The notes under the pieces: generated by a model | Databases searched by the model: none | The model's input: the letters and a program-made list of their open reading frames with translations, nothing else | What the model was told of the DNA's origin: nothing | Assembly: GCA_021817565.1 (NCBI GenBank) | Contig: JAKAUP010000003.1 | Coordinates: forward strand, 1 to 64,000 | Source: Microcaldota archaeon | GTDB lineage: Archaea; Micrarchaeota; Micrarchaeia; Micrarchaeales; Micrarchaeaceae | Direction of reading: 5' to 3' | Length of the DNA stretch: 64,000 nucleotides | Made by a program: the position numbers and the translations under genes | In this document: piece after piece, positions 1 to 64,000 of the stretch | How the letters are laid out: every line of letters begins with the position of its first letter | Position numbering within the stretch: the stretch's first letter is position 1

Positions 1-2
1 GG

Positions 3-1370
3 AACTTCGGCATAGGCACTGCACTTACTAAGTTTATATCAGAGTATAAATCTAAGAAGAACGCGAAGATGATAAATGAGGTGCTTTCAAACGGAATGGC
101 CATACTCGTTGTTGTGGGAACCATCTTTACTGTTGCAACATTCCTTTTGTCTGGAATAGCCGCGGAGTATGCGTTGCACGGCGTGCAATATACGTATATT
201 TTACAGACCGCTTCTCTGATAATACTGGTATCCATACTCTCTGGAGCGATATACTCCTCGCTCATAGGCTTTGGTTATGGCAAGTATTCCGCCTTATACT
301 CTATATTCGAAATACTTGTGCAGGGCGGGCTATCAATATCGCTTGCATTACTTGGCTTTGGGCCGATATCCCCAGTGATAGGCATAATATTCGGACAGCT
401 TACCGGGTTCATCTTCTGCCTCTACGTCATATATATAATAAAAGGGAATAAGCTGGTCATGCCAAGCATTGCCGGGATGCGAAAACTCTTTAATTTTTCT
501 GCCCCTATTGCGCTTTCAAACTTTTTCTCTTCCGTAGTTAGCGATTTCTCAGTTATATTTTTGGGATTGTTTGTTGCTTCTGCAGTTGTTGGGAACTTTG
601 GGATTGCAGCTAGGACAAACTATTTGGGGGATATCGTTGTAGGATCAATCGGACTTGCAATACTTCCTGGATTTACGCGCCTCTTCGCCGGAAAGAAGAA
701 GAAAAGCGAAATAGGTAGATTCTACAACAAGGCACTGTATGTTTCATTGGTGGTTGTTTCGCCGTTCATGTTCTTCCTCATATTTTTTGCAAAACCCGTC
801 TCTTATTTGGCATTCAGCAGCGCGTACCAGTTCGCACCGCTTTACATAGCAGTAGCCGCAGCCGGAATTATAATAAGCATATTCGGAAGCTATTCGAGCA
901 CTGTACTTATTAGCGACAACAGGACGAAGGACGTGATGAAATACAGAATTTACATTTTTGGGATACAGTTGGTCATGATGCTTCTCCTTGTGTACCTATT
1001 CAAGGGAATTGGGCTCGCTGTGCTCATATTCCTTATCGGACCGGTATTGCAGTGTATCTTCTACACGCGGAGGATAAGCTCTCTGTATAAGATAAAGACT
1101 GAGTACAAGAGGGTATTTATGGTGCTTATAAGCAACATACTCAGTTTCTCAGCTGTTTATGTCCTGCTCTCTTTCCTTGGTAATAATTATCTTTTATTGG
1201 TGCCGTTGGGAATACTGGGCGTTTTGATACTTTACCCGATAGTGCTCGGGGTTACCCGAAGCCTTGAAAGGGAGGACTCCAAGATGATGAAGGAACTTTC
1301 TACGAATATGCCTGTTGTCGGAAAGCTTCTCTGCATCGTATTGTCGTATGCCGAAGCATTCATGCCTTAA
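3..1370 (+). CDS. Polysaccharide flippase / MATE-like oligosaccharide transporter, 5' truncated by window edge
   Basis: Multi-TM protein of Wzx/flippase type; frame stays open upstream of the called ATG (69) to the window edge (NFGIGTALTKFISEYKSKKNAKM...). Confidence 0.75.
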   Translation, partial: NFGIGTALTKFISEYKSKKNAKMINEVLSNGMAILVVVGTIFTVATFLLSGIAAEYALHGVQYTYILQTASLIILVSILSGAIYSSLIGFGYGKYSALYSIFEILVQGGLSISLALLGFGPISPVIGIIFGQLTGFIFCLYVIYIIKGNKLVMPSIAGMRKLFNFSAPIALSNFFSSVVSDFSVIFLGLFVASAVVGNFGIAARTNYLGDIVVGSIGLAILPGFTRLFAGKKKKSEIGRFYNKALYVSLVVVSPFMFFLIFFAKPVSYLAFSSAYQFAPLYIAVAAAGIIISIFGSYSSTVLISDNRTKDVMKYRIYIFGIQLVMMLLLVYLFKGIGLAVLIFLIGPVLQCIFYTRRISSLYKIKTEYKRVFMVLISNILSFSAVYVLLSFLGNNYLLLVPLGILGVLILYPIVLGVTRSLEREDSKMMKELSTNMPVVGKLLCIVLSYAEAFMP

Positions 1371-2973
1371 CGCGCGCGTACGCCGCTGCCATTTTCATAA
1401 ATATGTTGAAGATTGGGGATGGTTCGCCCGGCCTTGATTTAAACTCTGGATGCGCCTGTGTACCGATGCCCTTTCTGTTGGGCCATTCAACGATCTCAAC
1501 TAGTTCTTCGTCTGGAGAGGTGCCGCTCAGTACAAGCCCGTGAGCTCTCATCGCCTCCCTGAATTTGTTGTTGAATTCGTACCTGTGCCTATGGCGTTCA
1601 TTGGCTGATGTTGAAGCGTATGCCTCCCATGCAAGTGTGCCTTCCTTTATCTTTATCGGCCATGACCCTAACCGCATATTTCCGCCCTTCTTGTCCAAAT
1701 GCTTCTGCTCCTCCAGCAAATCTATAACAGGATTTTCTGTCTTTTTTTCGAACTCTGATGAATTTGCATCCCTAATTCCGCATACGTTTCTTGCGTACTC
1801 TATGGTCATGAGTTGCATGCCCAAGCATATCCCAAGGAAAGGGATGTTGCTTGTCCTGGCATACTCTATCGAATTCAGCATACCTTCCATTCCGCGCTTA
1901 CCGAAACCTCCAGGTATTATGATACCGGATACGTCTTCCAGCAACTTCCTTGCAGCATCTCTGTCATTAATAAGATCTGATTCAACCCATTTGATTTCGG
2001 GGTTTACGCCCATGGCATTTGCGGAGTGCTCAACAGCTGCTGTGAGGCTTGCGTATGAATCCTTCAGCTTTGTATACTTCCCTATTACCCCTATCTTTAC
2101 AGACCTTTTATGCGAACCCATCTGTTTGGTGGTTTTCCCCCATGCATTGACCTTATCTATGTTCAGTTTTCCCTTCTTCAGCCCCATCGCCTTGAAAATT
2201 GCCGCATCCATTCCCTGCGCCATCAGTTCTGACGGAAGGGCGTATATGTTACGAATGTCCTGGTCTTCCATTATCATCTCTGGGCTTATATTGCTGAAAA
2301 GCGCAATCTTGTCCCTGACGTCGCTTGAAAGTTTTCCATCAGCCCTGCACACCATTATGTCTGTCCTTATACCTAGTTGCATAAGAGCCCTATTCGCTAT
2401 CTGGGTGGGTTTTGTCTTTTGTTCACCCACGCTGCTGAGCTTTGGCACATATGTAAGGTTAACGAAGATCGTCTTTTCCAGTAGTGACAGCTGCCTCATT
2501 GCCTCTATGAAGTAGCTGTTCTCTATGTCCCCTACAGTTCCACCCACTTCTATTATCAGAAAATCGAGCTTGAGCCTCTCTGATACGCCCTTTACCTTCT
2601 CTATAATCATGTCTGTAAGATTTGGGATTATCTGTACGTCCCTCCCAAGAAAATCCCCGTTGCGCTCCTTTGCTATAAGCTCGCTGAAGAGTTTCCCGCC
2701 AGTTATCGAAAGCGAACCATCTGTATCCGTCCCTATAAAACGTTCGTATGTGCCAAAATCCATATCCACTTCGCTCTTGTCGTCAAGCACAAAAACCTCC
2801 CCGTGCCTGAATGGGTTCATTGTGCCGCAATCGTAGTTAAGGTATCCATCAAATTTCATCGGCATGGATTTGTAGTCATAAAAATCGAGTATTTTGGATA
2901 TGGACGCAGTAACAACTCCCTTCCCAAGTCCGCTCAGTAGTGAACCGAGCACAACTATGTATTTAGTTTGCAT
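1360..2973 (-). CDS. pyrG: CTP synthase
   Basis: KYIVVLGSLLSGLGKGVVTASI N-terminus, GGTVGDIE, C-terminal glutamine amidotransferase motif GICLGMQ. Confidence 0.97.
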   Translation of the reverse strand: MQTKYIVVLGSLLSGLGKGVVTASISKILDFYDYKSMPMKFDGYLNYDCGTMNPFRHGEVFVLDDKSEVDMDFGTYERFIGTDTDGSLSITGGKLFSELIAKERNGDFLGRDVQIIPNLTDMIIEKVKGVSERLKLDFLIIEVGGTVGDIENSYFIEAMRQLSLLEKTIFVNLTYVPKLSSVGEQKTKPTQIANRALMQLGIRTDIMVCRADGKLSSDVRDKIALFSNISPEMIMEDQDIRNIYALPSELMAQGMDAAIFKAMGLKKGKLNIDKVNAWGKTTKQMGSHKRSVKIGVIGKYTKLKDSYASLTAAVEHSANAMGVNPEIKWVESDLINDRDAARKLLEDVSGIIIPGGFGKRGMEGMLNSIEYARTSNIPFLGICLGMQLMTIEYARNVCGIRDANSSEFEKKTENPVIDLLEEQKHLDKKGGNMRLGSWPIKIKEGTLAWEAYASTSANERHRHRYEFNNKFREAMRAHGLVLSGTSPDEELVEIVEWPNRKGIGTQAHPEFKSRPGEPSPIFNIFMKMAAAYARVKA

Positions 2974-2994
2974 ATTGTATATGCAAACAAGTTA

Positions 2995-3660
2995 TTAAAA
3001 AGCTTGCTTAGTGGAACCAGAAACTCGGCCCTTCATCTCCATAAGAGTTGTCCTTTTCTCGATTAGTTGGGTCATCTCTGCTTTGAACTCGGGTAGAGAT
3101 TTGAGGTTTGCAAGCTCCCCGGCCCTGTATAACCTATCCTCCTTTAGGATGTCGATGCTTGAACCCAGTTTCGAGTCAATTGCTATATGACGCACGCTTG
3201 TGCCAAACAGATCTAATTCTTTTATACATATGCCCAATCCTTCCATGTTTGAGATCAGGGTATTTACCTCAAAAGGGTAGTTGTTTGACTGCATCCCCAT
3301 TACCCTACCCTCAACTCCCTCCTTATATTTTAGCGCTTTCACAAAACCGCTGATTTTTGATACCACTGTTTTTGGATCATCATAGAAACGTACGACCAAT
3401 ACCGACCTTGTGTTTTTCTCGTATACAGAAACTAATGTGTCGTATGTCAGGTCTAGGCTTGCCAGATAACGCGTTCCGGATTCGTCGAACCTTAGCTCAT
3501 TCGCTTCGTCTATCTGCAGGTATGTTGTGCTCTTATACCTATCTAAATCCGATTTTGATATATGCATTCTTTCCTTTGAATTTATGAGGATTTGGCTTCT
3601 ACCCACATTTCTCTTTGGTATTTTTGAAAGAATGCTTTCATAGCGCATAATACCAACCAT
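2995..3660 (-). CDS. Conserved hypothetical protein, 221 aa
   Basis: Long ORF directly upstream of pyrG, same strand; no recognisable family. Confidence 0.7.
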   Translation of the reverse strand: MVGIMRYESILSKIPKRNVGRSQILINSKERMHISKSDLDRYKSTTYLQIDEANELRFDESGTRYLASLDLTYDTLVSVYEKNTRSVLVVRFYDDPKTVVSKISGFVKALKYKEGVEGRVMGMQSNNYPFEVNTLISNMEGLGICIKELDLFGTSVRHIAIDSKLGSSIDILKEDRLYRAGELANLKSLPEFKAEMTQLIEKRTTLMEMKGRVSGSTKQAF

Positions 3661-3710
3661 ATTTAAACCTTAGGTTTTATAATAGATTACTTTTTAATTA
3701 GGCTGATCCC

Positions 3711-4280
3711 TTGGAAGTTAAGATAAGTGAAGATGGAAAAGACAGCATCAGGCTCGATATAAAAGGCATTGGCGTGGAGTTAGCGAATGCGATAAGGCGT
3801 TCTGCGATAAATGCGGTAGAGACTTTTGCTATAGACAGCGTCACTTTCTATGAGAACTCCAGTGCCATGTTCGACGAGTATATCGCGCACAGGATAGGAT
3901 TAATACCTATCAAGACGCCAAAAGGATCTGGCAAGGATGATAAGATCACATTTAGCTTGGAGGCCGAAGGTCCAAGAGTAGTTATGTCCAAGGAACTAAA
4001 GAGTGAAGACAAAGATGTCGTTGTTGCTTATGATAATATACCCATCATAAAACTGGACAAAGACCAGAGAATCAGGCTTGACGGGGTTGCCGTTATGGGC
4101 GATGCCAGAAAGCACGCAAAATTCCAGCCCGGAATAACAAGCTATGACGGAGACGGTGGGGCATTTAAGTTTACTGTAGAGAGTTTTGGCCAGATGCCCC
4201 CGAAAGAGATAATAAAGAGGGCTTGCGATACACTTGTAGGGGAGATAAAGGAGGTATCAAAAGTTCTGAAGAAGGTTTAG
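3711..4280 (+). CDS. rpoD: DNA-directed RNA polymerase subunit D (TTG start)
   Basis: ELANAIRRSAINAVETFAIDSVTFYENSSAMFDEYIAHRIGLIPI typical of archaeal Rpo3/D; ribosomal operon context. Confidence 0.95.
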   Translation: MEVKISEDGKDSIRLDIKGIGVELANAIRRSAINAVETFAIDSVTFYENSSAMFDEYIAHRIGLIPIKTPKGSGKDDKITFSLEAEGPRVVMSKELKSEDKDVVVAYDNIPIIKLDKDQRIRLDGVAVMGDARKHAKFQPGITSYDGDGGAFKFTVESFGQMPPKEIIKRACDTLVGEIKEVSKVLKKV

Positions 4281-4383
4281 GCGGGGGTGGCAGAGTTTGG
4301 TCAAATGCGCAGGATTGAGGAACCTAAAATTCAAAATTCCTGTGTCTTTAGGGGCTGCGTGAGTTCAAATCTCACCCCCCGCA
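4281..4383 (+). tRNA. tRNA-Leu (anticodon GAG), interrupted by a 16-nt intron
   Basis: Acceptor GCGGGGG/CCCCCGC, T-arm GTGAG-TTCAAAT-CTCAC, anticodon stem CAGGA/TCCTG, long variable arm; GAG at 4317-4319. Confidence 0.9.
4321..4336 (+). other. tRNA-Leu(GAG) intron, canonical position 37/38 (relaxed BHB)
   Basis: Central helix TTGA/TCAA, 5' bulge GG^A, 3' bulge AA^T, outer helix = anticodon stem; removal gives 7-nt loop TTGAGGT. Confidence 0.8.
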
Positions 4384-4401
4384 TGGAATGTATGTGATTA
4401 T

Positions 4402-4749
4402 ATGAGAAAAATTGAGAGAAGCGATATAAAGGAATGGCTTGAAAAGCTCGGTAATGCTTCACGTGGAAAGAAGTATGGGGCTTTGTGGAAGAGTGTTTAC
4501 AGGCAACTGGACGTATCCAGAAGAAAACGGGTTTATGTTAACCTTTATAAGATAAATAAGTATACCGAAGATGGGGACAATGTACTTGTGCCAGGAAAGG
4601 TGCTCTCAAAGGGTTCCCTTGACCACAAGGTAAACATAACCGCAATAGGCTTTTCAGAAAAGGCGCTCGCCGCCCTGAAAGAGAGCAATTCCAAGGTGCT
4701 GGGCATAGACGAGATGCTTGGTTCAAGCAAGATAAAGGTTATAAGGTGA
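4402..4749 (+). CDS. rpl18e: Ribosomal protein L18e
   Basis: VLVPGKVLSKGSLDHKVNITAIGFSEKALAAL; between rpoD and L13 as in archaeal operons. Confidence 0.92.
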   Translation: MRKIERSDIKEWLEKLGNASRGKKYGALWKSVYRQLDVSRRKRVYVNLYKINKYTEDGDNVLVPGKVLSKGSLDHKVNITAIGFSEKALAALKESNSKVLGIDEMLGSSKIKVIR

Positions 4750-4753
4750 TAGT

Positions 4754-5200
4754 TTGGCTGAAAAGAAAGATTATATAGTGATAGATGCCGAGGGGACAGT
4801 TTTGGGACGTTTGGGCACAGCTACTGCAAAAATGCTGCTTAATGGGAATAAAGTTGCAGTAATAAACTCAGAAAAGGCAGTGATTACCGGGAATTGGAAG
4901 AATACGCTTGACAGGTATAAGACAAGAAGAGGATTGCAGGAGAAGGAGAATCCGGAACACTCGCCCAAGTGGCCGAGAAGACCCGACTTTCTCGTAAAGA
5001 GAATTGTGAGGGGCATGCTGCCTTATAGAAAGTCTACGGGCAAAGAGGCGTACAAGAGGCTTAGAGTATTTGTTGGGATTCCAGAAGAGTTTAAAAATGC
5101 AAAACCGATAGATATAAAGATAAAGGGTGTCAAAGAGGTTTATTCGAAATACACATCGGTAAAAGAGATATCAGGCAGACTGGGTTATAAGAACGCATAA
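4754..5200 (+). CDS. rpl13: Ribosomal protein L13 (TTG start)
   Basis: YIVIDAEGTVLGRLGTATAKMLLNG and VRGMLPYRKSTGKEAYKRLRVFVGIP. Confidence 0.95.
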   Translation: MAEKKDYIVIDAEGTVLGRLGTATAKMLLNGNKVAVINSEKAVITGNWKNTLDRYKTRRGLQEKENPEHSPKWPRRPDFLVKRIVRGMLPYRKSTGKEAYKRLRVFVGIPEEFKNAKPIDIKIKGVKEVYSKYTSVKEISGRLGYKNA

Positions 5201-5242
5201 TAAGGATAAATAAGGATAAAAAGAATAAAATCGAATTAAAAT

Positions 5243-5743
5243 TTGGAATGTGAGTTAATGGAAGCGGAAAAGGAATCATCAGAAAAGAAGAAGCCTGTTA
5301 GGCGGAAAAGAAAGAGCGCTGTCAAAAAGGCGCCAGCCCCAAAGGTCATTTTTACGAAAAGCAAGAGGAAGAGCAGCATTGCAAGAGCTTCTGCTGTGCC
5401 TGGAAGCGGAAAGATACGGGTCAATAGTGTGCCGATAGAGGTAATAGAACCGGAAGAGACGAGGATGGAGATGCTGAAGGGCGTTTATATCTCGGAAGCG
5501 GCCAAGCAGATTGCAAGCGGACTTGATATAAACGTTAACGTACATGGGGGCGGCGTAAGCTCCCAGGCGCAGGCGACTGCCGGTGCAATAGCCAGGGTTA
5601 TCGCTGACGTGGGCGAGGACAGCATAAAGAACATTATGATGGAATATGACCGCAGGCTCATAAAAGATGATTCGAGGAGGGTTGAATCTAAGAAGTTCTT
5701 GGGGCCCAAGGCAAGGGCAAGATTCCAAACCTCTTATAGGTGA
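5243..5743 (+). CDS. rps9: Ribosomal protein S9 with basic N-terminal extension
   Basis: [23 protein letters not shown]... C-terminal [22 protein letters not shown]. Confidence 0.95.
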
Positions 5744-5747
5744 TTAT

Positions 5748-5945
5748 ATGATGATACCAGTCAGATGCTTTACTTGCGGCGCGGTCATAGGAGACAAGTG
5801 GGAAGAATATGACAGGCGCGTGAATAAGGAACATGAACATCCTGAAAAGGTTTTTGAGGATCTTGGAATAAAGAGGTATTGCTGCAGAAGAATGTTTCTG
5901 AGCAACATAGAACTGATAGATGAGTTCGTAGGAAACAGTAGGTAA
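5748..5945 (+). CDS. rpoN: DNA-directed RNA polymerase subunit N
   Basis: [24 protein letters not shown]...[10 protein letters not shown]; start placed at ATG 5748, not 5667 as in the ORF track. Confidence 0.95.
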
Positions 5946-6032
5946 GGTTATTATATTTGCTGTATTGAGATTTAACTGTGGGGCCGTCTGCTAGCTTGGT
6001 AGGCTACCGGCTTGGGGTGCTGGCGACCCGAG

Positions 6033-6049
6033 TTTTATCCAAACGGGAA
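6033..6049 (+). other. tRNA-Pro intron 1 (17 nt) at T-stem/T-loop junction
   Basis: BHB-like: central helix CCCG/CGGG, bulges AG^T and AA^T; excision joins CCCGAG to TTCAAA. Confidence 0.7.
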
Positions 6050-6055
6050 TTCAAA

Positions 6056-6071
6056 AGCGAGCCGCTGAAAA
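6056..6071 (+). other. tRNA-Pro intron 2 (16 nt) in T-loop
   Basis: BHB: outer helix CCGAG/CTCGG (only after intron 1 removal), central helix TTCA/TGAA, bulges AA^A and AA^T, inner helix GCG/CGC; yields canonical T-loop TTCAAAT. Confidence 0.75.
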
Positions 6072-6096
6072 TCTCGGCGGCCCCAAAGGTGTTAAA

Positions 6097-6828
6097 ATGG
6101 AGGAAGAACAACTATTGATAAACCCAAACGATTACCTTAAGGCAGGTATACATATAGCTACAAAAGTAAAGAGCGCAGGAATGGCCAAATTCATAATGAA
6201 GGTAAGGGAGGACGGTCTGTACCTGCTTGACATAAGGGCGATAGACTCCAGGATAAGGGTTGCAGGATCGATGATATCGAAGTATGAACCCAAGGATGTT
6301 GTTGTGACAGCTTCAAGGCTTTATGCAATAACCGCAGCAAAGAAGTTTGCAGAGATAATAGATGCGAAGTTCATCCCGGGAAGAGTCACGCCTGGAGTCT
6401 TCACGAATCCTTACAAGGAGGGCTTCTCAGAGATAAAACTATTGGTCATTAGCGATTCGAGAAACGAAAAGCAGGGAATAAAGGAGGCAAGCACGGTGAA
6501 TGTTCCAATCATAGCGCTTAATGATACTGATAACATAACAAAATACCTTGATCTGATAATACCGGTAAACAACAGGGGCAGGAGGGCGCTAGCTTATACA
6601 TATTACCTCCTGGCAAGAGAGGTGTTGAAGAACAGGGGCGTGATAAATGGCTATGACGAGTTCAAGTACACGCCAGAGGACTTTGAGGTAAGAAGTGAGA
6701 GGAAGGAGATGGATGGAAGGGCTGACTATGAACGTAGTACAAGACAGGAGGAAAGTTCAGAAAATGTAAAAGAGCAGGCTTCTGTGAAGGAGCCGGCCAC
6801 CTTAGATGCTAAGGTAGAAAACGCTTGA
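6097..6828 (+). CDS. rps2: Ribosomal protein S2
   Basis: YLKAGIHIATKVKSAGMAKFI...RFIPGRVTPGVFTNP-like motif, PIIALNDTDN. Confidence 0.95.
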   Translation: MEEEQLLINPNDYLKAGIHIATKVKSAGMAKFIMKVREDGLYLLDIRAIDSRIRVAGSMISKYEPKDVVVTASRLYAITAAKKFAEIIDAKFIPGRVTPGVFTNPYKEGFSEIKLLVISDSRNEKQGIKEASTVNVPIIALNDTDNITKYLDLIIPVNNRGRRALAYTYYLLAREVLKNRGVINGYDEFKYTPEDFEVRSERKEMDGRADYERSTRQEESSENVKEQASVKEPATLDAKVENA

Positions 6829-7692
6829 TATTATAAAAACGAGCGTGGCTGCGCCCATTGCTGCCAGGCTAAGGTTTCTGGATAACTTGTACCTCTTTAT
6901 CGCATTCTTCGTAAAGTATATGCGCACATTATAAACGAGCAGTATGTCTATTACCATAATCGGAATGATATACACTGCATTTCCCTTGAATGGAAGCATG
7001 AAGAAAAACATAAAAAGGCTGATTAGGATTGCAAAGGTGTACAATACTGCCGCAAGAACGTTGGCGCCTCTTTCCCCTATGTAGTGTATTATATTCCTTA
7101 TCTTTCTGACTCCTTTGTCGCCTTTTGCATCCCTTACCATTCCGTGGATTTCCCTGCCAAGTCCGCTCAGGAAAACAACGAGGCTTATAAGCGCTATGTT
7201 CGGACTAAGCGCATTGGTTATTATGTAGTTTCCATATATGAACGGTATCGCCATGCTGAAGGCTATGTAAGCGTTGCCTATTACCACAACCTCCTTTAGT
7301 TTGTAGCTGTAAAGATAAGCGGCAAATGCGAAAACCAAGGTTATGGCAAAAGCATATGTGTTGATAAGGACACTGGAGATTATCCCTATACCTGTTGTAA
7401 TTAAGTATATGTATATTGCTGTGCTTTTGTTGAATGTGTGGTTGACGAGCGGCCTGTCAAGGAACCCGTTCTTTCGGTCAACCGCTATGTCAAAATAATC
7501 GTTTATTGCAAACGCGCCCATACTGACAAAAACCGGGGGTATAAGTGCAATTATAAATGTGGGGATGGTTATCCTGAAGCCGAGTATGATTTCTGCTGCT
7601 ATGACTGCGAATGCAAGAATAATGCTGTGCTCTATGCGCGTTAGCCTGAGAAAACCAGTAAGTTTGTTTTTATGCCCCAGATGCTTCAACAT
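6802..7692 (-). CDS. UbiA-family prenyltransferase, possibly digeranylgeranylglyceryl phosphate synthase
   Basis: LTRIEHSIILAFAV, NDYFDIAVDRKN(..)DRPL aspartate-rich motif, multi-TM. Confidence 0.87.
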   Translation of the reverse strand: MLKHLGHKNKLTGFLRLTRIEHSIILAFAVIAAEIILGFRITIPTFIIALIPPVFVSMGAFAINDYFDIAVDRKNGFLDRPLVNHTFNKSTAIYIYLITTGIGIISSVLINTYAFAITLVFAFAAYLYSYKLKEVVVIGNAYIAFSMAIPFIYGNYIITNALSPNIALISLVVFLSGLGREIHGMVRDAKGDKGVRKIRNIIHYIGERGANVLAAVLYTFAILISLFMFFFMLPFKGNAVYIIPIMVIDILLVYNVRIYFTKNAIKRYKLSRNLSLAAMGAATLVFIISSVFYLSI

Positions 7693-7751
7693 AATCGCCC
7701 TTGATGATAATATTCAATAGGGTTAATAAACATTAACTATAGATTAATACT

Positions 7752-8861
7752 ATGCGCAAGAAGCAGAAAAATCAGGGGAGGCATGCACAGACCGCCCTTG
7801 AATTCGTGACTACTTATGGCTGGGCTATGCTGATAATCGCGATAGTAATAGCGATACTTGCAGTATATGTGGGTCCGAGAGTCAACGCTTCGAAAATACC
7901 ATTCCAGTGCAACATACAGCCGGGCATACCATGCACAGGCGCAACGCTGCTTGGTTACAATTCGACAGTTGGAGGATTAAGGTACTTTATCTCTATAACA
8001 AACAACTTAGGTTTGCCGATTCTCTTTGCCAGCAAATCGATTAGGATAAGCGTAGATAACATAGGCTCAACCGGCACCTCCAACTACATAGGGATATGCA
8101 GACCTTCGGAGGTATACCCAGGAGGTATAGCTATATGCAACGTGACGATACCGGGAAGCGTTGAACCGTCGATAGGTTCAGACGTAAGGGTAAACTTCAA
8201 CTTAAGCTACTCTATATGCCAAAGCGGGACCTGCACAGGAAATTACATTGCGACGGGCCAGTCCCTTCAGGAGCTGAGCTCTGCTAACACATCGTTCGAT
8301 ACCTTGACTTTTGATACATCTCCCTCTGCGGGAGGCAGCGTATATATGCAGGGTATTCAATACTCCAACGGAGATACGGTTCTGCTGAATAAAGGTAATT
8401 ATATCATATATGCATCCCCAGATTATGGTTATGTGTTTACTGGGTGGACTGTAAGCGGCGGAAGCCTAAGCTCGTTGAGCTCTGAGGAATCGACACTAAC
8501 CTTGCCCGGTAATGCGACTGTGACTGCAGAGTTTGCAAAAGGCTCCGCCTCGACCATACCAGTCTTTATAACGACTTCGACTGTTGGAACAACAACCTCC
8601 ATATCAACATCTACCCTTGCATCATCATCCTCTACGACATTGTACTCATCGTCATCCTCTACGACATTGTACTCATCGTCATCATCTTCAACTACACTGT
8701 ACTCATCTTCCTCCTCGTCAACCACATTATACTCTTCGTCATCATCTTCAACTACACTGTACTCATCTTCCTCCTCGTCAACCACATTACATTCGTCATC
8801 TTCAACAACCACGCAGACAACTACTACAAAAAGTTTATGCGGGACCTGCTGTACATGCTAG
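7752..8861 (+). CDS. Type IV pilin-like secreted protein with InlB/Listeria-Bacteroides-type repeat and Ser/Thr stalk
   Basis: QTALEFVTTYGWAMLIIAIVIAILAVYV class III signal/TM; GGSVYMQGIQYSNGDTV...PDYGYVFTGWTVSGG...VTAEF; (SSSSSSTTLY)n; C-terminal CGTCCTC. Confidence 0.8.
   Translation: MRKKQKNQGRHAQTALEFVTTYGWAMLIIAIVIAILAVYVGPRVNASKIPFQCNIQPGIPCTGATLLGYNSTVGGLRYFISITNNLGLPILFASKSIRISVDNIGSTGTSNYIGICRPSEVYPGGIAICNVTIPGSVEPSIGSDVRVNFNLSYSICQSGTCTGNYIATGQSLQELSSANTSFDTLTFDTSPSAGGSVYMQGIQYSNGDTVLLNKGNYIIYASPDYGYVFTGWTVSGGSLSSLSSEESTLTLPGNATVTAEFAKGSASTIPVFITTSTVGTTTSISTSTLASSSSTTLYSSSSSTTLYSSSSSSTTLYSSSSSSTTLYSSSSSSTTLYSSSSSSTTLHSSSSTTTQTTTTKSLCGTCCTC
8629..8793 (+). repeat. Ser/Thr-coding tandem repeat with 60-bp higher-order period
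   Basis: 'cgtcatcatcttcaactacactgtactcatcttcctcctcgtcaaccacatta' occurs twice exactly 60 bp apart, flanked by diverged ~30-bp sub-units. Confidence 0.9.
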
Positions 8862-8866
8862 TATTT

Positions 8867-9598
8867 ATGGTGCTTAAAATGGATATGGGAAAAGAAGCCT
8901 CTGGGATTGATGTGCAAGAAAGCAACAGTAAAGGAAAGGCATACTATGTTGGCGGGATAGCGCTGATAATAGTGCTTGCCGCAGTACTGGTATTCCTTCT
9001 TAGCAAACCTGCGCTCCAAACAACTCCGCAACCAGGGACAAGCGCCAAGGTATCCAAGTTCGTTCTTGCTTACAATGTAACTGGCTTGCCCCAATCACTC
9101 TCAAAAAGTACAAGCTACTACAGCATAAGCAGCCAAACTGGGAATAGCACATGCAACAAGCAGACAGTTTTCGATTACTATTCCGGCAATTCTTCTGGGA
9201 CCAGTTACCCTTACTTCATATCATTCTCTGTCAGTACTATAAACCAATCTGACTTGGGCGCTTATTCATCAGCTTTCTACTCAAACAACGGATATTGCAG
9301 ATCCCTTATAACAGACATAATAAAGAATTCCACCTCTTCCGTATCAAACTACACTTATGACGGGGTAAGGATATATAGAAGGCTCTTCACAAACTTTACA
9401 TCTACCGGAATAACTCTCGCGCAGAATGAGTTTATAAGGGGAAAGAGCAACCTTTATTGGTATATGTATACTGCACTTTACAACAACACAAAGCTCGAAG
9501 TGGCGGTGTGGGGCGCTTCTGGTTACCAGAACGAGACCTCGGACAATACTTATATGGACAACTTTGTCTCGAGATACATTGCAAGCATGAATTCTTGA
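8867..9598 (+). CDS. Hypothetical protein with N-terminal TM anchor
   Basis: ORF starts earlier (8837) overlapping the upstream gene; likely start near 8867/8879; TM YYVGGIALIIVLAAVLVFLL. Confidence 0.7.
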   Translation: MVLKMDMGKEASGIDVQESNSKGKAYYVGGIALIIVLAAVLVFLLSKPALQTTPQPGTSAKVSKFVLAYNVTGLPQSLSKSTSYYSISSQTGNSTCNKQTVFDYYSGNSSGTSYPYFISFSVSTINQSDLGAYSSAFYSNNGYCRSLITDIIKNSTSSVSNYTYDGVRIYRRLFTNFTSTGITLAQNEFIRGKSNLYWYMYTALYNNTKLEVAVWGASGYQNETSDNTYMDNFVSRYIASMNS

Positions 9599-9599
9599 A

Positions 9600-9702
9600 C
9601 GGATCTGGCGGGATTTTCAAGCTTAAATGCGATTTAAGCATTTTGAACCCGCAACCACCTGGTTCGAAGCCAGGCGCGCTATCCAAGTTGCGCCACAGAT
9701 CC
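9600..9702 (-). tRNA. tRNA-Arg (anticodon TCG), interrupted by a 28-nt T-loop intron
   Basis: Reverse complement: GGATCTG/CAGATCC acceptor, CCTGG-CTTCGAA-CCAGG anticodon arm, T-stem GCGGG/CCCGC. Confidence 0.9.
9614..9641 (-). other. tRNA-Arg T-loop intron (28 nt)
   Basis: BHB with central TTCA(A)/(T)TGAA, inner hairpin GCTTAAAT-CGC-ATTTAAGC; removal gives T-loop TTCAAAT. Confidence 0.8.
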
Positions 9703-9729
9703 GCGATATTAGTATTTGTAAAGTATTTA

Positions 9730-10431
9730 TTAATTCTTTGATGGGGCGAACTGGATAATCTTTGACTGCCTTACCCTCTCCATTGTCTTCCATTTATCTC
9801 TTATATGTGGTGAGAGCTTCTCGCTTTTGAGGTTTCTTTGTATAGCGTCAAGTGTCTTCAGGTCTGACGGATAGCCCGATCCGATTTTTATTTTGAGCTT
9901 TCTTTCCAGTTGTTTTATTTCCTTATCCCTTATAATTTTGGCGACTATGCTTGCTGCCGACACCACAGGATATCTTGCATCCGCCTTGTGCTCAGATATT
10001 ATCTTTATTGTGTTCGCCTCGCCTTTGCCCCTCTTTGCGCCTACGGATATGCGCGGCTCGCACATCTCCTTTATCCTTAATCCAAAACGCCCCTGTATCA
10101 CATCAGGAGAATCGATGTATATTTTCTCTACTGGACCCAACATGTTTATAAGTTTCACAAAATGCATCGCTTCGATGTCGTTAAGCGATATTCCTTTGGA
10201 CATGGATTCATTTATCTCCTGCGCAGATATCTTAGAAACAAGTATGTCTGTACATATATGCTGAAGCTCTTTGTATATGATTTCACGCTTCGCCCTGCTA
10301 AGCATCTTTGAGTCTCTTACCCCGATCTTGGAGAGCCTTAATTCTGAACTTTTCCTAATGGAGACTAAAGCGACTACCAAAGGCCCTATTACGGCCCCCC
10401 TGCCTGCCTCATCGCCGCCTCCAAGGATTAT
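9730..10431 (-). CDS. rnhB: Ribonuclease HII; probable non-canonical (ATA) start
   Basis: Catalytic GGGDEAGRGAVIGPLVVALV lies upstream of the ORF-track start (10380); frame opens only after TAA at 10449-10447 with no ATG/GTG/TTG; Shine-Dalgarno GGGAGG 5 nt before ATA 10431. Confidence 0.85.
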   Translation of the reverse strand: MILGGGDEAGRGAVIGPLVVALVSIRKSSELRLSKIGVRDSKMLSRAKREIIYKELQHICTDILVSKISAQEINESMSKGISLNDIEAMHFVKLINMLGPVEKIYIDSPDVIQGRFGLRIKEMCEPRISVGAKRGKGEANTIKIISEHKADARYPVVSAASIVAKIIRDKEIKQLERKLKIKIGSGYPSDLKTLDAIQRNLKSEKLSPHIRDKWKTMERVRQSKIIQFAPSKN

Positions 10432-10446
10432 AGAATCCTCCCTTGC

Positions 10447-10704
10447 TTACAGGGATTTTCTATCTACCACTATGTAGTCGTTTACTGCAAGCACTGCAGT
10501 GTATGGAACCTTTAGGTTTCCTCCTTCTTGCTTCAGCTTATTAGCTAGATTGCTATCCGGATTGGGTTCTACAACAAATGCGTTTATCTTCCCCGTTACG
10601 GGACTTATGTCCGCATCAACAAACCTACCAACGTCGTATCCGTCGCTGGTAACTATCTTCTTGCCCACAAGCTGTCGCCCTATTATGAATTTTACCATCT
10701 TCAC
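10447..10704 (-). CDS. PRC-barrel domain protein
   Basis: GRQLVGKKIVTSDGYDVGRFVDADISPVTGKINAFVVEP. Confidence 0.85.
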   Translation of the reverse strand: MKMVKFIIGRQLVGKKIVTSDGYDVGRFVDADISPVTGKINAFVVEPNPDSNLANKLKQEGGNLKVPYTAVLAVNDYIVVDRKSL

Positions 10705-10867
10705 ACCTTTTTTCTTAATATTAATGCTAGCAATTACTTTATAATGCTTATTATTCCTCTGAAATTTTCATGATTTATCCCGGAAGCCTATATTTTATTC
10801 GTGCATCTAGTTTAAAGAGCTTGTGATAAAAAACTTAGAGAAGTGAATAGGGGATTTTTTGCCTTTT

Positions 10868-11407
10868 TTAGGATGGCTGGCTGTTTACCAGAAAAATCTT
10901 GTTTGTTATCCCGTGCCTTGTCCTCCTTATTATCCCTTTGTTCTCTAGGCTTTTTATTATCCTGTGCACCTTGACTTTCGAATAACCGCTTAATCCGACA
11001 AGATCGGATTGCAGAACGTAACCGTTTCTCTGCCTGATTATCTCTATTATCTGATTCTCAGTCTGAGAGAGCATGTTCTTTATCATCTTATTGCCATAAA
11101 TTTTCTTTTTTGATTTTGACCACGATCTGATTGAATTTTTATGGTAGTTCTTTTCTATCTCGAACAGTTTCCTACCAGAAAGCAGAAGCAGAACGCCCCC
11201 TATAAGCGGTATCACAAAATTGAATGCGATACCTATGACGTTTATGCTAAGATCATTGATTGTTCTTATTGCATAATAACCTTTAATAAACCCAAAAAAC
11301 ATTATTGATCCTCTTATTATCGCGGCGAATATTAGTATTGCACCGACTGCTGCGACAATAACCGAGAACCAATAACCGTCTATACCGTTTCCAGATTTCC
11401 CAAGCAT
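10868..11407 (-). CDS. Membrane-anchored winged-helix transcriptional regulator
   Basis: Two N-terminal TMs then NQIIEIIRQRNGYVLQSDLVGLSGYSKVKVHRIIKSLENKGIIRRTRHG. Confidence 0.75.
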   Translation of the reverse strand: MLGKSGNGIDGYWFSVIVAAVGAILIFAAIIRGSIMFFGFIKGYYAIRTINDLSINVIGIAFNFVIPLIGGVLLLLSGRKLFEIEKNYHKNSIRSWSKSKKKIYGNKMIKNMLSQTENQIIEIIRQRNGYVLQSDLVGLSGYSKVKVHRIIKSLENKGIIRRTRHGITNKIFLVNSQPS

Positions 11408-11454
11408 AGATATAATTATCAGAATGGCTTTAAATTACTAATGTTGTTGATCGG

Positions 11455-11712
11455 ATGTCCGTACTAATAAATGACAAACAGGCAAAGATATTTGAGATAT
11501 TGAAATCTGGATCTGGGTTGAGCGTTTCTGAGATTGCTAAGGCATCCGGGTTTACTTACGTGCATGCCTGTAATTTTATAATAGGCTGTGAGAGGTCTGG
11601 ATTGTTCAGATCTGAAAAAAGAGGCAAGTCAAAGTTTGTCTTCCTGACTGATAAAGGGATGGCTGTTGCTGATCTTTTGATAAAGGCGAATGTGTTATTG
11701 CAGGAGAGATGA
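11455..11712 (+). CDS. Small winged-helix DNA-binding protein
   Basis: KIFEILKSGSGLSVSEIAKASGFTYVHACNFIIGCERSGLFRSEKRGKSKFVFLTDKG. Confidence 0.75.
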   Translation: MSVLINDKQAKIFEILKSGSGLSVSEIAKASGFTYVHACNFIIGCERSGLFRSEKRGKSKFVFLTDKGMAVADLLIKANVLLQER

Positions 11713-11738
11713 TAGATGATATTACTGGAGCCGTTGCT

Positions 11739-13058
11739 TCATAGGCTTATTATTGGCGTGGCATTCGGCATCCCGATACTCTGCAGCAGCCTTTCTGGGT
11801 TGTCGTAGTATTCCTGGACCGACTCGCTTATCTCCCCTATAGTCCTTTTCCCGTTCTCATCTAATTTCGCGAGTATCAGCGCGCGCAAGTGCTCCTCTGC
11901 GATTATCTCGGAGGGGTTTATTCCCAATGCCTTCGAAAGCGCGTCCCTATATGATACGCTTGGGAGCATGTCAGACGCCTGCCCGGACTTATAATCATAC
12001 CTGTATAAGTCAGATAGGAGTATCTGTGATTCCCTTCCTGATATTTCAGATATTTGCACGACTTTCCTCTTTAGGTCTTTACCGGCCTTTACCCTTGAAA
12101 GTATTGCTATGGCGTCTATAACAGATATTATGTCTTCCGGAACGTTCATCGGAGAGTGGGTTAGTCTGTTTATTACATCCCTGGCAGAGGAAGCGTGAAT
12201 GGTGCAAACCGACATTTTCCCTATGTTCATCGCCGAAACCATGTCTTGGGCCTCTTCTCCCCTGACTTCTCCTATTATTATTGCATCGGCCCTCATCCTC
12301 ATCGCCGCCTTTATTAGATCCTTAAGGTCCATGTCAGAGCTTGTCTCCAAGTTAACGCTGTTCTCAAATAGCGAAGTATTGAGTTCGTAAGTATCCTCTA
12401 TTGTTACAAGGCGCATGTCTGGCCTGAAAAATGACAGCATTGAATTTAGGAGTGTTGTCTTACCTGAAGCCGCGATCCCCCCGAGCATTATGTTTGCGGG
12501 TCTTATCCTAAATCCGTCAAGGTATAACCACATCCTGGCTGCCATATTGTAATCCAGTTCTCCCAGATTGACCAAATCGAGTATGCTCAACGGTTTGTTG
12601 CTGAAATTACGAATGGTTATATCATAGCCCTTCGGAGAGGATACTATGCTGGCCCTGCTTCTGGTAGGAAGGTGAACGTCGAGTATCTTACCGGATGCCG
12701 CTTCGTTTGTCGCGTATAATTTCAGTTTCTTCACGACTTGTTCCAATTCATCTTTTTCAAACTTGACGTCGCTTACTTTTTCATACCCCTTTTTTGAATC
12801 ATAAACAAATACGTTGCTTACATTGTTTACCATTACATCTTCTATATTCCCCATCTTTATGAGCGAACTTATCTTACTGATATTGTTAATATCATCAAAA
12901 ATCAGCTTTATGTCCCCTTCGCTAATTGTTGGGTTGATGGATTTTAGTGTAGACGACAATAGCTCGAGCTTCTTTTCTTCGTTAAGATTTACAAATTTGC
13001 CCTTGAGCTCATCCAAGGCCTTATCCTCTATGTCGTGAAGCTTCTTATCCATCCCCAT
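11739..13058 (-). CDS. Type II/IV secretion system ATPase (VirB11/TadA/PilT-like)
   Basis: GGIAASGKTTLLNSMLSFFRPDMRLVTIEDTYEL; MRMRADAIIIGEVRGEEAQDMVSAMNIGKMSVCTIHASSARDVINRL. Confidence 0.93.
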   Translation of the reverse strand: MGMDKKLHDIEDKALDELKGKFVNLNEEKKLELLSSTLKSINPTISEGDIKLIFDDINNISKISSLIKMGNIEDVMVNNVSNVFVYDSKKGYEKVSDVKFEKDELEQVVKKLKLYATNEAASGKILDVHLPTRSRASIVSSPKGYDITIRNFSNKPLSILDLVNLGELDYNMAARMWLYLDGFRIRPANIMLGGIAASGKTTLLNSMLSFFRPDMRLVTIEDTYELNTSLFENSVNLETSSDMDLKDLIKAAMRMRADAIIIGEVRGEEAQDMVSAMNIGKMSVCTIHASSARDVINRLTHSPMNVPEDIISVIDAIAILSRVKAGKDLKRKVVQISEISGRESQILLSDLYRYDYKSGQASDMLPSVSYRDALSKALGINPSEIIAEEHLRALILAKLDENGKRTIGEISESVQEYYDNPERLLQSIGMPNATPIISL

Positions 13059-13109
13059 TACCGCAAATAGATATTTTGTAGTTATTATATATTTTTCTAT
13101 TGATGGAGT

Positions 13110-14360
13110 TTAGGATGCCGGAACTACTGCATCGATTATGAAATATGGATCATATTTCATTATGGCGTCATATGATTCGCCGACGCACAAGAAGATTATT
13201 GGCACGCAGGTTATGTCAGCGATTGATATTGCATTCCCGCCTTTTGCATCACAGTCCAGCTTGGTCAATATTATCCCGTCTATTTTGATTGATTTCTGAA
13301 GTTCTGATATCTGCCTTGCTATTGCGTTGCCTGCTGTGCTTTCCCCGACAAATATGGTAATGTCGGGCTTTGATACCCTGACCATCTTCTGCAACTCCAT
13401 TATGAGGTTCTTGTTTGTTTCCTGCCTGCCTGCCGTATCCACCAGCACTACATCTGACCTGTGCGCACGCGCGTATTCTATCGCATCGAACGCAACGCTT
13501 GCTGGATCCGCCCCATAACCGCTCTTTATGACTGGCACCCCGACCTTATAGCCGTGGTGCTCTGTCTGCTCTATTGCGGCTGCCCTAAAAGTATCGCTTG
13601 CGGATATAACAACCCCTAATCCGCTATTCTTAATAAGGTTGGCGACTTTTGCGATCGTTGTAGTCTTTCCGGTACCGTTTGGACCTATAAAGAGCACTTT
13701 TAATATCTCCCCTTTCTCCCTTTTTTCTTTCGCCATTGCCATTATATCCGGGCCTTTTCCGGTACTCTCTAATACGCCCAAAAGCGCCTCCCTGACATCC
13801 CTGCTTATCTCGGCTTGTATGTTTCTATAGTCGAACTTGTCAGATCTTAGCTTATTTTGAAGCAAGGTTGCAAACTTATCTGCAGTCTCGTGCGCAACAT
13901 CCGACTGCAACAGTGATATCTCTATATTCTGCACAAGCTCTCCTATCTCAGAATCGTTTAGGGATATGTTGCGAAATATTGTCCCCTTTAATTTTGTGGC
14001 GATGGAAAGCTTCACTTTGCTTCCTTGCTTTTCCTGCTCTGGCTTAGGATGGGTGCCGCGCTTTTCCTCCTGCTCTATTTCTCTTTTTTCGCTTCCAGCG
14101 CCTTCTGCCGCTTTTTCCGCCCCTTCAGAACTAGTAGTTTTATCCTCTTTCTGTTCGGTGTTGTCTACACGCCTCCGCTCCAACTTTTGTGGTTGTACGT
14201 CTTGGACTGATGATGTGTCCGCAGCATTGACCTCTTCCGGAGCACCGCCTGATTTTATCTCCTCCTCTTTTTTGCTTATGAATGAGTTTACCACCCCAGA
14301 TATCTTTTTTTTAAGTAAGTCAAACACTTGATCAACCTGATTATCTAAACATGCATGCAA
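13110..14360 (-). CDS. ftsY: Signal recognition particle receptor FtsY
   Basis: GPNGTGKTTTIAKVANLIK, SASDTFRAAAIEQ, VDTAGRQETN, TKLDCDAKGGNAISI. Confidence 0.95.
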   Translation of the reverse strand: MHACLDNQVDQVFDLLKKKISGVVNSFISKKEEEIKSGGAPEEVNAADTSSVQDVQPQKLERRRVDNTEQKEDKTTSSEGAEKAAEGAGSEKREIEQEEKRGTHPKPEQEKQGSKVKLSIATKLKGTIFRNISLNDSEIGELVQNIEISLLQSDVAHETADKFATLLQNKLRSDKFDYRNIQAEISRDVREALLGVLESTGKGPDIMAMAKEKREKGEILKVLFIGPNGTGKTTTIAKVANLIKNSGLGVVISASDTFRAAAIEQTEHHGYKVGVPVIKSGYGADPASVAFDAIEYARAHRSDVVLVDTAGRQETNKNLIMELQKMVRVSKPDITIFVGESTAGNAIARQISELQKSIKIDGIILTKLDCDAKGGNAISIADITCVPIIFLCVGESYDAIMKYDPYFIIDAVVPAS

Positions 14361-15033
14361 ATATGGTGCGTAATATTATATAGCCGTCCCTGAATGTTTT
14401 AAGATTGCTCTCGCCGCTCTCCCTTGATTTCTCGAAGCTTGGTATTTCTATAACATCCAGATTCGCCTTCTTTGCCATAATGCTTATCTCTGTTTCTATC
14501 CCGAAGCCTTCTGATTTTAAGTTTAGCTTGCTTATGGCGCTTTTCTTTATAGCCCTATAGCCATAGCACAAATCCGTATATTTGGTTCGGTATATTAGAT
14601 TTACCAGGAAAACAAAGAATTTATTTCCGAACAGCCTTAATACAGATATATCTTCGCTCCCTCCCCCCGTTATAAATCTTGAACCCATGCATATGTCATA
14701 CCCGATCTCAAGCGCAGATATCATTAGCCTTATCTCTTCCGGCCTGTTTGACATATCGGCATCTATGGAGATTGCTATGTCTCCCCTTGCAGCCTTGAAC
14801 CCCTTTATTAGCGCATCGCCCTTGCCTTTGTCCACACCCTGAATTATTACTCTTGCACCGGCAAACCTTGCATATTTTACCGTTTTGTCTGTTGAACCTC
14901 CATCACATACTATGATTTCGTATTTCTCGCTTTTTATAACTTCTTTTACCTTTGTTATAATTTTTCGGATGTTTTCTGCTTCGTTTAATGTTGGGATCAC
15001 TATACTTATGTATACCCCGCTCTTTTTTCGCAT
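14341..15033 (-). CDS. Family 2 glycosyltransferase (dolichyl-phosphate mannose/glucose synthase-like)
   Basis: VIPTLNEAENIRKIITKVKE...VCDGGSTDKTV...ISIDADMSNRPEEI. Confidence 0.92.
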   Translation of the reverse strand: MRKKSGVYISIVIPTLNEAENIRKIITKVKEVIKSEKYEIIVCDGGSTDKTVKYARFAGARVIIQGVDKGKGDALIKGFKAARGDIAISIDADMSNRPEEIRLMISALEIGYDICMGSRFITGGGSEDISVLRLFGNKFFVFLVNLIYRTKYTDLCYGYRAIKKSAISKLNLKSEGFGIETEISIMAKKANLDVIEIPSFEKSRESGESNLKTFRDGYIILRTIFACMFR

Positions 15034-15034
15034 T

Positions 15035-15883
15035 TCAACTCCTCTTTTTCCTGTTTTTATACAACGATACGACTATCATACATGCAACGATTATTATTAC
15101 CGCTAATACGCCATATATTATCATGGAACCGAAATCATAAGATTTGGTGGTTGTTTCGATGAATGTAAATGGGTATGGCTGTGTGGAATAGTGCAATCCA
15201 TTAATCGCATACGCCGCATAAAAACCCACGCTAAATGAACCGTTTATGTAAGTGCCTATAGGCGTAACGGTAAAGTTTTCCGATATACTGGATTTCGGAG
15301 AAATTTGCGCTCTTGCTGATCCTGGCGAAACGTTGAAATCTGCAGGATAGTACGGGTATATCGTAACATTTAATGATGTGTTTCCGAAATTTGTTATGTT
15401 CATTTTTACAGCATCAAAATCAGCGCTTACTTTATGCATTGAGAAATTTGTTATGTATATTGAAGGGTAGTCGGTCTTTTTTATATAATATGTGCATGGA
15501 AATATTGCAAACAGCGTTTGGTTCGCTTGGGTATACTCAAAATCGAACGTACCTACGTATTCACCTGGACTCGATAGGTTTCTGAGGGGAAATGCGATTG
15601 GTATCGAACTCTCCTTCAGGTATGTCAGCGTAACAGACTGGTTTATGGTTTCTGCGCCGCCGAGGTTTATATATAGCTCGCCTTTTGGGTTATAATTACC
15701 TGTGCTCGTAAGGTTAAATATCAACGTGTTTGCTGTGGAATTTATTACCTGGCCAGAAGGGCAGCTGCCCGTAAGGCTTACCGTAGATAGGGCATTTCCA
15801 TAGCCAATCGTGTATATGAAAAACACTATTGCTGCAATTATGTATACGTGTTTCATGGCAGCCGCCAGATCAGTTATCTTCAT
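15035..15883 (-). CDS. Secreted/membrane-anchored hypothetical protein
   Basis: N-terminal TM/signal, extracellular beta-rich region, C-terminal TM + RKKRS. Confidence 0.7.
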   Translation of the reverse strand: MKITDLAAAMKHVYIIAAIVFFIYTIGYGNALSTVSLTGSCPSGQVINSTANTLIFNLTSTGNYNPKGELYINLGGAETINQSVTLTYLKESSIPIAFPLRNLSSPGEYVGTFDFEYTQANQTLFAIFPCTYYIKKTDYPSIYITNFSMHKVSADFDAVKMNITNFGNTSLNVTIYPYYPADFNVSPGSARAQISPKSSISENFTVTPIGTYINGSFSVGFYAAYAINGLHYSTQPYPFTFIETTTKSYDFGSMIIYGVLAVIIIVACMIVVSLYKNRKKRS

Positions 15884-15924
15884 TTAGAAAAGTATAAATA
15901 ACATAATTAACAGTTTTTTATACA

Positions 15925-16989
15925 ATGAGCGAGATAAGTAAATTTGGAGGGCTTGGTCTTACTGCGCTAATGAGCAACCTTGGACCCTTGAGCAGGCCTT
16001 ACAAGCTAAATTTTGCGGTAACATATTGGTGCCAGTCCAGATGCTTAACCTGCAACATATGGCAGATGAAACCAAAGGATGAGCTGAGCATAGATGAGAT
16101 TGCCGAATTCGCTAGGAAGAATAATAGCTTCAAATGGTTGGAGCTTACTGGAGGCGAACCTTTTCTTAGGCAGGACATAGTACGGATTGCTGAAGAGTTC
16201 TATAACAACTCTAAGGGACTGTATATGCTTACCCTTCCAACAAACTCTCTATGCGACCACGACATGGTCGAACGCAAACTGAGAAGTATTCTCGATTTAG
16301 ATCGGACGCGAGTTATCCTTACGGTGAGCCTTGATGGACACAAAGAACTTGAAGACAAGATACGCGGGGTAAAAGGCAACTACGAAAAGGCAATAGACAT
16401 GTTTGATAGGGTACACAGGCTTAGGGAAGAATACAAAAACATTGGTGCTTTCTTCGGGTACACGATAAGCAGGTTTAATCAGGGAGAGCTGGAGAGGACC
16501 GTGGAGGAGGTAATGAGGCAGTTGCCTTATGTAACCCCGAACCATTTCCATATAAACATGGGCCAGATCTCATCAAACTACTATGGCAATGGTAATGTAG
16601 AGATACGCGCAAACGAAGCTGATATACTAAATGATATAGGCGCTTTATTAAAAATGAGAAAACAGGACTACAGCCCAGTAGGGATGTTGGAAAGTTCCTT
16701 CCTAAGAAAGCTGATGGTTTATGCAAGGACCGGCGAACCGCCGTTAAAGAGCAGAAGCCTTGACGCATCTCTTTTCCTTGACAGCTTCGGAAATGTCTAT
16801 CCCTCCATAATGTGGGACAGAAAGGTGTGTAATATTCGGGATATAGATTATGACATATCTAAGGTATGGGATTCTGCCGAGGTAAATGAATTACGCAGGG
16901 AGATAAAGGAAGGACGTGAACCCAAGCACTGGACTGCCTGCGAGGCTTACCAGTCGATTGTCGGGAACCTGCCTAGCCTAATATACTGA
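15925..16989 (+). CDS. Radical SAM protein
   Basis: NFAVTYWCQSRCLTCNIWQ (CxxxCxxC), LTGGEPFLR. Confidence 0.9.
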   Translation: MSEISKFGGLGLTALMSNLGPLSRPYKLNFAVTYWCQSRCLTCNIWQMKPKDELSIDEIAEFARKNNSFKWLELTGGEPFLRQDIVRIAEEFYNNSKGLYMLTLPTNSLCDHDMVERKLRSILDLDRTRVILTVSLDGHKELEDKIRGVKGNYEKAIDMFDRVHRLREEYKNIGAFFGYTISRFNQGELERTVEEVMRQLPYVTPNHFHINMGQISSNYYGNGNVEIRANEADILNDIGALLKMRKQDYSPVGMLESSFLRKLMVYARTGEPPLKSRSLDASLFLDSFGNVYPSIMWDRKVCNIRDIDYDISKVWDSAEVNELRREIKEGREPKHWTACEAYQSIVGNLPSLIY

Positions 16990-17001
16990 AACTATGATAA
17001 G

Positions 17002-17110
17002 TGCAGGGGGTGAGATTCGAACTCACGAAGGCGCTAGGCCACAGGATCTTAAGTCCCGCGCATTTTTCTGTGGTTAGCAATCCAACCAAACCAGACTTTG
17101 CTACCCCTGC
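17002..17110 (-). tRNA. tRNA-Leu (anticodon TAA), interrupted by a 25-nt D-loop intron
   Basis: Reverse complement: GCAGGGG/CCCCTGC acceptor, CGGGA-CTTAAGA-TCCTG anticodon arm, long variable arm, GTGAG-TTCGAAT-CTCAC T-arm. Confidence 0.9.
17065..17089 (-). other. tRNA-Leu(TAA) D-loop intron (25 nt)
   Basis: BHB: central helix TCTG/CAGA, bulges GT^T and AA^A, inner helix TGGTT/AACCA; removal gives D-arm GCAAAGTCTGGTAATGC. Confidence 0.75.
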
Positions 17111-17112
17111 TT

Positions 17113-17859
17113 TTACGCGTACATCGAAGGACCAGCCTGCTCCGCATCGGACTTAAATGTCTGGTGCGTCTGCTTGTTTTTGTTTATTATCTCGTTGACC
17201 TTGGATTCCAATATTTTCGCTTCCTTTTCCAGTTCTGATGTATCGACATCGAGCTTTATGAAGTCTTTTATTGCTTCTATTGCAAGCTCTGCGTACTTCG
17301 GATCCGTTATCCCGTCCCTGACGGGCACAAGCAGGTTTATATTCTCAATCCCTCTTTGTGCAGACTTGAGCATTATTATCGCGCTGACTCCGGTTGATAT
17401 ACCCTCTACTATTGGCTTGATTCCCGCTTTTTGCGCCTTTTCCCCAATTGATTTCTTCGATGTGATTGAGAAGACATTATTGAGGTACTTTTCTTCGCCT
17501 TCTTTCAGAGGCATCCCACCTACAGATATTATGCTAGAAATCCCGTTGTCCTCTACAAACTTTATTACCTTTTCTGAAAGCTCGTATGTAAGCTCAGGGG
17601 GCAGTGCGAATTCTGCAAGTATGCATATGAAATTTTGTTTCTTTGAATAGTATATCCTTATTGATGGCATCGGTGCGCCTTCGTGTATTGAAACCAACGG
17701 GGGCAGTGAATCCCCCCCTATATAACCTATATACTCTGGCTTTGTTTTTTCGACAATGTAGCTTATGCTCATGGGACCTACTAGTCCTGCACCAGGAAAT
17801 CCCTCTATAAGCGTGAATCCTTTAAGGTCAACCTTCTTCTCTAATTTTATCTCTATCAT
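17113..17859 (-). CDS. PAC2-family (proteasome assembly chaperone-like) protein
   Basis: FTLIEGFPGAGLVGPMSISYIVE; ISVGGMPL; ISTGVSAIIML. Confidence 0.85.
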   Translation of the reverse strand: MIEIKLEKKVDLKGFTLIEGFPGAGLVGPMSISYIVEKTKPEYIGYIGGDSLPPLVSIHEGAPMPSIRIYYSKKQNFICILAEFALPPELTYELSEKVIKFVEDNGISSIISVGGMPLKEGEEKYLNNVFSITSKKSIGEKAQKAGIKPIVEGISTGVSAIIMLKSAQRGIENINLLVPVRDGITDPKYAELAIEAIKDFIKLDVDTSELEKEAKILESKVNEIINKNKQTHQTFKSDAEQAGPSMYA

Positions 17860-18024
17860 AAAAACCGATATTTATACGCAAAGCAACCTTTTTAAGCTTC
17901 AGGGTTAGGCTGGTCCTATCACCCTCAAAAACTGATATTTCCTGTTTTGGGGTTTTTATTTTACTGACGGTAGATTTACAATAAATATTTAAATGTAGAC
18001 GTAGTTTAATTATTGGTGAAAAAA

Positions 18025-18369
18025 ATGGCACAAAGAGTAACCGACGAAAGAGTAGATAGAGAGGATGGATTTCTCTATTTCCTAGGAAAGGATGGGTATG
18101 TATGGCAAACGCCTATGAAGTCCAATTCTAGGGGACGTAAGCAGAAAGTCGGGAGTGAACGCGTGTCCAGAGAAGACGGATTCCTGTATTTTGTGGACAG
18201 TGATGGCTACGTAGCCAGAACATCCATGAACAGGGGTGGAAGGAAACGCAGCAGCTCCTCACGCGCAAGGAGAAGTCCGGCTAGGAAGGCATCCGCAAGG
18301 AAGTCTGCCAAAAGGAGAAGTCCGGCTAGGAAGGCATCCGCAAGGAAGTCTGCCAAAAGGAGAAGATAG
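18025..18369 (+). CDS. Putative chromatin/nucleoid protein: duplicated EDGFLYF..DGYV domain + histone H1-like basic tail
   Basis: VDREDGFLYFLGKDGYVWQTPMKS / VSREDGFLYFVDSDGYVARTSMN; tail RRSPARKASARKSAKRRSPARKASARKSAKRRR. Confidence 0.75.
   Translation: MAQRVTDERVDREDGFLYFLGKDGYVWQTPMKSNSRGRKQKVGSERVSREDGFLYFVDSDGYVARTSMNRGGRKRSSSSRARRSPARKASARKSAKRRSPARKASARKSAKRRR
18267..18365 (+). repeat. Perfect 45-bp tandem duplication coding the RRSPARKASARKSAK tail
   Basis: aaggagaagtccggctaggaaggcatccgcaaggaagtctgcca repeated with 45-bp spacing (starts 18267, 18312, partial 18357). Confidence 0.92.
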
Positions 18370-18425
18370 AAGTCTATGATAAGCAGGATTATTGCCTGCT
18401 TATCTCTCTTTTAATATCCGTTCTG

Positions 18426-18824
18426 TTATCCTGTTTTTACTTCTAGTTTTGAATCTTTGCTTATGCCGAGCCGTTTGCATTTTCCAGAACTGAGCTCTAT
18501 TACGAATGAAACGCTGTCCCATGGTCTGTATACCTTGCAGTTAATGCCCTTGCACGGACTTACCGAATGCGCTATATCGCATACCCTTCCATCCTTGTAT
18601 ACCCATATTATGTCTATCGGGAAACGCATGTTCTTCATCCAGATGCCTTGCCTGCTCTTCCTTTTTATTATAAAAAGCATCCCATCTAATGGAATCGAAT
18701 CCCTGTACATAAGGCCTATTGCATTCTTGAGGAACGTGTCCGCCAAAAGGAGCCTTAGCTTTGTGTCCCCAAACATGACTGAGGCTTCTCTGTACTTGAG
18801 CCGCGATGCTATAAAACGCATCAA
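18426..18824 (-). CDS. DUF192 family protein
   Basis: LRLLLADTFLKNAIGLMYRDSIPLDGMLFII...GIWMKNMRFPIDIIWVYKDGRV. Confidence 0.9.
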   Translation of the reverse strand: MMRFIASRLKYREASVMFGDTKLRLLLADTFLKNAIGLMYRDSIPLDGMLFIIKRKSRQGIWMKNMRFPIDIIWVYKDGRVCDIAHSVSPCKGINCKVYRPWDSVSFVIELSSGKCKRLGISKDSKLEVKTG

Positions 18825-18828
18825 CTAA

Positions 18829-20445
18829 TCACTTTGACACAGATAGGCTCTGCTCGCGCATAAACTGTTGGAGATAGTTCTTGCTGCCAGTGCCTTTTCC
18901 TGTAAGTCCACTCCATTTCCATCCCACAAACGTGTGCTTCCCTACTATGGCTCCAGTTGTGGCGCTTGATAGCCTGTTTATATAAACCACGCCTGCCCTT
19001 ATGTTGGCTGAGAAGTAATCTATCTCCTTTCTGCTTTTTGAGTATAAGCTGGCGCATAACCCGTATTCTGTGTCGTTTGCCATATATACGGCATTTTTTA
19101 TGTCTTCATACGTAGTCACTGCGAGTATCGGGGCAAACAGCTCGGTGTGCATTATTGGATTATCGTGATTGACTTCCACTACGGCCGGTTCTACATAAAA
19201 TCCGTTCATACTCGTCCTTACCCTGTTCCCTCCATAGAGCAGGCGACCAGATCTTTTAGATTCGTCTATCGCTTTTGCATACCTGTTGAAGGCGCTTTCG
19301 CTTATCAGCGGGCCGATGTAGTTCTCCTTTTTTAATGGGTCGCCTATACCCAGCTTTCTGGTCCTTTCCACTAGTTTGCTGAGGAACTCGTCCTTTATCG
19401 ATTTCTCAACGTATACCCTGGAAAGCGCACTGCATTTTTGGCCGCTGTATCCGAATGCTGCACCGACAATCCCGTTAAGCGCGGTTTCTATATCTGCGTG
19501 CTTCGAAACTATTACCGGATTCTTCCCGCCCATTTCAACCACAAAAACTTTATGTTGCCCGGCGTTTATGCTCTTTGATATCATCCCCATACCGGTGCCT
19601 TTGGATCCGGTAAACGCAATACCGGCAACATCCGGGTTTGCTGAAATCTCATCCCCGACCTCAGAACCAGGACCAGTCACGAAATTGAACACGCCTTTTG
19701 GAAGGCCGGCACTTTCAAATATCTTGTATATCTCGAAGCCAGTCAACATAGTCATATTGTCAGTGGATGAGGGCTTGAATACAACTGTATTCCCTGTTAT
19801 TAATGCCCCGCTGCTCATCCCTATGGATATCGATATCGGGAAATTGAACGGAGCTATAACCCCAAAAACTCCGTACGGCCTCATCCGTATTGATATTAAT
19901 TCTGATCCGCCTGGCGATCCTTGAAAGCCTAGCGTCTTCTTTGAACTACCGATTATCTTCGTTTTTCTTACAAACCCCTTGTTAGTTATAACTTCGTTGG
20001 AATAATACCTTAGGAAGTCAATCGCCTCATCGACTTCTCCGATTGATTCGTATCTAGATTTCCCGTTTTCTATGCTGAGGATTGCCGCAATCCTAAACTT
20101 ATTTTTGCTGAATAAGTCTGCTGCAGTCCGCATTATTCCTGCACGCTCTTTGTAATCGGTTTCTGACCAGGCAGGGAATGCGGCTTTTGCAGATGCTATT
20201 GCGGCGCGCGCCGTCTCCCTGCCCCCTTTTTGGAACTTCCCTATTAGGGATGCGTCTATAGGACTCCGCTCCTCCAGGGTTTCCGGCATCTTGACCGCTT
20301 CCCCATTTATAAATATTGGATAATCTTTTCCGAACTCTCGCTTAACGTGTATGATAGCGTCATCAAACAGCTTGTCAAATTCGGATTCCTTCCCCATCTC
20401 CAAAAATTTCTTATACGTAGACTCGTTTTCAAATCCCTTTTCCAT
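18829..20445 (-). CDS. Aldehyde dehydrogenase family protein (P5CDH/GAPN-like)
   Basis: VIAPFNFPISISIGMSSGALITGNTVVFKPSS; VEMGGKNPVIV; GQKCSALSRVYV. Start placed at ATG 20445 rather than 20676. Confidence 0.9.
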   Translation of the reverse strand: MEKGFENESTYKKFLEMGKESEFDKLFDDAIIHVKREFGKDYPIFINGEAVKMPETLEERSPIDASLIGKFQKGGRETARAAIASAKAAFPAWSETDYKERAGIMRTAADLFSKNKFRIAAILSIENGKSRYESIGEVDEAIDFLRYYSNEVITNKGFVRKTKIIGSSKKTLGFQGSPGGSELISIRMRPYGVFGVIAPFNFPISISIGMSSGALITGNTVVFKPSSTDNMTMLTGFEIYKIFESAGLPKGVFNFVTGPGSEVGDEISANPDVAGIAFTGSKGTGMGMISKSINAGQHKVFVVEMGGKNPVIVSKHADIETALNGIVGAAFGYSGQKCSALSRVYVEKSIKDEFLSKLVERTRKLGIGDPLKKENYIGPLISESAFNRYAKAIDESKRSGRLLYGGNRVRTSMNGFYVEPAVVEVNHDNPIMHTELFAPILAVTTYEDIKNAVYMANDTEYGLCASLYSKSRKEIDYFSANIRAGVVYINRLSSATTGAIVGKHTFVGWKWSGLTGKGTGSKNYLQQFMREQSLSVSK

Positions 20446-20569
20446 AGAAACACCGCAAGGATAAATAGCACGCTGTGATGGTGCTGCATACATTGTATGC
20501 CAAGTTAGAAATAGTAGCCAAAGATTTAAATATCGTGAGTAAATTAACTGAGTTATAAATGGTTGTAAT

Positions 20570-22000
20570 ATGTATGAATTAAACTCTACGCGCGAGGAAA
20601 ACAGCGCCGTGGTCCAGAGCGACTCCGAATATAAGGAGAGGTATGGATTCAGAGCCAACACTGTATATACCGACATGAAGAAGGGTATCTCTGCGGATGT
20701 GGTAAGGGAGATATCAAAAATAAAGAATGAACCGGAATGGATGCTTCGAAAGAGACTCGTTGGTTACGGGACATTTATGGATAAGCCAAATCCCAGCTGG
20801 GGACCAAGCCTAAATGAGATTGACTATGATGACATATATTATTACGTAAACCCTAACGCGAAGAAGAGCGTTAACTGGGATGAGCTTCCTCCCGACATAA
20901 AGGAAACTTTTGATAAGCTGGGCATACCTGAAGCGGAAAGAAAGTTCTTTGCTGGAGCCGAGGCACAGTATGACTCTGAAGTTGTGTATCATCACCTTAA
21001 GGAAGAATTGGAGAAACAGGGAGTTGTATTTACCAATATGGAAAACGCTGTTTCAAACTATCCAGATATGGTAAAGAAGTACTTTGGAACCGTGATACCA
21101 GCAACAGACAATAAGTTTGCTGCGCTGAACACTGCCGTATGGAGCGGCGGCTCCTTCATATATGTGCCGAAAGGGGTGAAGGTTGCAATACCGCTTCAGG
21201 CATATTTCAGGATAAATGCTGAAAAGGCGGGTCAGTTTGAACGCACACTCATCATAGCGGATGAGGGCGCCGATGTAACTTACATAGAGGGATGCACAGC
21301 ACCGATATACTCCACTGCCTCCCTCCATTCCGCTGTTGTTGAGATAGTTGTGCACAAAAACGCGCATGTTAGGTATGTCACAATACAGAACTGGTCGAAA
21401 AATGTATACAACCTTGTGACCCAGAGAGCGTATGTATATGAAAATGGGTATATGGAGTGGATAGATGCTAACATAGGCAGCAAGATCAACATGAAATACC
21501 CAAGCGCATTCCTTAAGGAGGATGGGGCTAAGGCAGACGTACTGTCCATAGCAGTTGCAGGAAACGGACAGATACAGGATTCTGGCGGCAAGATATACCA
21601 TTTGGCGCCCAATACCACTTCTAAGATAATATCAAAAGGAGTATCTAAGGGAAGCGGGATTTCCTCGTATAGAGGGTTGATACACATAGATAAGAAGGCC
21701 AAAAACGCTAAATCTGTTGTAAAATGCGATGCACTGCTATTAGACGAACAAGCAAGGACAAACACCTTCCCGTATAACGAGATACAGACAAATGATGCAA
21801 TGGTCAGCCACGAAGCTTCGGTAGGGAAAGTAGGACAGGAAGAGGTATTTTATCTTATGTCTAGGGGCATGAACGAGGAAGATGCGATAGCAACCATAGT
21901 TATGGGTTTCATAAACCCGCTCGTTGAAGTTTTGCCTATGGAATATTCCCTTGAACTGAAAAGGCTCATAAAACTCGACACCTCCAATTCAGTAGGTTAA
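20570..22000 (+). CDS. sufB: Fe-S cluster assembly scaffold SufB
   Basis: SGGSFIYVPKGVKVAIPLQAYFRINAEKAGQFERTLIIADEGADVTYIEGCTAP; EASVGKVGQEEVFYLMSRGM. Confidence 0.96.
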   Translation: MYELNSTREENSAVVQSDSEYKERYGFRANTVYTDMKKGISADVVREISKIKNEPEWMLRKRLVGYGTFMDKPNPSWGPSLNEIDYDDIYYYVNPNAKKSVNWDELPPDIKETFDKLGIPEAERKFFAGAEAQYDSEVVYHHLKEELEKQGVVFTNMENAVSNYPDMVKKYFGTVIPATDNKFAALNTAVWSGGSFIYVPKGVKVAIPLQAYFRINAEKAGQFERTLIIADEGADVTYIEGCTAPIYSTASLHSAVVEIVVHKNAHVRYVTIQNWSKNVYNLVTQRAYVYENGYMEWIDANIGSKINMKYPSAFLKEDGAKADVLSIAVAGNGQIQDSGGKIYHLAPNTTSKIISKGVSKGSGISSYRGLIHIDKKAKNAKSVVKCDALLLDEQARTNTFPYNEIQTNDAMVSHEASVGKVGQEEVFYLMSRGMNEEDAIATIVMGFINPLVEVLPMEYSLELKRLIKLDTSNSVG

Positions 22001-23250
22001 TGGTGTTCTTTATGGTTGATCAGTTTAGAAAGGAAGCAGAGCTATTATACAAGCAACTCCCTTATGAGAACAACGAGCTTTACAAGAGATACCAGATGAA
22101 GTTTGACCTTCCAGAATACACGGAGGAGGAATTTAAGGAGGGGGAGGAATGGAAAAGCTACCTGAAAAGGCTGGAAGAGGAATTGGGGCTTAAGTTTGAT
22201 GTTGTGGTACACAATGGCATAGCACTGCACAAGCTTTCCGAAGTTAGCCCGAACATAAGGAAAATGGAGGCAGATGGTAAAAGCGAACTAGAGAAGATTA
22301 TGAAAAGGCTGCATAATGAGCCAGATAAGTTCGTGGCATATACATGCTCAAAATCAAGGTTGGTTATCGATATAAGGGAAGATGGAAATAGAACTTACAA
22401 TATACTATTCATAAACACATCTAAGTCTTTGCCTGTCGTTTTCAACATCACGGCCTCTGGCGGGGCAAAGCTAACCGTCAACGAGCTCTTTGTTGCTGAA
22501 GGAAAAGAACCGATAGTGAGCGGATGCGTCCAAAACATAGATGTGGGCGATGCATCTTATGCAGAACTCAACATGCTCCATCTAGAAGGAAAAGAAAGCG
22601 ATGTATTCACGGTGCTTGAGGGAAATGTGGGTGCAGAAGGAAAGATGGCTACAAACTTAATAAATGCCGGCGGGAACAGGATAAGATATAGGAGTTCGAT
22701 AGATGCGAATGGTAACGGAGGGAAGGTGCAGACAAACAATATAATTATCGGCTTTGATGCGCAACGTATAGATATTGCAGAAAAGACAAAAAACATTAAC
22801 GAGGGAACTGAGTCGCTAAGCGACACTAGGGCAATAATGATGGGTAACTCCGCGGCGGTAATAAAAGGATTCTCAAAGATAGAGAAGGGAGCGAGAAGAT
22901 CAGTATCTAGGATAAACGAGCGTGGAGTAGTAAATGGTAACGACGCATACATTTATCTCATACCAGACATGTCAATAGACGAGAGCGATGTGGTTGCCAC
23001 ACATGCAGGGGCGGCCGCGCCTATAGACAAGGATGAGGTATTTTATATGCAGAGCAGGGGTATAGATGAGGATACGGCAAGGTTTCTGATAATGGCGGGA
23101 TTTCTCTCAGGCTCCATAGGTAGGATAAGCTCCGACTGGATAAAAAGCTTATCTTATTCCGCCATAACGGAAAGAATCAGGGGGAAGGGATTTGGAATAC
23201 CAAAGGCCGTCAATATCTCCGACTTGTGGATTAATGGGGCGAGACGATGA
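22000..23250 (+). CDS. sufD: SufB/SufD-family protein (SufD-like)
   Basis: THAGAAAPIDKDEVFYMQSRGIDEDTARFLIMAGFL; between sufB and sufC. Confidence 0.9.
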   Translation: MVFFMVDQFRKEAELLYKQLPYENNELYKRYQMKFDLPEYTEEEFKEGEEWKSYLKRLEEELGLKFDVVVHNGIALHKLSEVSPNIRKMEADGKSELEKIMKRLHNEPDKFVAYTCSKSRLVIDIREDGNRTYNILFINTSKSLPVVFNITASGGAKLTVNELFVAEGKEPIVSGCVQNIDVGDASYAELNMLHLEGKESDVFTVLEGNVGAEGKMATNLINAGGNRIRYRSSIDANGNGGKVQTNNIIIGFDAQRIDIAEKTKNINEGTESLSDTRAIMMGNSAAVIKGFSKIEKGARRSVSRINERGVVNGNDAYIYLIPDMSIDESDVVATHAGAAAPIDKDEVFYMQSRGIDEDTARFLIMAGFLSGSIGRISSDWIKSLSYSAITERIRGKGFGIPKAVNISDLWINGARR

Positions 23251-23552
23251 TAACTTACAAGTATGTATTAAAAGAGTATCTTCCGTCTTTCAGAAGTAAG
23301 GCGGCGCTTCTTATGAAGAAGAATTATGGTTTAAACCAGGATAGGATAGCGGAAATGCTTGGCGTCAGCCAGGCTGAGATAAGCAAATACCTTTCAGGGA
23401 TAAGCCCGAAAAGGAAATTAGAGATAGACGAAAACCAGGTAAGGAAATTTGTTGAGAGCAGGATGGTTGGTGATGAGTTGGAATCCCAGCGCAAACTGTG
23501 CGCCGCATGCCCCAAAGGCGCAGAGACTTCATGTTTGATAATGGTAAGATAG
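23247..23552 (+). CDS. HTH (XRE-like) regulator with C-terminal cysteine motif in suf operon
   Basis: KNYGLNQDRIAEMLGVSQAEISKYLSGISPKRK; C-terminal LCAACPKGAETSCL. Confidence 0.85.
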   Translation: MITYKYVLKEYLPSFRSKAALLMKKNYGLNQDRIAEMLGVSQAEISKYLSGISPKRKLEIDENQVRKFVESRMVGDELESQRKLCAACPKGAETSCLIMVR

Positions 23553-23565
23553 TGAGTGATTTGGT

Positions 23566-24300
23566 ATGAAACTGGAAATAGTAGATTTGCACGCATCCGT
23601 AGGCGGCAAGAAGATACTGAATGGGGTGTCGCTTGTTATAAATAGCGGGGAATTCCACGTAATAATGGGTCCAAATGGATCGGGAAAGACTACGCTGGCA
23701 AAAGCAATAATGGGGAGTCCTGAGGTGGAGGTGACTGAAGGAAGGATACTTGTGGATGGGGTATTAATAAATGATTTGAGCCCTGACAAAAGGGCTAATC
23801 TGGGGCTCTTCCTCCAATTCCAGAACCCTGTAGAAATAGGCGGAGTCGGATATGTGAACTTCCTCCGGTCTGTAGCTGAGAAGAGAATAGGCGGAACAGT
23901 AAGCATAAAGGAGCTTATGAATGAGATAAAGGATTATACGAATAAGCTCCATATAGACCAAGGGATAGTCGGGAGGTCTTTGAACGAAGGTTTTTCTGGC
24001 GGAGAAAAGAAGAAGAGCGAGATTCTGCAAATGGCTGTGCTCAAGCCCAAAATAGCCATACTGGATGAGCCAGATTCGGGCCTGGATGTTGACGCTGTAA
24101 GGGTAGTCGCAAATAATATAAGCGAGATATCCGAAAAATCCGGGATGGGTATATTGATAATAACGCACTATAACAGAATCTTATCTTATATGAAACCGCA
24201 GTTTGCGCATGTTTTATATAATGGTAAAATAGTATATGATGGAGCTGCTGACGCGGTAGACGAGATAGAGAAAAACGGCTACGAGAAATTCATAGGGTGA
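23566..24300 (+). CDS. sufC: Fe-S assembly ATPase SufC
   Basis: GPNGSGKTTLAKAIMG; GFSGGEKKKSEILQMAVLKPKIAILDEPDSGLDVDA. Confidence 0.97.
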   Translation: MKLEIVDLHASVGGKKILNGVSLVINSGEFHVIMGPNGSGKTTLAKAIMGSPEVEVTEGRILVDGVLINDLSPDKRANLGLFLQFQNPVEIGGVGYVNFLRSVAEKRIGGTVSIKELMNEIKDYTNKLHIDQGIVGRSLNEGFSGGEKKKSEILQMAVLKPKIAILDEPDSGLDVDAVRVVANNISEISEKSGMGILIITHYNRILSYMKPQFAHVLYNGKIVYDGAADAVDEIEKNGYEKFIG

Positions 24301-24304
24301 GAAG

Positions 24305-25540
24305 TTGCTTGAAGTGAATAAGGTAAGGAAGGATTTTCCGATACTGGATGTGATGTATGACGGGAAGCGTATCACATACCTCGACAGCGCTGCAACCTCG
24401 CAAAAGCCTGTGCAGGTTATAGACAGGGTAAGCGAATATTATAGGAATTACAACTCGAATATACATAGGGGCATATATAAGATATCTGAAAAGGCGACAG
24501 AGGAGTATATTAGTTCTAAGGAGAAAGCGGCAAAACTCATAAACTCAGGATCATATAGCGAGATAGTCTACACAAAAAATGCTACAGATGCGATAAACCT
24601 GGTTGCTGCTAGCTGGGGCAACAAGAACATAGGGAAGGGGGACCACATCCTCATAACCGAAATGGAGCACCACAGCAATATAGTACCATGGCAGATGCTT
24701 GCGGAAAGGAAAGGTGCGGTGCTGGATTATGTGAGCGTGGATAAATCAACGTATACGCTTGATGAGCAAAGCTTGGAAATGGGTCTGGAGAACAACCCGA
24801 AGATCTTCGCTTTCACACATACCTCCAATGTGCTCGGAACTATAAATGACGCGAAAAGGCTGACAAAAATGGCGCACAAGGCCGGCGCGGCAGTGCTTTT
24901 GGACGGAGCCCAGTCCGTGCCCCATATGAAAGTTGATGTAAATGAGATTGGCGCAGATTTCATCGCATTCTCCAGCCATAAGATGCTTGGGCCGGCTGGG
25001 ATAGGAGTACTCAGGGCAGGGAGGGATGTGCTGGAGAAAATGGATCCATTGATAACAGGAGGGGATATGATACTCTCTGTTGAGAAGCATAAGAGCACTT
25101 GGAACAGCCTTCCATGGAAATTTGAGGCCGGAACTCCGAATGTGGAAGGGGGCATAGGATTCGGCGCTGCAATAGACTATCTGAATATGATCGGATTGGA
25201 TGATATTAGAAGGCACGAAATTGAACTTACAAAATACGCTATTGAGTCGTTAGAAGGCGAAAAAGGGTTACACATTTATGGTCCGGATAGGCTTGACATA
25301 AAAGGAGGGATTGTGTCCTTCTCAATAGATAGAGCACACCCGCACGACATTGCGACGATATTTGACAGCTTTGGGATAGCGATAAGGGCAGGGCATCATT
25401 GTGCAATGCCGTTGGTCAAATCAGTACTTGAATTGCCTGCGGTTGCGCGCATGAGCTTTTACTTGTACAATGATGAGGAAGAGGTTGATCAGGCAGTACA
25501 GGCAATAAAGAAGGTTAAAGAGATATTCCATGTTGGGTAA
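24305..25540 (+). CDS. sufS: Cysteine desulfurase SufS (TTG start)
   Basis: ITYLDSAATSQKP, HHSNIVPWQ, AFSSHKMLGPAGIGVL, RAGHHCAMP. Confidence 0.96.
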   Translation: MLEVNKVRKDFPILDVMYDGKRITYLDSAATSQKPVQVIDRVSEYYRNYNSNIHRGIYKISEKATEEYISSKEKAAKLINSGSYSEIVYTKNATDAINLVAASWGNKNIGKGDHILITEMEHHSNIVPWQMLAERKGAVLDYVSVDKSTYTLDEQSLEMGLENNPKIFAFTHTSNVLGTINDAKRLTKMAHKAGAAVLLDGAQSVPHMKVDVNEIGADFIAFSSHKMLGPAGIGVLRAGRDVLEKMDPLITGGDMILSVEKHKSTWNSLPWKFEAGTPNVEGGIGFGAAIDYLNMIGLDDIRRHEIELTKYAIESLEGEKGLHIYGPDRLDIKGGIVSFSIDRAHPHDIATIFDSFGIAIRAGHHCAMPLVKSVLELPAVARMSFYLYNDEEEVDQAVQAIKKVKEIFHVG

Positions 25541-25545
25541 TATGT

Positions 25546-25950
25546 ATGGCATTGGACATATACGCAGAAGAGATGATATCACATTACGAGCATCCGCATA
25601 ATAAGGGGAAATTGGAAAAACCGGACATAATGCTGCATGAGAACAACCCGGTGTGCGGGGACGAGATGACAGTATACTGCAGGATAGAGAACGGAATCCT
25701 GAAGGAAGTCTCTTTCGATGGCGAGGGTTGCGCCATAAGCGTGGGCACCGCCAGCATGCTCACTGATTTTGCAAAAGGCAAGAGCTTGGAAGAAATAGAG
25801 AGAATGGACTTTAATACAATAAAGGAACTAATAGGTATAGACCCTGGACCTGCAAGAGTAAAGTGTGCGACGCTTGCTTTGAAGACGCTGAAAGGATGCG
25901 CATTTCTATATCAGCACAAGGATATAGATATAGCCACAAAAGAGCTTTGA
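25546..25950 (+). CDS. sufU: Fe-S scaffold SufU/IscU-like
   Basis: EHPHNKGKLEKPDIMLHENNPVCGDEMTVYCRI; SFDGEGCAISVGTASMLTDF; RVKCATLALKTL. Confidence 0.94.
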   Translation: MALDIYAEEMISHYEHPHNKGKLEKPDIMLHENNPVCGDEMTVYCRIENGILKEVSFDGEGCAISVGTASMLTDFAKGKSLEEIERMDFNTIKELIGIDPGPARVKCATLALKTLKGCAFLYQHKDIDIATKEL

Positions 25951-26067
25951 CTTTTTGGGGATCGCTGCAATTTGATACAAGTTTCAGCGTAAGCCGTATA
26001 CGAAGGTTTAGACTTTGTGGAAATAATCCTCTATTAATTCTACAGGATAGAGATTAAACCCTACAAA

Positions 26068-26664
26068 TTAGAATGGTGCACTTTTCATTCTATCTTTTAC
26101 GCTATCGCAGATTTGTGGATAACGAGCTTCTAAAAATAGAACTGCTTCCTTACTATCAAGAATAAGAAATGGTATGTTCTTATCTGTAAATTTCTTGCCT
26201 AATGTGGCTTGATAGAATTTTAATACTTTCTTAACCAGATTATTTTTTGCAGAAGGATTTACTATAAGTACAGGTTCATATTCTACAGGTGATGTAGAAA
26301 AAAGTTTGTCTGCTATCGCAATTACTCCTTCATCAAGATTTAAAGAATTTATCGCGACATCGTTTACATAGAATATCAGGCCGCTCATAATCTCTAAAAA
26401 CTTGATAGCACCGGCAGTTTTAAGGCTACTTTTAAATTTCTCCCCAAATTCATCAAGAACCCTCTTGGATGTTATGGCTTGATATTCAGATTCTGGGATC
26501 TCAGAACCAACTTCTATAATGTATCTAGCTATGAATCTTGTGTGCTTTAGTCCTTCATAGTTTTCCATGCTATAATTAGGATAGTATCGGAAGGCGTCAT
26601 GAAAAAAAGTATGATGTAAAACCAAAATTGATTTTCTAGGGGGTTTTATATTACCGTCTACCAT
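26068..26664 (-). CDS. Hypothetical protein (weakly PIN-like?)
   Basis: 198-aa ORF in AT-rich island; no firm family. Confidence 0.6.
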   Translation of the reverse strand: MVDGNIKPPRKSILVLHHTFFHDAFRYYPNYSMENYEGLKHTRFIARYIIEVGSEIPESEYQAITSKRVLDEFGEKFKSSLKTAGAIKFLEIMSGLIFYVNDVAINSLNLDEGVIAIADKLFSTSPVEYEPVLIVNPSAKNNLVKKVLKFYQATLGKKFTDKNIPFLILDSKEAVLFLEARYPQICDSVKDRMKSAPF

Positions 26665-26701
26665 AATAATTACCTAACGAATCTGATATGAGTATCAGTT
26701 A

Positions 26702-26935
26702 TTACTTTCTTTTACCCATATCAAAAAGGAATTTAAGGGGATCTCCTTCTATTTTTTCTATTTCGTAGGTTGGTAGAGAACCAATTTTAGTTGTAACTAC
26801 AACCAAGTCGTTCTCCTGAATATCTTTATATTTTCTTTGAGCTTCCTCTTTAGCTCTGCCATTCAAGCTCCTAAACTTTCTAATCCTAATTCCAGAATTA
26901 GAAGTACCGTTCCTCATTATATCACACACTCGCAC
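26702..26935 (-). CDS. Small basic hypothetical protein, upstream partner of 26068-26664
   Basis: 77-aa ORF, co-directional, short spacing. Confidence 0.5.
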   Translation of the reverse strand: MRVCDIMRNGTSNSGIRIRKFRSLNGRAKEEAQRKYKDIQENDLVVVTTKIGSLPTYEIEKIEGDPLKFLFDMGKRK

Positions 26936-27108
26936 TTTTGTACTTTAATATATATAGCATTATCTTAAATATTTATGTTTTTCGTTTGTTTTGGCTTTGT
27001 CTATAAAATATCTGAAAAGTACTCTTCTTGGACAAAAAGGCTCTACTTTTCGGACAAATTTTTTACTTCTTAGACAATTTCTAACAAGTTAAACAAAAGT
27101 GATAGTTA

Positions 27109-28140
27109 ATGGACAACAATAGTACTTTTTGGTTAGGTTATAAGATAAAGGGTAATTTTGTAAAAGAGCAAATAACCTATTTAATTGATAGAAAGCTTTT
27201 TAATCATGCAAATATAAGTGGTAGATATATGATTGAAAATAAATTTTACTACTATAGAATGTGGTGTAAAATTCATGGGAAGTATAAGATCTCTCTCCCA
27301 GATTTAGCAGATAAACAAAACTGGGAGGAGGATACAAAAAAATATAAGATAGAGCATGAAGATGGAACTTTAGATGAGATAGCCATAGAAAAAACCAACG
27401 AGGGATATTTTGGTAGAATATACAGAACTAAGCCGAAATATCAGCATTATGGTAAAAACAAGGGCGATAGTAAAATTGTAGATCTTAATACAAATGTAGA
27501 GTTAGTTGGGGAAAAGGGAAAAGACATAACATATTTCGCCTTTTTACCGTACAATACAAATGATTTACTATTTCTAACAGAAGTCCATTCTGGGAATAGA
27601 GGTATGACAATAATTAAAGAATTCTTCAAAAATTTAGTACCACAAGATACACACGAGATAAAATCAGAACCTCTTAAAACAAGAAAACTTTTAGATTTGA
27701 TGAAATATGCCCCTAAAGAACTTAAGAAAATTATAATTACATTTAAACGCGAACCTATTACACCAGCTGGGGTAAAATTACCAGTTGAAGAGATCATGAA
27801 AAGATTAAAAATCGAAGAAGATTACCAAATAATAATCGGTGCAAAGATAAGGGTTCAAAAAAAGAACAAGAGGGTCCTTTCTACGTTAGATAATGCGTTT
27901 AGCACTATTTTTGGAAAAAGTCTAAGTAAAGCAATTGATGAAGGAATTGATTTTCCAGAGATATTGTCAAGCGTAGATGTCGCATTTAATGATCAAAATA
28001 GCAAGACCTGGGACATCTTAAAAGACTATGAAAGAGAGATGATTCGGTTACAAAAAGGTAATCTAAATGATACTGAGATTAAAAAGGAATTATTCGCTAA
28101 ATTAAAAACAAAATTAAAAGAAGTGAAAGAAAATGGATAG
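27109..28140 (+). CDS. Putative defence sensor protein (RexA/DUF4747-like architecture, tentative)
   Basis: 343 aa; GYFGRIYRTK... TYFAFLPYNTNDLLFLTEVHSGNRGMTIIKEFFKNLVP...APKELKKIIITFKREP; overlaps downstream membrane gene. Confidence 0.65.
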   Translation: MDNNSTFWLGYKIKGNFVKEQITYLIDRKLFNHANISGRYMIENKFYYYRMWCKIHGKYKISLPDLADKQNWEEDTKKYKIEHEDGTLDEIAIEKTNEGYFGRIYRTKPKYQHYGKNKGDSKIVDLNTNVELVGEKGKDITYFAFLPYNTNDLLFLTEVHSGNRGMTIIKEFFKNLVPQDTHEIKSEPLKTRKLLDLMKYAPKELKKIIITFKREPITPAGVKLPVEEIMKRLKIEEDYQIIIGAKIRVQKKNKRVLSTLDNAFSTIFGKSLSKAIDEGIDFPEILSSVDVAFNDQNSKTWDILKDYEREMIRLQKGNLNDTEIKKELFAKLKTKLKEVKENG

Positions 28141-28606
28141 TCGCTCTGTTATAGCAGATTTAATATACTCGCTTGTAATACTTCTTATATATTTCCTAGT
28201 AATGTTTTATGTATTCGGAAATCCACAACCATTCTTATATTTGCAAAACAATACGATAATCTCTTCAATAATTATAATTATCACGTCAATATTAGGGGTT
28301 ATTGCAGTTATCGCAACTTTGTTTTCTGTTTTTGAAAATGCATTCAAAGAGAGTCGGACAATTAAAACACTAAAAGAACTAAACGGGTTTATTCAAATTT
28401 TTAAGAGATATAGTGATTCAATTTTCGTGATGTTTTTTGCTATAATAATAATAATTTTAGTTTGGTTTATCTCAGATAATGTAATATACCTAACACCATA
28501 TTTATTGCCAGTGATGGCTTTTGCTATAATAATCTCATTTATTAGAATCTACCGATGCTTTAAAATATTTAAGTTATTGACTGATGCTATATCTTCAGGA
28601 AAATAG
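28133..28606 (+). CDS. Four-TM membrane protein coupled to 27109-28140 (RexB-like effector candidate)
   Basis: 157 aa with four hydrophobic helices; start ATG inside the stop of the upstream gene (ATGGATAG). Confidence 0.7.
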   Translation: MDSRSVIADLIYSLVILLIYFLVMFYVFGNPQPFLYLQNNTIISSIIIIITSILGVIAVIATLFSVFENAFKESRTIKTLKELNGFIQIFKRYSDSIFVMFFAIIIIILVWFISDNVIYLTPYLLPVMAFAIIISFIRIYRCFKIFKLLTDAISSGK

Positions 28607-28990
28607 CACCTTTTGGCTTTCATTATTTGCTATTATTATATTATGGCACAGAACCTTTAGCAATAGCCCATTAATCTGTGCCCTCTCTGTCTTGCTCCTT
28701 ATTAAATCCCCAAACTTAGCCTTCATCATAAAGAAAGTCGTCTCAACATTAGGCCTTGGATAATAATGCTGAAGGAACTCATCCTGCTTTAGCCAGTAAT
28801 ATCAAAACATACTGCGCCATAACCTTTCCCCATTACCATTGCTCCTGCTGGATGTTCCTTTTGTATTGCCCTTGAATTTGATATATGCCTGTCTCCCAAT
28901 CTCGTGCACGGGGTTGTAGTTATCTACAGAGGAATACACTTTATCAGCAAAGACCTCATTTATAATGAAACCGGCATCAAAGGTCACATT
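28595..28990 (-). pseudogene. Decayed DDE transposase 3' fragment (IS5/IS1182-like) with in-frame TGA
   Basis: Same frame: MTFDAGFIINEVFADKVYSS...RLWRSMF*YYWLKQDEFLQHYYPRPNVETTFFMMKAKFGDLIRSKTERAQINGLLLKVLCHNIIIANN. Confidence 0.8.
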
Positions 28991-29461
28991 TACAAGAGGT
29001 ATAAATTGAGGGCTATCTACGTATCATTCTGAATCAGATGCATATAATTTGATTGAGAAAAAAGTTAAAGAATATACTAGTGAGTGTAAATTAAGTATGT
29101 AAAATGAGTACAAAGCCTCACAAAAGAATATTGCCATATTGGTAGAAGGAAAGCAGTATACACAATTTCCGATAAAAATCTGTAATGAATGCGGAAATGC
29201 AGAAACTTATGGTGGAATTACCGATTATAAAAAGGACTACTAAGGATAAAGGAGAATCTCCGAAATAATCAATTAATCTCGAATCCAGAAAAGTTAATCA
29301 CTTACTCGGAAAAAACAAATAAACAGTGGGACACCAAATAAAGATCGTTTTGAAAATCTCATTAAAAATAAAATTCCAATAGCCAAATGACTTTATAGAC
29401 AAAGCCGTTTTATTTTGATAGCAGCAATAACCTCATTAACGCGAAGAGCATTACATCGCGC

Positions 29462-29701
29462 GTGTTAATAAAATATTCAGAAAGGATGGATAGGCTTTCG
29501 CCGAAGGCAAAATTGATACGCGGCATAAGGCTAAGGTATCTTGGTTATGTGGTATCGGAACAGAGGATAGAATCAAACCCCGTAAATATCGAGATGCTTG
29601 AAGGCAGAAATTACTGCATAGAGCTCGTGGATGAAAAATCTAAGAGCCTGAAAAGCTATGATGTGATCGGGGCAGAGAGCTTGGAGATAGAGATATCATA
29701 G
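29462..29701 (+). CDS. Small hypothetical protein (possibly 5'-truncated)
   Basis: 79 aa from GTG; frame open upstream (KPFYFDSSNNLINAKSITSR...) to a stop at island edge without ATG. Confidence 0.55.
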   Translation: MLIKYSERMDRLSPKAKLIRGIRLRYLGYVVSEQRIESNPVNIEMLEGRNYCIELVDEKSKSLKSYDVIGAESLEIEIS

Positions 29702-30811
29702 TTATTTCCAAAAGCCTTTTCTTTTTTCCCTTGAGCCTGTATCAAGCTCCTTGAACTTCCTTATCAGTTCTTCCTGCTCTTTATTCAGCCTTGAAGGTAT
29801 CTCGACCTCCAGTTCGATTATAAGGTCGCCGTATCCCGACCTGTTGAAATGCGGCATACCGTTTCCTCTTATCACTGTTTCTGTATTCGGCGCTGTTCCT
29901 GGTGCTATCAAAAGGTCCTTGCTTCCGCCATCCGGCGTTTTTATTTTAGTCTCTCCGCCCAGTATTGCAGTGTAGAATGGTATCGACAGCTTGTACCTTA
30001 GATTATCTCCCTCTATTTTGAAGTTCGTATTGTTCCTTATCTTTATCCTTATCTCTACGTTTCCGCTCCCATCCGATCCGTAATCCCCCATTCCCCTTAC
30101 GATAAGGTTCATCCCTTCCTTTACTCCTTTTGGTATCTTTACGTCTATCGAATCGTTCTTCTGCATTCTTCCGCTCCCGTGGCATGATGTGCACATCTTC
30201 TCTGCAAACTCGCCTCCGCCTCCGCACTTGTCGCATGTTGATACTGTTTGTATCACTCCGAATGGGGTTCTCCGTGTAGTTCTGAATTGTCCACCGCCTC
30301 CGCACTTGTCGCACTTCCTCACCCTGCTTCCAGGCTCTATCCCAGAGCCACTGCACTTTGTGCACCTTACCATGTGCTTAACATCAATCCTCTTTGTCGC
30401 ACCGCCGTATACCTCTTGCATATCTATCTCGAGGTCGTATGATATACTCTCCCCGTAGTCTCCGCGTCTTCCGCCGAAAAGGTTCTCGAATATGCTTCCG
30501 CCGAAGCCTGTCGCCCCCATATCGAAGCCCATATTCCTGAATATGTCCTGGATATCAAAGCCCCTGAATATGTCCTCTTGGGTAAATCTCTGATTGAATT
30601 GCTCCGGGCCATAAGTGTCGTACTGCTTCCGCTTTCCAGAGTCGCTCAGAACCGCATACGCCTCGTTTATCTCCTTGAATTTCTGTTCTGCTTCGGGGTT
30701 TTTGTTCCGGTCTGGGTGGTACTCTAGTGCAAGTTTTCTGTAAGCCTTCTTTATCTCCTCCTGCGTTGCGCTCTTGCTTACGCCAAGCACTTCATAATAG
30801 TCCTTTCCCAT
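29702..30811 (-). CDS. dnaJ: Chaperone DnaJ
   Basis: J-domain with HPDRN, G/F region, four CxxCxGxG repeats. Confidence 0.97.
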
Positions 30812-30818
30812 TCAATCA

Positions 30819-32663
30819 TTATTTGCTGTTTACCTTAAAGTCCGCATCAGCGCTGTTTCCGTCACTTCCGTAACCTTGTCCATCTCCATGTTGCGCTTCT
30901 GAAGGCTGCTGCTGGCCTTCGCCAGAGCCATACATTTTCGAACCCAGCTGTGTAAGAAGCTCCTTGAGTTCCTCGCTCCTTGACTTGATCAAATTCATTT
31001 CCTCCTTCTTTATAGCTTCCTCCAACTCTTCCTTCTTCTTTATTACGTCAGCCTTGTCGCTCTCCTTTATCTTGTCCTTGAACTCGTCAAGGGTGCGCTC
31101 TGCCGTGTATATCATTGACTCGGCGTTGTTTTTTATTTCTATCTTCTCCCTTGTCTTCTTGTCCTCCTGCTCGAAGTTCTTCGCATTGTTGATCATGCGT
31201 TCTATCTCTTCGCTGCTCATCTTGTGAGGCGCTATTATGTCCATGCTTTGGCTCTTTCCGGTCTTCTTGTCTTTTGCAGTTACGTGAAGTATACCGTTGG
31301 CATCTATATCGAATACAACCTCTATCTGAGGTACCCCACGCTTCTCAGGAGGTATTCCTGTGAGCGAGAAGCTTCCAAGGTCTATGTTATCCCTGGCAAG
31401 CGGTCTCTCTCCCTGGACTATGCGTATGTCTACGCTTGACTGTAGGTCTGCGGCCGTTGTGAATATCTGCGATTTCTTCGCTGGTATTGTGGTATTCTTC
31501 TCTATTATGGGTGTTGCTACGCCACCCAGCGTTTCTATGCTCAATGTAAGCGGTGTTACGTCAAGCAGCAGTATGTCTTTTACCTCTCCGCTTATTATTC
31601 CCGCTTGTATTGCAGCTCCGAGTGCGACTGCCTCCATAGGATCAACGCCCCGTTCTATCTTCTTTCCCAGCAGCTGCTCCACATACTGCTGTACAACGGG
31701 CATCCTTGTAGGCCCGCCTATCATTATTATCTTGTCTATGCTTTCAGGTTCAAGCTTTGCGTCAGCCAGCGCCTGTTTTATCGGTCCTACAGACCTCTTT
31801 ACAAGAGGCATGACAAGGCTGTCGAGCTTTGCCCTTGTCAGTGTGTGAGTGAAATGTACTGGCTCGCCGCCTTTCTGGGCTATGAATGGAAGGTTTATCT
31901 CTGTTGTCATCACAGTTGAGAGCTCAATCTTTGCCTTCTCTGCTGCCTCTCTCATCCTCTGCATTGCTTGCCTGTCGTTTCTTATGTCTATGTTTGACCC
32001 GTTTTTCAGCTCCTCCAAAAGGTAATCTGTTATGACCGTGTCCATATCAGTACCTCCAAGCTGTGTGTCTCCGCTTGTTGCCTTGACTTCAAATACACCG
32101 CTTCCGAACTCCATGATTGTTACGTCCAGCGTTCCTCCTCCAAAGTCGTATACAAGTATCTTCATCTCCTTGTCTGACTTGTCAAGACCGTAGGCAAGGC
32201 AAGCTGCTGTGGGCTCGTTTACAAGCCTGACAACCTCCAGGCCAGCTATTTCCCCCGCATCTTTCGTGGCCTGCCTCTGGTTGTCATTGAAGTATGCCGG
32301 CACCGTTATAACAGCCTTCTTTACCTCCTCCCCTAAAAACATTTCCGTATCCTTCTTTATTTTTTGGAGAAGCAGCGCGGACAGTTCCTGCGGCTTATAG
32401 TGCTTTCCGAATATCTCGTAATCCTTATCCGAACCCATTGCCCTCTTAAATGCAAAAGAGGTTCCCATAGGGTTTGCGACAGCCTGCCTCTTTGCGGGTT
32501 CGCCTACCAGTCGTTGCCCGTCCTTTGTGAATGCGACATAACTCGGGAATGCTTTCCCGTATAAGGATGCGCCTTCACTGCTCGGTATTATTACAGGGCG
32601 GCCATTTTCCAATACTGCTGCTGCAGAGTTTGATGTTCCCAGGTCTATTCCTATTATTTTCAT
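30819..32663 (-). CDS. dnaK: Chaperone DnaK (Hsp70)
   Basis: [47 protein letters not shown]; start at MKIIGID (24 nt inside ORF-track start 32687). Confidence 0.97.
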
Positions 32664-32686
32664 TTTTACACCTATTAGATTAAACA

Positions 32687-33211
32687 TTATTCTGATTTTC
32701 CTGATGAGATGATAACTGAGGCGGGTCTGACCATCATCCCTTCAAATATGTACCCTTTCTTTATTACGTCTACAATTGTTCCTGAATCCGCTTCATGTTC
32801 CTTCACCATTACAACCTCGTGACTCATCGGGTCGAAAACGCCATCTGTTTTGATTTCAGATAACCCCGCCCTGCTAAGCGCCTCCTTCATGTTAGCGTAC
32901 ACCATCTCTATGCCCCTGAAGACTGATTGAGTGTCATTATGCGTATTTGCCTGGAGTGCTATTACGGCAAGCTCAAATTCGTCCATTATCGGGAGTATCT
33001 GTCGTATTAGTTCCACTTTCGCCTGTGCCTTGCTTTTTGATATTTCTGTTTGAGTGCGTCTTTTGTAATTCTCGAATTCTGCGGCAATCCTCAGCATCTT
33101 TTCCTTGAGTTCTTCGTATTCCCGTTTTGTGACCACTTCTTCATTCGGACTTTTTTCCTTTACCTCTGTTAGTTCCTCTTTAGTATCCATTTCGTTCTTT
33201 TTCTCTTCCAT
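32687..33211 (-). CDS. grpE: Nucleotide exchange factor GrpE
   Basis: [58 protein letters not shown]. Confidence 0.95.
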
Positions 33212-33652
33212 TTACACACCGTTTTTCTTCAGAAGCGCCTTCGTCTCGGATAGCGAACCTTCTATAAGCCGATCAAGCTCTTTTGCAGTATCTGCTATGC
33301 GCATGAACTCCCTGCTAACATCATAGTTTATCTCTTCCACAACCTTGCTTATGTCATTTGCCCTGAGTTTGTACGTATGTCCTTTCTTTGATATTACTCC
33401 GGCATCCACAAGCCTGTTGAGATGGTAGATGAATGTGCTTCTCGGCATCTTTTGATGGATCTTTAGATCTGATATCGAAAGGCCGCGGTTCTGCCTTGCT
33501 GCATATATGAACCTTACCAGTATCTGTTCCTCTGGACTATCTTCAGGCGCAGAGTTTTCTATTATTCCAAATGTTATGCAAAACCATCTGAGGAGCGCCT
33601 TTGGATCGCCGTAATCCGGCTTTTCTACAGATCTTATTGTTATGTTTTCCAT
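33212..33652 (-). CDS. Winged-helix regulator leading grpE-dnaK-dnaJ operon
   Basis: IRFIYAARQNRGLSISDLKIHQKMPRSTFIYHLNRLVDAGVISKKGHTYKLR; abuts grpE. Confidence 0.8.
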   Translation of the reverse strand: MENITIRSVEKPDYGDPKALLRWFCITFGIIENSAPEDSPEEQILVRFIYAARQNRGLSISDLKIHQKMPRSTFIYHLNRLVDAGVISKKGHTYKLRANDISKVVEEINYDVSREFMRIADTAKELDRLIEGSLSETKALLKKNGV

Positions 33653-33669
33653 GATATTATTAAGCTTAG

Positions 33670-33684
33670 AAAGATTTAAATATT
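33670..33684 (-). promoter_or_regulatory. Putative archaeal TATA element for HTH-grpE-dnaK-dnaJ operon
   Basis: AAATATTTAAATC on minus strand, ~20-30 nt upstream of ATG at 33652. Confidence 0.45.
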
Positions 33685-33939
33685 TTTCGGTTTTTATGAT
33701 TTTATATTGTAATAAACAATAAAAAGTTGTTATATATAATATTGTATTGATAATACAGTTTGATAATAATTTTATAGATAGGCCTAATGTCTACCGATAT
33801 TGCGGTTCTACTATTCCTTTAGAAGCAGAAATTCTATTTTGTTGGGCGCCATAGAAGTGATATTGCACGATTAAACGCATCAGTTTTTGGTCACGTGCTT
33901 TATATCAGTATTTTAATCTTTGCGCACATAAATTTATCT

Positions 33940-36627
33940 ATGGCGGTTGGGTTTAAAAAGAGGAAGAAATCACAGATAGCTCTGGAATTCATAATAGTAT
34001 ACTCCTTTGTGCTGATAGTCTTTCTTATAGTCTTCGGAATTGCTGCTACTGAAAGGGCGGTGGGTTTGGCTAACGATCAGTACTCTAACTTAAATCTTAT
34101 AGGGCAGAGCATAACCTCTTATATAGATCAGGCTGTAGCTGCAGGTAGCGGTTTCAACGCGACGTTCTCATTGCCGCAGTATACTGGCACGCAGTTGTAC
34201 TCAGTTTATGTGACCTCTACAGGTATAGTAACGGTAAATACAACTTTTGGAAATCAGAAAATAACTGCCGTAGCGTATTCTGACGGAAGGAATATTATAG
34301 GACCTTCGATTGTATCTGGAAGTAGCCCTGCGACGTATTCCATACCTAGCTATACTGGACAGATAGATATAACTAATTATGACGGGGTTATATACATTGA
34401 CAACCAACCAGTAACCAGCTTTTTCTCTGCCAGCCAGCCCGTACTTTCTGTACCGGCTGCGACAGAGGTTGCTAACTTCAGCGGCGCGCTCACAAACAAC
34501 GTCATAGATATACCGAACCCGAAGCAGAACCTTGCCGGGTCACTTACGATAGGGATGTGGATAAATCCCAGGAATATAGGCGCAGGAAGGATAAATCCCA
34601 TAGCAAAGGAGTACTGGGGCGAATTCGCGCTTACGATAGAAACCAATGGTGGGCTGAGCTATTATCAAGGATCGAACGTATCTTCAGGCACATACTGCAG
34701 CTTTGGGGCATTGCCAGGAAACAGCATAATTAACGGACAGTGGAGTTTTATTGCCATAACAAGAAGTGGGAATGGGATAAATGCTAACTCAATAGTCTCT
34801 TATCTTAACGGCAACGAAGTAAATGGAGGGACCTGCTCAGTTCCTTCGGCTGAGAGCAACACCCCAATAAGCATCGGAAAACAGTATACCGGTTACGGAT
34901 ATGGCGGGTATATGACGGACGTGCAGATTTATAACAGCACACTGGATCAATCAGAAATTGAGAGCATATACCAGAGAGGCATAAATGCGACACCAGTAAA
35001 TACCAATAGTCTTGTTGTATGGCTTCCCCTTGATGGAAATGCAAACGATTACAGCGGGGATAACAACAATGGCGTACCTTATAATATCACATATGCATTG
35101 GCAACAGAAGCAAGCTTGCATTCATCTCTACAAAACGGAAACCAAGGGTTTGACTTGCCCGGGGGCATAATAATACCTGGCGAATCATATACAAGCTATT
35201 CGAACCGATACGGTAACATAACTGGTTACCTCGAAACGAATAATGCGATAGGAAACTTTACCGGGATTGTTTACAATGGAGACCAAGCGTTGACCGGGAA
35301 CCTTATAGGTTATTGGCCACTGGAACTGGGGTACGGAAATACCATATATGACCTGAGTACAAAACGCCTTAATGGAGAGGTATCTTCCGGAGCTACGTGG
35401 GTAAATATGCCACTTAATGCGACTAACATACAGACAGCAAGCTTTGGCGGTACGCAGGCGGTTTTCATACCTAAACCAGATCTTAAAAATTCAACCGCAT
35501 TTACTCTGAGCGCGTGGGTTGATTTGAATAACAATCCTAGCTTCTTCAGAAATATAGTAGCGTCCAACTGTTTTAGGCTTGAGGCTTCTTCATACACTTC
35601 TATTGTTTTTGACTCTTCGCCAAACTGCGGAGCTGCAGGTAACATTGACGCAGCAACAGGAAACATGCTGGGCAACGAGTCGTTTGTTGCTGTTACTTAC
35701 TCAAATGGGTACAGCAATATTTACTTTGATGGGAATCTAGTAGAAACCTCGCAATCCGATATCTTCAACTCAAACCAGATAACAGCGATGAGCATTGGAA
35801 AGGACAACCTATCCGGGATTGGAGGATTGGATTATATGTTCGGGAACATATCGGATGTTCAGGTATACAGTTCCGCCTTGTCCAAGAGCCACATAAGGCA
35901 GCTCTATAATGAGGGGTTAAATGGGACGCCGATAACGGGAAGCACGCTTGCAGGTTGGTATCCATTGGACGGAAACCCATATGACTATTCCAACGGTTCT
36001 GGCAATGGCGTTCCTATTGGGGGGATAACATATGTTAATAAAATTTATTATGGAACAAACAGGAACACCTCGGCATTACACTTTGATGGATTGGCATCGA
36101 ACAGCTATGTTAACTTGGGCAGCGCTGAAACTAACCTTACGGGGCATTTGAGCGTCGCCGCTTGGATATACGACACGAACTCATCAGGAGGGTACTATAA
36201 TTACGCGTTTTCTGATGCGCGCGATTGCTGCGGATCTTATAATGGCATTGAACTCAGCCAATACGGAAATGAGGGAATGTTTAAAATTTGGAATACGAGC
36301 ATGGGCACTTCGTACGAGTATGCGGCAGGGGGGCATATAGGATATGCTGCGTGGACGCTCTTGGTTGGCACTTATAACGGAAGCTATGTTGATTTGTACG
36401 TTAATGGGAGGCAAGTAGACTCGGTTTCTGCAGCTGTGCCTCCAGGGATACCGGCATCGTTTAACAGCGTCATAGGGGCGCTCGGAGTTAGACCGTCAGA
36501 GTACGACTTTAATGGGTCTGTAGCTGATGTGCAGGTGTACAACGTTTCGCTCACACCAGCAGAGGTAGAGCAGTTATATTATGCCGGGTTGCCTTCAGTA
36601 TCAAAAGAATCAACTTCATATGGTTAG
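33940..36627 (+). CDS. Prepilin-like surface protein with multiple LamG/ConA-like domains
   Basis: KRKKSQIALEFIIVYSFVLIVFLIVFG class III signal; repeated SLTIGMWINPRN.../TFTLSAWVDLNN.../HLSVAAWIYD... LamG motifs; start near MAVGFKK. Confidence 0.8.
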   Translation: MAVGFKKRKKSQIALEFIIVYSFVLIVFLIVFGIAATERAVGLANDQYSNLNLIGQSITSYIDQAVAAGSGFNATFSLPQYTGTQLYSVYVTSTGIVTVNTTFGNQKITAVAYSDGRNIIGPSIVSGSSPATYSIPSYTGQIDITNYDGVIYIDNQPVTSFFSASQPVLSVPAATEVANFSGALTNNVIDIPNPKQNLAGSLTIGMWINPRNIGAGRINPIAKEYWGEFALTIETNGGLSYYQGSNVSSGTYCSFGALPGNSIINGQWSFIAITRSGNGINANSIVSYLNGNEVNGGTCSVPSAESNTPISIGKQYTGYGYGGYMTDVQIYNSTLDQSEIESIYQRGINATPVNTNSLVVWLPLDGNANDYSGDNNNGVPYNITYALATEASLHSSLQNGNQGFDLPGGIIIPGESYTSYSNRYGNITGYLETNNAIGNFTGIVYNGDQALTGNLIGYWPLELGYGNTIYDLSTKRLNGEVSSGATWVNMPLNATNIQTASFGGTQAVFIPKPDLKNSTAFTLSAWVDLNNNPSFFRNIVASNCFRLEASSYTSIVFDSSPNCGAAGNIDAATGNMLGNESFVAVTYSNGYSNIYFDGNLVETSQSDIFNSNQITAMSIGKDNLSGIGGLDYMFGNISDVQVYSSALSKSHIRQLYNEGLNGTPITGSTLAGWYPLDGNPYDYSNGSGNGVPIGGITYVNKIYYGTNRNTSALHFDGLASNSYVNLGSAETNLTGHLSVAAWIYDTNSSGGYYNYAFSDARDCCGSYNGIELSQYGNEGMFKIWNTSMGTSYEYAAGGHIGYAAWTLLVGTYNGSYVDLYVNGRQVDSVSAAVPPGIPASFNSVIGALGVRPSEYDFNGSVADVQVYNVSLTPAEVEQLYYAGLPSVSKESTSYG

Positions 36628-36630
36628 ATT

Positions 36631-37170
36631 ATGCACAAATTTAAAGGACAGTTCTGGAGCTTTGACGTGATATTCGCAATCATAGTATTCTCGGTAGTGA
36701 TAGTTATACTTGCTTTTACTTGGAACAACGTAAGCAACCAATTGGGCAGTTCCTATGGAAATAATGCTGAGATAATGCAAACGGAAGCTGTTACGCTTGC
36801 GAAGTCGTTGCTCTCTACTGGTTACCCGTCGAATTGGATGAGCATGGTTAATACCACAAACCCCGTAACTTGGGACAATGTAAGCGTAGGTTTGACTGAC
36901 GCGCACGGAAGTACAGTTATATCAAGCGCAAAGCTTTACACCTTTATTGCCATGTCGAATTATAATTATCAGAGCACAAAGCAGGTGCTCGGAATAGGCT
37001 ATGATTATTATATAACAATAAAAAACAGCGAGTTGAACATATCAGTAGGGGAAAACCCAAATACAAACGGCGCGAGGGATGTTTATTCATATTCCGAAAC
37101 TGGTGTATTGGATGGGCAACCGGTCAACATTGACGTAATTGTTTGGAGCGCGCAAAACATAGCGGTGTGA
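36631..37170 (+). CDS. Prepilin-like protein
   Basis: MHKFKGQFWSFDVIFAIIVFSVVIVILAFTWN N-terminal hydrophobic helix. Confidence 0.75.
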   Translation: MHKFKGQFWSFDVIFAIIVFSVVIVILAFTWNNVSNQLGSSYGNNAEIMQTEAVTLAKSLLSTGYPSNWMSMVNTTNPVTWDNVSVGLTDAHGSTVISSAKLYTFIAMSNYNYQSTKQVLGIGYDYYITIKNSELNISVGENPNTNGARDVYSYSETGVLDGQPVNIDVIVWSAQNIAV

Positions 37171-37172
37171 AA

Positions 37173-38933
37173 ATGAGGAAACATATGAGGGGATTTATCT
37201 TCACTATGGATGCAGTATTTGCCCTTACGCTTGCAACATTCGCCGTTTCAATACTCCTTTACGCGCACTTCGCGTCTAGCGTAACATACCAAGCGCCAAT
37301 AAAGACTTCTAGAAGCGCTATAGACACCCTGTTGCAGATAAAGACTGGACAAGTTGTACCGCAATCGCCTGTCTACATCAGAAATGGCGGGATGCAGCTC
37401 CCTGGGATCAACCCTACAGGATATGCTGTATTTAATGGAGAAAACAGCAAACTGAACGTGTCTGAGACATATAGCGGTGGCGTAACTACCGTCTCCGCAT
37501 GGGTATACCCAGAAACTTTTGGGAATAACATGACAATAGTTTCTGCGGGATGGGACTTTGGTATTTCCCCTTCTGGAAACTTAGCATTCTACAGTGGAGA
37601 TGGGATAGGAAACGTGATTGTTGGAGCGCTGACGAATGACACTTGGAACATGGTCACGCTTTCGCTGAGTGGGAGCACAGATCCTATTGTATCGGTATAT
37701 ATTAATGGCGTATTGGAGTCGAGCGTACCTATGATTGGATCACTCCAGACAGGCAAAGCGTACAGAATCGGATACGACCCTTATTCAAGCAATGGTAATT
37801 TGGAATGGACTGGTTATATATCAAATGTCCAGGTATATGACTCAAACATTTACTCGGATCAGATAGAAGCTAACTATTACAACGGGCAATCAGGGTTGCC
37901 GATTGCCTCGCATGCGCTTGCCGTGTGGCTTCCTTTATACGGATCCGTTTCCGACCATTCCACAAGCCTGGCACTCACAACAGCCACGAATGTATCGTTT
38001 GGATATAATGCGTACTCTAGTGTAGGGTTTAATTTTGTGAACAATAATGACAGCTTGCTTACTTCTCTTGCATTCTTGTATCTGAATGGACATGCAGCAG
38101 CAGCTGATGCGGTGATGCGGCAACTCAACCTCACTGATACCGCAGTGTTTCTAAATAGTACATATGCGCCAGGCTCCTATGTTGCGCATTTTGATGGCGT
38201 TAACTCTATCATAACCGTCAAGAACACAAGTCTGAGCATAAACCAGCAGTTTACAATCTCTCTCTGGATGAATAAGAGTGCTTATTCAACAACATGCGAA
38301 AGCGTAGTTGGGATGCCTTCAAGTTCGCAGTTGCTCATATTCTCTCCAACGGTAAACGGGTGCTCCGCAGGAAGCCAAGATGGAACTTCTCCAACTTTCA
38401 AATATAAGGGATACAATGGTTTTGTAGATCAGCTTGGTTTCGCATCTAATCTCCCCTCAAATGAATGGGAGAACCTTGCGGCGGTGATGGATGGAAATGT
38501 GTTAACCCTTTATGTTAATGGCAAACAGACTGCACAGTATACTGGTCTAAACCATACGTCCATAGATAACAAAACGCTTAACATAGGATTTGGGGATTCC
38601 TACTTCAACGGCTCGATAGCTGACTTGCAGGTATATAATACATCCTTAACTTCCTCGAATATAACAGAGTTGTACAGTTCCGGGCTGGCTGGTGGGCCTG
38701 TGTCTTACAGGTATTTGGTTGGGTGGTGGCCGCTACTCGGAACACCTAATGACTATTCAGGAAATGGAAATGTCGGCTTTGCAAACAGCGGGGTGAGCTA
38801 TGTAGGTTCGGGCTATGAGCCGGAAAGCTTAACTTCAGCATATCAGATAAGTAAATCGACTATGCCGTTGCCATTAGTTGGAGGCAATGGCGACGTATAC
38901 ATATATAATGTGAGTGTGGTGACCTGGAGATGA
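37173..38933 (+). CDS. Prepilin-like LamG-domain surface protein
   Basis: MRKHMRGFIFTMDAVFALTLATFAVSILLYAHF; two LamG-like regions (TTVSAWVYPETFG..., QFTISLWMNKS...). Confidence 0.8.
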   Translation: MRKHMRGFIFTMDAVFALTLATFAVSILLYAHFASSVTYQAPIKTSRSAIDTLLQIKTGQVVPQSPVYIRNGGMQLPGINPTGYAVFNGENSKLNVSETYSGGVTTVSAWVYPETFGNNMTIVSAGWDFGISPSGNLAFYSGDGIGNVIVGALTNDTWNMVTLSLSGSTDPIVSVYINGVLESSVPMIGSLQTGKAYRIGYDPYSSNGNLEWTGYISNVQVYDSNIYSDQIEANYYNGQSGLPIASHALAVWLPLYGSVSDHSTSLALTTATNVSFGYNAYSSVGFNFVNNNDSLLTSLAFLYLNGHAAAADAVMRQLNLTDTAVFLNSTYAPGSYVAHFDGVNSIITVKNTSLSINQQFTISLWMNKSAYSTTCESVVGMPSSSQLLIFSPTVNGCSAGSQDGTSPTFKYKGYNGFVDQLGFASNLPSNEWENLAAVMDGNVLTLYVNGKQTAQYTGLNHTSIDNKTLNIGFGDSYFNGSIADLQVYNTSLTSSNITELYSSGLAGGPVSYRYLVGWWPLLGTPNDYSGNGNVGFANSGVSYVGSGYEPESLTSAYQISKSTMPLPLVGGNGDVYIYNVSVVTWR

Positions 38934-41539
38934 GGAATAGAAAAGGGATACTGCTTACTCTTGCAACACTGATACTCGTTATACTCATGTTAGCGGAGGT
39001 CTTCACATATGTGTCGTTGAACATATCCGGAAACCGGCTGGCAACACAACTTACTGAATCCGAGTCAGCGTCCGCAATAGGTACAAAACTAAACTTGGAG
39101 ATAAAGGCATTCCTGCATGAGCAGACGCTAGTGGCAGTTGGACTAGTAGACAGTGAAAGCCAAATACTAAGCGATAATATAACAAATGGCACGAGCACTG
39201 CCTCAAAAGTCCAAGCTTTGTTATCAAATGCAAACGCGATAAATGCGCCTGGTCCGGTTGTTTACTCGTACGACATAACTATAAACAACCCCGAACCAGA
39301 AGCCGCAAACGGCCCTTTCCAGCAGATGATAAACTTGACTGAAAGCGCATTTGGGAATTATATAGTATACAATGGTAATTTTGCGAACTTCGAATACTTT
39401 TACCAGAACGGCACGATAATCCCGGCGTGGATAGAGAGCAACGACTCGGGAAAACTGGTGACATGGGTTAGGCTAAATGGTGGTATACCAGGTGGCTCAA
39501 AAATTAACATCTATATAGGCTTTGCTCCAAAAACGCTAAACTTGCTATCCGCATCTAGCACGACAGGTATTGGAGAGGCACCGCAACTATCTACGACCTA
39601 TGCAGAGTATGATGATGGTGCGAAAGTGTTCAACTTCTACGACAACTTTGCAGGAACAAGCTTAAACCCGATGTGGACGGCAAGCGGCATAACTTATTCT
39701 GTGAATAATGGATTTTCTGCCACTGCAACCTCGTCAGAAGGCTATGTATTGAGTGAAAACCTCCCTATAAATCCTGCAGGGAATGTTATAGATTTTTATG
39801 GGACTAACTTTCAGACCTCCAGTTATTGGACAGCAGTGGGCGCAATAGATGAAAGGGAAACGCTTGGTTACTCGGGAAGCGGATTTGGAGATATGATAAT
39901 AGCCGGACAACCTACGGCTTCGGTAACTAACGGGCAGCAGAGGAATGTCTCTGGATGGACAGATTCCAGTGCTATCCAAACTTCCAATGTCCCTGCCGTA
40001 TGGACGGTAGAGCCTGTAAGCTCTTCTTCAACCGATTTCTACATGAACTATACTAAAGAGCAGACAGTCTCGACCAGCGCCGACACCTATCCCCTTTATG
40101 AGGGATTGGTTGCGGCTGGTGCATTTGACGCCGCGTATACATTTAACATACCGGTAAGTATCAATTGGTATCGTGCACGTACCTATCCACCTGACGGGGT
40201 TATGCCAAGTTATAGCTTTGGAACTGTAGGAGTTGGGAGTAGTGTTGGGGGTAATTACATAATACCGCTGCAAAATTATCTGCGGGTCTTAGAGCTACAG
40301 GCAGGCTATGAAGGAGAAAACCTGACAATCATCAATTCTAGCTTAACAGTAACGCAATATACCCCTCTTTTTATAAAGGTGGGTTATAGTGCGCTTGCTA
40401 AGATAGGTGTCGGAGGAGTTAATTCTTTCTATCCCATAAATGTTAATGTTACTGTTCCTACTGCGCCTTTAATTTCCCAAGCGAATATTGGAGATTTGCC
40501 GCCCGGAATTATAAGGTATGTACCGATAACCATAACAAATACCCAATCAACAGCTACGCCAGCGCCATTCCAACAAAGACTAAACGTAAATAGTAGCGAA
40601 TATTCAGCATACGAATCTGGAAATCTCCAGAATGTAGAGTTCTTCTACCAGAACTACACCATGATACCGAGCTGGCTGGAAAGCGGAAATTCTAACATAT
40701 CAGCGAATACCACTTACTGGCTCAACTTAGTGCAGGGTATACCCCCGCACAGTTCAATAACAGTTTACATGGGTTTTGCAAACATGACGACCAATTTACT
40801 AAACAACCAAACGACCGGAGAGGCGCCACAGCTCAGTTCAACCTATGCGAAATACGACAATGGCAAAAATGTTTTTGATGCTTATTTTGATGGCAATACC
40901 CAAATTTCTGAGTTTACAACCGGACCGAATAGCATAGTGTCTACAGCAACCGGCATTTCGTATGGCAGTAGCTCGATAAATGCGGTAAAACTGACGGCAA
41001 CCGCCAAAGATTATGCAATGGTATACAATAACCAGAGCGTGCCTTCCGGGGGATACGTTGCAGAAAGCAGCGTCCAGTATACTGGAGCTACCGAGACGCT
41101 TGGCTGGGCAGGATTATCTGATGGTTCTGATGCATCTGCCCCGTCGAACGCGATTGCGAGCGGACAGAATATTGGTGGGTATTATGGGGGAATGGACTGG
41201 CTTAATGGAGGTTACAACGGTGGTACTGCCTCTACAAGCAATCCCTCAGTCAGTACATGGTACTACGCACAGGCTGTTTACCCTGGTACTGCCGCCTCCA
41301 TTTTCAGCGCATCGCTGTTTAGTGACCAGGCACAGTCGGTGTTCCCATACTTCAACTCGGCTATAAGCGTTACCGTATCGGAAAATCCACTATCTACGGC
41401 AACATCAATGTACTTTGCCTTGCCTACCGGGAACGGAGCAGGAACTGGTGATATTGTATATTTCAACTGGGGACGCGTTCGCGCTTACCCACCCAATGGC
41501 GTGATGCCTGTTGTCTCGGTAGGCAGCGTGGTCGGTTAG
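38930..41539 (+). CDS. Prepilin-like surface protein with two DUF2341-type domains
   Basis: MRNRKGILLTLATLILVILMLAEVF; GPFQQMINLTESAFGNYIVYNGNFANFEYFYQNGTIIPAWIES and APFQQRLNVNSSEYSAYESGNLQNVEFFYQNYTMIPSWLES. Confidence 0.82.
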   Translation: MRNRKGILLTLATLILVILMLAEVFTYVSLNISGNRLATQLTESESASAIGTKLNLEIKAFLHEQTLVAVGLVDSESQILSDNITNGTSTASKVQALLSNANAINAPGPVVYSYDITINNPEPEAANGPFQQMINLTESAFGNYIVYNGNFANFEYFYQNGTIIPAWIESNDSGKLVTWVRLNGGIPGGSKINIYIGFAPKTLNLLSASSTTGIGEAPQLSTTYAEYDDGAKVFNFYDNFAGTSLNPMWTASGITYSVNNGFSATATSSEGYVLSENLPINPAGNVIDFYGTNFQTSSYWTAVGAIDERETLGYSGSGFGDMIIAGQPTASVTNGQQRNVSGWTDSSAIQTSNVPAVWTVEPVSSSSTDFYMNYTKEQTVSTSADTYPLYEGLVAAGAFDAAYTFNIPVSINWYRARTYPPDGVMPSYSFGTVGVGSSVGGNYIIPLQNYLRVLELQAGYEGENLTIINSSLTVTQYTPLFIKVGYSALAKIGVGGVNSFYPINVNVTVPTAPLISQANIGDLPPGIIRYVPITITNTQSTATPAPFQQRLNVNSSEYSAYESGNLQNVEFFYQNYTMIPSWLESGNSNISANTTYWLNLVQGIPPHSSITVYMGFANMTTNLLNNQTTGEAPQLSSTYAKYDNGKNVFDAYFDGNTQISEFTTGPNSIVSTATGISYGSSSINAVKLTATAKDYAMVYNNQSVPSGGYVAESSVQYTGATETLGWAGLSDGSDASAPSNAIASGQNIGGYYGGMDWLNGGYNGGTASTSNPSVSTWYYAQAVYPGTAASIFSASLFSDQAQSVFPYFNSAISVTVSENPLSTATSMYFALPTGNGAGTGDIVYFNWGRVRAYPPNGVMPVVSVGSVVG

Positions 41540-41581
41540 GGTATATAATAATATCTACTTCTAGCTATTAGAGTGTTTTTG

Positions 41582-42109
41582 ATGGAGCGGGTTTATATAC
41601 CAAGGGCAAGAATTCTGATGCTTGCCAGAAGCAATTATCTGCTTTCTGAACTTGAGAAGATAACAAATTGCAAGATAAAGCTTGACTTAAACGAGCATTT
41701 TGTTGAGATTTCGGGAAGTGACGCTTACTCGGAATACCTCTCAAAGGATGTTATTTCCGCGTTTGGCAGGGGCTTCGGCCTGAAAAAAGCTGGGAAGCTT
41801 TTAATTGATGACTATTACATAAAGATAATAGACCTCAAAGACTGGACCAGAAACAAGGCCAGGATAAAGAGGATAAAAAGCAGGATAATAGGCACTTCCG
41901 GAAGGGCAAAGGAACGGATTGAGCAGGACAGTTCAGCTGACATCAGCGTTTATGGCGGGACTATTGGGATAATAGGCAATCTTGAACAGATAAGGGAGGC
42001 AGAAACCGCTCTGCTTACAATAATAAAAGGCGGTTCGCACAGGCTGGCTTATAAGAGGTTGGAGTCGGTGCACAGGAACCATAAAAGCTCTGATGAAAGT
42101 TTGAAGTGA
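41582..42109 (+). CDS. KH-domain RNA-binding protein (archaeal Dim2/Krr1-like)
   Basis: YIPRARILMLARS...KIDLNEHFVEISG-type KH, RIKRIKSRIIGTSGRAKERIEQDSSADISVYGGTIGIIGNLEQIREAETALLTIIKGGSH. Confidence 0.88.
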   Translation: MERVYIPRARILMLARSNYLLSELEKITNCKIKLDLNEHFVEISGSDAYSEYLSKDVISAFGRGFGLKKAGKLLIDDYYIKIIDLKDWTRNKARIKRIKSRIIGTSGRAKERIEQDSSADISVYGGTIGIIGNLEQIREAETALLTIIKGGSHRLAYKRLESVHRNHKSSDESLK

Positions 42110-42113
42110 TAAT

Positions 42114-43685
42114 ATGGAAAAGAGCGCAGATGACATATTCCAGGGTTTTAAGGAGCATTCGATAGCAGAATTCTTCAAAAGGAATAAGCAGATGCTTGGT
42201 TACTCAGGAAGAGTTCACTCTATGGTAACAGTCGTACATGAGTACGTATCTAATTCCATGGACGCTTGCGAGGAGGCAGGAATACTCCCATCCATCTCAG
42301 TAAAGATAAACCAGCTTGGAGAGGAAAGGTACGGCATAAGCGTTGAGGACAACGGGCCAGGTATACCGAGAAAGTTCATCGGAAAAGCTCTTGGAACGAT
42401 ACTTACCGGTACAAAATTCCATGTTTATAGGCAGCAGAGGGGACAACAGGGCATAGGCGCCGCCGGCTGCACTCTCTTCTCGCAGATAACGACCGGCAAG
42501 CCTATTTTAGTAAGGTCGTCGACTGGCAAGGACTCTTATAACTGTAATATCTCCATAGATATAGCCAAGAATAAGCCGATAGTGGACAACTTAAAAGAAG
42601 AACGTAAGGAGAGAGGCCTATCAGTAAGCGGGGAATTTGAAGGGATAAAGTACGAGAATAGCGAGAAAAGCGTTTTTGAATACCTTAGGCGCACAGCTCT
42701 CGCGAACCCCCACGTAGAGATACTTTTCAACGCCCCGGATGGGAAAGAGTATATATTTCCGAGGGCTGTTGAAACCATCCCGAGCCCTTCTAAGCCGATA
42801 AAACCGCATCCGCTTGGAGTAAGCGTAAATGATATATTAGATTTTTCAAAAACGAGCCAGAGCAGGAAAGTTTCGGTTTTTTTGGGAGAGACCTTTGCTA
42901 GAATGAGCCAGGGAAAAGTATCCGAACTTGAAGAACTGCTGGGAAATGAGATAATGGATAAACCTCCGTCTCAGTTGAGTTGGGATGACTCTGAGCGCTT
43001 GATAAAGATCTTCAAATCTATAAAGTGGATTGCACCTGATGCCGGCGCCATAAGTTCCATAGGAAAAGACCAAATAAAGGCGGCGATAGAGAACATACTT
43101 ACTCCTGAATACGTCTATATAATAGAAAGAAAGCCGCAGGTGCTGCACGGAGGCATACCATTCATAGTGGAGGCGGCAATAGCATACGGCGGAAACAGCG
43201 GAAGAAAAGGCTCTGAGGAGGAATACACAGGGAGCATAATGCGCTTTGCAAACCGTGTACCGTTGCTGTTTGACGCGGGCAGCTGTGCAATAACGGAGGC
43301 CGTCAGAGAGATACAGTGGAAACGGTATGGGATAGATATAGAAAACAAGCCTGTGAGCGTTTTTGTGAATGTATCATCTGTGTATATACCTTATTCCGGA
43401 GTGGGCAAAGAGGCGATATCTAAGGAGGAAGAACTCATAGAGGAGATAAGGCTTGCACTTATGGATACTGCAAGAGGCCTCCAAAGATACATTGGCGGCA
43501 AGCAGAAGGTAAGCGCTGCAAAAACGCGGTATAAGACGCTCATGAACTATGCCGGCCAGCTCTCCTCCGACCTTTCCTATCTGACAAAGAAGGACAAAAA
43601 GAGCATTGATGAGTCGCTTGAGAAGCTTGTGCTTAAGCATTACCCAAAAGCGAAGGATGATAATACTAACAGAGATGAAAGCTAA
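42114..43685 (+). CDS. top6B: DNA topoisomerase VI subunit B
   Basis: VHEYVSNSMDACEEAGILPSISVKI; EDNGPGIPRKFIGKALGTILTGTKFH; RQQRGQQGIGAAGCTLFSQ. Confidence 0.96.
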   Translation: MEKSADDIFQGFKEHSIAEFFKRNKQMLGYSGRVHSMVTVVHEYVSNSMDACEEAGILPSISVKINQLGEERYGISVEDNGPGIPRKFIGKALGTILTGTKFHVYRQQRGQQGIGAAGCTLFSQITTGKPILVRSSTGKDSYNCNISIDIAKNKPIVDNLKEERKERGLSVSGEFEGIKYENSEKSVFEYLRRTALANPHVEILFNAPDGKEYIFPRAVETIPSPSKPIKPHPLGVSVNDILDFSKTSQSRKVSVFLGETFARMSQGKVSELEELLGNEIMDKPPSQLSWDDSERLIKIFKSIKWIAPDAGAISSIGKDQIKAAIENILTPEYVYIIERKPQVLHGGIPFIVEAAIAYGGNSGRKGSEEEYTGSIMRFANRVPLLFDAGSCAITEAVREIQWKRYGIDIENKPVSVFVNVSSVYIPYSGVGKEAISKEEELIEEIRLALMDTARGLQRYIGGKQKVSAAKTRYKTLMNYAGQLSSDLSYLTKKDKKSIDESLEKLVLKHYPKAKDDNTNRDES

Positions 43686-43691
43686 TGAAAA

Positions 43692-46064
43692 TTACACAAT
43701 CTCAGGATTAGATGCATCTATTAGTCTTATCTGCCCAGTAGATATAAACATGCGCAACTTGACCGCACTGTCCTTTTGGTTGAATGAAAGCTTTTCCGTG
43801 AATTCATATAACGCTGTGCTGTTTATAAATGCAATATAGGTCTTGGTTCCGCTTTTTATCGGTATCTTTTTGAACTTTGTAGTTTTTGAGTTTATGATTA
43901 TAAGTATCTTCTCTCCCCTAAGTGTTATTACAATGTCCGCGTCTTTGCTTGAATCAATCTCTGTGAATGGGATTGCGTGCGTTACCATGTATATCCTCAA
44001 TTTCTTGAATGTTGCAAGGTACTCTATGTCGTGTCCGGTTTGCTCTTCCCACTTCTTCGGCCCGTATAGGTTATCTACCACCTTAATGTCGCCATTTCCA
44101 ACAAGCCTTGTTAATATTAGATCCACATTATTAAGCGTCAGGTTTACAGGCATATTATTGTATCTGAGATAGTTAGAAATTGCAACCCTTACTTCAGGCA
44201 CTGAAAGGGGCATATACTTCCAGTGATAGTACATATTTAGCTTATCGAAAGTGCCTACTACGTCTTGCCTGCTCAGTTTTATGTCTGTGACCTTGTGTGG
44301 AGGCAGGTCTGGCACGTCCACATATATGTCATCCCTCATCGGTGCCCTTACCGCCACCACTATAAAAAGGGTAATCAGACCGACAACCGCTATCTCTATT
44401 ATTTGGTTGTTCTGCCCGGAGTTTGATGGATTAAATGTAGTAAAGTTAAATACGCTTGAAAGCATTGAGAAATTGAATGTTACTTTGCCAGTTGGTATTG
44501 CAGATCCCCTGGGTAGCTGATAGCTTACCACGCCGCCATTTATCGTTCCATTTTGTGGGTATTCCTTATTTACTGTAAGCGTGTAGTTAACATTGGATAA
44601 TGGAACATTGTCAGAAAGGAGGCTGAAATTTATTATCCCCTTTGTGAGGTTTACTGATGTTATGTTTATTTTGATCGGTTTTATCTGAAATGCGGATTCG
44701 GCATAGTTGAGACCAGAAGGGCTTGATAGCTTAGCTATGTAGTTTCCTGGCGGAAGCATGAAATCTAGCGGAACTATAAATGTGTAATTTCCCTCCGCGT
44801 TTTGTACGTTTGATAACGTTACTCTTTCGGTTTGAGCGTTTATTATATTATAGATCGATATGTAAGACTGCAATACTTCGGGCTTATTTGTACCGGTTAT
44901 GACCGTAAGTTGAGCATCAAATCCATATCCTGGCAATACTATACCAGGCATCGAAAATACTCCGTCCAAGACGTAATTCGGTTTATATGTGATGTATATA
45001 TAGGTATAATTATCCTCTATGGAATAGTTTTTGCTGTTCTCTACAACGGTTCTTAGATATCCGCGATTTAGCAGGTTTATCTTATTTGAAAGCAGAAGTA
45101 GGCTAGATGCATTGTTTTGAAATGAATAATTTATAAGTGGGTCCTTAAGCTGCATCACTACATTTGAAGTTGATGTCCCCGGATAGAAAGAGATTGATGA
45201 GGATGAGTATTTTGGGAGCCAGAATAACTGTGAAACCGCTCTGGCCATATCAAATCCTGCCGATGGTGCGTTAGGCCATTCTTCTAGGACATTAGGAAAT
45301 GCGATGATTGTGGCGTTTGAAACGTTTTCGTAAGTTGCAGGACCATACACGCTACCGTTAGAGAATTTGAATGTTGCGTTATTTAACCTGTATCCCAAAG
45401 TATTACTTATGGCTGGGACTGGGATTGTTGTTAGATAGCTCGGCGTATTATTATTAGGCACGACAGTGGGGCCGGCCAGCATATAAGAGAAGTTCTCTCC
45501 TATGTACATTATATTTACTCCACGGTTAAGAAGGCTGGTTATAGTGCTTGTGTTGGTACCTGGTACATTGTTGAACATAAAATTTGGCATATAGCCGCTT
45601 ATTATTACTAGCAGAGAATCGTTGGACGCGCTTTCCGGGTTTGATATCACGGTTGCGTTTCGTGCATTTGGAACGCCAAATTCGGATAGGTAATTGAAGA
45701 ATGAAGTTATTACCTGCTGGTAGTTACCGCACCTGAAGCAGCCGGTTGATGGGTCTAAAACGTATATTTGTTGTGGGGGAGGGCGCTTGAAAATGGTTGT
45801 GTTCATGTATATGTATGATTCATTAACTGCGTTGTAAGATATGATTGAGTATGGCACAATTGAACGTGAATTATTGTAATATGCAAACCCGTTTTCTACA
45901 AAATGCGCGCTGAGAAACGGCTTTTGATAGGTTGGAGCGTATGCGCGCAGAGCGGCAGTTATTACAAAGTACATATATAACATCAACAATGCGAAAACAA
46001 TGACTACCGCTAATATTATCATTAAGTATCTCTTGCTGATTGTAAATTTCCTTACCTCTGGCAC
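43692..46064 (-). CDS. Large bitopic membrane protein of the T4SS-like cluster; large outer domain, C-terminal cytoplasmic domain
   Basis: 790 aa; TM at N-term and ~aa 560 (IIEIAVVGLITLFIVVAVRAPMRDD); cytoplasmic wHTH/nuclease-like tail (DADIVITLRGEKILIIINSKT). Confidence 0.75.
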   Translation of the reverse strand: MPEVRKFTISKRYLMIILAVVIVFALLMLYMYFVITAALRAYAPTYQKPFLSAHFVENGFAYYNNSRSIVPYSIISYNAVNESYIYMNTTIFKRPPPQQIYVLDPSTGCFRCGNYQQVITSFFNYLSEFGVPNARNATVISNPESASNDSLLVIISGYMPNFMFNNVPGTNTSTITSLLNRGVNIMYIGENFSYMLAGPTVVPNNNTPSYLTTIPVPAISNTLGYRLNNATFKFSNGSVYGPATYENVSNATIIAFPNVLEEWPNAPSAGFDMARAVSQLFWLPKYSSSSISFYPGTSTSNVVMQLKDPLINYSFQNNASSLLLLSNKINLLNRGYLRTVVENSKNYSIEDNYTYIYITYKPNYVLDGVFSMPGIVLPGYGFDAQLTVITGTNKPEVLQSYISIYNIINAQTERVTLSNVQNAEGNYTFIVPLDFMLPPGNYIAKLSSPSGLNYAESAFQIKPIKINITSVNLTKGIINFSLLSDNVPLSNVNYTLTVNKEYPQNGTINGGVVSYQLPRGSAIPTGKVTFNFSMLSSVFNFTTFNPSNSGQNNQIIEIAVVGLITLFIVVAVRAPMRDDIYVDVPDLPPHKVTDIKLSRQDVVGTFDKLNMYYHWKYMPLSVPEVRVAISNYLRYNNMPVNLTLNNVDLILTRLVGNGDIKVVDNLYGPKKWEEQTGHDIEYLATFKKLRIYMVTHAIPFTEIDSSKDADIVITLRGEKILIIINSKTTKFKKIPIKSGTKTYIAFINSTALYEFTEKLSFNQKDSAVKLRMFISTGQIRLIDASNPEIV

Positions 46065-46228
46065 CTTATCCCTTGCTCATATTTACTTTTCCTTATTAGC
46101 AAACAATTTTGTGAATACCTTCTCAAATAATCTTGATGCGATGTTGCTCTGAGGTTTAGTGCTTTTGATTATATGATATATCCTAACGTACCTCAGTCTC
46201 TTGATGATGTTTGCTTTATAAAGCATTT

Positions 46229-46960
46229 CTATCCCTTAAGCTCTATATATTTAAGAGATACCATTTTGTTAAGTATCTGCTCAACTCTCGGTTGGGGAAC
46301 GTTCTTTGTCTTTGAAAATTCTTCGATATCGATGGTATTGTCGTGCGATTCTATCCAATCATCTATCATTACCATAATTGATTGGTCTGAATAGCTCTCT
46401 AGTTCCTTTAACCTTGCTTTTAATTGCTCGTTCTCCTCCGTCAACGAGCTTGACTTTGATATAAGTGATTTATTTGAGTTTGTAAGCTCTATATTTAGCC
46501 TCTTTGTTTCCCTGTAGTCGTTAAGGAGTGATTCGTAATTTCCGTAAAGTGTGCTATAGCTCTGTGACAGCGACTGAAGCACACTGTCTATGGCGGAGTC
46601 TATGTGCTGATAGAAGGTTTTCGCATCCACCTCATAGATGTCCGATATTAATGAAAGCATCCCGCTCAGCGTTTTTATTATGAATAAATGCCGGAGCTTT
46701 TCGCTTGAGTCTGGAGCTACGGAATATTTGACGGATATAGAATCGTTCTTTAGTGTGAATATGAAAAATAGGTATGGGTTCTTTTGCATGTCTGTGCTTT
46801 CGACACTTATTATATTAAACGCGTTCCCTTCGGTTTTCAGTTCAAACGTATTCAAAGAGTTTATCCTGTCCTGGATCTCACTCATTTTGCCCAAAAGCTT
46901 CGCAGTAAAAGTAAACTCGCTTATCTTGGGTTCTTGCAGAACAATTTCCTTCTCAGCCAT
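46229..46960 (-). CDS. Coiled-coil protein with C-terminal winged-helix-like domain
   Basis: Heptad-like YRETKRLNIELTNSNKSLISKSSSLTEENEQLKARLKELE; SKTKNVPQPRVEQILNKMVSLKYIELKG. Confidence 0.75.
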   Translation of the reverse strand: MAEKEIVLQEPKISEFTFTAKLLGKMSEIQDRINSLNTFELKTEGNAFNIISVESTDMQKNPYLFFIFTLKNDSISVKYSVAPDSSEKLRHLFIIKTLSGMLSLISDIYEVDAKTFYQHIDSAIDSVLQSLSQSYSTLYGNYESLLNDYRETKRLNIELTNSNKSLISKSSSLTEENEQLKARLKELESYSDQSIMVMIDDWIESHDNTIDIEEFSKTKNVPQPRVEQILNKMVSLKYIELKG

Positions 46961-46995
46961 ACTATCTTTTTGGGCGGGAATGTTTTTATTACTAA

Positions 46996-47406
46996 CTAAT
47001 GCTCCTTAGGCTTTTTCCTCTTTGAGTTTGCCTCATTTTTCCCTAATTCAGTCTTATTATCCAATTCAAGCGCAGGTATATAACTCAAAAGCGATAGCAG
47101 ATACATAAATGCGATAAGCAGCAGTCCGGCAAATATTGAGTAAGCTTTTATGCCCCCTATAAGAATCCAGAAAAACGTTGCGATGACCCCTATCCCAGTA
47201 TAAGCAAACCTTTTCTTGTTGAATGATGCTCTTGCTGCGCGATACTTCTTGTAGCAATCCCTGCATACAACAAGTTCGTACCCTTTTTCGTTCTTTGTGA
47301 TGTTTCTCTTAAACCACCTTATCGCGTTTATAACACTATCATCCCTTACCTTAAGCCCTTTTTTCTCGAGTCCGCAAATTATGCAACGTGTATTTCCCAT
47401 TTTCAC
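46996..47406 (-). CDS. Zinc-ribbon membrane protein
   Basis: CIICG...VVCRDCYKKY (CxxC/CxxC) followed by two TMs. Confidence 0.75.
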   Translation of the reverse strand: MKMGNTRCIICGLEKKGLKVRDDSVINAIRWFKRNITKNEKGYELVVCRDCYKKYRAARASFNKKRFAYTGIGVIATFFWILIGGIKAYSIFAGLLLIAFMYLLSLLSYIPALELDNKTELGKNEANSKRKKPKEH

Positions 47407-47705
47407 ACCTCTACCTTTGCCCTGTATATATGACCTGCTTGCGCAAGCATCTTCTCCTCATCCACCATATCAAGCACCCTGCTCAATCTTATGTCGTCCA
47501 TACCTAATCTCCGCATAATCTGTATTATCTTGTTTCTTGAAAGGCTAGTCTTCTCCAGCAGCAATACAAATGCAATCACATTTATGTGCATATGCTTTTT
47601 CTCTACTTCCGCTATGATGGATTCGATTTGTGGCTCTTTTACGCCGTATGCTACCAGCATTTTCTTTATCTCCTTCTTTGAGATTGAATATGATATACCA
47701 GCCAT
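47403..47705 (-). CDS. Small helical hypothetical protein of the T4SS-like cluster
   Basis: 100 aa; 4-nt overlap with downstream gene. Confidence 0.65.
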   Translation of the reverse strand: MAGISYSISKKEIKKMLVAYGVKEPQIESIIAEVEKKHMHINVIAFVLLLEKTSLSRNKIIQIMRRLGMDDIRLSRVLDMVDEEKMLAQAGHIYRAKVEV

Positions 47706-47715
47706 TATTTACCGC

Positions 47716-49236
47716 CTATGTATGCTCTGCCATCCCTATATCAGATATTATCCTAGTTATTATAATATCATCTATGCTGAGGCTCTTCAAGAATGATATT
47801 ATATCGCGGGTATTTGAATTGTTCCTTGTAAGCAACCCTACGAATTCTCGCATGCTTATGCTTCTGTTATTAGACTCTATAGCAGATATTATTCCGGCTA
47901 TGGCGTCAGAGCTCATGTTTATCTCTATCAGCTTGTTCTTCAGTTCAGCAGCTTCAAACTGGTAATCCTTTGGCATTGCCCTGGAGTCAAGCTCGCTTTT
48001 TGTAAGTATTTCAGTCATGTCTATTCTATATACGTACAGTGGTTCTTCGCCGCGTATGCGTTCCAAGGTGAATACCTGCGGGAAATTCAGGTTGCTTTGG
48101 AAGGCCATATCTACTGCCGCTTGCCCAACTCCGAATTTGGATATCTCCTCCCTTATTGCGTCTGAAAAGTTAAGCGAGCTCTGTATGTAATTCAGGAATT
48201 TCTCGAACCTTGTCCTTAGTATGAATGTCGTGCCCACATTGGAGAATATCGCCTCGTTTATATCTGTCGGGTTTTGTGATGCCACAATCAACCCAAACTG
48301 GTATTTCCTGCCTTCCCTGACAATCATTACTGCGTCGCTCTTTTCATCCCCAGCTATCTTCCAAGCTTCGTCCAATACGACTAGGGTCTTAAGTCCTTTA
48401 TTCACGTTCCACCCCTCTATCCTCATTCTCTCTTTTAGTATTTGTAATATGACAAGAGCCGCAAGCGCTCTGTGCTGCTCGTCCGGAAGCCCGGAGAGGT
48501 CAATATCAACAAGCCCGGAAGAAGCTAGCTTTTTCATATCTATTGTGCTCTTTCTTGAGAAGAAATCTTGACCTTCCCTGGCAAACTGTCTTAGGCGGTA
48601 TATGGCGTTTTCCAATTCTGCAGGATACTCATACGTGCCTTCTTGGAGTTTTTCCTGAAGCAACGATATGACGTTGTGCAAAGTTGGACATTCCTTTCCT
48701 TCGGGTGGAGGCACAGGGAGCTTAAAACCCATGTTTGTATATGATTGTTCTATACCTTCCTCTGTTAGCCTACGCTGCTCTGGGAACATCGATATGTCTG
48801 TGAGTATCTCCAGAGCGTTCATTATCTGTTTTGTCCTGTTTATTGGGGGTATCCCAGATAGGTCTAGTATGTTTAGGTAGTCGCCCTTGCCGAGCGATAT
48901 TATCTTCCCGTTGCTCTGCCTTACCCAATCAAGGTACTCGGCAGCCCAGTCTATTATTATTGCATTGGTGCCCCATATGTAGTTTGCCCTTATGAGAAAG
49001 GTCTTAACGAAGTAGCTTTTTCCTGATCCGGTTATGCCGACCACTGCTATATGTGGATTTGTGACGTTTTCGAATGACCAGCTGAACGGCACCTTGAATA
49101 TGCTTGTTGTACCGACAAAAATTGCTTTGTATGGATCGTTTATTAGAACGCTTGCCGGAGGCTCGGATGGTCTCGAGATAAATGATCGTTTAGCTATCTC
49201 GTTGCTCATTATGTATTGAAATTTTAGTATGCTCAT
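47716..49236 (-). CDS. VirB4/TraC/HerA-like AAA+ ATPase
   Basis: NPHIAVVGITGSGKSYFVKTFLIRANYIWGTNAIIIDWAAEYLDWV; LVVLDEAWKIAGDEKSDAVMIVREGRKYQFGLIVASQNPTDI. Confidence 0.92.
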   Translation of the reverse strand: MSILKFQYIMSNEIAKRSFISRPSEPPASVLINDPYKAIFVGTTSIFKVPFSWSFENVTNPHIAVVGITGSGKSYFVKTFLIRANYIWGTNAIIIDWAAEYLDWVRQSNGKIISLGKGDYLNILDLSGIPPINRTKQIMNALEILTDISMFPEQRRLTEEGIEQSYTNMGFKLPVPPPEGKECPTLHNVISLLQEKLQEGTYEYPAELENAIYRLRQFAREGQDFFSRKSTIDMKKLASSGLVDIDLSGLPDEQHRALAALVILQILKERMRIEGWNVNKGLKTLVVLDEAWKIAGDEKSDAVMIVREGRKYQFGLIVASQNPTDINEAIFSNVGTTFILRTRFEKFLNYIQSSLNFSDAIREEISKFGVGQAAVDMAFQSNLNFPQVFTLERIRGEEPLYVYRIDMTEILTKSELDSRAMPKDYQFEAAELKNKLIEINMSSDAIAGIISAIESNNRSISMREFVGLLTRNNSNTRDIISFLKSLSIDDIIITRIISDIGMAEHT

Positions 49237-49290
49237 TCATCTCTACCTAGATTACTTTGATTGAAAGGGTATTTATTGTTTCTTGGATGT

Positions 49291-50124
49291 CTATGACATC
49301 TTATCAAAAACGTCATTTATCTCGCCTATTGAATCCTGCAGGGAGAAATTTGATCTGAAAAGCGCCAGAAGTTCCCTTCCTTTTATCCTGTTTAGCTCTA
49401 TATCGAATGAGCCCATTGCAGTGCTAATGGATGATATCTGTGAATAGAGCGAATCTGCGGCTGCTTTCTCGCTTACTCCAACGGCAGTAGTCTCTATATA
49501 CATGAGCGTTGCTATGGGTTTTTCCCCGCCTGATATCCTATCCATCTTAGCTTGTATTATATTTATTTCCCTCTGAATGTCCTGCATGGCCGTAGCGCTT
49601 GGATTGCTCGATTGCATCAGTCTTGCAAGTTGGAATTCTTGGAATGAGCGCTTCCCCTCAAGCTCATTCCTTATATCTTGCACATCAAGCCCGGCAGATA
49701 TTACGTTGTATTTCCAAGGAAACTTGAGCGCTGATATTGCACGCTCCCAGTTTGATGGCGCCTGCTCCATTTTCGATTCTTCCTCTTCTGGAGGCATTTC
49801 CAATTTGAACGTGTATGTGAAAAGATTGGCGCTTATGTAGCCTGTTGCGTAGTACAACCCATTAACGTTCTTTATTATCGAGTTCTGTTCTTTTGACATC
49901 CAATAGCCTTCAGCTATCTGGAACCTCATACCTATGGATGACATTAGCGCGGGGAAGACTATCGTATCCGCAAAGCCCATTAATAGGATGAAGATTGCAG
50001 TTATTAATACAAAGAACATTGCTATGTAGTAATATGCTCCCTTAAAAGATGATCCGAATGCAAACCCTATAAGGACAACAAGGAATGACACGATTATAAA
50101 TATAAGTTTCTCTGGATCTATCAT
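49291..50124 (-). CDS. Membrane-anchored protein with VirB4 N-domain-like cytoplasmic region (VirB3-VirB4N-like?)
   Basis: Two N-terminal TMs; KPIATLMYIETTAVGVSEKAAADSLYSQISSISTAMGSFDIELNRIKGRELLALFR. Confidence 0.65.
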   Translation of the reverse strand: MIDPEKLIFIIVSFLVVLIGFAFGSSFKGAYYYIAMFFVLITAIFILLMGFADTIVFPALMSSIGMRFQIAEGYWMSKEQNSIIKNVNGLYYATGYISANLFTYTFKLEMPPEEEESKMEQAPSNWERAISALKFPWKYNVISAGLDVQDIRNELEGKRSFQEFQLARLMQSSNPSATAMQDIQREINIIQAKMDRISGGEKPIATLMYIETTAVGVSEKAAADSLYSQISSISTAMGSFDIELNRIKGRELLALFRSNFSLQDSIGEINDVFDKMS

Positions 50125-50969
50125 TATATTACCTCTTCTTCGACACTTTTTGATATGTTCTCTGCAGTTGTCGAGTATGGTATTTGATATTCTGGCTCTA
50201 TAAACCTGAGAAGCTCGTTTCCGGTTATAACCGCGGGCTGCACCCCGAAGAGCGTGCCTATTCCGGATATCAATTCTCTCCCTCTCTGCTGGGCGATGCT
50301 TACCGCTTCAAACTCGTTAGTTCCGAAAGAGGTTACCGATGCGTATGATATCTGTTCATATGATATGCTGGAATTTACCGTATCGAGTATATTTCGCCAC
50401 ATTGAGAGTTTCCCCCTTATGTTATTGAGTTCGGCGGTAGGGGCGCCGGAAGCGACCATAGCCGATTCCTCGTTTTCGGCGGCGTTTATGCTCTCCCTAA
50501 GCTGCTGTATGTACATGTCTTTGTTCATTACGAACATGCCTGTGGTATATCTTGCAATGCCTCTGCTCTGGCCAACCATCCTCCCGACCAGCCTGGCAAA
50601 TTCGACCCTCTCTTCTGCCTTCATGTCCGTAGATGACCTATAAACAGGTATCTTTATGTATACTGTAGCTTTGTAGCCATCTCCGGATTTTACAACCAGG
50701 GCATCCTTGCTTGTAGAAAATGTGTAAGGAACTTCGGAGTTTATAACTACGCTCTTTGAGCGGTGCTTTGCGATGCCTATCATGAATTCCGAGTAGTCCT
50801 TGAAGAATATGGCAAAAACATCAAAAAGGAGACCTATAATGAAAAGGATTATCTTTACAGGGTTTGGTAGCTGAGCCGGTGGTATGATTGCAGATGCTGC
50901 AACTATGCCCGCCGATATGGCAACAAGTATGATAAAGAACAAAATCTTTGCATTCATTTTTGCGCCCAA
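50124..50969 (-). CDS. Membrane-anchored protein with VirB4 N-domain-like cytoplasmic region (VirB3-VirB4N-like?)
   Basis: Two N-terminal TMs; YASVTSFGTNEFEAVSIAQQRGRELISGIGTLFGVQPAVITGNELLRFIEPEYQIPYSTT. Confidence 0.65.
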   Translation of the reverse strand: MGAKMNAKILFFIILVAISAGIVAASAIIPPAQLPNPVKIILFIIGLLFDVFAIFFKDYSEFMIGIAKHRSKSVVINSEVPYTFSTSKDALVVKSGDGYKATVYIKIPVYRSSTDMKAEERVEFARLVGRMVGQSRGIARYTTGMFVMNKDMYIQQLRESINAAENEESAMVASGAPTAELNNIRGKLSMWRNILDTVNSSISYEQISYASVTSFGTNEFEAVSIAQQRGRELISGIGTLFGVQPAVITGNELLRFIEPEYQIPYSTTAENISKSVEEEVI

Positions 50970-51002
50970 TACTTTATTTTTTGCACATTTTTATATTTTT
51001 GC

Positions 51003-52133
51003 TTAGATGAACATCCTTATCCTACCTGTCCTTGATGCTCCCCCTATGAATCCAGCAATCTGCACAACGAACACATAAACAACAGCTATTATAAGACCCG
51101 GATAAAAGAAAATTAGGAACCAGAAGGATGCGATTGCAGGACTTATTCCTTTAACAGTAGTGGATAACTGGGAATTCTGACCTTCGCCGTTTGTTATAAA
51201 ACCGTTATTCTGAGAAAATAGGCTTATCTGCGAAGTCGCAGTTGTAAACTGCTGGTTTATGTTAGGGGCTGTGAAATAGTATCCCACAGAGAACATTATT
51301 GGCATTACTAAGTAGAAAGCCATTCCTAGCGCTATTAGCATACCACCTAGTGCTCTTGTAGGCAAGAAGGCCCTAAATAGCACGCCTGGTATTATGAAAA
51401 CAGGGATTGACGCGGTAGCAAAGAATATTATCAAGTAGTACTCCGCGTACAGCGCTATTATCCCATCTGCAAGTAGTTTGGATATCTCGAGCGTCGGGGA
51501 AAGAACAAATATCTCGTACGGGATAAATGGAAAATTCAATATACTATTTAGTATTCCCCCTACACTTGATATTGGGGTTGTGGCTAGCGGCACAACTTTT
51601 ATAGAAGTTACAAGACTTCCTTCAAGGTATGTATTGAATAACGTTGCATAAAGGCTTTCGGCCTGGTTGAGCGTTGATTTTATTAGAAATATCGAGGTCG
51701 CATAAGGATTAAGCTGACCAGAAAATAGGGATGGAACAAACCCGAACATTATTGCACAGACATATAAGAACGCCAATACTATTATTGCAGTGGCAAATGC
51801 TTCATATAGCTCCCCGACACCAAAATTTTTGATTGTTTGACTCTTGAATACAAGCCCTGCAACAAAGATTATTGCTGCGATAGATATCGATATACCTATG
51901 GCAATAATACCAATCGGCAGATAATGAATCCATTCAGAGTATATCTGTTGGTTTATTGGACAGTACCATGGCGATTGCTGGATTATCAAAGAGGCGGTTG
52001 GTGGGGGTAAAAGACCGCATCCGGCCGTGCCTGTTAACCCTTGAATTGGGTTTATAATATTAGATGCTCCAGAAATCGGCATAGCTAAGAAAGCCATGAG
52101 GAGTACACCAAATAAACCAGCCTTGAGATTCAT
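51003..52133 (-). CDS. VirB6/TrbL/CedA-like polytopic membrane protein, paralog 1
   Basis: Shared motifs VGELYEAFATAIIV and IIPGVLFRAFLPTRALGGMLIALGMAFYLVMPIMF. Confidence 0.75.
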   Translation of the reverse strand: MNLKAGLFGVLLMAFLAMPISGASNIINPIQGLTGTAGCGLLPPPTASLIIQQSPWYCPINQQIYSEWIHYLPIGIIAIGISISIAAIIFVAGLVFKSQTIKNFGVGELYEAFATAIIVLAFLYVCAIMFGFVPSLFSGQLNPYATSIFLIKSTLNQAESLYATLFNTYLEGSLVTSIKVVPLATTPISSVGGILNSILNFPFIPYEIFVLSPTLEISKLLADGIIALYAEYYLIIFFATASIPVFIIPGVLFRAFLPTRALGGMLIALGMAFYLVMPIMFSVGYYFTAPNINQQFTTATSQISLFSQNNGFITNGEGQNSQLSTTVKGISPAIASFWFLIFFYPGLIIAVVYVFVVQIAGFIGGASRTGRIRMFI

Positions 52134-53233
52134 ACTAGACCACTAAGTAAGACCAAAAATGATACCTTCTCACCTATCGCTGAGGAGAAATCAGTTATAA
52201 ATGTTTCTAGGACAACAAAATTAAGAAATGGTATTAATGTCAAGCCGAGAAAGATATAACTTATTGCTTTAAATGCATTGGCAATTGACCCTTGTATAGC
52301 TGCTTGGGCGGTTAATTGCGTTATAGAATTTAACGGATTGCCTAAAGCTAATGAGTCCAAAATAATCTTTATTAGCGAGATCCCCAGGTTTCCGATGTTC
52401 CCCAGAAAAGATGAAAATGAAGCGGATATCGTTACTAATATGAAACCATATGTTATGCTAACAATAAGCGGGTATACTAATCCCAGTCCCAGGCCTAATG
52501 ATATGAGGGTACCCGCAAAAGATCTTGAAAACCCGAATATGCGCGCAACCAAGCCCATAGGTATAAATGTTATCAAGAAAAAGAGTGACAATGATAGTAT
52601 TATACCTTGAACATACGATAGCGTCATCGCAAGCATGAGGGCGGAAACCATAACGGTTGCTGGAAAGAATACCGACGTCGGTATTATTGAATTTATTTCA
52701 GTCGATGCTGATATGGATATTGATATTTCTCCGGTTGAAAACAAAATTGGGGGGAAGTTGATAGGTATTCCTGGGGCTAAACCTTCTATAAATAATCCAC
52801 CAAAGGATAGTGCGAGAAGAGTAGAGGAGTAGCTGTTAAATGTGGAAATGTCGCACTCCCCCAGTTCAAATATGTTAGTTGAGGATTTGCATTGGGACGG
52901 CATTAACCCCAGGGCTGAATAACCACTCTGTGGGTTTATCAAAAAAACGTATATTATGCTTGAAAATGCGATAAGAAGGACCAATGATAGTATTCCCTCG
53001 AATATCTGGTTTTTAGTCCATTCTGCAGCTTTGTTATTTTTTATTGTTATACTTATTGCATAGGCTATTGCAGAGACCGTTATTACAAGCAGTAAGGCTA
53101 TTGCACCTATCGATATGTAGTAGGAAACATCGGATTTTAATGATTGAACTGTTTGCGCGCCAGTTATTGATATGAGTATAAGTGCGATTAGAACTGAAAG
53201 TACCAGAACGCCAGTAAACCTATTTGATCTCAT
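52130..53233 (-). CDS. VirB6/TrbL/CedA-like polytopic membrane protein, paralog 2
   Basis: EWTKNQIFEGILSLVLL and FIPMGLVARIFGFSRSFAGTLISLGLGLGLVYPLIVS. Confidence 0.75.
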   Translation of the reverse strand: MRSNRFTGVLVLSVLIALILISITGAQTVQSLKSDVSYYISIGAIALLLVITVSAIAYAISITIKNNKAAEWTKNQIFEGILSLVLLIAFSSIIYVFLINPQSGYSALGLMPSQCKSSTNIFELGECDISTFNSYSSTLLALSFGGLFIEGLAPGIPINFPPILFSTGEISISISASTEINSIIPTSVFFPATVMVSALMLAMTLSYVQGIILSLSLFFLITFIPMGLVARIFGFSRSFAGTLISLGLGLGLVYPLIVSITYGFILVTISASFSSFLGNIGNLGISLIKIILDSLALGNPLNSITQLTAQAAIQGSIANAFKAISYIFLGLTLIPFLNFVVLETFITDFSSAIGEKVSFLVLLSGLV

Positions 53234-54342
53234 ATCAATTTACCTAATACTTTGCTTCCAGTAAAGCTTGGTGCTCCGAGGAAATCACCCATAGTTTCAG
53301 CGAAGTCAAAAGTTAATATAAGCGATATTATAATGGATATGAATGCGTACACGGTTGGACCTATAACGTTATCAGCCAACCATCCCATTATACCTGGGCT
53401 TTTAGGCCCGAATAGACTACTTAACTCTGATGCTGCATTTGATATATCTGTAGTGGGTTTAGAGTTAAGGTTAGGTACTGATGCAGATATAGACGAAGAA
53501 GTAAAAGTGCTACTGCCTATGCTTAGCATCGAATTGATTACAACCGGAAAGAATATGTAAAACCCAATGAATATGCCGAGAAACGCCCCGCCTGCTGCCC
53601 GCGTCCAAGGTATAGTTCTGAGTACTATCCCGGCAAATAGAAATATTGGAAATAAGTTATATATTAGGGCAATGAATGCTATAAGGGACAAACTTATACC
53701 AAAAACTAATGTAAATATTGACATAATAAATGATATTGGTGCATTTAGGAGCGATAGTCCTGCAAGAGGTGTAATACTTATCGATGCGGTCAATCCCCCA
53801 CTTACTATACCCCCTATTACATTTAGATAAAAGTCTAAGCTAAATTTAAGGTTTGATAGCAGTTGGATTATGAGTGTCAATGCGTATACCCCAATTATGC
53901 TTGGTATGGTGCCTATTGTCTCGCTTGAAAGATAGTTACATGTAGTAAGGAACCTGTTGCCGCTGGAGTATAGGGAATTTATGCCGTATGCCGAACCTAT
54001 GAATACAGAGACTATCAAAAACGTTAGCACAATCTCTGCCAATTCCATTTTGGCAAAATTTTTTAACCTTGAATATCCAAACGCGTAACCTATTCCATAT
54101 GCTATCCCGATAATAAAGAGCATAACCGATATTATGATTAAGCTGATTGGGAGTAGGTTATGCAGACTTGTGCTGTTTATGTTTGTGCCGCTTGGAGAGA
54201 GTATGCTTGAACAGAAGCTTGATGCCAAAGTTGGAGTTGCAGGAGCTGCGGCGTTTGAATAGGTTATAATTGTTGCAAATAGTAATATTGGAAGTATCAG
54301 GAATATTATTAGCTGCATTCTATTGCTTATTTTGCCAATCAT
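53230..54342 (-). CDS. VirB6/TrbL/CedA-like polytopic membrane protein, paralog 3
   Basis: NFAKMELAEIVLTFLIV and FLFAGIVLRTIPWTRAAGGAFLGIFIGFYIFFPVVIN. Confidence 0.75.
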   Translation of the reverse strand: MIGKISNRMQLIIFLILPILLFATIITYSNAAAPATPTLASSFCSSILSPSGTNINSTSLHNLLPISLIIISVMLFIIGIAYGIGYAFGYSRLKNFAKMELAEIVLTFLIVSVFIGSAYGINSLYSSGNRFLTTCNYLSSETIGTIPSIIGVYALTLIIQLLSNLKFSLDFYLNVIGGIVSGGLTASISITPLAGLSLLNAPISFIMSIFTLVFGISLSLIAFIALIYNLFPIFLFAGIVLRTIPWTRAAGGAFLGIFIGFYIFFPVVINSMLSIGSSTFTSSSISASVPNLNSKPTTDISNAASELSSLFGPKSPGIMGWLADNVIGPTVYAFISIIISLILTFDFAETMGDFLGAPSFTGSKVLGKLI

Positions 54343-55727
54343 ATTAACTTACCTAATCCTGCAAGACTTGTATCTCCGCCCATTAGTCCAGATATCCCTA
54401 TTATAGAAGACAGTGTTATAAGTATGTTTATTATTGGTATCCAATACATTATGATACCGCTTATTCCGTATATGTCGAAAATATCAAACGTTAGATGTTC
54501 TACACTTGATTCAGAGCAACCAGAGAATTGAATTGATGTGTCTGGTATCGAACCTCCAGTAAATGCTAGTATCAGGTTTACTTGCGATACGATAGGGACT
54601 AGAGCTAAACCTATCTGTTCGGATTCAGCTAATCCTATATTACCTAATATTGGCCAGCAGCCATCCTGTTCTGCAGTCTTCGCTATACTTGGAAGAACAA
54701 AAAAATCAAGATTGTACGGTTCTGTTTTTATTGCGTTAGAAGATTCTATTGTGTTTGAGAGGATTATGCTGTTTGCAGTTATAGGACCGGGCGCAATAAC
54801 TGCATTCGGCCCGTACGTACTCGTATAAGCGGCCAGGTTTCCATAGCTTGCCGAGTTTGATAATGTTATGTATTCTATAGATAGTATGGTTGGGTATATG
54901 AAAACCATGCCTATTGCTACGGCAATCAAAAGCCCCCCGATCTTTCTTGTAAAAATTATTGACCTTAGTATTATACCGCCAAATATCAGATACGGCCACG
55001 AATATAAGGCAATTGTAAGTATTATTAGGGTCGCAATGTTGAATTCCAGGCCAAGCGACATTAGAGTTCCGAGAGGCCTCATTGCATCATAAACCATCGC
55101 AAACCCAGCATCAGGGCTTATGCTTCCGCTAACCTCCGGAATTCCTAGACCGATTCCTGTCGTTACGGAGAATTTAGAAAAGAACCCTATATAAGAGTCT
55201 ACTATAGACAAGTAATTCAGTTGCTGTGCTACCTGACTTGTTATATTTGCATCTATTACGCCCGCCGCTGCAAGCGGATAGTCTATGCGCGTACTGACAC
55301 TACTGGATCCGGTTTGGATGTAATAGCACAGGCCGGGGTATTTTGGATTTGATGAACCGAGTAAGGAGCCACTTCCTTCAGATAATATTGATAGTCCTGT
55401 AAAAATCCCGTTGTTTTTTTCTATGCCTGAGCATAGTGATGATATGGTTCCCTGATTCATTGCGTGCGTGCTATTTAGGGATGTGTATAGTACCCCGGAT
55501 AATACAGTTAGTGCATATATTACTATCGCTATTATTATGAGAGTACCTATTATCTGGGTGAATTCTCCGATTGCAGACTGCTTTATTTTCTCGTTTGCCA
55601 ATAGGAACCCAATTATATACCATATAGATATGATGCCGCTGCTTATCAGAAGTGCGAGTATGGCAAGCGGTATAAGATTGCTTGATGCAGGTAAAATTGC
55701 GGTGTATATTTGTAACATGTTAAACAC
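54339..55727 (-). CDS. VirB6/TrbL/CedA-like polytopic membrane protein, paralog 4
   Basis: KQSAIGEFTQIIGTLIII and LIFGGIILRSIIFTRKIGGLLIAVAIGMVFIYPTILS. Confidence 0.75.
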   Translation of the reverse strand: MFNMLQIYTAILPASSNLIPLAILALLISSGIISIWYIIGFLLANEKIKQSAIGEFTQIIGTLIIIAIVIYALTVLSGVLYTSLNSTHAMNQGTISSLCSGIEKNNGIFTGLSILSEGSGSLLGSSNPKYPGLCYYIQTGSSSVSTRIDYPLAAAGVIDANITSQVAQQLNYLSIVDSYIGFFSKFSVTTGIGLGIPEVSGSISPDAGFAMVYDAMRPLGTLMSLGLEFNIATLIILTIALYSWPYLIFGGIILRSIIFTRKIGGLLIAVAIGMVFIYPTILSIEYITLSNSASYGNLAAYTSTYGPNAVIAPGPITANSIILSNTIESSNAIKTEPYNLDFFVLPSIAKTAEQDGCWPILGNIGLAESEQIGLALVPIVSQVNLILAFTGGSIPDTSIQFSGCSESSVEHLTFDIFDIYGISGIIMYWIPIINILITLSSIIGISGLMGGDTSLAGLGKLI

Positions 55728-56903
55728 TCATAGATTCCCCCAGAAGTTTACACTATCTAGGCCAGCGTTGAGAGCTTTTGAAAGGCTTGATGCAAAACCT
55801 ATAGTCACAGTAAGGTCTATCCCTAACATAAAGAGTCCCATAAATATGTATTTTGCTATCCCTGAAGTGATTGCCTGCGCTTCATTAAACGATTCGTTTG
55901 GTAGTATTAAACCTATATTCTGGAATAGTGGACCTGATATAAAGCTTGAAACAGGAGGTGAAATGAACCCGCCCAGAAAGCTGCCAGTGTAACTATAGCT
56001 TGATAAGCTTGAAAAGAAGGATTTTGGAACAGTTAACGGTACGAGTTCTGAACTCAGGCAATTCTGACAAGAGTAAAGAGGGTTTTTGGGGCTGAAGGCA
56101 TAGGATATAACATAGCTGTTCATCACTATCATCATTGGGTATACTATGTAGAAGGCAATGGCCAACGCCAATATCGCATTCCCGGCTTCCCTGAGACCCG
56201 GATTACCTGCCCCTGCGAAAGATATTGATCTTATTATCAATGCAAAGGGCAGGAATAATGTAAATGCCATAGTCTGTATGACTGGGAGCGACAGCCATTG
56301 CAGGAATAATATCCCTATTATTATTATAAGTAATTCAGAGAATATTCCTATGTACACTGCAGATAGGGTATCGTAAAAAATGTAAAGATCTTGACCGAAT
56401 GGAATACCCAAGTCGCGTACTGCTGCACCGTATATTGCGTAGCTTATACCAGTAGTATATATGTAGCTTAACAGGCCGAGTCCTGTGTTTATTGAAATTG
56501 ATTCCATATAGTACTCTGAATATTGGAAAGGATTGAGGTTTGGTTGACCTATAAGAGATCCGCTTACGCTCGACGAGAGTGAACAGACGGATAGAGATGT
56601 AGAAAGCAAGACCATTATTATGATAGCACTTATGGCTAATTGTGTTATTTCTACTTTTGACAGCTCTGTTACCATACCTGAAATTCTGGGACCCAGGAAC
56701 CTGGATGCAGCATATACTATCCCTATTACAGTGAAGCCCAGGAGTATAACTATAAAATTGATACCGAGCCAGTTTGACGTGTATGCCCCGCCGAGTGTGC
56801 AACTGTTTGATGATTGCGGAATGCTTTGTGCTACTGCTATGCCGATTAATAGTAGTGCCGAGATAAGAAACATAATTAACTTAAATGCGCTTATTCTTTT
56901 CAT
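55728..56903 (-). CDS. VirB6/TrbL/CedA-like polytopic membrane protein, paralog 5
   Basis: TELSKVEITQLAISAIII and FLPFALIIRSISFAGAGNPGLREAGNAILALAIAFYIVYPMMIV. Confidence 0.75.
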   Translation of the reverse strand: MKRISAFKLIMFLISALLLIGIAVAQSIPQSSNSCTLGGAYTSNWLGINFIVILLGFTVIGIVYAASRFLGPRISGMVTELSKVEITQLAISAIIIMVLLSTSLSVCSLSSSVSGSLIGQPNLNPFQYSEYYMESISINTGLGLLSYIYTTGISYAIYGAAVRDLGIPFGQDLYIFYDTLSAVYIGIFSELLIIIIGILFLQWLSLPVIQTMAFTLFLPFALIIRSISFAGAGNPGLREAGNAILALAIAFYIVYPMMIVMNSYVISYAFSPKNPLYSCQNCLSSELVPLTVPKSFFSSLSSYSYTGSFLGGFISPPVSSFISGPLFQNIGLILPNESFNEAQAITSGIAKYIFMGLFMLGIDLTVTIGFASSLSKALNAGLDSVNFWGNL

Positions 56904-58108
56904 GCAATCGTGAATTTGCCTATACCTAACTTTACAGAACCGCCAAGTATCTTCGCGATGTTATCGGTAATCGTTATACCTATAATCAAGTCAACCACTA
57001 TGAGTATGAATTGCACTACATCGCTTACCGCATAGTATATCGACATATTAAGAACCGGAAATATGCCGAATATTGGCGGGGTAAAAAAACCAACAAAGTA
57101 ACCCAAAAATCCGCTCAATGCGTTAACTAGACCTTCAATTATATTTATTATGTAATTCAAGATTGCCGACCAGCTTCCTTTGGCACTTGGTTGCGGAGGG
57201 TATAGCACATTGTTAAAGTAATTTGTTATGGGCAGGTTTACCAATACGAGTAAACTTGGATACACGAGGCAGAAACCTATCCCCATGGCTATAAATGTGC
57301 CACCGAGACCGCGCAACGTAGGTATTGCCCTAAGCACAACGCCTATCGGTATAAAAGCAATGAGACCTACGCCGACTATAATATAAAAGGAATAGCTGAG
57401 TAACCCGAACAGTAGGTCTACCGGTATTATTACGATATATAGGAGATCTCCCAGAAAGGAAAATGCCCCTTTTGATGATTCTAGTATGCTACTAGTGTAA
57501 AGCTTTCCTTCTGATCCGCTCTGTAGCGATACTATGACAGAAACATAGTCGGTTAATCCAAATCCTACGCTTTTTAGTGCACCTACGCCCGCAGCAATAC
57601 CGCCAACGGCATACGTTGCAAGGAGGGTATTACTTGATGTTGGTGTTATGTAATTATTATAAGCAGTTGTCCAGAGCCCTCCGAAGTTCGATATCAGCCT
57701 GGACGTAGCAGTACCTGCAGTTGACTGCGTTCCGCCTGCAAGAGTTAGCGATATTCCGCTCATTATGGTTAACAGCGATATTATAGAACCGATTATTATT
57801 AGGGTCTTTATTGTTTCGTATAGCTCTCCTTTGTACCATCCTTGCAATTTACTTATTCCTAAAAGTTGTGATGCGATATAAGCAAGCGATATTATTGCAA
57901 AGGAAAGTAATATGCCGACCATTACAAGAGATAGAAATTGGGAGTAGATGCTGCCAACGCATGAAGTTATACTTGATGAGGAAGCGGAGGCAGTGCATGT
58001 TGATATGCCTGAAGTAAGAAGTAGGTTTGTGCTGGTATATGCCGGGTAGGCAAGCGGCGATAATAATATTAATGCAGCAACAGCCGCCAATAAAATACTT
58101 CTCTGCAT
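56900..58108 (-). CDS. VirB6/TrbL/CedA-like polytopic membrane protein, paralog 6
   Basis: GWYKGELYETIKTLIIIG and FIPIGVVLRAIPTLRGLGGTFIAMGIGFCLVYPSLLV. Confidence 0.75.
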   Translation of the reverse strand: MQRSILLAAVAALILLSPLAYPAYTSTNLLLTSGISTCTASASSSSITSCVGSIYSQFLSLVMVGILLSFAIISLAYIASQLLGISKLQGWYKGELYETIKTLIIIGSIISLLTIMSGISLTLAGGTQSTAGTATSRLISNFGGLWTTAYNNYITPTSSNTLLATYAVGGIAAGVGALKSVGFGLTDYVSVIVSLQSGSEGKLYTSSILESSKGAFSFLGDLLYIVIIPVDLLFGLLSYSFYIIVGVGLIAFIPIGVVLRAIPTLRGLGGTFIAMGIGFCLVYPSLLVLVNLPITNYFNNVLYPPQPSAKGSWSAILNYIINIIEGLVNALSGFLGYFVGFFTPPIFGIFPVLNMSIYYAVSDVVQFILIVVDLIIGITITDNIAKILGGSVKLGIGKFTIA

Positions 58109-58150
58109 AATTATAATTAAATTATAAGCTATTTAAACCTAATACGTAAC

Positions 58151-58885
58151 CTAATTTCTCAGCATTGCGTACTTGTTTATGTACATCTCCCCTTGAAGCG
58201 TTATGAGAAATGGAAGGATAAGCATCGAGTCAATTACAAGAAGCATGTACCCTGAAATTGATACCCCGAAAGGCATAAAAATTATGTCTGTCGCGGTTAA
58301 GAGTGCGATGCTTATTATTACCCACATCACTGGGTATCCGAAACGCTTGAAAAAGAGCGAAACGCTTGTTTTTACCGCATGCCTGAGCTTCTTTTCATCT
58401 ATTACAACAGCTGAAGGAGCATAAAAGAATAGAGGCGTAATGAGCAGCCCGGCAATTGCGGTGACGATTCCGGAGAATTTTGGGGAGAGATGATAAGACA
58501 GTATATTCACGGCTATGAGTATGAACGTGAAGAGGAAAAGTATAGTAAAGACCTTTGCGGTATACTTTTCAAGTGCGCTTATGATCTCTCTTGTTACCTT
58601 CACCCTTGTCTTCCTGTACTTTATGGTTATGTTTATCATGACTATCGCAAAGCTTAGGAAGAGTATGGAGAACATTGTTGAGGCTATTATAATAGCTATG
58701 TCAACCACAGTGAGATTGGTAAATATGCTGGCGGTCCTTATGAATGTTGAGCCTAAATCAAGATATGTTGGTAACGGTGATACTAATGGTATGAGCAAGG
58801 CGATGATTAGCGAGATGGCTGAAAAGACAACAAGCTTGAAGTGCTTAGAGTATGTCTCAAAAGCATTGTATAGCACGTTAGCCAT
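58151..58885 (-). CDS. Polytopic membrane protein of the T4SS-like cluster
   Basis: 244 aa, ~6 TMs; between VirB2-like and VirB6-like genes. Confidence 0.7.
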   Translation of the reverse strand: MANVLYNAFETYSKHFKLVVFSAISLIIALLIPLVSPLPTYLDLGSTFIRTASIFTNLTVVDIAIIIASTMFSILFLSFAIVMINITIKYRKTRVKVTREIISALEKYTAKVFTILFLFTFILIAVNILSYHLSPKFSGIVTAIAGLLITPLFFYAPSAVVIDEKKLRHAVKTSVSLFFKRFGYPVMWVIISIALLTATDIIFMPFGVSISGYMLLVIDSMLILPFLITLQGEMYINKYAMLRN

Positions 58886-58962
58886 TAGGACTACCCTGTT
58901 CAGACTTCACAAATGTTATCTTGTAATGTGCACTTGCATTGGTAAGCATGTGGATAGGGGTT

Positions 58963-59394
58963 CTAAAGACCGCCTAATCCAGCACCGCAACTTGATACTG
59001 AGAATGTTCCAGCGCCGCTAGAATTTGCGAACAACCCTACCAAGTAAGGTGCAAGCAGCACGATTATTATCCCTACAATGCCTCCGATTATCATTGTCCA
59101 AGAGTAACCCTGCAGTTTACCTCTCGTATCCCCAGGCACCATATGAGCACCAGCATAAAGTATACCACCAAGCACTATTAGCACGAGCGCAATTATGAAT
59201 ACTAAGTTGTGTATGTCATTGTATATGCCGCATAGTGTGTTTTCTACTGTACTTACACCAGTAGACGTACCGGTACCACCAAATTGAGCATTTGCTATAG
59301 ACATTATGGACATAAATCCAAGCAACAGTGGCATCAGAATAAATGCCATCTTTATAATCTTAGACATATTTGGCAGACTATATGTTTTGTTCAT
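58963..59394 (-). CDS. VirB2/CedA1-like pilin
   Basis: Signal peptide ...MSIANAQFGG then two TMs (LVFIIALVLIVLGGILYAGAHMV-PGDTRGKLQG-YSWTMIIGGIVGIIIVLLAPYLVGLF). Confidence 0.7.
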   Translation of the reverse strand: MNKTYSLPNMSKIIKMAFILMPLLLGFMSIMSIANAQFGGTGTSTGVSTVENTLCGIYNDIHNLVFIIALVLIVLGGILYAGAHMVPGDTRGKLQGYSWTMIIGGIVGIIIVLLAPYLVGLFANSSGAGTFSVSSCGAGLGGL

Positions 59395-59426
59395 TATATT
59401 ACCTTTGATAGGATTTTATCGCAAAT

Positions 59427-59462
59427 CTGATTTATATACTTTTCGGTTGAATTTATAAATGT
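59427..59462. promoter_or_regulatory. Putative divergent promoter region (T4SS-like operon minus; carbamoyltransferase plus)
   Basis: AGTATATAAATC (minus) and ATTTATAAAT (plus) TATA-like boxes in a 111-bp divergent spacer. Confidence 0.4.
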
Positions 59463-59505
59463 TCTTTTTTATGCTTATTTTCTTAGATTTTATGGGAGCG
59501 AATTT

Positions 59506-61212
59506 ATGAGGGTTCTTGGTATCTGGGACGGCCATGATGCCGGCGCCGCGCTCATAGAAGAAGGGAGGGTTGTTTTTGCAGCCAACGAGGAAAGGTACAC
59601 GAAAAAGAAGCTTGATGTTTCCTTTCCTTATAATTCTATAATAGCTGCACTCTATCATTCAGGCCTCAAACCCGGAGACATAGAACACATTGCCTTTTCG
59701 ACTACCGACTTCAGCAAGACGCTTGAGCGCATCTTTCCTGCGCTGAAATATAACTATTACTCATTTAGAAGAAGAAAGGTGAGAAGGCCGCGTTTTGAAC
59801 ACATCAGACACAGCATTAAGTATAGTATGACTTCAGTAGGCAAAGTGCCGCTTTCTGCTGCAATAAGCCGCTCCATAATCTCTAGGCATCTTAGAAAGAT
59901 GGGCTTTGGGAGGTTCAAGCTTTACGTCGTTGACCACCATGTAGCCCATGCCGCATCTGCGGCCTTCACATCAGGCTTCAGCCGCTCTCTTATTATAACA
60001 CTTGATGGACTGGGGGACGGGCTTTCTGGCAGCATAAGCACTTTTGAGAATGGAAAACTGGAACGGCTAGCAAGCATAAGAGCTAGGGACTCTATAGGCA
60101 TCTTATACGAACAGGTCACTAATGCGCTTGGGATGCGCGAACTTGAAGACGAAGGGAAGATAATGGCAATGGCTGATTACTCATATCCCTTCGACTTTGA
60201 AGACAATAAGCTGAAAGATTTGGTCAGGGTAAGAGGAACGTCCCTCATTGGAAAGTACAATCCGCGCAAGCAGTATAACATTGTAAGAGATGTTGCCTGG
60301 CAGACACCCAGAGAACAAGTGGCATACATGGCTCAGCAGCTGCTTGAAAATATTGTCATAAAGCTAACCAGCAATGCGATTGACAGGTTTGGAATTAGGG
60401 ATATCGCATTCGCAGGGGGGGTTTTCTCCAATGTTAAGGCAAACATGAAGGTAAGGTCGCTTGAGACCGTTAAGAGATGGTATGTATTTCCTCATATGGG
60501 GGATGGCGGATTAGCGCTTGGCGCCGCGCTCTACGCAAACAACATGATTGAGGGATTAGACGACTGCGAGTTTAATGCTTATCTGGGGGACGATTACAAC
60601 GCAGATGATACAAAACACGTACTTAAATCAGATAGGTCGCTTGAGATTCATGAGGAAAGCATCGGGGAGCAAGCAAGGCATGCAGCTGAACTGCTGAGCA
60701 ATGGGGATTACCTTTTCTGGTTCCAGGATCGGATGGAATATGGACCGAGAGCTTTGGGGCACAGGAGCATACTGGCTCCTCCCGGAGACCTGCAAGCAAA
60801 GGATAAGCTAAACCTTTATGTGAAAAGGAGAGAGTGGTTCCAGCCTTTTGCCTCATCGATACTAGAACAGGATTTTGGGCGTTTGGTTGATTACGACGAG
60901 AAAGGTTTTGATCCGTATATGACAAACGCTTATCTTGTCAAGGAGGATGCGCAACTGCATATGGCTTCTGTGGTTAATGTTGATAAGACAACTCGCCCGC
61001 AGGCAGTGCCGAACGACAGTGGCGCGTATTCTTCTCTCCTCAAGAGCTTGAAGCGGCACACGGGCTTCGGCGTTGTGCTGAATACAAGCTTCAACCTCCA
61101 TGGTTTTCCAATTGTGCGTGACCCCGAGGACGCGATGCGTACCATGAAGGAGACAAAGACAAAGTACATGTTCATCAACGGCATAACTGTCAGAAATAGG
61201 AAGGTGGTATGA
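59506..61212 (+). CDS. Carbamoyltransferase (NodU/CmcH family)
   Basis: VLGIWDGHDAGAALIEEGRVVFAANEERYTKKK; VDHHVAHAASA; EYGPRALGHRSILAPP. Confidence 0.93.
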   Translation: MRVLGIWDGHDAGAALIEEGRVVFAANEERYTKKKLDVSFPYNSIIAALYHSGLKPGDIEHIAFSTTDFSKTLERIFPALKYNYYSFRRRKVRRPRFEHIRHSIKYSMTSVGKVPLSAAISRSIISRHLRKMGFGRFKLYVVDHHVAHAASAAFTSGFSRSLIITLDGLGDGLSGSISTFENGKLERLASIRARDSIGILYEQVTNALGMRELEDEGKIMAMADYSYPFDFEDNKLKDLVRVRGTSLIGKYNPRKQYNIVRDVAWQTPREQVAYMAQQLLENIVIKLTSNAIDRFGIRDIAFAGGVFSNVKANMKVRSLETVKRWYVFPHMGDGGLALGAALYANNMIEGLDDCEFNAYLGDDYNADDTKHVLKSDRSLEIHEESIGEQARHAAELLSNGDYLFWFQDRMEYGPRALGHRSILAPPGDLQAKDKLNLYVKRREWFQPFASSILEQDFGRLVDYDEKGFDPYMTNAYLVKEDAQLHMASVVNVDKTTRPQAVPNDSGAYSSLLKSLKRHTGFGVVLNTSFNLHGFPIVRDPEDAMRTMKETKTKYMFINGITVRNRKVV

Positions 61213-63047
61213 ACCAGCTTTTCCTGTCGCAAGGACTTATCGAGTACATGATGAGCGCAAGCGTGTTGCTTGCGTTTGCCTTTACTCTTGCCTTTGGATA
61301 TCTTTCGAGAAAGAGCTTTGCGCTTGAGATGAAAGAACTGAAAGTAAAAAAAAGGGACATAGCTGCTGCGTTGCTGATTGTTGCGCTGTTCATATCTGTT
61401 GAAGTTGCTGTAGTAAAACCCACTCAGCAGCTCTTCTTTGATGACGCGATATACCAGGGAATGGCGCTAGACCTCATACATACCGGACAGGCATGGATGT
61501 GCAATTACGGCGGACCTACTAGTTGCATATCCGGCCAGATATTCCACGAACCGATTGGCGAGTCTTTCAACATAGCAATCGCTTTCCTTCTGCTAGGCGT
61601 GCATAGGTACTCCACCTACATAGCCAACCTTGCGCTTTCAGCCGTTGCCGTGTTCCTTACCTTCTTCGTCGCACTCTTCCTTCTGAGAGACAAAACCGCC
61701 AGCTTATTCTCAGAACTCGTGTTCGCACTTACCCCGATGCTCCTTGTTTGGGCTGTACCGACCACATCCGACATACCTATGCTGACATACGCGCTGCTTG
61801 CCATATTTGCCATGCTCCTTTTCACAAAGAAAAAGAATGCTTATACGTTTGGCTTTATGCTTTCCAGCATGGCACTGCTGCTTTATATGAAGGTGGACGC
61901 CGGATTATTTATACCGCTGATAATAGTATCATACATCATACTGGACAACAAAAACATTGTTGCTTCAGTGAGATCCAATGCAAAGCTGCTGAAGAGGAAT
62001 ATGCTCAATACGAAATTGCTGCTCATATTGCTCCTATTTGTCCTTCTTGCTTCTACCGAGGTAATGTATGTGGCGTACGAGATACCTAATTCCAGCTTCG
62101 GCGCAAGCAAGAGCTCACCGGTAAATGTTGAACAGAGTTGCGGCACCGGATACACCGTCGCAGATGGTAAATTCTCGGTGCAGTACTTCAGGGCGAACAT
62201 CTGCGCAAATATCGTATTCTGGTTCAACGCGCTAAAAAGCGATCAGCTGGTGCAGCCTGCGATCTTTACCATAATAGGGATACTCGGGCTTCTTATTATG
62301 TGCGTAAGAAAGAATACAAGAAGAATCGCTCTCTTCCTGGGTCTCTGGTTCCTTTCCTTCTTTTTAATATACACCTCATTTTATGCGGGAGGGGTTGACT
62401 ATGGGGTTGACTGGAGGTTCATGCTTAGCGTCATTCCGCCGGTAGCAATATTCGGCGGCTACTTCCTGGCTACTCTTACCGGCTTTGTCGAGCATTTAGG
62501 AAAGCACATGGAATCCTTCAGGGCAAAAATCAGGTCGATGGGACATAGCTCAAAGAAGCGTAGGAAAAGAACCGCGAAGGCCGCCAGGACTGGAAAAGCG
62601 CATAATGATAAGGTGATGTTCTTGCTCGGCGTTTTTATTTCAGTACTTCTCCTAGCTTATCCCGCTTACCAGAGCTTTCCGATAATAGGCGTACCTCCTT
62701 CAGAGATACAGCAAGCTGGAGGTGCACGCTTCTATGAGAACTTTGTTTACAATTACAGCAGCTCCATACCGAGAGGCTGCATCGTGCTGAGCTTTGATCC
62801 GGAGTACTTTAACCTGCAAGGGCTAAACGGCTCGCAAATGTCTTATTACTCAAACGGTACGGTAAACGGAAGGACATACAAATGCGTAGTCATAGATTAT
62901 GGATACTGGTGCTACGCTGGTTATTCGAGCACATGCAGCGGCTTGCTCAACAGCTCAAACACCCAGGTGCTCGCCAGCTCCACATACACCAACGGTCCAG
63001 AAGTAGCAAAATTCGCGTTTTATAGGATAATAAGCCAGAAAGACTGA
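61209..63047 (+). CDS. GT39/PMT-like membrane glycosyltransferase
   Basis: DDAIYQGMALDLIHTG, multi-TM, HEPIGESFNIAIAFLLLGVHRYS. Confidence 0.75.
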   Translation: MNQLFLSQGLIEYMMSASVLLAFAFTLAFGYLSRKSFALEMKELKVKKRDIAAALLIVALFISVEVAVVKPTQQLFFDDAIYQGMALDLIHTGQAWMCNYGGPTSCISGQIFHEPIGESFNIAIAFLLLGVHRYSTYIANLALSAVAVFLTFFVALFLLRDKTASLFSELVFALTPMLLVWAVPTTSDIPMLTYALLAIFAMLLFTKKKNAYTFGFMLSSMALLLYMKVDAGLFIPLIIVSYIILDNKNIVASVRSNAKLLKRNMLNTKLLLILLLFVLLASTEVMYVAYEIPNSSFGASKSSPVNVEQSCGTGYTVADGKFSVQYFRANICANIVFWFNALKSDQLVQPAIFTIIGILGLLIMCVRKNTRRIALFLGLWFLSFFLIYTSFYAGGVDYGVDWRFMLSVIPPVAIFGGYFLATLTGFVEHLGKHMESFRAKIRSMGHSSKKRRKRTAKAARTGKAHNDKVMFLLGVFISVLLLAYPAYQSFPIIGVPPSEIQQAGGARFYENFVYNYSSSIPRGCIVLSFDPEYFNLQGLNGSQMSYYSNGTVNGRTYKCVVIDYGYWCYAGYSSTCSGLLNSSNTQVLASSTYTNGPEVAKFAFYRIISQKD

Positions 63048-63455
63048 TTAAAGGTTATCGAGCTTCGCCGCGGTATCTATTATTGCGCGCTTTACCCTCT
63101 CTATCCCTTCAGAGAGCTTTTTTATAAGATTCTCCTGAGATGCGATTGACTTTGATATGTAGAGCTTCGCTTCCTCTATGTCTTTCTCTATATAGAAACC
63201 CCCGCCTACTTCGGTCATTATCGAATCGGTTTCTCCTGTGTTCGTTTTTACAAGCATGCCTGCGCCTATGCTCGAGAGCATCTCCTTTCCGCTTATCATT
63301 TGCGCGTTGTTTATCGCTTCTAGGGTTTCACGCATCTCTGATAGCGCATGTGATGCATTCTCCATGCTTTGTTGAAGAACCATGTACTGGTTCTGATAGT
63401 AGTCCTGCATGTACTGCAGCGTGCGTTCCTCCTGCCCAATACCCTCTTCGCTCAT
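63048..63455 (-). CDS. pfdA: Prefoldin alpha subunit
   Basis: Coiled coil / SSIGAGMLVKTNTGETDSIMTEVGGGFYIEKDIEEAKLYISK. Confidence 0.85.
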   Translation of the reverse strand: MSEEGIGQEERTLQYMQDYYQNQYMVLQQSMENASHALSEMRETLEAINNAQMISGKEMLSSIGAGMLVKTNTGETDSIMTEVGGGFYIEKDIEEAKLYISKSIASQENLIKKLSEGIERVKRAIIDTAAKLDNL

Positions 63456-63470
63456 TTTTCCCCTCTTCTT

Positions 63471-63668
63471 TTACTCTTCTTTTCCCTCCTCCACTGATAT
63501 TATGTTTATCTTGTTGTTCTTTATGTGCTGGTTCGCGCCTATCTTTGATTGTGCGATAGCCCTTGCGTGGCTCTTGCTTTTTGCAGAAACAGATAGCTCA
63601 AAGTCGGTGTTCCCCAGACTGTTCTTTGCTTTTATTTTTCCTTTTACGACATATTTTTTGTATTCCAT
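63471..63668 (-). CDS. Ribosomal protein L18Ae/LX
   Basis: KKYVVKGKIKAKNSLGNTDFELSVSAKSKSHARAIAQSKIGANQHIKNNKINI. Confidence 0.85.
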   Translation of the reverse strand: MEYKKYVVKGKIKAKNSLGNTDFELSVSAKSKSHARAIAQSKIGANQHIKNNKINIISVEEGKEE

Positions 63669-63680
63669 TATACCACCTTT

Positions 63681-64000
63681 TCATTCGAGCGTTTGGATTA
63701 GGCGGGCCAGCTCAAAGCCCGTTGTCGAGTTCCCAGTCATTATCCCGTTGGAGTTTGCGACAGCAGCAATGCCTATGTTAAGCGATCCGGTGTTTGCCGT
63801 AGTCCTAGTAGTTTTTATCCCCAACATTTCCTCTATCCTCTCCTTCTGTTCGTCGCTTACAGTATTGTTCAATGCCATGCCCCTGTTTGTGAGTATGTTT
63901 GACGATCCGAGTGTTTTGAAGTAACCGATTTTCATTGGAAAAACCTCAACGCCCAGCACATCGCTTACCTCCTTTGCGGCCTTTGGTGAATACTCAGGAT
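63681..64000 (-). CDS. eif6: Translation initiation factor aIF6, truncated by window edge
   Basis: PEYSPKAAKEVSDVLGVEVFPMKIGYFKTLGSSNILTNRGMALNNTVSDEQKERIEEMLG; frame open beyond called start. Confidence 0.9.
   Translation of the reverse strand, partial: PEYSPKAAKEVSDVLGVEVFPMKIGYFKTLGSSNILTNRGMALNNTVSDEQKERIEEMLGIKTTRTTANTGSLNIGIAAVANSNGIMTGNSTTGFELARLIQTLE

Follow-up and report, generated by a model that had tools for sequence, protein, structure and literature searches.

What does an archaeal genome do with six diverged copies of one membrane protein gene, placed one after the other beside genes for a putative pilin and a transfer-type ATPase, and is six the number with which the lineage began? 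Both questions are raised by the 64,000-nucleotide stretch analyzed here (hereafter the window), which is chromosomal Micrarchaeota DNA from a 775-kb archaeal genome that is 97% complete. The six genes, which we numbered M1 to M6 in order of transcription, follow one another in the same direction on the minus strand, where they fill exactly positions 51003-58108. Four of their five junctions in the window overlap by 4 nt and the remaining one abuts, and overlapping reading frames of this kind are compatible with equal dosage of the six products.

Gene content of the operon

The genes of the operon are all encoded on the minus strand. It opens with a gene for a VirB2/TrbC-like pilin of 143 aa (58963-59394), followed by TM244 (58151-58885), a polytopic membrane protein of 244 aa that is unrelated to M1-M6, is kept at this site in most loci of the order, and has orthologues of which 5 of 13 match the NCBIfam BPSS1780 membrane family. 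The six M genes come next, and after them two genes for proteins of like architecture, namely two N-terminal TM helices and an alpha/beta domain: D281 (50124-50969) and D277 (49291-50124), which are paralogues (hhalign probability 97.7%). The ATPase (506 aa, 47716-49236) resembles VirB4, HerA, CedB and CedD, and lacks the VirB4 N-terminal domain. Just after it, a small ORF of roughly 100 aa (47469-47693) resembles the C-terminal 75 residues of the ATPase (residues 424-498, E 1.1e-4) and is conserved in many relatives. Three conserved minus-strand genes at 43692-47406, encoding proteins of 136 aa (2 TM), 243 aa (soluble) and 790 aa (2 TM), trail the ATPase across the class; no convincing Pfam match was found for them, and they are probable accessory genes. 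Near the transfer operon, the plus strand encodes three large, probable surface proteins at 33895-41539; Laminin_G_3 domains occur in two of them and a DUF2341 match in the third.

Paralogy and conserved motifs of M1 to M6

Slot profiles, each made of the window protein and 37 orthologues, were compared by hhalign. All 15 pairs reached a probability of 97.2-99.6%, with E-values from 3e-11 to 2e-24: 98.9-99.6% for M1 against M2-M6 (slot 1, 402 aa, 56900-58108) and, each against the other five, 97.2-98.9% for M2 (slot 2, 391 aa, 55728-56903), 97.2-99.5% for M3 (slot 3, 462 aa, 54339-55727), 97.6-99.2% for M5 (slot 5, 367 aa, 52130-53233), and 98.0-99.6% for M6 (slot 6, 376 aa, 51003-52133), the most conserved of the six; M4 (slot 4, 370 aa, 53230-54342) falls within the same overall range. 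Because the controls stayed low, at no more than 8% for M against reversed M and no more than 2.2% for M against the unrelated membrane family TM244, this similarity is not an effect of transmembrane composition. For most pairs, BLAST with single sequences from the operon is already enough to show a link (E-values as low as 3e-8, with 14 proteins in the database), and the slots are deeply divergent, with about 15-20% identity between them. The original prediction, made from the sequence by eye, that six tandem paralogues here share two motifs is borne out by the profile comparisons and the slot alignments, and neither outcome that it had named beforehand as speaking against it, a lack of significant similarity or a generic transmembrane effect, occurred in the all-versus-all profile alignment.

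The first of these motifs, E-x-x-[EQ], has acidic residues that are invariant in most slots: E95 and E98 in M1, E103 in M4 (where E100 is conserved at 97%), and E108 and E111 in M6. It appears as E55/Q58 in M3 and as E85 in M2, and is weakest in M5. The second, approximately PxGxxLRxxxxTRxxGGxxIAxxIGxYxxYP, has an invariant final P and both R residues at 90% or more among 77 members drawn from all six slots. A third common motif, C-terminal and of the form LGG / LGxP / xGE, had not been part of the prediction. Motifs 1 and 2 are also present in single-copy M homologues, and are therefore a signature of the family as such, six-fold or not; slot-specific conserved residues exist alongside this shared core. 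In addition, M2 has an N-terminal hairpin similar to the pilin (hhalign 83.6%). An AF2 model of M6 (pLDDT 73) places both motifs at turns between long helices, beside K/R residues, which by the positive-inside rule suggests that these turns face the cytoplasm; our structure models, built on 31 and 15 sequences, have moderate confidence.

Constancy and ancestry of the number six

Among genomes with a completeness of at least 90%, the ATPase is present in 33 of 33 of the family and 52 of 52 of the order; for the class the count is 90 of 97. Thirty-seven of the 38 order-level loci fetched around it with enough flank have all six M genes upstream in the same order; in the 38th, from genome G004, all six are found, in the usual order, at another chromosomal site. 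In G154, as in G004, they stay together though unlinked from the ATPase. Every one of the 68 intact clusters, from 14 families, holds exactly six M genes in corresponding order, within a sample that is this class and in which fragmented assemblies hide some clusters. These 68 comprise 57 clusters in fetched loci, the window, G154, and nine clusters whose count was taken from the coordinates of profile hits instead of from the individual genes. Two of the fetched loci at first appeared to have seven members and both resolve to six: in one (L098) slot 5 occupies two overlapping frames, and in the other (L083) the seventh hit is a pilin-like ORF. Amplification with a variable gene number is ruled out by this constancy. 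Five genomes with few hits (G032, G036, G083, G118 and G025) are uninformative, since their contigs break off next to the ATPase or within the cluster.

In whole-genome profile searches, the window genome was found to have six M genes only (seven hits, two of them inside M3), and genomes of several other families (G160, G174, G170, G200 and G189) to have two cassettes with exactly six M genes in each, as checked gene by gene. A separate observation concerns one order-level genome, G100, with 27 M-profile hits on contigs C2, C11, C18 and C22, of which C11 and C18 are nearly identical in layout; the surplus hits are either extra cassettes or assembly duplicates. Extended M members of 700-1431 aa were also seen (at L047, L048, L104, L107, L110 and L112, and in G203), in several slots, a few of them with Ig-like or SprB domains. 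At L104, L107 and L110, from three families, slot 6 of the second cassette is followed downstream by a very large single-TM protein of 1366-1640 aa, a possible adhesin or effector.

When clusters were compared by Smith-Waterman scores, the identity assignment of slots, out of 720 possible ones, came first in 116 of 171 pairs of clusters (pairs that are not independent of each other), and the mean score matrix was diagonal. In a maximum-likelihood tree of 120 cassette proteins, the grouping follows the slots, not the clusters (10 changes versus 82 in shuffles), slots 2 and 5 each form a single clade (SH-aLRT 99 for slot 5), and the two cassette copies, a and b, separate largely within slots. 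The six slots therefore predate both cassette duplication and the divergence of the families. Six is thus ancestral, which answers a question that the original prediction had posed for a per-paralogue phylogeny, and the whole cassette was later duplicated as a unit and retained in several families. The slot tree carries one caveat: slots 1, 3, 4 and 6 of the order-level families f1 and f2 do not join the corresponding slots of other families. We take it for a long-branch effect, since the two remaining slots, 2 and 5, are not affected and, in the permutation comparison, family f7 connects the two sets.

Relationship to T4SS and Ced/Ted systems

Two proteins of the operon point to a transfer system. 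The pilin matches Pfam TrbC (PF04956, E 9.7e-8, above the gathering score) and T4SS_pilin (PF18895, E 1.6e-5), and the VirB4/HerA-clade ATPase matches DUF87/HerA (E 1e-15), AAA_10 and TraG, the matches to DUF87 and AAA_10 being above cut-off. Against NCBIfam, the ATPase matches CedD (E 1e-18), CedB (E 7e-18), TraC (E 2e-14) and VirB4 families, the first three all under their equivalog cut-offs. Among the M proteins, CedA is the commonest NCBIfam match, seen in 4 of 77 members (best E 1.2e-5, under the 330-bit cut-off), and in a search of the whole genome M4 is the only CedA match (NF041796, E 3.1e-5, likewise under the curated cut-off). The best natural full-length fold match that Foldseek returned for the M6 model is VirB6 of R388 (7o3v, probability 0.82), which at E 0.11 is not significant. 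On this weak direct evidence, together with the pilin and the VirB4-like ATPase in the same operon, M1 to M6 may be assigned to the VirB6/CedA family, in support of the VirB6/TrbL-like label that they had first been given.

For D277, Foldseek pointed to the R388 VirB4 TrwK (8rtb/8rtd, probability 0.93, E 0.13), and the sequence shows a weak match (E 0.0022) to the N-terminal part, 131-219 of 590, of NCBIfam CedB. D281 and D277 may thus be VirB3/VirB4-N-like, a detached N-terminal domain; their identification as VirB8 was dropped, as the CedB and VirB4 similarities point to VirB4-N. It is worth adding that the VirB4-N-like part is doubled, as a duplicated pair, where the VirB6-like part is six-fold. 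The links of M and of D, singly weak, become convincing when combined with a recurrent four-gene operon, and we regard the locus as a Ced/Ted-type relative of T4SS. The equivalog cut-offs for CedA, CedB and CedD are not reached, with scores far below them, and the system is therefore Ced-like and not Ced. No relaxase or coupling protein was recognized among the operon and neighbouring genes scanned.

The four-gene operon is strictly composed of pilin, a solitary M homologue, a D277-like gene and ATPase, and was found in 10 genomes, with a solitary M homologue beside the pilin only in two more; the minimal loci (L134-L142 and L117) are in genomes of this order and class. Possibly, it is the ancestral form of the machine. 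Several of the genomes that have it, such as G004, G154 and G086, also have the six-gene cassette, and since a one-VirB6 system is present in the same cells, the retention of six belongs to the larger machine. Two genomes, G107 and G089, keep the single-copy operon and either lack the cassette or have it at another site.

A proposed machine and its alternatives

We favour, with a probability of roughly 60%, a reading in which a Ced/Ted-type machine has, in place of the usual single VirB6/CedA protein, an obligate set, M1 to M6, that assembles into a hetero-oligomeric channel in the membrane or a platform for pilus assembly, most simply with one of each. The gene for a homo-oligomer would have been duplicated in tandem and its copies specialized to fixed positions, which would account for the constant number, the fixed order, the copying of the cassette as a whole and the presence of the core motif in every slot. 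The six proteins would be translated in series and act together, a VirB2-like pilus would be built on the outer side of the channel, and the VirB4/HerA-like ATPase would sit on the inner side, bridged by D281 and D277. The machine may take up or exchange DNA, as Ced does, or serve exchange with a host cell, both being plausible; on the host side, a virB6 is growth-essential in an epibiotic Patescibacteria strain (PMC12102498). A hetero-oligomeric channel or platform, which had been suggested from the outset alongside substrate diversification, fits six co-maintained, slot-specific subunits better than does a loose diversification of substrates.

A more specific form of this reading, put forward only tentatively as we would give it somewhat less than even odds, is an obligate hetero-hexameric VirB6 ring with one of each ancient paralogue, tandem-duplicated from a single-gene homo-oligomer that is still found in related genomes. 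If true, the ring would match a six-fold VirB4 ATPase, in contrast to the pentameric VirB6 rings of bacteria, and would be the T4SS counterpart of homo-to-hetero ring transitions, to which MCM2-7 and CCT offer an analogy. The VirB6 rings solved to date, as well as that of DotA, are pentamers (PMC12857230), and six genes therefore need not equal one ring. This is one reason to consider that the six might serve one machine other than as a one-of-each ring, for example as a VirB6-like pentamer of five with a specialized sixth subunit, or with a stalk, tip or surface adhesin made from some of the slots. Slot sizes do differ, and the members of up to 1431 aa in relatives, with their occasional Ig-like or SprB domains, would suit such roles, but the same core motifs recur in every slot and the long members are spread over several slots, so that we consider this arrangement unlikely.

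Less probable still is that the slots are six alternative homo-oligomeric channels which use a common pilus and ATPase and each serve a different substrate or partner. The deep divergence between slots and their own conserved residues could be explained in this way; diversification, however, would yield a variable copy number, and number and order are constant in the intact clusters, whose genes are coupled in tandem and duplicated as whole sets. That the locus is no T4SS relative, and encodes an unrelated export or transport complex beside a pilin and a HerA-type ATPase, seems to us very improbable. In the 77 M members there was no match to Pfam TrbL/VirB6 at E 0.05, PDB sequence searches with the M and D profiles gave nothing useful, and the Foldseek hit is not significant. 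Against this stand the likeness of M2 to the pilin, which parallels the resemblance reported between CedA and CedA1 (PMC9905601), and the CedA matches described above. The strict recurrence of the pilin, M, D277-like and ATPase operon argues in the same direction. T4SS genes are frequently mobile, but a conjugative plasmid or integrated element present by chance hardly deserves consideration, given an ATPase found in all 52 genomes of the order that are at least 90% complete, a vertical slot phylogeny, and no match to M6 in 72,556 plasmids.

The locus points to a transfer machine that is nearly universal in this order of archaea, which are probably host-dependent. If M1 to M6 do form a hetero-oligomeric channel or platform, it would bear on the role of VirB6 (static platform, protochannel or pore) and on the fit between a pentameric platform and a six-fold ATPase. 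Each subunit position, moreover, apparently has its own gene, which would allow position-by-position genetics and structural labelling of a kind not possible with a homo-oligomer.

Comparison with known systems

The initial view that no equivalent had been described proved too strong, as sets of VirB6 paralogues are known from Rickettsia, Anaplasma and the Sulfolobales; in the literature searched, which covers few subscription journals, a description of such a six-part cassette was not found. Closest in setting is Ced of the Sulfolobales (CedA, CedA1, CedB, CedD and CedE; PMC9905601, PMC11868833), which is also archaeal and chromosomal, with a VirB2-like pilin, VirB4-like ATPases with divided N-terminal domains, and VirB6-like proteins in plural, namely the paralogues CedA and CedE, both needed for DNA import (PMC11868833). 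Ced differs in having two VirB6-like proteins and not six, in how the ATPase parts are split, and in its weak similarity to the window proteins. Ted of the Thermoproteales has comparable parts (the pilin TedC with a signal peptide, the polytopic TedA and the VirB4-like TedB; PMC9905601), but TedA is single, and a TedB split as in the window is not described.

R388 VirB6 (TrwI) and Legionella DotA share the VirB6-type central platform or protochannel (PMC12857230; PDB 7o3v), the fold similarity of M6 to 7o3v being weak. Each is a homopentamer from a single gene.

To our knowledge, duplication as a unit is not known for the VirB6 set of the Rickettsiales. Next to virB3/virB4, their rvh/vir T4SS has a tandem run of diverged VirB6 paralogues, five in Rickettsia (VirB6a-e; PMC2653234) and four, cotranscribed, in Anaplasma (VirB6-1 to -4; PMC7648143), with extended members among them, and is likewise kept across a host-dependent group with reduced genomes. 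It is, however, a bacterial double-membrane system, and one copy can be lost, as in R. massiliae. The six-part cassette differs from these precedents in its archaeal setting, in keeping strictly to one number throughout a sample that spans the class, and in having been duplicated as a whole set.
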